Shown one piece after another: positions 1 to 27,161 of a stretch of 27,161 bases of DNA (position 1 is its first letter; the number at the start of each line of letters is the position of its first letter). The notes beneath the pieces are model-generated. The model made no database searches, was not told the DNA's origin, and saw nothing but the letters and a program-made list of their open reading frames with translations. Source of the stretch: a virus; IMG/VR virus record IMGVR_UViG_3300042485_002191, positions 1 through 27,161 of that record, one strand, 5' to 3'. Position numbers and translations under genes: made by a program.

Positions 1-508
1 CAACCAATAAAAAGAAACAATTATAACACAAAGGTCTAATGTTATCTAATTTACGATTGTTCAAATTTCCATCTAAAAAATCTATAAGTAATGGCATCTT
101 ACCATCCGTAATTCTTTCTTCACTAAATCCACAACTACTACATACTTTAGGAACATATCCACTTAAAAACAATTTATTTTTGAATTTGTGTAATGGATAA
201 TGTACATGTTTTCCTTCTATAATATCATCTATATTATACTTTTTGTTTTTAATTGCCTTTGCTTTTTCAATACCAATACCATATGGGTTTTTAAGGTTTT
301 CAAAAATACCATAAAGTTGTGCATATTTTTTGTAAGTGTTATAAGAAACACCTAAGCTTCTTGCAGCTTCAAATGCCGAACGTGATTTTTCTTGTGCAGC
401 TTTAATTTCCGATTCTAATAAAGGTCTTGCACCAATTCCTCTTTTACCTCTTGGTCTTTGTTCTAAATTTGGGAAAAAACTTTCTTGTTGAATTTCTTCA
501 TTTTCCAT
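1..508 (-). CDS. HNH-fold-like DNA-binding protein with lost catalytic histidines (partial, C-terminus off the window)
   Basis: Translating from the ATG at 508 gives 169 residues open to the window edge, so the C-terminus is missing. Residues about 45-62 (AARSLGVSYNTYKKYA) look like a helix-turn-helix. The C-terminal part resembles a zinc-bound HNH (treble-clef) module: CSSC at 123-126, then DFLDGN at 143-148, NNRKLDN, and CYNC at 161-164. In an active HNH enzyme the DF would be DH and the residue after the last CxxC would be H. Here both are Phe (144 and 165), while all four zinc cysteines remain. I infer a DNA-binding or regulatory protein derived from an HNH nuclease rather than a working endonuclease. 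It follows the kinase gene by 33 bases of A/T-rich sequence. The fold match is by motif recognition only. Confidence 0.7.
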   Translation of the reverse strand, partial: MENEEIQQESFFPNLEQRPRGKRGIGARPLLESEIKAAQEKSRSAFEAARSLGVSYNTYKKYAQLYGIFENLKNPYGIGIEKAKAIKNKKYNIDDIIEGKHVHYPLHKFKNKLFLSGYVPKVCSSCGFSEERITDGKMPLLIDFLDGNLNNRKLDNIRPLCYNCFFLLV

Positions 509-541
509 ACTAATAACTATTTAATTATAACTATAAGTATA

Positions 542-988
542 TCAAACAATTATTTTTATTAATTTTTTAAAAGTATCATCTGATGCATCGGATGTGTCTA
601 AATCTATAAAATATTCCGTAGGTGGTTCATAATCTAATGCAAACTTATCTTCTCTACCTCTAATCTTCTTAGTATGACAATATATCTCTTGTACTTTGCA
701 TTGAGACTTAAATTCGTCTCTTAAATGTTTATACGGACTAACTAAACTAATTACAACATCGTTTCCAGAATCGTCTAAAAACCTTGCAATATCAAATGCT
801 TTTTGGATATTCTTTTCTCTACCTTCTTTTGAATAATCTTTGTTTGGAAACAATTCTCTCAATTGGTCACCATCAATATGAAATACGGATTTTCTCCAAT
901 TTGCTTTATCTGTCTGTAACCACATTTGTAACTTCTTAGCCAGAGTAGTTTTACCACTTCCCGGCTGACCTGTGAAAAGGTATATCAT
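542..988 (-). CDS. cysC: APS-kinase-like (CysC-type) P-loop kinase
   Basis: The 148-residue product has a Walker A loop GQPGSGKT at 7-14 and several adenylylsulfate kinase hallmarks: HIDGDQLR at 37-44, the R57-x2-N60 pair in YSKEGREKN, SLVSPY at 81-86 and DYEPP at 119-123 followed by an IDLDT-like strand. APS kinase phosphorylates adenylyl sulfate at the 3' position to make PAPS. The protein is shorter than typical cellular CysC (about 200 residues). No sulfurylase or sulfotransferase is visible here, so sulfate activation is not established. A related role, such as phosphorylating another nucleotide or a nucleic-acid end, is possible. It starts 3 bases after the HAD phosphatase gene and is probably co-transcribed with it. 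The stop is TGA. Confidence 0.75.
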   Translation of the reverse strand: MIYLFTGQPGSGKTTLAKKLQMWLQTDKANWRKSVFHIDGDQLRELFPNKDYSKEGREKNIQKAFDIARFLDDSGNDVVISLVSPYKHLRDEFKSQCKVQEIYCHTKKIRGREDKFALDYEPPTEYFIDLDTSDASDDTFKKLIKIIV

Positions 989-991
989 AAC

Positions 992-1852
992 TTATTTCTT
1001 TTTTAATGCAAATTCTGCTGCTTTAAATGCCTTTGTGTCTTTATCGTATTTTAATGCTGAACTAACTTTAATCATTTTACCTGTATCTGGATTTTTAACT
1101 TTCTTGTCCAAATCTTTTGGTAGTAATGATTTCAAACTCATGTCATTTTTTTTAGGTTCAACTCGTTTGGTCACTTCCTTATCTTTTTGGGATTTCATAT
1201 CGGATTGTTTTGGGGGTGCAGGTATATCGTGTTTGACATGACTAACCTTCATTTTGATATTAGGATATTTGTCTTTAAGTTTATTTACTGCGGTAATGTT
1301 TTTATGAGAATCATCTATAAAAAATACATCATTATATCCTGCTTTAATTTTATCTTCAATCCAATCTGCTTTGTCTTGTGGGTTATTTGATGCCAATGCA
1401 ACTACATAAATTCCTTCCAATCCAATATCTTGTAAGTAATCCTTAACAGGTTTGTATGCAGCTCTTGCGGTTAATATCACCACCTTTCTTTCACCCTCTG
1501 CTCTTACAACTGTTTTTAATAATTTAGTAACACCTTTAATTTCTTGTGGTTGTTTAACTTGTTCGAAATCTGAAAAATCATAATTGTCTCCGTCTTTTGG
1601 TTCATATATTGCATATTCTCCAGGAGTTAATTTTGATTTTTTTCCGTCTTTACCTGTAATGTATATATGAGATTTTGTTTTAACCAATGTATCGTCAAAA
1701 TCAAATATTCTTAATTTTTTGGTTTCTTCTTCTTGCAATGGTGTAAATGCGTTTGCCATTGGGTTTCCGTAAATTTTACCCAACTCAATATTACGGCCGT
1801 CTAATTTTGCAAATCGTTGGCCAAAAAAGAATTCTTTAAGTAGATTAACCAT
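992..1852 (-). CDS. HAD-superfamily phosphatase with a C-terminal phage-type domain
   Basis: The 286-residue product has all HAD landmarks: motif I IFDFDDTL (nucleophile D51, general acid D53), motif II LTAR at 127-130, a basic region near K161 and motif IV FIDDS at 178-182. HAD enzymes remove phosphate through an aspartyl intermediate; the substrate cannot be read from the sequence. Residues 205-250 form a Lys/Pro-rich linker. The last 40 residues carry VKNPDTGKMIKVSSAL (252-267), a short NPxTG-type motif I recall from tailed-phage proteins, possibly an interaction module. The start overlaps the upstream gene by 8 bases (ATGGTTAA). The neighbouring P-loop kinase recalls the kinase plus HAD phosphatase pairing fused in T4 polynucleotide kinase, although the kinase motifs here are closer to CysC. 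Confidence 0.8.
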   Translation of the reverse strand: MVNLLKEFFFGQRFAKLDGRNIELGKIYGNPMANAFTPLQEEETKKLRIFDFDDTLVKTKSHIYITGKDGKKSKLTPGEYAIYEPKDGDNYDFSDFEQVKQPQEIKGVTKLLKTVVRAEGERKVVILTARAAYKPVKDYLQDIGLEGIYVVALASNNPQDKADWIEDKIKAGYNDVFFIDDSHKNITAVNKLKDKYPNIKMKVSHVKHDIPAPPKQSDMKSQKDKEVTKRVEPKKNDMSLKSLLPKDLDKKVKNPDTGKMIKVSSALKYDKDTKAFKAAEFALKKK

Positions 1853-2159
1853 TTAATTGTTTCTTAATAGGTTTTGCCTTTTTATGTAGTTCTTCGTTTT
1901 CTTTAGTAAGATATTCGACTTTAACACTCAATGCAGCCACTTCTCTAGTTAGAGTTAAAATCATATTACGAAGTTCATCCTTCTCTTTACCAGCTGCTTC
2001 TAATAATCCTTCTAATTTAGAAATTCTATCCTTACAATCGTGCCTGATAAACTCATCATCTCTTTCCTTACTTAGTGCTCTCTTTTCGTAGTATCTCCAA
2101 GCTCCAGTTCCACCCAATACGGTTATTGCCGTAATTAATACTGAATAAATGTTTTCCAT
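1845..2159 (-). CDS. Small membrane-anchored coiled-coil protein
   Basis: The 104-residue protein starts with a hydrophobic segment (about residues 5-22, VLITAITVLGGTGAW) that fits one membrane span. The rest is highly charged and helical, with heptad-like spacing of Leu/Ile/Val from about residue 45 to 95, suggesting a parallel coiled coil. There is no lipobox. The architecture (one N-terminal span plus long helix) resembles inner-membrane spanins of the Rz type, but other phage membrane proteins look the same and no partner o-spanin gene is adjacent. Its ATG overlaps the upstream stop by one base (TAATG), which suggests translational coupling to the virion-like gene 2159-2533. Function unknown. 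Confidence 0.65.
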   Translation of the reverse strand: MENIYSVLITAITVLGGTGAWRYYEKRALSKERDDEFIRHDCKDRISKLEGLLEAAGKEKDELRNMILTLTREVAALSVKVEYLTKENEELHKKAKPIKKQLNG

Positions 2160-2533
2160 TATTTTTCGTCTAATTTATGATAGCCGGTATTGGCTTGGTT
2201 AATAAATTGCATTGCCTGTGAGATATGGTCTTGTATCCAACCTGGTAAATTCATTTCTTGTTCTCCTATTTTACCTTTAAGTTCAGTTGCATTTCTAATA
2301 ATATCATCCAATTGACCACCTGCCATAGAAACTTCATGGTCTTGTGATTCAGGACCTTCATTTATTTTACTTTTAAGTAGTTCGGTCATCTTATTGTAAA
2401 CCTGTTCACCACCATCTTGACCATATCGATATGCTCCACCCAATTTTTCGTAAACTTTGATTTTATGTGCCATTGGCATATTTTTTTCATTTACGGCTTT
2501 CCACGCTTTTGGATTAGTTACTTCAAATTTCAT
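2159..2533 (-). CDS. Conserved phage protein, probably virion-associated
   Basis: The 124-residue protein has a characteristic C-terminal half: DHEVSMAGGQLDDII, then ATELKGKIGEQE, LPGWIQDHIS and a final helix ending in GYHKLDEK. I recognise this pattern (HEVxMAxxQL, IGxxE, W[IV]QxHI) from hypothetical or structural proteins of T4-like phages, where it is often found fused to or near virion proteins. It looks entirely helical, with no catalytic motif or signal peptide. It has its own 64-base intergenic upstream region, one of the few gaps in the window, so it may begin a separate transcription unit. The virion assignment rests on family memory and position, not on a visible functional motif. 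Confidence 0.65.
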   Translation of the reverse strand: MKFEVTNPKAWKAVNEKNMPMAHKIKVYEKLGGAYRYGQDGGEQVYNKMTELLKSKINEGPESQDHEVSMAGGQLDDIIRNATELKGKIGEQEMNLPGWIQDHISQAMQFINQANTGYHKLDEK

Positions 2534-2597
2534 ATTTTATAATTGTTGTATATACGGATATAAATATTGAAAAAATTTATAAGTAATAAAATATATA
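2534..2597 (-). promoter_or_regulatory. Intergenic region with a possible T4-type late promoter
   Basis: This 64-base A/T-only stretch is the largest gap in the left part of the window. On the minus strand it contains TATAAATT (2581 down to 2574), one base away from the T4 late promoter core TATAAATA and about 40 bases before the ATG at 2533. That position suits late expression of a virion-like gene. The AT content makes a chance match likely, so this is tentative. Confidence 0.25.
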
Positions 2598-3500
2598 TTA
2601 TATTATTTTATTCAATTCTTCTTCAAACATAGAGTAAGATTGTTTTTTAAATTCTTCTTTTCTATCAATTCTTTTTATTAAAGTATCATAGTGTTTTCTA
2701 TCTCTGTAAATATAATTCTCACAAACAATATAATTTTTCAATTTAAATTGGTATATTTGTTCTCCTGATTGATTTAGTTTTTCTATTGACCACATTAAAA
2801 ATGTATCATCTGGTCCATATGCACCCATTGATTCCGGTAAGGGTATTCTATCCAATAGTGGTTTTGATAATAAAGTAAACCAACCTGCACCGAATTTTGT
2901 TTTAGGTTGACCCGGAACATTGTTCAATACAGTTTCCAATTCAACATCACCAACTTCTCCACTATCTGCAAATGGATTGTTTGTTTTACAATAGTCCAAT
3001 GGTTTGTCTAAATAATTTTTATTAACTAAACAATCCCACGTAGTATCCCAATATTTAACTATTTCGGGTGTAATAAAATATTTGTCAACATCAGTATCAG
3101 TTTCTTTTAATCTATCTATACTTGCTTCCATATAATAAAGAATTTTATCATCGAAACAAATATCTGTATCTAACCAAATAAAGTGTGTTGCATCAATAGA
3201 CTCCATATGTGCATATCTTTTACATTGAAATGCTCCCATAATTTCTGGACGGATTTGGTATGTAGATTTACCGGCCCAATTAGTCAATGGTTTTAAAGAA
3301 TTAAATCTATCGATAAAAAATTGTTTATCTACTTTTGAATTTTCCCAATCAAATAAATAATCATCAACTGAAAGTGAAATGTAAAATTCATAATTCTTTC
3401 CATCTACGAATTTAGATGCTTTGTTCAAATCTACCAATACTCTTTCCAAATCATCCAACTCATGTGGCATTACGAATGATGTAATAACTATTTTTTTCAT
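2598..3500 (-). CDS. Probable GT-A-fold glycosyltransferase
   Basis: The 300-residue protein begins with a beta strand plus polar loop (KKIVITSFVMP) and has a clear DxD metal/sugar-nucleotide site in FIWLDTDICF (D111, D113). Later come a GAGWF segment near 208 and a PDDTF motif near 231, where glycosyltransferases of this fold often place the catalytic base. It should transfer a sugar from a nucleotide donor; donor and acceptor cannot be deduced. It overlaps the upstream glycosyltransferase by 4 bases (ATGA), is the last gene of the glycosylation island, and is followed by the 64-base gap. Confidence 0.7.
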   Translation of the reverse strand: MKKIVITSFVMPHELDDLERVLVDLNKASKFVDGKNYEFYISLSVDDYLFDWENSKVDKQFFIDRFNSLKPLTNWAGKSTYQIRPEIMGAFQCKRYAHMESIDATHFIWLDTDICFDDKILYYMEASIDRLKETDTDVDKYFITPEIVKYWDTTWDCLVNKNYLDKPLDYCKTNNPFADSGEVGDVELETVLNNVPGQPKTKFGAGWFTLLSKPLLDRIPLPESMGAYGPDDTFLMWSIEKLNQSGEQIYQFKLKNYIVCENYIYRDRKHYDTLIKRIDRKEEFKKQSYSMFEEELNKII

Positions 3501-4279
3501 TTATATTTGTTTTCTATTAAATTATTCAATTGTTCTATTCTATCATACTGATGAACCAATACATATGGTGTTTCATCTTTTGTATTTATAACCAATCCCT
3601 CCTTTATAGTTAGTTGTTGTTTTTCAAATCTTTTATTGGATTTCAAAGTATCCACTTGCATTGCAAAATCGGAATTTATTTCAATCTTATCTTTTAATAA
3701 AATATTATTAATGATTAGATTTAATGCACTTTGGTCGGTAAAATGTCTCGTATCACCGGCCTGTGATACCAACCAATTCAACATCAATAAATCTTTAACC
3801 GATTTATGTTTACCTGCGATTACACCAACATTTGCTATTGTATTTGTTTTTATTGATTCCCAAAAAATAGGGCCGAAACCTTCATGAATATTTTTGTGGG
3901 CCCATGGTTCATCTTCATTTTTGATACATTCGGATGCAACTATGATTTCGGTTTTAAGATTTATATTCAACCAATCTGATGGATTTGTCTGCCAAAAAAT
4001 ATCTCTTACATCCGTTGTAATAATATGATTCCATTGTCTATCGGTTGTATCTAAAAAATACCACATATCAATCAATCGTTTCATATGTGGATGACCTATC
4101 AGTTCTGCACCCAAGCACTCCCAACCTTTTAATGATAGATACTCAATTGTTTTATTTGGTAGATTATAACATATCATTATTTTATCACCAGCAAATCCAC
4201 AATCGTTTAAGGATTCTACATATATTTTAATCTTTTCTGGCATATAGTTTGCTATTGCCGATATAACTAAGTCTTTCAT
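3497..4279 (-). CDS. Probable GT-A-fold glycosyltransferase (DVRD type)
   Basis: The 260-residue protein has an N-terminal strand (DLVISAIANY) and, after IITT, the motif DVRDIFWQ at 90-97. This is the DxD-like signature of a family of small glycosyltransferases that also end with VHQYDR, present here at 242-247. An ADP/UDP-sugar-type donor is possible but not shown. The ATG lies one base after the upstream stop (TAATATG), a junction seen repeatedly in this window. No signal peptide or membrane segment is visible, so it should act in the cytoplasm. Confidence 0.7.
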   Translation of the reverse strand: MKDLVISAIANYMPEKIKIYVESLNDCGFAGDKIMICYNLPNKTIEYLSLKGWECLGAELIGHPHMKRLIDMWYFLDTTDRQWNHIITTDVRDIFWQTNPSDWLNINLKTEIIVASECIKNEDEPWAHKNIHEGFGPIFWESIKTNTIANVGVIAGKHKSVKDLLMLNWLVSQAGDTRHFTDQSALNLIINNILLKDKIEINSDFAMQVDTLKSNKRFEKQQLTIKEGLVINTKDETPYVLVHQYDRIEQLNNLIENKYK

Positions 4280-4280
4280 A

Positions 4281-4907
4281 TTATGGAATTAATAGTACAT
4301 CTCTACCACAATCAATGGAACTATAATCAAACATAATTTCCATATCTCGTATTAATTGCTGTTCCGTATCTTTGTACCAATTGGTTTCAAATAATATATA
4401 TGGTCTTTGATTTGTGTTACACATCCAATCAAGCATTCCACGTATCACATTAACATCATGTCCTTCGGTATCTATTTTTACAAAATTAACCTTTTCAATT
4501 TTATTTTCGTTCATCCATTCTGAAAATGTTACACAATTTATAGTATACTTTTCGTGTGAGTGTATTTCCATTCCCTCTTTATAAATCTTATTGTAACCAA
4601 AATTTTCATTAGATGCTAATATTGTAACTTCGGAAGTTTCGTTACCCAATGCTTTATCAACTACTTTTATATTTGAATATTTTTCAAATTTATTTTTACA
4701 TTCACTTACTAAATATGGTACAGGTTCAAATAATATGATATTTTCTAAAAAATCATATCCCAAATCATCTAATATCATTTTACTAAATAATCCCGTATTT
4801 GCACCCACATCTACGAATGTATCACCCTTATTTAGATATGGTTTTATCAAATCAACATTGGTTTGTATTTCGGGTCTTAGCCAATTTTCCCATTCATTTA
4901 AATCCAT
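4281..4907 (-). CDS. FkbM-family SAM-dependent methyltransferase
   Basis: The protein contains the SAM-binding motif FVDVGANTG (about residues 31-39), an acidic strand-2 end in LFEPV (59-63), and the FkbM signature VKIDTEGHD (143-151), whose Asp binds metal/substrate in related enzymes. FkbM enzymes usually methylate hydroxyl groups of sugars or polyketides, which fits the surrounding glycosyltransferases. A longer reading to 4943 would use TTG and overlap the upstream gene. The ATG at 4907 gives 208 residues starting MDLNEWENW and has an A/T-rich leader (AAATTATATAATATG), so I chose it. It lies 11 bases downstream of the preceding stop. Confidence 0.85.
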   Translation of the reverse strand: MDLNEWENWLRPEIQTNVDLIKPYLNKGDTFVDVGANTGLFSKMILDDLGYDFLENIILFEPVPYLVSECKNKFEKYSNIKVVDKALGNETSEVTILASNENFGYNKIYKEGMEIHSHEKYTINCVTFSEWMNENKIEKVNFVKIDTEGHDVNVIRGMLDWMCNTNQRPYILFETNWYKDTEQQLIRDMEIMFDYSSIDCGRDVLLIP

Positions 4908-4918
4908 ATTATATAATT

Positions 4919-5671
4919 TTATTTTTTTCCGTATTTTTGCCAATCGTTATGCATAAATAATCCTTCACCATGTGCTACTTTAAAATTTTGATTTGCCCAC
5001 CAAATGGCAACTTCACCTTCCGATGTGATGTGTCCATTATTTATAAATGGTGTAACACATTCTATATAAAATTTAGTATTAAACAAACACGGATTGTTTG
5101 TCCAATTACCATATCTACTCGATGCTATATAATAATCACCATCTTTTTGTATAAATTCAGGAAATCTTTCTTCTGGATTTTCAATCCAATGAATTGTATC
5201 CAATAAGTGTGGGTATTTCATTTTATAATACGCATCAACATATTCCAATTCTTTACCATTATACATATTATAACTAAACAATGGTGCACCCGGATGTTTT
5301 CTATGCCTATATCTAACACATTTAAAATCTTTACTTAAAAAATCCAAACCATCTTTTAATCTATTGTATGTTGTTTCTTTATCTTCAATTAAATTCCAAT
5401 CATGTTCTAATATTAGAAAATTTTCAGTTTCGGCATTTTGTGCTAATTTCAAAATACCCATTCCAATTCCAATATTTTTTTGTAAACCAATAAAATTTAA
5501 ACCAAAGTGAGTTGCTATTTGAATATCTTGTGTAGTTACTTCCTGAAATAAAATAGTAACATCATTTACCATATCAAATAAACCATTATTATGATATGTT
5601 GTTAATGTATCCACTAATACCTGTCCACTATGCCAAGATAATATACCTATACTAATTGGTAATTTTTCCAT
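4919..5671 (-). CDS. Family-2-like glycosyltransferase
   Basis: The 250-residue protein has the GT-A opening strand ISIGILSWHSG (6-16). The NIGIGMGILKLAQNA segment (66-80) matches the donor-binding N-x-G region of family 2 enzymes, and LILEHDW (86-92) takes the place of the usual DxD with an E-x-D version. The C-terminal half has aromatic segments such as VAIWWANQNF. The substrate cannot be inferred. The start ATG follows the preceding stop by 3 bases (TAATATATG). The altered DxD may mean a different metal geometry or a non-canonical donor. Confidence 0.7.
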   Translation of the reverse strand: MEKLPISIGILSWHSGQVLVDTLTTYHNNGLFDMVNDVTILFQEVTTQDIQIATHFGLNFIGLQKNIGIGMGILKLAQNAETENFLILEHDWNLIEDKETTYNRLKDGLDFLSKDFKCVRYRHRKHPGAPLFSYNMYNGKELEYVDAYYKMKYPHLLDTIHWIENPEERFPEFIQKDGDYYIASSRYGNWTNNPCLFNTKFYIECVTPFINNGHITSEGEVAIWWANQNFKVAHGEGLFMHNDWQKYGKK

Positions 5672-5674
5672 ATA

Positions 5675-6352
5675 TTATTTTTTAATATAACTTCCCCATA
5701 TAAAGAAGTTTGCATTTTTGTTATTAAATTCTTCCAAACCATTTTCAGCAATAGCATCTTTAATTACATCATATTCAGTTTCAAATCCATAAGGCCATTG
5801 CCAATATTCAGTTGCAATTTTCCAACTTTGTTCATCTTGTTTATAATCATGTAAAATAACAATGTCATCCTTTTTAAGATATTTAGAAAACTCATTAAAT
5901 TCTTTTGTTTTATTTCCACCATCACATATTAATAATGTTCTGCCAGGTTGTTTTATTAAATCTACAATTTCATTATAATATTTTTCTTCAAAACAATCTC
6001 CAATTCTAAAATCAATATCACTTCTTTGTTGTTTTGCCATATTAATTGATGGTTCAATATCATATGATGTAAAGTTTGCACCTTCTTTTTTAGATTCAAA
6101 AATATAACTAGATAATCCACCATTATAAGAGCCAATTTCAACTATATTATCAAAGTTACTTAAAAAATCTCTATTAAAAAATAAATAAATTCCCAATACT
6201 TGTGATATTTGAATACCATTGTAATAATTTAATCTATAAAATGGATGTGATGCATGCCAATTTGTAATTTCTGAAAATTGTATTTTATTACTTATATGAT
6301 TGTTCATTAAGTAATTTAACATTTGTGAATAAAAGTCAAAGTTTTCTTTCAT
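5675..6352 (-). CDS. Class I SAM-dependent methyltransferase (TylF/CmcI-like)
   Basis: The 225-residue protein shows a Rossmann SAM site EIGSYNGGLSS (72-82), an acidic residue after strand 2 in SYDIEP (96-101), and a strand-4/5 region LLICDGG (140-146) followed by DDIVILHDY (162-170). This D...HD layout resembles the macrocin O-methyltransferase and cephalosporin hydroxylase families, where the acids bind a metal beside the sugar hydroxyl. It is likely an O- or N-methyltransferase acting on a glycan or sugar nucleotide. The ATG is one base after the upstream stop (TAATATG), and the gene lies between two glycosyltransferases. The exact family is uncertain. Confidence 0.75.
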   Translation of the reverse strand: MKENFDFYSQMLNYLMNNHISNKIQFSEITNWHASHPFYRLNYYNGIQISQVLGIYLFFNRDFLSNFDNIVEIGSYNGGLSSYIFESKKEGANFTSYDIEPSINMAKQQRSDIDFRIGDCFEEKYYNEIVDLIKQPGRTLLICDGGNKTKEFNEFSKYLKKDDIVILHDYKQDEQSWKIATEYWQWPYGFETEYDVIKDAIAENGLEEFNNKNANFFIWGSYIKK

Positions 6353-6353
6353 A

Positions 6354-6980
6354 TTATTTATTTTTATTTTTTATTTTTTCCCATTCAATTCTATCATTCT
6401 CTTTTATTGCATTAAATTCTACAAGGTCGGAAGTTGTTGACATTTCGGTTACTATTGTAAAGTTATGCAATACCCATTTTGGATATGGATTAATTTCAGT
6501 CATAAAATCATCATTATACCAAACTTTTAATTCCTCCGGTATAGGAATCCAATATTTTTTTTGTGTTAATATAAATGAACCCCAACCCCACGGACGAATT
6601 CCTTCTAGTTTTGATAAACCAGGTATTTCATCGTAAGGTTTATTATAGTTATCGGATGCCTGGCCAACTATACCTTCTATTTGATTTACTAAAAATAAAC
6701 CCAATATGTTTGGATTGAAATTGATATCATCGTTACAAATTGCAATATGTTCATTTTTTGCAATCTCTACACCCAAATTCCAAGCTGGACTAACATATAT
6801 GTTTTCTTTAACCTGTATTAATTTTACTTTATCCAATGCTTCATAGTATTCAAAATATTTACTGGCATTATCTATTAAAATAATTTCATCTACAAATTCG
6901 GAACTAATTAAATCCTTCAATAATTGATGAATTCTATTTGATTTCCAAAGAGTTGGTATTATTACTGAAAATTTATTCAT
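6354..6980 (-). CDS. Family-2 glycosyltransferase
   Basis: The 208-residue protein is a compact GT-A enzyme: opening strand FSVIIPTLWKS (4-14), LIDNAS at 35-40, the acceptor-side segment VSPAWNLGV (63-71) and a DxD-type site ICNDDINF (81-88). This is the arrangement of small rhamnosyl-type family 2 transferases, but the sugar is not deducible. A GWGSFIL segment follows near 132. There is no transmembrane segment, so it should be cytoplasmic. It overlaps the upstream DUF3431 gene by 8 bases. Confidence 0.8.
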   Translation of the reverse strand: MNKFSVIIPTLWKSNRIHQLLKDLISSEFVDEIILIDNASKYFEYYEALDKVKLIQVKENIYVSPAWNLGVEIAKNEHIAICNDDINFNPNILGLFLVNQIEGIVGQASDNYNKPYDEIPGLSKLEGIRPWGWGSFILTQKKYWIPIPEELKVWYNDDFMTEINPYPKWVLHNFTIVTEMSTTSDLVEFNAIKENDRIEWEKIKNKNK

Positions 6981-7584
6981 TTATATCATAATTTAAATCA
7001 AAAATATATGGTTCCAATCTTTCAATTACCCAAGGGGCTTGTTCATTTGTTTCTAATATATTCAAAACTTTTTTATAAAAGTTAAGTGGTCTTTTTTGTA
7101 TATGTTGTTTTGTTGCACAAAAATGACCAGTTGGAGTAAATGTTATCGTATCAGGACAATCCGATTTAAATAATTGATTCCAAATAGTTGGAATATCTAA
7201 ACCCTCATGATGTGGTGCACCATTTTTATCACAGGTTAATTTTCCACCATATTGAGTACAATAAAACCAACATTCTTCAAAATCTTGTACCGCGTTTTGC
7301 TTTAAAGTTTGAATATTACCATTCATAATATCAATATAATTGTGAACATGGTCTTGAAAATAATCCTGTGAGGTGAACGTATAGTTTGCCAAGTTATTGT
7401 AATTATTAACAATATGATAAAAGAATGTATGAACATCTCTACCAACATTATTTTCTAAATAGATTTCATCAGCTAAATCATAATTAGTACCTTTTCTATA
7501 AACTGTTACTTTTATGTCTTTATTTAAATTATTTATCCAATAGTGATAATCTCTATCATATGCCGATATAACTACTTCTTTCAT
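6973..7584 (-). CDS. DUF3431-like protein
   Basis: The 203-residue protein carries the core signature of DUF3431: NNVGRDVHTFFYHIVNNY (45-62), then NLANYTFTSQD, matching the family pattern N.GRE.hTYL.hI..nY..L...t.F.Q. The biochemical role of the family is not known to me; its members are common in fungi and also occur in bacterial sugar loci. Its place inside a glycosylation island, with a 4-base overlap (ATGA) with the RmlD-like gene upstream, suggests a role in glycan processing or transfer. A conserved E/D-rich C-terminus (RLEPYIFDLNYD) follows an aromatic region. No signal peptide is visible. Confidence 0.65.
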   Translation of the reverse strand: MKEVVISAYDRDYHYWINNLNKDIKVTVYRKGTNYDLADEIYLENNVGRDVHTFFYHIVNNYNNLANYTFTSQDYFQDHVHNYIDIMNGNIQTLKQNAVQDFEECWFYCTQYGGKLTCDKNGAPHHEGLDIPTIWNQLFKSDCPDTITFTPTGHFCATKQHIQKRPLNFYKKVLNILETNEQAPWVIERLEPYIFDLNYDINE

Positions 7585-8255
7585 TGTATTGATTTTTTTA
7601 ATTTTGAAACATCCATAGATGTATTGTTTGGTACATACTCCGGCTTTCCAGCTGGCTTTACATTTTTATTAGTTTGTTTTGCCAAATCAAACATAGATTT
7701 GAATTCGGTTCCTACATTAAATATACCAAAATTATTTGACATAACCAAATTAATTATTAAAGATGATATAACATCTACATAATCAAAATTTCCCCATTGG
7801 TCATCCCATGCCCTTTCATATGGAAATGGATTTGGTTTATGAGTACCTTTACAAATTAAATAATTATTTGATTTTAATTCAATATACGCGTCTGCCAAAA
7901 GTTTGGTATATGAGTACCAATTATTACCATGAACCGGTATATCATTTTCCGAAACTTCTGAATTAGAATTTGTATAAACATAATCGGTTGATATGTGGAC
8001 TAATTTAATATTTTGATTATTACAATAATCGACCAAATCAGCTACCGCTTTATAATTTACATTCCAATTATTTTCTTTATCGTTTGAATATGTGTTAGTA
8101 AATGCTATACAATTAATAATAACATCATACCCATGAAAATTAAAATCATTTTTAGTTATATCGAACCCATCTTTTTTACGAGATATATAATCCCAATTAG
8201 TTTGCTTAACTATTTCGGAACCAAGTAACCCATCTCCCAGAACCAATACCTTCAT
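7581..8255 (-). CDS. RmlD-like NAD(P)-dependent sugar-nucleotide reductase
   Basis: The 224-residue protein is a short-chain dehydrogenase/reductase of the RmlD type. It has the dinucleotide loop GDGLLG (7-12), STDYVY (89-94) with the catalytic Thr/Ser region, and the YSYTK motif with Y114 and K118 in Y-x3-K spacing. RmlD reduces the 4-keto group of deoxysugar nucleotides; homologues do the same in dideoxysugar pathways. At 224 residues it is clearly shorter than RmlD (about 290), lacking part of the substrate-binding C-terminus. It overlaps the RfbH-like gene by one base (TAATG), so the two are probably made together and may act in sequence. The exact substrate is unknown. Confidence 0.75.
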   Translation of the reverse strand: MKVLVLGDGLLGSEIVKQTNWDYISRKKDGFDITKNDFNFHGYDVIINCIAFTNTYSNDKENNWNVNYKAVADLVDYCNNQNIKLVHISTDYVYTNSNSEVSENDIPVHGNNWYSYTKLLADAYIELKSNNYLICKGTHKPNPFPYERAWDDQWGNFDYVDVISSLIINLVMSNNFGIFNVGTEFKSMFDLAKQTNKNVKPAGKPEYVPNNTSMDVSKLKKSIQ

Positions 8256-9541
8256 TATTTGAACTTTTTAATAACTTCTTCAATATAATCAAATACCAAA
8301 TCGGTATAATGTGGTGCTGCCCCAATAAAGAACACTTTATCTAATACTTTATTTGCTTCTGGGTAGTTTTTAAAATCATCTAAAAATGAATATCCTGGAT
8401 GTAATAAAATATTTCCTGCAAAGTAGTTTCTTGTTTGGATTTTGTTTTTTTCCAAAAATTCAACTAATCTGTGTTTTAATCCTGGTTCATCACAAATGAA
8501 TGGAGTTCCAAACCAACATGGGTCAGCTTTATCCAATTTAGATGGTGCTCTCAATCCAGGTATGTTATCAACAAATATTTGAGTAAGTCTTTCTTTACTT
8601 CTCTTTCTATTTACTTCAATCTCATCCAATTTTTCTAATTGAACAATTCCAATTGCTCCTTGTAAATCCAATGGTTTTAAGTTGTAACCCATATGGCTGA
8701 AAACATATTTATGGTCAATTACACCATCGTAATTTTCTAACCATTTGTCAAATCTATTTCCACAAGTTCCACATGATAATAAGTTTGCAGAACCAATACA
8801 ATAACAATCTCTACCCCACCATGAATAACTTACAAACAATGCCTTTAATTCATCATCATTCGTGCAAATCATTCCACCTTCTCCTGTCGAAATATGGTGT
8901 GCAGGATAGAATGAATTTGAAAAGGCAACATAGTAGTCAGTTAATGGTTTATCGTTCCATTTTGTACCCAAAGAATCACAATTATCACCAATTATCTTCA
9001 AATCATACTTATCAGCAATCTCTTGCAATCTATCCATATCTGGAGGATTACCCAAAACAGGTGATACGAATATACCCTTTGTTTTTTCAGTAATTTTTGA
9101 TTCTATTTGGTTTAAGTCAAAGTTTAATGTATCCCATTCAATATCTAAAAATATTGGTTTCAATCTATGTTGATATAATACTGAAATTGTAGTTGCAAAT
9201 CCAACTGGAGATACGATAATTTCATCATCATCTGCCCAATTAAATCTTTTCTTTAATGCAGCAATCAATACCAAGTTAGCAGAACTACCTGAGTTTACCA
9301 TATGAGAATGTTTAACATTAACTCTCGTACTGAATAGGTTTTCAAATTTATAAACTCTTTCTCCTGCAGTAATCCACTTTCCATTTAAGAATGTGTCAAT
9401 TGCTGTTTCTATTTCTCTGTTATCCCAATAAGGACCAGAATAGTAAATTGGTGTTTTACCCGCTTCAAAACTTTTAGCGTTGTAAATGTATGGAGCTACG
9501 TGATTTCCTACCAATCCACGTATATTACTTAAATCTATCAT
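8255..9541 (-). CDS. rfbH: RfbH/E1-type CDP-4-keto-6-deoxyglucose 3-dehydrase (DegT family)
   Basis: The 428-residue protein belongs to the DegT/DnrJ/EryC1/StrS fold, with GSSANL (85-90) and GDNCDSLG (185-192). In the position normally held by the PLP lysine it reads SFYPAHHISTGEGG (210-223), so His215 replaces Lys. This is the hallmark of the PMP-dependent 3-dehydrases E1/RfbH, which remove the C3 hydroxyl. It also has C188, C246 and C248 in exactly the C-x57-C-x-C spacing known for the [2Fe-2S] site of E1, with further Cys257 and Cys260 (CGTCGNRF). E1 makes the 3-deoxy intermediate of 3,6-dideoxyhexoses. No E3-type reductase is visible here, so the electron donor would have to come from elsewhere. 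Confidence 0.9.
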   Translation of the reverse strand: MIDLSNIRGLVGNHVAPYIYNAKSFEAGKTPIYYSGPYWDNREIETAIDTFLNGKWITAGERVYKFENLFSTRVNVKHSHMVNSGSSANLVLIAALKKRFNWADDDEIIVSPVGFATTISVLYQHRLKPIFLDIEWDTLNFDLNQIESKITEKTKGIFVSPVLGNPPDMDRLQEIADKYDLKIIGDNCDSLGTKWNDKPLTDYYVAFSNSFYPAHHISTGEGGMICTNDDELKALFVSYSWWGRDCYCIGSANLLSCGTCGNRFDKWLENYDGVIDHKYVFSHMGYNLKPLDLQGAIGIVQLEKLDEIEVNRKRSKERLTQIFVDNIPGLRAPSKLDKADPCWFGTPFICDEPGLKHRLVEFLEKNKIQTRNYFAGNILLHPGYSFLDDFKNYPEANKVLDKVFFIGAAPHYTDLVFDYIEEVIKKFK

Positions 9542-10400
9542 ATGCTGTTATTAATCTATCTACTACTTGTACTTGTGTATAATTATGTAATACTTTCATC
9601 ATTCCATTGTGTGCAATTCGTTCTCTCTCCTCTTCGTTTTCGTTATAGTAATTCATCTTCTCAATACAATCAAACATATCATTGTATAAAATAATATCTT
9701 CACCATCTATAAATAATTCTTCCAAACCTCTACTGATATCCAACTTATCCGTCAATACCATTTTACCACAAGCCATACCTTCAAATATTCTACGGGTTAT
9801 TTCACCCCATCTACTATTTTGAATCACTATCAATCCTTTATTCAAAAATTCAGTATGTTGTTTTGCATCCATACCATTTTGATTTCCAATTGCACCTTCT
9901 GCCCAATGTGTAAGATAATCTAAAAATTCAGAACCACCTCTACCTCTACTTGTTACACCCACATATTCAGGTTCTAAATTCATTGGAAACTGTACCATTG
10001 TATCTGCCCAATGTGGAACCCAATCACAATCAATACCTCTACTTCTATATTCGTATGCCGATACTCTATCCGGAGTAATTGTATAATGAAAACGATTTGC
10101 TTTTGGATAATTTCTTTCAAAGTTTTGTGGGTCATCTCCACTTTCTTGTATCCAACATGCACTTGGTTTTAAATCTTTATCTAAATATGGTGAATCAATT
10201 CTACCCCAATCCATAAACAACACAATATCCGTTGGAATGTCTTGTTGAATCCACAATTGTAATGCAGAATCATCGGTTGCCGTAATCGATACTATTTCAG
10301 TTTCCCAACCTCTCTCCTTAAACTCATTGAGTAAAGACAAAGGTGTTGACCAGGTTTCATTTGGAGTATGATTATATATGAATGTTATTTTATTTCGCAT
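9525..10400 (-). CDS. GT-B-fold glycosyltransferase (CgeB/Glycos_transf_1_2-like)
   Basis: The 291-residue protein starts ITFIYNHTPNETWSTPLSLL, typical of a GT-B N-domain. Its C-terminal half has the family signature RRIFEGMACGKMVLTDK (about 207-223), then ISRGLEELFIDGEDIILYND. The E at the start of this motif is the usual contact to the nucleotide-sugar phosphate or ribose. It lacks a long N-domain, so it is smaller than most GT-B enzymes. It overlaps the RfbH gene by 17 bases, which suggests coupled translation of sugar synthesis and transfer. Substrate unknown. Confidence 0.8.
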   Translation of the reverse strand: MRNKITFIYNHTPNETWSTPLSLLNEFKERGWETEIVSITATDDSALQLWIQQDIPTDIVLFMDWGRIDSPYLDKDLKPSACWIQESGDDPQNFERNYPKANRFHYTITPDRVSAYEYRSRGIDCDWVPHWADTMVQFPMNLEPEYVGVTSRGRGGSEFLDYLTHWAEGAIGNQNGMDAKQHTEFLNKGLIVIQNSRWGEITRRIFEGMACGKMVLTDKLDISRGLEELFIDGEDIILYNDMFDCIEKMNYYNENEEERERIAHNGMMKVLHNYTQVQVVDRLITAYDRFK

Positions 10401-11019
10401 ATTCTTCTCTTTTAAATAAAATTGAATAATGGTTTTCTCCCTCTCTATTATACGATGAGTATGGTTTCCAATCTATTCCGTTTTGAATATAATCAACTTC
10501 GGCATTAAATCTATTTTTCCTTACTCCGTCCATTTTTATTGTTTTTAAATATGATGATTTTGCCCACCAAAAATTACCAGAATACAATTTCCATTTTCCG
10601 GCAGTTCCTAATAAAACACCATATGTATTATAATCGGTTTTTTCAAAAATTTTAAATATATTTTTTACTTTTTCAATATTAAAATAATTCATAAGATGTC
10701 TCCAACTTACTACATTTTCTAAGTTTTGTTTTGATGCACCCTTTGTATGAATATACAAAATATAATCGGAATCACCAAACTTTTCTTTATCTTTTTCTAT
10801 TAAATCTAATGTTACAAATTCATTACCTCTAGACCTCACATCTCTAATTTTTTCAAATTTATTAATAATATAATCTATTGAAGTATTATCCTCTGCAATA
10901 GAAATCCCCACATTTAATATGTAAGGAAAATCAAAATGTTTTTTTATTAGATTTAATTGTTCATCTATTATAGATTCAACACCATCAATTGCATATATGT
11001 GATAGTATATGTGAACCAT
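10390..11019 (-). CDS. Putative glycosyltransferase with YIHTKG motif
   Basis: The 209-residue protein opens HIYYHIYAIDG and has YILYIHTKGAS (86-96), WRHLMNYF (106-113) and GNFWWAKSSYL (148-158). Paired HTKG and WR.mmYF motifs occur in glycosyltransferase-like proteins of capsule and rhamnan loci; the xxYIHTKG strand seems to take the DxD position. I assign it only as a putative transferase. It overlaps the next gene by 11 bases and the previous one by one base (TAATG), so it lies firmly within the operon. No membrane segment is visible. Confidence 0.6.
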   Translation of the reverse strand: MVHIYYHIYAIDGVESIIDEQLNLIKKHFDFPYILNVGISIAEDNTSIDYIINKFEKIRDVRSRGNEFVTLDLIEKDKEKFGDSDYILYIHTKGASKQNLENVVSWRHLMNYFNIEKVKNIFKIFEKTDYNTYGVLLGTAGKWKLYSGNFWWAKSSYLKTIKMDGVRKNRFNAEVDYIQNGIDWKPYSSYNREGENHYSILFKREEYAK

Positions 11020-11642
11020 TATAAAGTATCGTAATAATTATTCTGTCTTTCTTGTCTTTCGATTGTCTTTGGATGTTTGATACAATATATCTCTTCAGCT
11101 GGAAAATTTGTATAAGATTCAAATCCTACTATTCTTTCATGTACTTTACCACTCCAACCGATTTTGTCAGAGTTTTTATAGATACGAGTCTGAACATCGG
11201 GAAAGTTTACCCATCCTTTCTCATTTACATTCCATCCCCATTTTTGAATATGAGATTGAGTTAAACCTTCAACAGTATTAATTCTAGGAACAACAATCAT
11301 ATCCTTATCGGTATTTACATCCAATAATGCTTCCATATTTACAATCAAATCAGGCATAAGATATTCATCAGCATCCAATTGAAATATCCACTCACCTTTA
11401 CATTGTGAGTTTAATAAATTTTTCCATTGTGCAAAATCATTATCAAATTCCGATTCGATAAGTGTAATGTGGTCTGCATTAGCTTGTAGTTCTAAATACT
11501 CTACTAATTCTATTGGAGCTTTCGGTGTATCTAATAGGACTACTATTTCCGAATTTTCTTCTTTATAGTTTAATAATTGTCCTACCAATCTAATCGTTTC
11601 TTCGACTTCATTACAAGCCGTTATTGCGTAACTTAATTTCAT
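11019..11642 (-). CDS. Family-2 glycosyltransferase
   Basis: Starting from the ATG at 11642, the 207-residue protein opens MKLSYAITACNE, the expected first strand of a GT-A domain, and has the metal site QLDADEYL (88-95). Later segments include RIYKN and KVHERIVG, a pattern seen in lipopolysaccharide core transferases of the WaaE/KdtX type. A longer ATG reading to 11678 would add 12 residues and overlap the upstream gene by 37 bases. The inner ATG overlaps the upstream stop by one base (TAATG), matching other junctions here, so I prefer it. Confidence 0.8.
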   Translation of the reverse strand: MKLSYAITACNEVEETIRLVGQLLNYKEENSEIVVLLDTPKAPIELVEYLELQANADHITLIESEFDNDFAQWKNLLNSQCKGEWIFQLDADEYLMPDLIVNMEALLDVNTDKDMIVVPRINTVEGLTQSHIQKWGWNVNEKGWVNFPDVQTRIYKNSDKIGWSGKVHERIVGFESYTNFPAEEIYCIKHPKTIERQERQNNYYDTL

Positions 11643-12010
11643 TAAAATACTTTTTCGTTTGATGTTGTATAACTCCATGCAGAACCACTCGGATATCCAT
11701 ATGCAGTTGATGTTGTTCCAAATCCAAATGATGGATTAGCAATTGTAATTGAACCAACACCTGGTGTTGTTGTTATTGTTGTTCCAGATGAACCACTACC
11801 ACAAGTTATCTTAAATGGATTGTATGGGTCTGTTGGTGGTGGTGTAATAAATGTATTTGGTGTTCCCCATCCACCTATACCGATTGGAGTTCCATCGTTA
11901 ACTTTTGATAACTTTTCTTTTAATAAATCCCACTGCTTTGGAGTAATATTAAATTCATGTACTCCTTCTGTAAATCCTTTTAACCAAAGGACAAATTCTT
12001 TTGATGTCAT
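11642..12010 (-). CDS. Small phage protein with Gly/Ser/Thr-rich tail
   Basis: The 122-residue protein has two parts. Residues 1-38 (MTSKEFVLWLKGFTEG, then ITPKQWDLLKEKL) form two or three amphipathic helices resembling a short N-terminal module I have seen in small proteins of several tailed phages. Residues 40-122 are low complexity, rich in Gly, Ser, Thr, Pro and aromatic residues (GIGGWGTPNTF, GSGSSGTTI, SFGFGTTSTAYGYPSG). The tail resembles a flexible or adhesive surface region and has many Ser/Thr that could be glycosylated. No enzyme motif is visible. It lies between glycosyltransferases, so it could be their target, but this is speculation. Confidence 0.6.
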   Translation of the reverse strand: MTSKEFVLWLKGFTEGVHEFNITPKQWDLLKEKLSKVNDGTPIGIGGWGTPNTFITPPPTDPYNPFKITCGSGSSGTTITTTPGVGSITIANPSFGFGTTSTAYGYPSGSAWSYTTSNEKVF

Positions 12011-12012
12011 AA

Positions 12013-12486
12013 CTATTTATTTTTTAATTGAGATTTTTTATCTATACCTATTACATTTTTATTTTTTGGTGTAAGTTGATTTACATCCATATCCAATTCT
12101 ATAATTTGGCCAAATCCACTAATCTTATAAGTTCTATATGAATCATTTGAAACAACTGGAACTTTTGATACAACAGAAGAGTAAAACTTTTTTGCACCTC
12201 CTTTCATTTCCAATAATTCGGTATCTTCATTTATAAATTTACCAAAAAATCTTTTTATAATTTGTGGATTTACATTTGAAACTTTTACAGCATGAACTAT
12301 ATCTTTTGATGCTGATGCAAATAATGTGTAGATTATTGGTGCATTTGTTTCTGTATATTTGCCTTTCGTTCCATCAATATATTCGTATTCCTTAATTAAA
12401 TAAAATCTACCCCTTGTTATTTTTTTAGGATTTATATAATTTCTTTCGTCTATGAATTTACGATATATTGGATTATAATTTGGCAT
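12013..12486 (-). CDS. Unknown protein of 157 residues
   Basis: I do not recognise a family. The protein is Lys-rich and basic, with a beta-rich look: RGRFYLIKEYEYI, APIIYTLFASASKDIVHAV and YRTYKISGFGQIIELDMDV are probable strands. Residues 70-85 (NVNPQIIKRFFGKF) look helical. There is no signal peptide, membrane span or cysteine cluster. It is translated from an ATG overlapping the upstream glycosyltransferase stop (TAATG) and is followed 2 bases later by the Gly/Ser/Thr-rich gene. The strand-rich fold and position could suit a small virion or baseplate-associated protein, but nothing in the sequence proves that. Confidence 0.55.
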   Translation of the reverse strand: MPNYNPIYRKFIDERNYINPKKITRGRFYLIKEYEYIDGTKGKYTETNAPIIYTLFASASKDIVHAVKVSNVNPQIIKRFFGKFINEDTELLEMKGGAKKFYSSVVSKVPVVSNDSYRTYKISGFGQIIELDMDVNQLTPKNKNVIGIDKKSQLKNK

Positions 12487-13754
12487 TATTTATTTAACGT
12501 TTTCAATTTTGGTAATTGTAATTGTTGAAATTTTGGTTGTATCTTAGTATAAATACCATACTGATTTAAAATACTATCAAATCCTTCAGTCATTTTTGTT
12601 AGACTAAAATTTGCTAAATTATATTTTTTTAATTTAGATGATTCGGTTTTGTATTTATCATAATTCTTATAAACATCTTTGATTGAAAGTAATGCTTTTG
12701 AAATATTCACATTAAACCATTGTGATTCTTTTAATAAGAATTGGTCAGCTGCAGATTCATGTACCGGTTTCAATTCACCTTCTAATAATACTGCACCTTG
12801 TTTTAAAAAATCAATATGGCCACTCCAATTAGAAACAATTACAGGCTTTCCTGTCAAACTAAATTCTAATAGTGGTCTACCAAATCCTTCACCTTTTGTA
12901 AAATTTAACATTGCTTTTACTTTTTTATGTTCGTATAACCCATTCATTTCCGATGGAGTTAAATCACCATGTAAAAGATAAATTGGAACTGACTTATAAT
13001 CTTTACCCAATACCTCTTTGATTTTTTTAATTGTAGTTTCTCTATCCATCACACTAAATCCCGCGGAACTGGTTTTAAGAACTAATGCTGGTTTTACTTT
13101 TTCATTTTTGAAAGCCATTGCAAATGTTTTAATCATCATTCCAACATTTTTTCTATCTTCACCTAAATCACCTCTTAACCAATGTCCTACAAATAAGAAT
13201 GCAAAATCTTCTTTGATTGAATCCAATTCCGTAATATTTACAACATCTTCCGTTCCAAAATCCATCTCATCAAATCCTTCAAAAAGAATTTCAACAGGCT
13301 TTTGGATTTTATGTTGTGCAATCAATTGACCACTATTTTTGTCTTGTTCATTGTAAATTGTATCTACCAAACTTTTCTTTGAATGTTCAGATGGTACTAT
13401 AATTAAGTCCATTCTATTACAACCATGTAGCCAATCTAATGGTGAATGTGTTGTTTCGATAGCTGCAGTAATACCGATATTATAATGTCCTACTGGTTGG
13501 AATTCGTTTGGTACAGTAACCTGAATATAAATGTCAGGTTTTTGTTCAATACCCGGAATGATATTATCTACTATCCACTTATGAAATGGATTGTCATAAT
13601 TAAGTGAATCCATTGGAGTATTACCCCAACGTGTACTAATTACTTTAATTTCAAATTTATCTAATTTATAAAGAGAGTGTAATAAATCTCTCGCGTGGTC
13701 ACCATACCCACTTCTTGTTGCTACTGGTGCTTGAAATACTAATGTTGGTTTCAT
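12486..13754 (-). CDS. GT4-family glycosyltransferase
   Basis: The 422-residue GT-B enzyme has an N-domain beginning PTLVFQAPVATRSGYGDHAR (3-22), whose G-x-G turn contacts the acceptor side in family 4. The C-domain has FLFVGHWLRGDLGEDRKN near 186-203 and the E-x7-E motif EGFGRPLLE (289-297), which binds the donor nucleotide sugar. It transfers a sugar with retention of configuration. It follows the other GT4 gene by one base (TAATATG), and the two may act in succession. Length is normal for the family. Confidence 0.85.
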   Translation of the reverse strand: MKPTLVFQAPVATRSGYGDHARDLLHSLYKLDKFEIKVISTRWGNTPMDSLNYDNPFHKWIVDNIIPGIEQKPDIYIQVTVPNEFQPVGHYNIGITAAIETTHSPLDWLHGCNRMDLIIVPSEHSKKSLVDTIYNEQDKNSGQLIAQHKIQKPVEILFEGFDEMDFGTEDVVNITELDSIKEDFAFLFVGHWLRGDLGEDRKNVGMMIKTFAMAFKNEKVKPALVLKTSSAGFSVMDRETTIKKIKEVLGKDYKSVPIYLLHGDLTPSEMNGLYEHKKVKAMLNFTKGEGFGRPLLEFSLTGKPVIVSNWSGHIDFLKQGAVLLEGELKPVHESAADQFLLKESQWFNVNISKALLSIKDVYKNYDKYKTESSKLKKYNLANFSLTKMTEGFDSILNQYGIYTKIQPKFQQLQLPKLKTLNK

Positions 13755-13755
13755 A

Positions 13756-15138
13756 TTATAACTCTATTAACTTAAATTTTTGTTTTGGTTTCCAATTTTC
13801 GAATGCACCTTCCATACCATCTACTAATGATTGACACATTGCTTCTCTACTTAATTTACCTTCTCCTAAGAAATGTTTTCTACCTTTCAATCCGGCAGCT
13901 TCTCTATCTTCTTTTGGCATTTTATACCAATCCATAATTAAAGGAGTGATATCTTCAAAGTCAACTCTATCATCAAAAATATATGGAGTAGGTACTGAAC
14001 CCGTTGTTGAACGAACTGGCCAAATTGGTTTAACCCAATCTCCCCACACTACACCTGCTTTTCTGTGCCTATCGTGTAAAGAACCAATTTCAACATAATC
14101 TTCGGCAATTAGTAATTTACCCGTTCCTCTTTCTCTAAATCCACATTGGTCTTGTAATCCACCTGTAACCGTTACTATGATTGGAGTTCCTGCCATTACT
14201 GATTCTGCGGTTGCTAAACCAAATCCTTCATTAGATGCCACATTAATTGTCACATCTCCCATATTGTAAAGATAGTTCAATTGTTCTTCGGAATATCTAT
14301 TTGGTGCAAATACGACATTTGTTTCAGGTGAACAACATTCTGCAATTGTTCTTGGTAAATCTGTTCCATGTTCTTCGACAGGTTGAGTATGCATTAATAA
14401 ACATACTTTACTTCTTTCTTCAGGTCGTAATGCTTCAACAAATTTATCGAATGCTAAAATAACATCAATAGGTTGTTTTCTACGAATATTTCTATTATTC
14501 CAATATAAAACAAAATCGTATTCCTTATCACCAAATATTTCTTTTTTAAATTCTTGTGGAACTTCTACTGGTTTGTATAAGTCGGAATTGATACCATGTG
14601 GTACATAACTTACTTGCCAGTCTGCGGGTGGTGTCCAATGTTTTTCTTTATCCCAACTCCAAACTCTTTTAGTAATACCATAAGTTTGTTTTGAAATACA
14701 TCCAATCCAATCACAACTTTCGTAGTAATCTCTATTGTATTTTGGGTCTGGTAAATCATCCCAGATATGATAGAAAAATAATGGTACCGATTGACGAACT
14801 TCGTGCTCCATCTCATATAACCAAATCCAATATCTCGGGTCTGTAAAGTGTAAGATAGCGTCAGGTTTTTCAATCATCAATAATCGTCTAATTATATCGG
14901 CATTACCATAACCATCGGACGGGTAAATTTTTACATTTGCATCTTTTACACCTGTTTGTTCTCTAACACTTTCATTTAGGTCTAAAACTTTACCAGCTTC
15001 TGGATGTTTGATTGCAGCTCCTAATTGAACCCAATCATACTTATCAACAGTTCCCAACACTAATTGTTTGGAAACATTGGCAATACCACTTGCCATTCTT
15101 AAATCATCCGATAATAACAGAATCTTCTTTTTTGTCAT
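13756..15138 (-). CDS. GT4-family glycosyltransferase
   Basis: The 460-residue GT-B enzyme opens KKILLLSDDLRMASGIANVS (4-23) and has a C-domain with FVLYWNNRNIRRKQP (209-223) and the donor-binding motif NEGFGLATAE (303-312; E304 and E312 in E-x7-E spacing), then AGTPIIVTVTGG. It is the first gene of the glycosylation island in transcription order, 24 bases after the nuclease gene. That short A/T-rich gap (ATATATTTAAAAATAAGTT before the ATG) could hold a leader or weak promoter. The acceptor is unknown. It is longer than its neighbour and not a close paralogue of it outside the family motifs. Confidence 0.85.
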   Translation of the reverse strand: MTKKKILLLSDDLRMASGIANVSKQLVLGTVDKYDWVQLGAAIKHPEAGKVLDLNESVREQTGVKDANVKIYPSDGYGNADIIRRLLMIEKPDAILHFTDPRYWIWLYEMEHEVRQSVPLFFYHIWDDLPDPKYNRDYYESCDWIGCISKQTYGITKRVWSWDKEKHWTPPADWQVSYVPHGINSDLYKPVEVPQEFKKEIFGDKEYDFVLYWNNRNIRRKQPIDVILAFDKFVEALRPEERSKVCLLMHTQPVEEHGTDLPRTIAECCSPETNVVFAPNRYSEEQLNYLYNMGDVTINVASNEGFGLATAESVMAGTPIIVTVTGGLQDQCGFRERGTGKLLIAEDYVEIGSLHDRHRKAGVVWGDWVKPIWPVRSTTGSVPTPYIFDDRVDFEDITPLIMDWYKMPKEDREAAGLKGRKHFLGEGKLSREAMCQSLVDGMEGAFENWKPKQKFKLIEL

Positions 15139-15162
15139 AACTTATTTTTAAATATATATTGT

Positions 15163-16047
15163 TTAATTTAGATTTTTTAACCCCCTATCACATATTCCTC
15201 TATCAAAAAACTCACACCATTCACATAGTTTAGTTGCGTTCTTTGGGAATTCTATGTCAGTTCTATAATTACCATCTTTGTCAAATACACTCTCTACAAA
15301 CTCCGTAAAACCCTTCCAGGCTTTGTTTACCGATACCTTACCATTTGCAGGAATGTGTTTACTGATTCTATGTGTTGGGATGTCTTCTCTTACTTCAACT
15401 TTTCTTTTCAATATGATAAATTCAACATCAATCACATCTTCGGAAATACCAATCAATTCAGCATAGAATTTTTTGTATAATAGGATTTGTGCACTTTTAA
15501 CTGGGTCTGATTTTTGATATTTACTCCAACCTCTTGTAGAAGTTTTAAAATCAATGATTCTATATCTACCTGTAAAGGTATCTCTGATAATCAAATCTAT
15601 GAAACCCATGAAGTTTACATTCTCCGAAATCTTTGTGTTTATAGGTTGTTCAATTGCTACCAACTCATCGTGTTTTAACGAAAAGAATTTGTTAAAGTTT
15701 TTGGGTTTTTGAAACCAATCTAATAAGACATTTCCATCTTCTAAAAACTCCACCATTTCTTCTTTGGTGCATATTGTAGTATTACCTATTTCACCTTCGG
15801 TTTCTTTAAGATATGCATCTCTCATTCTTTCTTTAAGATATTCCTTTAAGTCAATCATTTTGTCAGCTTGTGACTTTGATATTCTTAAACACTTCTCCAA
15901 ATAATTTTGTAGTGTCTCATGCATTGCAGTTCCAAAGATTGAATGAATGTTTGATGATGATTCACCTAACTTATCTATGTATGCTAATTTATATTGTTGT
16001 GGGCAACTATGCCACATACTATATTGTGAAAATGATACTCTTGCCAT
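15163..16047 (-). CDS. PD-(D/E)XK nuclease with RecB/Cas4-like Fe-S cysteines
   Basis: From the ATG at 16047 the product has 294 residues. A longer reading to 16068 uses TTG and adds only seven residues. Motifs follow the RecB-family exonuclease order: FGTAMHETL with H43, a metal-binding D151 in FIDLI, the core DFKT with D166 and K168, and Q187-x3-Y191 (QILLY). One N-terminal Cys15 (HSCPQQYK) plus C275, C278 and C286 (CEWC...C) near the end match the four-cysteine 4Fe-4S staple of AddB and Cas4. It probably degrades or trims single-stranded DNA ends. It lies just after the clamp-loader gene for gp62, pointing to a role in replication or recombination. Confidence 0.85.
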   Translation of the reverse strand: MARVSFSQYSMWHSCPQQYKLAYIDKLGESSSNIHSIFGTAMHETLQNYLEKCLRISKSQADKMIDLKEYLKERMRDAYLKETEGEIGNTTICTKEEMVEFLEDGNVLLDWFQKPKNFNKFFSLKHDELVAIEQPINTKISENVNFMGFIDLIIRDTFTGRYRIIDFKTSTRGWSKYQKSDPVKSAQILLYKKFYAELIGISEDVIDVEFIILKRKVEVREDIPTHRISKHIPANGKVSVNKAWKGFTEFVESVFDKDGNYRTDIEFPKNATKLCEWCEFFDRGICDRGLKNLN

Positions 16048-16086
16048 AATAACTGTAATATAAGACAAATAATTGGATTTACCAAA

Positions 16087-16536
16087 TTATATCTTAAGTT
16101 TCAATTTAGTTATTTGCTTTTTATCTATACCATATTTTTCACAAACATATTTCATATATTCTCTACCTTCTCTAGTTGAATAAAGAACTTCCAAATATTC
16201 AATTGCTTGATTTTCTGAACAATCATATTCTTTCTTTAGTAAGTCAACTATGAATTGTTCGTATTTATCCTCTGATTTTCCTTTTATATATTTCAAAAAG
16301 TATTTACCTTTTGGAATAACACTAATATACAACTTATACATTTCTTTTGGTTGTAATGTTTGTGTTAAAGGCAACAGAGATGCTACCAACTCAACCCATT
16401 CAGGTTTCATTGATAGAAATCTATTTATCATAAAATTACTCCAAGTCTTAACATCTTCGTCAGATAATTTGTCAAAATACTTAGGGTCTTGTATGGTAGT
16501 TATTGCATTGATATGGTCAAACAATTTTGCTGCCAC
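16087..16536 (-). CDS. 62: Clamp loader small subunit (gp62-like)
   Basis: The 149-residue protein aligns by eye with T4 gp62. WSNFMINRFLSMKPE parallels the T4 segment YSKFMVENALSQFPE. YISVIPKGKYFLKYIKG parallels YLMAAVPRGKRYGKWAK. DLLKKEYDCSENQAIEYL parallels KLLAKRYQVNTNDAINY. Gp62 bridges the gp44 ATPase ring to load the gp45 clamp. It is shorter than T4 gp62 (about 187 residues). The start is GTG, in a TAGTG junction with the upstream zinc-ribbon gene, which matches the TAATG junctions elsewhere and supports this start. Confidence 0.85.
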   Translation of the reverse strand: MAAKLFDHINAITTIQDPKYFDKLSDEDVKTWSNFMINRFLSMKPEWVELVASLLPLTQTLQPKEMYKLYISVIPKGKYFLKYIKGKSEDKYEQFIVDLLKKEYDCSENQAIEYLEVLYSTREGREYMKYVCEKYGIDKKQITKLKLKI

Positions 16537-16775
16537 TATTCTGTGATTTTTGTTTCTTGTAATTCTTGTGGCAATAATTCGTTTAATGCTTTACCACAAC
16601 TTGCACATACATACAATTCAATAGGCATAACCGAATCTTTTGGTTGACCTGTTAATAAACGAGATATCTTTTTAAATCTATATGCTGGTAAAAATATCTT
16701 TCCACCACATTCACAATCCATATCTCTTGCATCGTTTAAGTTAAAATTCGTTGGTAATTGTTGTCCTTGTTCCAT
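16536..16775 (-). CDS. Small zinc-ribbon protein between gp44 and gp62
   Basis: The 79-residue protein has four cysteines in two knuckles: C21-x-C23 followed by GG, and C57-x2-C60 followed by G (CASCGKALNELL). Between them are a basic segment FKKISRLLTG and PIELYVC. This C.CGG...CxxCG layout is a zinc ribbon that occurs as a short standalone protein in T4-like phages, often near replication genes. Its role is unknown; protein-protein contact with the loader or nucleic-acid binding are both plausible. It begins 5 bases after gp44 and ends on gp62's start codon, so it is probably made in step with the clamp loader. Confidence 0.75.
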   Translation of the reverse strand: MEQGQQLPTNFNLNDARDMDCECGGKIFLPAYRFKKISRLLTGQPKDSVMPIELYVCASCGKALNELLPQELQETKITE

Positions 16776-16780
16776 TTTGT

Positions 16781-17728
16781 TTATTTTATAATGTTTAATA
16801 TTTGTATAATTGTAGACATAAATACGATTTCTTTATCTACTACTAATGCATCTTTTGAAAGACCATCAGCAATAGTTAAAATCACATTTGCTACATTTCC
16901 TGTTGCATATTCGTCCACTTTGTCGTATAACATTGTATACATTTCGGAATAGTCGTTTAATTTGTTATCAGCTACTGACTGTCTAATTTTCATAAACATA
17001 TTTCGTTTGTCATCAGATTCCTTTAACAATTCAATAAGCTTAGTTGCAAAGTTTGCTTCAACCATTACTCTATGGTCTACTTTCAATTCACCTTTTGCAG
17101 ATTGTAATTGACAAGTATTAAGTATTCTTCTAATATCTGGGTAATATGAATTAATCACATCAGCCATATTCTTTGGTTCATACTTAATCTTTTCTGCATC
17201 TAATATCTTTGCTACCTGAATTGCTACATCCTTTTTAGTCGGAGGAGTAATTGCGAAAGACTGACATCTACTTTGAATAGGGTCAATAATTTTCTCAATG
17301 TAATTACAAGTTAAGATAAATCTACAATGTTTGCTGAATGTTTCCATTAAGTTTCTCAAAATAGCTTGTGCTCCGGGTGTCATATAATCAAACTCATCTA
17401 ATATGATTACTTTGAAACCTGCAAACCCAACCGATGATGCAAAGTTCTTAACTTTTGTTCTTACGGTATCCACATTGTTTTCATCCGATGCGTTGATAAT
17501 CATAAAGTCACATTTAATTGTGTTTACGATTAACTTTGCAAGTGTGGTCTTACCAGTACCCGCTTTTCCGTATAACAACAAATGTGGTATATCGTTTGCA
17601 TCCAAATATTGCTGAATTGTTTCTTTGATGGTTTCATTACCAACATAATCAGCAAGACTTTGTGGGCGGTATTTCTCCACCCACAAACTATGTTCTCTTT
17701 TGTTTATATCGTTTGCGAAAAAACTCAT
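16781..17728 (-). CDS. 44: Clamp loader ATPase large subunit (gp44)
   Basis: The 315-residue AAA+ protein has the box II-type opening WVEKYRPQSLADYVGN (16-31), Walker A GKAGTGKT (54-61), Walker B VIILDEFD (107-114), the sensor-1 strand FILTCNY (137-143) and the SRC motif (153-155), which places the arginine finger. It is the ATP-hydrolysing subunit that opens and loads the gp45 clamp with gp62. Length is close to T4 gp44 (319 residues). The ATG follows the dUTPase stop by one base (TAATATG). The gene order gp45, gp44, gp62 matches T4, with two small genes inserted. Confidence 0.95.
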   Translation of the reverse strand: MSFFANDINKREHSLWVEKYRPQSLADYVGNETIKETIQQYLDANDIPHLLLYGKAGTGKTTLAKLIVNTIKCDFMIINASDENNVDTVRTKVKNFASSVGFAGFKVIILDEFDYMTPGAQAILRNLMETFSKHCRFILTCNYIEKIIDPIQSRCQSFAITPPTKKDVAIQVAKILDAEKIKYEPKNMADVINSYYPDIRRILNTCQLQSAKGELKVDHRVMVEANFATKLIELLKESDDKRNMFMKIRQSVADNKLNDYSEMYTMLYDKVDEYATGNVANVILTIADGLSKDALVVDKEIVFMSTIIQILNIIK

Positions 17729-17729
17729 A

Positions 17730-18161
17730 TTATTTTCCAGTTGAACCGAATCCGCCTTCGCCTCTTTCGGTGTTTGTTAATTCATCTACTTCTTTAAATT
17801 CAATTGGTGGGTGTGGGATAATTATAATTTGCATAATCCTATCACCAACACCATATACAAAACTACCACTTTGAGATGATAATGACCTTTGATTAAATGT
17901 TGCCTGTATTTCACCTCTATATCCACTATCAATTACACCTACCGAATTACTCAATGATAAATCGGTTTTACGAATAGATGAACGAGGGAATACTAATCCT
18001 ACAAATCCTTCGGGTATTTCCATTGCTAATCCTGTTCCGTATGTAATTTGTGTACCATCAAACTTCATTGATGTTGCCACTAAATCCATACCGGCATCAC
18101 CATCTTTTGCATAAGTGGGGATAACTGCTTGTGGACTAAGCTTCTTTATTTTGACTTGCAT
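17730..18161 (-). CDS. dut: Trimeric dUTPase
   Basis: All five trimeric dUTPase motifs are present: DAGMDL (22-27), PRSS (59-62), GVIDSGYRGE (75-84), GDRIMQ (106-111) and the glycine-rich RGEGGFGSTG (133-142). The enzyme cleaves dUTP to dUMP and pyrophosphate, keeping uracil out of phage DNA and supplying dTMP synthesis. A longer reading to 18188 uses GTG and adds nine Lys-rich residues. The ATG at 18161 starts the conserved QVKIKKLSP strand and follows an A-rich tract, giving 143 residues, the usual family length. It overlaps the upstream small gene by 26 bases. Confidence 0.95.
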   Translation of the reverse strand: MQVKIKKLSPQAVIPTYAKDGDAGMDLVATSMKFDGTQITYGTGLAMEIPEGFVGLVFPRSSIRKTDLSLSNSVGVIDSGYRGEIQATFNQRSLSSQSGSFVYGVGDRIMQIIIIPHPPIEFKEVDELTNTERGEGGFGSTGK

Positions 18162-18447
18162 TCTCTCTTTCTTTTTTTGTTTCTTCACTAATTTCTCTTG
18201 GGAAAATTCTAAATGTCATTCCGTTTTGTTGAAAATTTAATCCCTCATTTTCAATTGGTTTTAATTCTATAACTAATGGTGTAGGTTTTTCATTTTCATT
18301 TGACCATGCAAACACAATTGCTTCATTATTAAAGAATTGAAAACACCATTCAACATCTTTAATTGGTTGTGCTTCGGTTGTATCAATACTACCCGCATCT
18401 TGTTGTTGTAATTCTTCTTGTGGGAATAATTCTAATTGTTCTTTCAT
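18136..18447 (-). CDS. Small acidic protein with an N-terminal clamp-binding-like motif
   Basis: The 103-residue protein is of unknown family. Residues 4-9 read QLELFP, which fits the QLxLF consensus by which bacterial proteins bind the beta sliding clamp. A Glu/Gln/Asp-rich linker (QEELQQQDAGSIDTTEA) follows. The central part (WCFQFFNNEAIVFAWS, LVIELKPI, MTFRIFP) looks like a small beta domain, and the C-terminus is charged. It sits between the phage clamp gp45 (4 bases upstream) and dUTPase, which suits a clamp-associated factor. Whether it binds the phage clamp or host DnaN cannot be told. The C-terminal 25 bases overlap dUTPase. Confidence 0.6.
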   Translation of the reverse strand: MKEQLELFPQEELQQQDAGSIDTTEAQPIKDVEWCFQFFNNEAIVFAWSNENEKPTPLVIELKPIENEGLNFQQNGMTFRIFPREISEETKKERENASQNKEA

Positions 18448-18451
18448 TTTA

Positions 18452-19165
18452 TTAATTTGAGATTTCTACTAAATAATATTTACATACAAAATCATCAATT
18501 TGGAATTCAACATTCGATAATCCGTCAGTTGAAACTTTTAATTTTGCTGATGTTGCTTCTTTGTTTGCTGTTAAGATTTCTTTCAAATATTTTGCTGAGA
18601 AAGAAATTGGTTTTACTGTTTCTGCGTAATCTTTTTGTGCAGTAAATGTAACTCGGTTTGTAGAGATAGAAGAATAACCAATTGCCATCTTTAAATCACC
18701 ACCTTCGGTAAAGATTGTGAAAGTATCTACATCACTCAATGCACCTTTTGCTTTGATAAATTTGTCAATCATATTAGATGCCATTTCAATTGAAATACCA
18801 AAATCAGGTAATGTTTTCAAATCCGGTACAGGTGGAATAACTCCTAAGTCTGCCAATTGATAAGATGTTTCAGTTTCGTCAGACGATACCTTTAATGATA
18901 CCGATTTATCACCTGCTTTATCAACTTTTAATGTTAAGTCGTTATCTAATACACCAATCATATTTTTCAATAATGATGTTGTATAAATACCAACATTCAT
19001 TTGAGTAGAAGTATAAGCATTATACTCAACCTCACCTAATAATGTTTTGTCATCTGAAATAAATCTAACTGATAATTTCGTTCCTTCGGCGTTCCACGCT
19101 ACTGATTCAATAAGTCCACCTAGTGAATACTTTTGAATGAATTTTAATAAATTGTTTTTGTTCAT
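18452..19165 (-). CDS. 45: Sliding clamp (gp45-like)
   Basis: The 237-residue protein has the two-domain, beta-rich look of T4 gp45 (228 residues): LLKFIQKYSLGG in the first helix, a central linker near 108-118 (LGVIPPVPDLK) and a second domain with ITFSAKYLKEIL-type helices ending FVCKYYLVEISN. It forms a trimeric ring that tethers gp43 to DNA and, in T4, also activates late transcription. Direct adjacency to gp43 upstream and to the loader genes downstream supports the call. It follows a 36-base leader that is A-rich and nearly G-free near the ATG. Confidence 0.9.
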   Translation of the reverse strand: MNKNNLLKFIQKYSLGGLIESVAWNAEGTKLSVRFISDDKTLLGEVEYNAYTSTQMNVGIYTTSLLKNMIGVLDNDLTLKVDKAGDKSVSLKVSSDETETSYQLADLGVIPPVPDLKTLPDFGISIEMASNMIDKFIKAKGALSDVDTFTIFTEGGDLKMAIGYSSISTNRVTFTAQKDYAETVKPISFSAKYLKEILTANKEATSAKLKVSTDGLSNVEFQIDDFVCKYYLVEISN

Positions 19166-19201
19166 GTTTTATGTTTGTTTTACTAATATACGAATAATTT
19201 T
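19166..19201 (-). promoter_or_regulatory. A-rich translation leader of the clamp gene
   Basis: On the minus strand the 36 bases between the gp43 stop and the gp45 ATG end in AGTAAAACAAACATAAAAC, with no GGAG-like site. Such A-rich, unstructured leaders drive strong initiation in Bacteroidota, where Shine-Dalgarno pairing is little used. The clamp must be made in excess of the polymerase, so a strong start is expected. A promoter cannot be assigned with confidence. Confidence 0.4.
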
Positions 19202-21757
19202 TTAAAATGCAAAGAATTTCTTTGCTGTTTTTGTGTCTGCGGTAACTTTATCCCACTTTAATGCGTTATAAAAGTCATCTAATTTGTTTTCTAATTCTGC
19301 TTCAAATATTTTGTTTCTATCCACATAGGTTTCCACAAAATCCATAATTTCCTTTGGGTCATTATAATCTTTGAATGCAACTGTTTCTAATCCTAATGGG
19401 TTGTCTTTAAGATATACCCACTTTACTTTATCACCATCTCTAATTGGTTCATGCTTATATGGACAATTAAAGAATTTTAATAATCTATTGTATGTTATTC
19501 CGGCTTTAACGTGTGCAGGTGTTCCTTTCTCAAAGTTTGCTACTGCATCTCCTGTTTTCCAACTACCATTATCATACTTACTCAATTCTTTTAATGCTCC
19601 ACCTTTTGCGATTGTATTTACAGGAAGTGTTGGTAAACTTTTCTTAAATGCCAATAAAGTATCATCTATATATTCATGGTCTTTACCCATTAAAATATCT
19701 TTCAACATTGTAGACATAAATTTTTGGAATGCTTTAGGGAATGAACTTCTAACTACATCCAATCCTTTCACATCCAATTTGTCACAAGGTATTCCGTTTT
19801 TCAAAATCATCCATTGTGCATATCGTTTCTTTGCTACCCAAAATCCTGCTTTACTGATATATTCCTTTTTAATTTCAAATCTGTGTTTTTCCTTTGGAAT
19901 AAAGAAAAATCTCTCTGCCAATAAATCGTAGAATGAGTTTAAGAATGTTTGTGTTTCGGTTGCAATATTGTCTACCTCAACTGCCATTCTCTTTTCGTCA
20001 AATGTCTTATATTCTGGGTATCTATGTTTTACCAAAGGTTCTGCCATCATATAAATTGAGTCAGTATCAATATAAACATTATAATCGTCAGTTGTTTCCA
20101 ATTCTTTCCAATATTTTCTATTTGCCATTTCAGCCGTCTTTTTAATTACGACTTGTCCTGTTAGTGTCACTGCCTCTGCGTTATCCACATCATAGAAACG
20201 AAATGCCGGCAAACCCAATACACCATACATTGAGTTCAATAGAATTTTTTGAACGTGTTGTCTCTTACCATAAAACTCATATAATTCGGTATTTTTTTCC
20301 TCACCATATTTCTTTTCTAATTTACGATATTCAACTCTTTTGTTAAACCATGTATTTAGAATGTCCGCAATCAAACCTGGTTTATCTTGCATATAAAGAA
20401 CTCCATTAGCTGCTACACCCAAATTACTATCTTTGATAACATCGGCTAATTCCTGACGGTTATATTCGTACTCATCACCATCCTTACCCTTTAACTTATA
20501 AGTGATTTCTTCACCTTTAATATATTGCTCTGCATCCCAATTTGAAATCTTACCAATCTTTGTTTCAGGTGAGATATTTAATGTCATAATGATTGACGGG
20601 TATAGAGATGTTAAATCCAAATCATATATCCAATCATACTTTCCAACGATAGGTTCTTTCACATATGCTCCAATAAACTTTTCTTGGTCGTTATCTCTCA
20701 ACGCCTGCATTCTTTCTCTCCTATCAGCGGGTTTGTTTGTTGCAACCATATTTTTAGTTTTAAGGTATGCTAAACAAGCTCCCTCTAACCACTTTGACGA
20801 AAACATATAATCTTCGTAAGGAACATAACCAGCGTGACATATCGCCCTACATAAATCAATAAACTTTAACTTCTCATCCATTGATACCACCAAGTCCACA
20901 TCGACAATGTTATACTCAATGAATTTTTCCAAATCATTTACAAACAAATCATCCAAACTTCCTTCATACTCCACCTTACCTCTACCTAATTCTTTTGTTG
21001 CTATGTGATTGAGTGTATATGAACTTTCCAAACCAAAGTTGTATTGTTTGTATAAACTGATGTAATCCAAAATAGATACTCCACCAAATGTCCACTTCTC
21101 TCTATAAGGTGAATAGAAACATTGTCCTATTCTAGAAAGTCTTTTTGCATGACTTTCACCACATACATTTTTAATACGATTGTAAAGGTATGGAATATCA
21201 AAGAAATCTATATTCCACCCCGTAAGAATAGTTGGGTCAATTTCCTCGTAATAATTAAGGAAAGCAAGTAAGAGATTTTTCTCGTTATCGAAAATGTGAA
21301 GAGTAACCTCTCTCCCATCTTTGCTAAAGTTTTTGGCATTGTTTTTAACTGTTTTATCTTTATCTAATACGAATACATCATAGAGTTTTGTTGCTCCATC
21401 GTGTGCAGCGATTGCTGTCAATTCGTTTTGTGCTTCTCGTGTGTTTGGTAATCCGGTAATCATTTCAACCTCAATGTCAAAAGTCAATACTCTATGGCCA
21501 TTTGAGGGGATATCACTATCGTAAATATCTACCAATACTCTTGTGGTTTCTGGCACATCACTTTCAAATAGGTCATCATTATCTTCTTTATCCCATTTTG
21601 AAATACGGGTTAATCTTTCACCATTCATTGAAAGATGTTGTCCGTGTGGGTCTTTCTTATATGCATACTTTCGATATGGCATTGTTTGATACCCATTTTT
21701 GTCATCCCAAAGATGCATTAAATTCTTTTGTCTTTCGTAGTATATATTTTGATACAT
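19202..21757 (-). CDS. 43: Family B DNA polymerase (gp43)
   Basis: The 851-residue enzyme carries the 3'-5' exonuclease motifs TFDIEVE (D94, E96), GWNIDFFD (180-187) and Y281-x3-D285, and polymerase motifs A (DLTSLYPSI, 380-388), B (KILLNSMYG, 503-511) and C (YIDTDS, 561-566). It replicates the phage genome with proofreading. It is somewhat shorter than T4 gp43 (898). The last residues KKFFAF resemble the hydrophobic C-terminal peptide by which T4-type polymerases bind the clamp. It starts 2 bases after the DUF4338-like gene and has no intein or split, unlike some T4-like polymerases. Confidence 0.97.
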   Translation of the reverse strand: MYQNIYYERQKNLMHLWDDKNGYQTMPYRKYAYKKDPHGQHLSMNGERLTRISKWDKEDNDDLFESDVPETTRVLVDIYDSDIPSNGHRVLTFDIEVEMITGLPNTREAQNELTAIAAHDGATKLYDVFVLDKDKTVKNNAKNFSKDGREVTLHIFDNEKNLLLAFLNYYEEIDPTILTGWNIDFFDIPYLYNRIKNVCGESHAKRLSRIGQCFYSPYREKWTFGGVSILDYISLYKQYNFGLESSYTLNHIATKELGRGKVEYEGSLDDLFVNDLEKFIEYNIVDVDLVVSMDEKLKFIDLCRAICHAGYVPYEDYMFSSKWLEGACLAYLKTKNMVATNKPADRRERMQALRDNDQEKFIGAYVKEPIVGKYDWIYDLDLTSLYPSIIMTLNISPETKIGKISNWDAEQYIKGEEITYKLKGKDGDEYEYNRQELADVIKDSNLGVAANGVLYMQDKPGLIADILNTWFNKRVEYRKLEKKYGEEKNTELYEFYGKRQHVQKILLNSMYGVLGLPAFRFYDVDNAEAVTLTGQVVIKKTAEMANRKYWKELETTDDYNVYIDTDSIYMMAEPLVKHRYPEYKTFDEKRMAVEVDNIATETQTFLNSFYDLLAERFFFIPKEKHRFEIKKEYISKAGFWVAKKRYAQWMILKNGIPCDKLDVKGLDVVRSSFPKAFQKFMSTMLKDILMGKDHEYIDDTLLAFKKSLPTLPVNTIAKGGALKELSKYDNGSWKTGDAVANFEKGTPAHVKAGITYNRLLKFFNCPYKHEPIRDGDKVKWVYLKDNPLGLETVAFKDYNDPKEIMDFVETYVDRNKIFEAELENKLDDFYNALKWDKVTADTKTAKKFFAF

Positions 21758-21759
21758 GA

Positions 21760-22923
21760 TTATCTCCCCACTTCTTTTAAGTATTTTTTTCTACAATCTT
21801 CCCAAGTCATTCCAATTAAATCAATATAAAACAAACTTTCTGGTTTTATTCTATCTTCTTCATATAATTTTGTATATCTTTTGATTGCTTTATCTTTCCA
21901 CCAACGAATGGTGTAATCATCACCTTCTACAAATTTTGGTTTTAATATCAATTCTTCTTCGGTTATTTTATTACAAAGATAATCATTTCCATTCTCATAC
22001 ATTTGTGCAAAGTAAATACCTCTTTGAAATCCATGATGATATTTGGTAGGACTTATTTGAAGTTCCTTTAATATTAAATTTATAATGTTTTGTTTTGGAC
22101 CTGTGGCGTTAATTGCCTTTTCATATTTTTCTGGATACTTTTCTTTAATGTAATCGTGCCATATTTTGTAAATCCAATTATCAGGTTTTGTTCCGATTTT
22201 ACCAGCAGATTCACCCAATGTTTTCATATGAGGAATACCATTATATTGTGAAGATGCTCCGTATAAAGCGGTTGTATGCATTGCCACCATTACATCATCA
22301 TATTGTTCTTTCCACTTGTTTCTAAATGTGGGTGATGTTGTTAAAGCTGCGATTAATTTACCACCTAAGAAATTAAATCCTAATGGCTGAGTTGGTACAA
22401 TTGAAGTACCCATTGCAATACAATTTAATTTACCTTTCTTAAATTTATCTTCTTTAGTCCAACCAATAAACTCATCTCTTACTTTAACAGAAACTACATC
22501 ACTACCTAAACTAATGACACCCAATATTTTACCACTTGTTCTATCTTTTACAAAGGCTTTAAGATTACGACCTGGGTTTGCTGTAAACTCCATTGAACTA
22601 ATCAACTTTCTAACCTCAGTCCACTTTGAAACATCTTCTACCAATTCAACATATGGTTGCATGTTTTGGATTTCGGATATTGTTAATTCTTTATTAAAGA
22701 TATCTGTTGGTTTCCAAATTTTATCGTAATGTTGTTGTAAAGATGGTAGTTTCATCATAGATGTATGTAAATCCGAATTGAACTCTTGCCACTTTTTATA
22801 GAGTGTTTGTTCTTCAACTGGCATTTCGGATAACATATCCAAATTTCTTATCAATTTTTCTTTGTTTACTTCAAATACAAACTCACCACCATTTTCTATG
22901 TTACTATCCCAAAATTTATTCAT
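21760..22923 (-). CDS. DUF4338/DruA-like protein conserved in marine T4-like phages
   Basis: The 387-residue protein has a helical N-terminal third (to about 115). A core follows with KILGVISLGSDV (132-143), VRDEFIGWT (148-156), MGTSIVPTQPLGFNFLGGK (171-189) and TALYGASSQYNGI (218-230), then KTLGESAGK (234-242). RD.[FW]IGW and the Y.a..yn.i..TlGe.aGk pattern recall DUF4338, the family of Druantia DruA, and I recall closely similar proteins in marine myoviruses. Function is not established. The strand-EL/PLG-helix-SY/LYG layout runs parallel to the Mom-like proteins directly upstream, so it may share their acyltransferase-like fold. It ends 2 bases before gp43. The assignment is by motif memory and should be treated as tentative. 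Confidence 0.6.
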   Translation of the reverse strand: MNKFWDSNIENGGEFVFEVNKEKLIRNLDMLSEMPVEEQTLYKKWQEFNSDLHTSMMKLPSLQQHYDKIWKPTDIFNKELTISEIQNMQPYVELVEDVSKWTEVRKLISSMEFTANPGRNLKAFVKDRTSGKILGVISLGSDVVSVKVRDEFIGWTKEDKFKKGKLNCIAMGTSIVPTQPLGFNFLGGKLIAALTTSPTFRNKWKEQYDDVMVAMHTTALYGASSQYNGIPHMKTLGESAGKIGTKPDNWIYKIWHDYIKEKYPEKYEKAINATGPKQNIINLILKELQISPTKYHHGFQRGIYFAQMYENGNDYLCNKITEEELILKPKFVEGDDYTIRWWKDKAIKRYTKLYEEDRIKPESLFYIDLIGMTWEDCRKKYLKEVGR

Positions 22924-22951
22924 ATATGTAATATACTAAAAATTATCCAAA

Positions 22952-23755
22952 TTACCAAAACTTACTTGCAAGTTCTGTTTCAGGTGCAATTGTAGTGTGG
23001 ATTTCTATATCCTTATTAAATTCTCTTGTATCTTTTGGATAATTTTTAGGGTCGTGTTTAAGAGTTTTAAGTAATTCTCTTTTTTCTTTTTTATCTGCAC
23101 CCAATACCTGTATATATCTATGTTTCGGTGGTTCTTCCCTTCTCCAAAATTGTTTATATCCTTGCTTACCTATTTCTCTCCTAAGATGTTCCAAATTACC
23201 GCTACCCCACATTGAAAACACAGTTCTACTATGTATCCATTTATAAGGGTCGTTTGATAAAGATATTCCGTAGTTTGGCATCAATGCAATATCGGTGTTC
23301 ATTCCTTGATAAATCCAATTGGTTGCCTGATAAATTCCTCCCAAATGTTCTTGTCCGTTATCAGCGTATGAGATTAAGATTTTAATCATCTTATCATTTT
23401 CTCTAAACCACTTAAACGATTGTCCTAATGCATACGATTCAATGTTAGAACCATATCCATCGTCACAATACAATCTTGTTAATTCTAAAATATTATCTTT
23501 TGTAATTGAATCTGAAACTGAATTTGCAGCTCTTGCACCTACTGGGAAACCATAAACTAAACATCCTATAAGTTTATCACTATCTCCTAATGCATTTGAC
23601 TCATCGGTTCTATAAAATATTCCCAATGCGTATCTACAAGCCGTCCATGCGTGTGTATAGTGTTTCTTAACTATAATCTCTTTTGCAACTGCCGAACTAA
23701 TTTCTCTAACCGATACTCTACTCGTATCACAATATAACTTATTTAACTCTTTCAA
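22952..23755 (-). CDS. Mom-like DNA-modification protein, copy 1
   Basis: The 267-residue protein matches the pattern of phage Mu Mom, a GNAT-fold enzyme that turns adenine in DNA into N6-carbamoylmethyladenine. It has VKKHYTHAW (29-37), LIGCLVYG (62-69), ELTRLYCDD (91-99), NIES (104-107) and ISYAD...GGIYQATNWIYQG (128-151). It ends with PKHRYIQVLGADKK. The start is TTG: there is no nearby ATG, and the reading aligns residue for residue with the ATG of the adjacent paralogue (KLYCDTS at 6-12 in both). It overlaps that paralogue by 17 bases. Whether it modifies DNA in this phage is not shown. Confidence 0.75.
   Translation of the reverse strand: MKELNKLYCDTSRVSVREISSAVAKEIIVKKHYTHAWTACRYALGIFYRTDESNALGDSDKLIGCLVYGFPVGARAANSVSDSITKDNILELTRLYCDDGYGSNIESYALGQSFKWFRENDKMIKILISYADNGQEHLGGIYQATNWIYQGMNTDIALMPNYGISLSNDPYKWIHSRTVFSMWGSGNLEHLRREIGKQGYKQFWRREEPPKHRYIQVLGADKKEKRELLKTLKHDPKNYPKDTREFNKDIEIHTTIAPETELASKFW
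23724..23742. repeat. 19-base direct repeat shared by the two Mom-like genes (copy 1)
   Basis: The plus-strand 19-mer GTATCACAATATAACTTAT encodes the shared KLYCDT region near the start of copy 1 and is identical to 24475-24493. It is a remnant of tandem gene duplication and could serve for recombination between the copies. Confidence 0.9.
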
Positions 23756-24506
23756 TTGGTTCTAATTTTAATATTTCTTCGGTATATTCCTCCAATGTTT
23801 TTGGATATGGATATAATGGATGTTTTATATTTTTCAACAATTCCTTTTTATCTTTTTTATCTTTGCCCAAAATGTAGATATACCTATGTTTCTTTGGTTC
23901 TCGTTTTACCCAAAATGGTTTATCAATTAGTTCTTGTAATTTGAAAGGTGAGGTTGTTCCCCAATAAGGTGCCATAGTTCTACCATGTATCCATTTACCA
24001 CCTTCTTCAAATCGAAAAGCCCATGTGTCGTTGGGCCTAATACTTGTTCCTTGATATAACCAATTTGTTGCCTGATATATTTGTCCTTTATGTCCTTGTA
24101 CAGGGTCGGAGTATGATATCAATGCTCGTATTTGTTTTGCGTTTTCTTTTAACCATTCAAAAGACTTTCCGACAAACCAACTTTCAATGTTACAACCATA
24201 TCCGTCAAATACAAAAAGTCTTACTAGCTCCATCACCTCAGTTCTATCCAATGTTTCACTTATAGATGCTCCACAATGTCTACCAATTGGGTCACCATAA
24301 CAAATTACTCCAATTAGTTCCTGATTTACTCCACCAAAGAATTTATGTTCGGTTTCGTTTTCATAGAACAAACCTAATGCGTAACTAACTTTTGTCCATT
24401 GTTTTGAATAATGATGTTTTACTATTATATTCTTTGCAACTGACTTTTCTATTAACCTTACACTAAATTTGGATGTATCACAATATAACTTATCTTGTAC
24501 TTTCAT
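23739..24506 (-). CDS. Mom-like DNA-modification protein, copy 2
   Basis: The 255-residue protein is a paralogue of the gene downstream. Shared landmarks are KLYCDTS (6-12), VKHHYSKQW (29-37), ELIGVICYG (63-71), ELVRLFVFD (93-101), CNIES (105-109), ISYSDPVQGHKGQIYQATNW (130-149), KWIHGRT (171-177) and KKHRYIYILGKDKK. It is closer to the typical HY.., SYADp..GH.G.IYqA.NW pattern of Mom homologues than copy 1, which has an NGQEH variant. It starts with ATG and is first in transcription order, overlapping the small HTH gene by 17 bases. A GNAT-type transfer of a carbamoylmethyl or other acyl group to adenine is the family-based expectation. Confidence 0.77.
   Translation of the reverse strand: MKVQDKLYCDTSKFSVRLIEKSVAKNIIVKHHYSKQWTKVSYALGLFYENETEHKFFGGVNQELIGVICYGDPIGRHCGASISETLDRTEVMELVRLFVFDGYGCNIESWFVGKSFEWLKENAKQIRALISYSDPVQGHKGQIYQATNWLYQGTSIRPNDTWAFRFEEGGKWIHGRTMAPYWGTTSPFKLQELIDKPFWVKREPKKHRYIYILGKDKKDKKELLKNIKHPLYPYPKTLEEYTEEILKLEPIERVK
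24475..24493. repeat. 19-base direct repeat shared by the two Mom-like genes (copy 2)
   Basis: Identical to 23724-23742 on the same strand and in the same position relative to the coding start, supporting a tandem duplication origin. Confidence 0.9.
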
Positions 24507-24690
24507 ATGGCCATTTAACCATGTGTTTCCACGTTTCGTTTGTAACTATTTTTTTAATGTTTGCAGGTGATACTTTATAGTTCCTAGCTATTACATTAAC
24601 ATTTCTATGACCTATTTTGTATAGTTCCCTAATTTGCAAAACCTGTTCTTCCGTTAGTTTATGCATTGGATGTGCTTCACCTCTTAACAT
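24490..24690 (-). CDS. Small helix-turn-helix protein (homing-endonuclease-type DNA-binding module)
   Basis: From the ATG at 24690 the product has 66 residues; a GTG at 24717 would add nine. The core KLTEEQVLQIRELY followed by NVNVIARNYKVSPANIKKIV and WKHM is the helix-turn-helix commonly found at the end of phage HNH homing endonucleases, where it reads KLTEE...IA..f.vS...I..I..g..WkHv. Here it stands alone with no nuclease domain. It could be a remnant of such an enzyme or a small regulator of the Mom-like genes, which it overlaps by 17 bases. In phage Mu a small regulator (Com) likewise precedes mom, but Com is a zinc-finger protein, so the likeness is only positional. Confidence 0.65.
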   Translation of the reverse strand: MLRGEAHPMHKLTEEQVLQIRELYKIGHRNVNVIARNYKVSPANIKKIVTNETWKHMVKWPYESTR

Positions 24691-24727
24691 AACTCTAATA
24701 TAACTAATTTTTTCCACAATACCAAAT

Positions 24728-24991
24728 TTACTTTACTGCCTCATTGATTGCATTTACATATGCCATTTTAGATGAAAGTCCTGTAAATCTTTGTAATTCA
24801 ATACCATCTTTTACGATTATAACTGTTGGAACCGAACGAACTCCATATTCTTCGGTTATATCACTATACTCATCAATATCGTATTCTTCAAACTTTACAT
24901 TTGAATAATTACCTTTGATTTCATTCATTACTGGGGTTAATGCTCTACAAGGGCCACACCATACTGCACTAAATTTTTTGACCGTTACCAT
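24728..24991 (-). CDS. Thioredoxin
   Basis: The active site WCGPC is near residue 11 in VKKFSAVWCGPCRALTP, and the cis-proline region SVPTVIIVKDG is present, as expected for the thioredoxin fold. It likely reduces the C-terminal disulfide of the class II ribonucleotide reductase encoded in the same transcription unit. The ATG at 24991 gives 87 residues and follows an A-rich tract (AAAAACAAAACAAATG). Longer readings begin at TTG (25036) or ATG (25033, 25012) and only add an unlikely N-terminal tail that lies within the phoH gene. The chosen start still overlaps phoH by 23 bases. Confidence 0.9.
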   Translation of the reverse strand: MVTVKKFSAVWCGPCRALTPVMNEIKGNYSNVKFEEYDIDEYSDITEEYGVRSVPTVIIVKDGIELQRFTGLSSKMAYVNAINEAVK

Positions 24992-25700
24992 TTGTTTTGT
25001 TTTTAAATTCTTCATATTCTTCCAATAGGGCATCAACTACTGAATGTCTATGATTTACTAATAATGTCATCGATGCCATTTCTTTTACTTTTTTAGCTAC
25101 TCTTAATAAGAAACCAAATCCACTTTCACCCTTTTGTTTCAAATCTACTTGAGCAGTGTCTCCACATACTACCATCTTACTTCTAATACCCAATCTACTT
25201 ACAATCATTTCCATTTGTTCGTGAGTGCAGTTTTGAGCTTCATCCACAATTACAAATGAGTCTAAGAAAGTTCTACCTCTCATAAATGCAACAGGTACAA
25301 TTTCAACTTGTCCGTTTGTTAATATCTCATCTATTTTTTCTCTATTATAAAGTAGATAAAAGTTTGAATAGATTGGTTGCATCCAGGGTTCCATTTTTTC
25401 TCTAAGGTCTCCTGGTAGAAAACCAATTTCTTCTTTACTTACCGTCGGTCTTGTAATGATAATTTTACTAACCGTTTTCTTAAATAACATATCTAATGCA
25501 ATTTGACAAGCTAATAGTGTTTTACCGCTACCCGCTTTACCACTTAATATCGTTATTGCGTTACTTAAAATTTTGTCTTTAGCTTCTTTTTGTTCCTCAT
25601 TTAATTGAATTTGAAACTTAATCGGGCCCTTCTCTTTTTGTTTTTCTTCTCTAATTTTCTCTGTCAATTCTTTGTTTTTTGTTGATTGATTTTCTCCCAT
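24969..25700 (-). CDS. phoH: PhoH-like P-loop ATPase
   Basis: The 243-residue protein has Walker A GKAGSGKT (54-61), the strand IIITRPTVSKEEIGFLPGD (80-98) and Walker B VIVDEAQN (150-157), then VVCGDTAQVDL, all typical of PhoH/PhoL ATPases, which are related to the helicase core of superfamily 1. PhoH is very common in marine phages; a role in RNA metabolism or phosphate-stress response is often proposed but unproven for phages. The first 28 residues are Lys/Glu rich. It overlaps the DUF5522 gene by 37 bases at the start and thioredoxin at the end. Confidence 0.92.
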   Translation of the reverse strand: MGENQSTKNKELTEKIREEKQKEKGPIKFQIQLNEEQKEAKDKILSNAITILSGKAGSGKTLLACQIALDMLFKKTVSKIIITRPTVSKEEIGFLPGDLREKMEPWMQPIYSNFYLLYNREKIDEILTNGQVEIVPVAFMRGRTFLDSFVIVDEAQNCTHEQMEMIVSRLGIRSKMVVCGDTAQVDLKQKGESGFGFLLRVAKKVKEMASMTLLVNHRHSVVDALLEEYEEFKNKTNGNGQKI

Positions 25701-25864
25701 AACGAATCTAATTTAGTATTACCTTTTATGTTGGTTGGAATATAAGGACAATGGCGGCAGCCACTCCCACAGCAATCACCTCTGTCAATGTGATACTTAG
25801 GAGTGAACACCACTTTACCATTTTCCAAATAATATAATTCTTTATCATCTTTATTTAACTTCAC
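25664..25864 (-). CDS. DUF5522 small cysteine-rich protein
   Basis: The core TPKYHIDRGDCCGSGCRHCPY contains the DUF5522 signature RG.CCGSGCRHCPY (five cysteines in about 11 residues), a short protein common in Bacteroidota genomes and probably metal-binding. Its function is unknown to me. There is no ATG. I chose GTG at 25864 because AGGAGG lies 5 bases upstream and the reading MKLNKDDKELYYLENGKVVF fits the family start; a GTG at 25879 gives five more residues. It overlaps the RNR end by 14 bases. Its position between RNR and PhoH suggests metal or redox support for the reductase, as inference only. Confidence 0.75.
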   Translation of the reverse strand: MKLNKDDKELYYLENGKVVFTPKYHIDRGDCCGSGCRHCPYIPTNIKGNTKLDSLWEKINQQKTKN

Positions 25865-27161
25865 ACGCACCTCCTGCACAAGCTACCTCACCTGATAAAT
25901 CTGTATTATCTTCGATTTCAATAACCTTGCTTAAGTCTACTTCCGTAAGCGTTTTCATTAATTCTTCATATCTTTCTTTCGTACAATCTTCAAATGGAGC
26001 TTGAATGTAAGTTCCACCATCGTAAGGTAATACCGAAAGTCCGTTGTAATATTCTTTATTATCCCACATCCACTCACCAACCGCTTTCCACTCATGCTCT
26101 CTAATAGAAACAGTTGCCGATACATTGTGTGTATTGTTTCCTGTTCTATGTCCTGGTTTAATCCACTCACTATGTACTTTCTTAACTCTCTCTAATAATT
26201 GAATTGGAGATTCAGTTCTAAAGATTGCAGTATCAGGTGCCTTTTGTGGAATACCAATTACTGCCGTATCATGTGGTCTAAAGTATTCATCTTCTACTAA
26301 TTCAGGATGATTTACTAATAAGTGAGAATAAATTGCTTCGTTCTTACCTACTCTAACTCTACGAATATAGTAGTCATTATGCCAAGCGTGAATTCCTGAT
26401 GATGTTCCCAATGTCAGTGATGTTGTCCCAGCAGGTTTAACAGTTGTAGTTCTTGCAGATGGATTGATACCCATTACTTCTGCCAATCTTTTGTTTTCTA
26501 TCTTTACAACTTTTGCTGCTTCTTTCATATCCATTTTCAAAACTGCACCACTTCCGATACCAGTCATAGATACTCCAATAAGTGCGTCCTTTTCAGTTGT
26601 TCTTTGCCAGATTGGACGAAGGTAATGAAAATCGGTATAACCCGCTTGTAATGTTCCAATGAATGATGCTGCTTTAACTCTTGCATTCAAATCGTCTTGG
26701 TCAACTACATCACTTACATTTACTTCACATAAATTACAGAATTGAAAAGGTCTTAATGCAATCTCACAACATGGGTTGGTTCCCCAATCTTTATCATTTG
26801 ATAAGTAAATACCAGGCTCACCTGCTCCACTTGCTTCAATTCTTTTCCAAAGGTCTAAGAAATATTCCTTTGTAATCTTATGTCTCATTAATACTGCTGA
26901 ATTGTTTGAACGACCTCTTTGTGGATTTGTTTCCCACCAAGCACCACTCTTACAACTAATCATTTGTTCGTCATTTGCACTAAACAAAGAAATCAATGCT
27001 GCTCTACGGATACCACCTGCCAATACTGCATCTGCAATATGACAAACCATATCATGTACTTCCAATGGAGATAATTTATCACCATCTTTTTTAGCATCTA
27101 AAATACCTTCCAATTTGATAAGACACTCTTTTAGTGGTTGAGGGCCTGGTGCTTTACCACC
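25851..27161 (-). CDS. nrdJ: Adenosylcobalamin-dependent (class II) ribonucleotide reductase, partial
   Basis: The reading frame is open to the window edge (436 residues visible), so the N-terminal half is missing. It begins GGKAPGPQPLKECLIK, then AGGIRRAALISLF, EPGIYLSND, NPCCEIALRPFQFC (active-site cysteines), TVKPAGTTSLTLGTSSG and the C-terminal redox pair CAGGAC at the very end (followed by EVK). This is the monomeric RTPR/NrdJ layout known from Lactobacillus leichmannii, where the C-terminal pair passes electrons from thioredoxin to the active site. It makes deoxynucleotides using vitamin B12 cofactor taken from the host, without oxygen. The stop overlaps the DUF5522 start region, and a phage thioredoxin gene lies about 0.9 kb downstream. 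Confidence 0.93.
   Translation of the reverse strand, partial: GGKAPGPQPLKECLIKLEGILDAKKDGDKLSPLEVHDMVCHIADAVLAGGIRRAALISLFSANDEQMISCKSGAWWETNPQRGRSNNSAVLMRHKITKEYFLDLWKRIEASGAGEPGIYLSNDKDWGTNPCCEIALRPFQFCNLCEVNVSDVVDQDDLNARVKAASFIGTLQAGYTDFHYLRPIWQRTTEKDALIGVSMTGIGSGAVLKMDMKEAAKVVKIENKRLAEVMGINPSARTTTVKPAGTTSLTLGTSSGIHAWHNDYYIRRVRVGKNEAIYSHLLVNHPELVEDEYFRPHDTAVIGIPQKAPDTAIFRTESPIQLLERVKKVHSEWIKPGHRTGNNTHNVSATVSIREHEWKAVGEWMWDNKEYYNGLSVLPYDGGTYIQAPFEDCTKERYEELMKTLTEVDLSKVIEIEDNTDLSGEVACAGGACEVK
25870..25875 (-). promoter_or_regulatory. Shine-Dalgarno-like AGGAGG before the DUF5522 start
   Basis: AGGAGG on the minus strand, 5 bases before GTG 25864, is a perfect site in a genome otherwise lacking such sites. 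It also encodes the Gly-Gly of the RNR C-terminal CAGGAC motif, so it may be coincidental. Confidence 0.45.

Follow-up and report, generated by a model that had tools for sequence, protein, structure and literature searches.

Why should a phage carry two Mom-like genes in tandem and a DUF4338-like gene immediately before its DNA polymerase gene, and do the three act together? We addressed this question in a 27,161-nt virus record from IMG/VR (IMGVR_UViG_3300042485_002191), the whole of which is called the window here. An initial annotation of this DNA had proposed a three-gene hypermodification module. We consider it probable that the locus encodes two non-redundant, adenine-modifying Mom enzymes directed against host restriction, and that the DruA-type GNAT protein beside them is a separate, exchangeable accessory.

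The phage is T4-like. The closest matches do not establish the Bacteroidota host presumed in the initial annotation: gp43 finds its best counterpart in Microcystis phage Mel-JY01 (49%), Mom in Polaribacter phage P12002L (44.5%). A near-identity DNA search of deposited phages returned zero matches. The genes in this region are all on the minus strand and run in the order RNR, DUF5522, PhoH, thioredoxin, a small HTH gene, Mom1, Mom2, the DruA-type gene, gp43, clamp, and clamp loader. The two adjacent paralogues reported in the initial annotation correspond to ORFs at the coordinates given there, and every motif quoted for them (KLYCDTS, HY, ELxRL, NIES, ISY[AS]D..H.G.IYQATNW and KWIH.RT) is common to Mom1 and Mom2. 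The features considered here are:

24728-25036, minus strand: thioredoxin, conserved upstream neighbour
24490-24717, minus strand: small HTH protein of 75 aa, initiated at GTG (HTH_7 match at E 4.6e-4, which falls short of the cut-off)
23739-24506, minus strand: Mom1, Mom-family DNA modification enzyme, 255 aa
22952-23755, minus strand: Mom2, the other Mom-family paralogue, 267 aa, initiated at TTG
21760-22923, minus strand: DruA-type (DUF4338, long class) GNAT protein, 387 aa
19202-21757, minus strand: family B DNA polymerase (gp43-like), a conserved gene on the downstream side that does not belong to the modification enzymes

The Mom1 and Mom2 ORFs overlap by 17 nt (23755/23739), as do the HTH ORF (24717-24490) and the start of Mom1, and a gap of 2 nt separates the end of the DruA-type ORF from gp43. 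An upstream TTG or ATG is the sole usable start of Mom2 in nearly all relatives. Promoter and terminator scans gave scores not above those of shuffles, and an NCBIfam search yielded no match. Elsewhere, a 12-kb stretch (2598-15138), large for a phage, holds glycosyltransferase-like genes together with genes for methyltransferases (FkbM-type and others), a DegT aminotransferase and an RmlD-like reductase; one of the genes (13756-15138) also matches the GT4-conflict family. At 24969-25700, the DNA identity profile indicates that the PhoH gene is apparently absent between otherwise very similar relatives.

Mom1 and Mom2 as Mom-family proteins

The Mom identity of both proteins, first suggested from motifs, is solid. 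They are 46% identical across 253 residues (BLASTP, 8e-78), and match the Pfam Mom family (PF25680) at 1.6e-43 and 1.1e-42 over profile positions 2-202 of 202; a PHROG search likewise assigned both to Mom. In a sequence search of the PDB, Mu Mom (8bv8) was the sole match below 1e-3 (7e-7 and 5e-5 for the two Moms). The many nanobody matches to Mom1 in that search were rejected as weak chance matches. Structure comparison covered, of the two Moms, the Mom1 model alone (AlphaFold2, pLDDT 86), which matched 8bv8 with a Z of 20.9 over 191 residues, the next GNAT reaching 12.2; such a predicted fold does not by itself tell which base is modified.

The PDB title of 8bv8 names the inactive mutant S124A, and S124 of that entry corresponds by sequence to S114 of the annotated Mu protein and to S109 of Mom1. 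This serine, together with H48, Y49, R101, D139, Y149 and N153 (Mu numbering), is invariant in 71 Mom1 and 55 Mom2 sequences. Mu Mom makes N6-carbamoylmethyladenine in DNA, and from the Mu literature we take H48, Y49, R101, D139 and Y149 to be catalytic. With the catalytic set intact, Mom1 and Mom2 are, judging from sequence, apparently active Mom-family enzymes.

The DruA-type gene and its relation to Mom

The gene immediately before gp43 had been called DUF4338-like, and its product indeed matches Pfam DruA (PF14236, formerly DUF4338) at 6e-23 and 81.9 bits (curated cut-off 27), as well as the PADLOC DruA model at 1.4e-21. In a structural model (pLDDT 83), residues 85-333 form a GNAT domain with GNAT matches at Z 8-9.5, consistent with an earlier description of DUF4338 as a GNAT (PMC10853773). 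Mu Mom occupies the top row of this model's matches, tied with SpeG, and because of this tie with ordinary GNATs the fold alone does not make the DruA-type protein Mom-like. The Mom catalytic motifs (HY, R, NxxS, D and YxAxN) are absent from the long-DruA alignment, the window's protein included, and the class, again with the window's protein, retains RDxxIGW and GGKL. These features, with the chain of profiles given below, indicate that the protein is a relative of Mom, not a Mom.

Three complete genomes, those of Synechococcus phage S-SCSM2R and the Pelagibacter phages HTVC008M and Mosig, contain DruA-type genes without any Mom; in HTVC008M the gene adjoins gp43, and in S-SCSM2R it sits between clamp-loader genes. 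The close relatives of the window show 97-99% protein identity in Mom1 and mostly 89-99% in gp43, and in many of them DNA identity drops to 64-80% across DruA and the 3' portion of Mom2. In the DruA tree, several allele lineages are interleaved with those of distant phages. From these sequences, phages that are otherwise close exchange the DruA gene as a cassette, one entire allele for another, and such exchange points to a function in an arms race. Other genes also occur between Mom2, DruA and gp43 in relatives: a glycosyltransferase-like gene at 27 loci, homing-endonuclease-like genes, short DUF4338, and genes for ParB-like proteins and a GmrSD_N protein. The restriction-like and glycosyltransferase-like inserts in this slot were counted towards a role in restriction evasion.

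The DruA-type gene may encode either a modifier or a counter-defence protein. In the second case, it could act as a decoy or dominant negative that jams DruA-using host systems (Druantia type I, HerA/NurA or HerA/Shedu loci), leaving the Moms as the only modifiers of DNA. The PADLOC match fits such a role, as do the whole-allele swaps, which are expected of an arms-race gene, and the bacterial long DruAs found here, which adjoin HerA, NurA, DUF499 or Shedu genes. The replisome neighbourhood of the cyanophage gene, however, suggests a role independent of any one host system, and we rate the decoy as possible but well short of probable. Neither the DruE helicase nor other Druantia partners were present among the neighbours scanned, the largest ORF in the window being the 851-aa polymerase, and in the papers that could be read we found no description of the role of DruA in Druantia type I.

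The third protein had also been credited with an order of core segments similar to that of the Moms, a claim upheld only indirectly. BLAST detected no signal between Mom and the window's DruA-type protein, and direct Mom-DruA profile comparison gave none with narrow alignments and 11% with broader ones; the link therefore runs through short DUF4338 intermediates and is in keeping with the shared GNAT fold. Profile comparison of Mom with short DUF4338 gave a probability of 95% (E 1.7e-8), with reversed or column-shuffled control alignments all below 4%, and the motifs HY, R, N-x-x-S, D and G-x-x-Y-x-A-x-N-W succeed one another in the short proteins just as they do in Mom. Short DUF4338 and the long DruA class matched in turn at 98.8%. 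This chain of profiles apparently unites Mom and DruA in a single superfamily.

Mom profile matches were found in 15 of 198 bacterial genomes, with DUF4338 loci in 10 of the 15; one place exceeded the curated cut-off alone, and another did so together with its neighbours in the frame. A plasmid search for further DUF4338 recovered two records. The bacterial matches at DUF4338 loci and the link between Mom and short DUF4338 are, as far as we could find, new; among the papers accessible to our literature search, none connects DUF4338 with Mom. A 235-aa phage protein (L112:4746-5450) matches the DruA profile at 1.9e-26, Pfam Mom at 4.8e-5 and PHROG Mom at 3.7e-7, and is a natural link between the families.

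We suggest only tentatively, and as less likely than not, that phages of this group hold beside gp43 an exchangeable array of Mom-superfamily GNATs (long DruA, short DUF4338 and between one and three Moms), that this array gives each phage its own pattern of several adenine hypermodifications, and that DruA-type proteins, including that of Druantia, are DNA-acting GNATs sharing an ancestor with Mom. It seems unlikely that the three genes of the window form a combined hypermodification array, as in the module first proposed, in which every product is a DNA-modifying GNAT of the same superfamily with a site or group of its own. Mom, short DUF4338 and long DruA do make one homologous series, relatives have insertions of short DUF4338 genes in this array (L004, L014, L025, L073, L258, L320 and L323), and in the long DruA model an invariant GGKL opens the helix that follows a central strand, the place where GNATs bind CoA; but Mom's HY, Ser and Y..N residues are missing from the protein of the window. 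Because the third gene is without these residues, is found without Mom and is swapped independently, the three-gene module is not supported as first stated: the Mom pair, its catalytic set and its adjacency to the replisome stand, and it is the membership of the third gene that is not supported. We retain the reading of two Moms with a separate accessory.

Conservation and selection of the Mom pair

Adjacent Moms were found at 134 IMG/VR loci, representing 82 distinct pair sequences, every one overlapping or abutting. These pairs commonly adjoin gp43, and an HTH gene lies directly 5' of a Mom in 121 fetched loci (contig duplicates counted). The full order Mom1-Mom2-DruA-gp43 was recovered on 44 distinct contigs, with inserts in some. 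In 50,697 deposited phage records, the Mom1 query matched once in each of 302 records, a count from which more divergent extra copies could have escaped; all 302 being single-copy accords with the earlier impression that such a tandem pair had not been described. The pair is widespread in uncultured phages, and none was seen in the deposited phage genomes searched with Mom1.

Copy number varies among relatives. Some keep one Mom alone (L055, L063, L073, L077 and L093), so the pair is not strictly required. Three consecutive Mom genes follow an HTH gene in L306-L310, L313 and L318, and a third, diverged Mom lies upstream of RNR in L006, L007, L015, L016 and L093, or between gp43 and clamp in L097, L099, L102 and L304. 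One relative, L114, has genes for a glutamine-synthetase-like protein and a 2OG-Fe(II) oxygenase (2871-4453) upstream of its Mom pair.

Mom1 and Mom2 form separate clades (support 100/100 and 100/98) that are not sisters, and Mom2 groups weakly with the single Moms of other phages (84/87), suggesting that the pair is either old or assembled. Both genes are under strong purifying selection (median dN/dS approximately 0.04 for Mom1 and 0.09 for Mom2), and 22 positions are fixed differently between the two clades. The separate clades, purifying selection, 82 distinct pairs and invariant residues together identify a conserved, non-redundant Mom pair, in which a known enzyme stands in a new arrangement that has itself been conserved. 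Two specificities would fit the 22 paralogue-specific sites, which do not prove them.

It is very improbable that the Mom-like proteins are ordinary acetyltransferases of proteins, such as host RNA polymerase, rather than of DNA: they have a GNAT fold, and phage GNATs that modify host proteins are known (PMC7824862), but the specific Mom match lies far above those to other GNATs and the Mom-specific catalytic residues are present. Adjacency, common orientation and common family might suggest recent, redundant duplicates of which one is decaying, but the depth of the two clades, the selection on both genes and the full conservation of their catalytic residues refute this.

Proposed function and comparison with known systems

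We propose that the overlapping genes HTH-Mom1-Mom2 make up a compact set yielding two Mom-type enzymes, each probably modifying adenine N6 in double-stranded phage DNA by Mu-type carbamoylmethylation or a close variant. Gene order suggests a coupling to replication; modification around the time of DNA synthesis would keep host restriction enzymes from cutting. Thus the pair most likely protects new phage DNA through adenine hypermodification, as far as sequence can indicate. As old, non-redundant paralogues, Mom1 and Mom2 most likely differ in the sites that they recognize or, slightly, in the groups that they load, and the DruA-type GNAT, which shares their arms-race slot before gp43, would be an exchangeable accessory distinct from them, with a role in anti-defence or in modification. 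The conserved, divergent pair suggests that a single phage is able to lay down two different Mom marks, and homology between Mom and DUF4338/DruA would offer a concrete idea of DruA as a DNA-acting GNAT, with a list of candidate active-site residues.

The window's enzymes resemble Mu Mom (PDB 8bv8, PF25680) in fold (Z 20.9 for Mom1), catalytic residue set and length, and, as in Mu com-mom, a small overlapping ORF precedes them (com in Mu, the HTH ORF here). They differ in being two tandem paralogues adjoining the replicative polymerase, whereas the single mom of Mu belongs to its late region, and the upstream ORF is HTH-like and not a zinc-finger translational activator of the Com type. Com has a regulatory role in Mu and does not characterize the enzyme family. 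The DruA-type protein shares its profile match and the RDxxIGW and GGKL motifs with DruA/DUF4338 (PF14236; Druantia type I), but stands in a phage replisome context in a window containing neither DruE nor another Druantia gene. The closest deposited Mom, 44.5% identical to Mom1, is that of Polaribacter phage P12002L, in which a single copy adjoins a DNA methylase in a 48.7-kb phage. More than one Mom per phage is also a feature of jumbo phage PA5oct, for which five momylating enzymes are reported in a passage that describes no tandem pair at gp43 (PMC7824862); compared with what is described there, the pair in the window is a defined and conserved two-clade unit.
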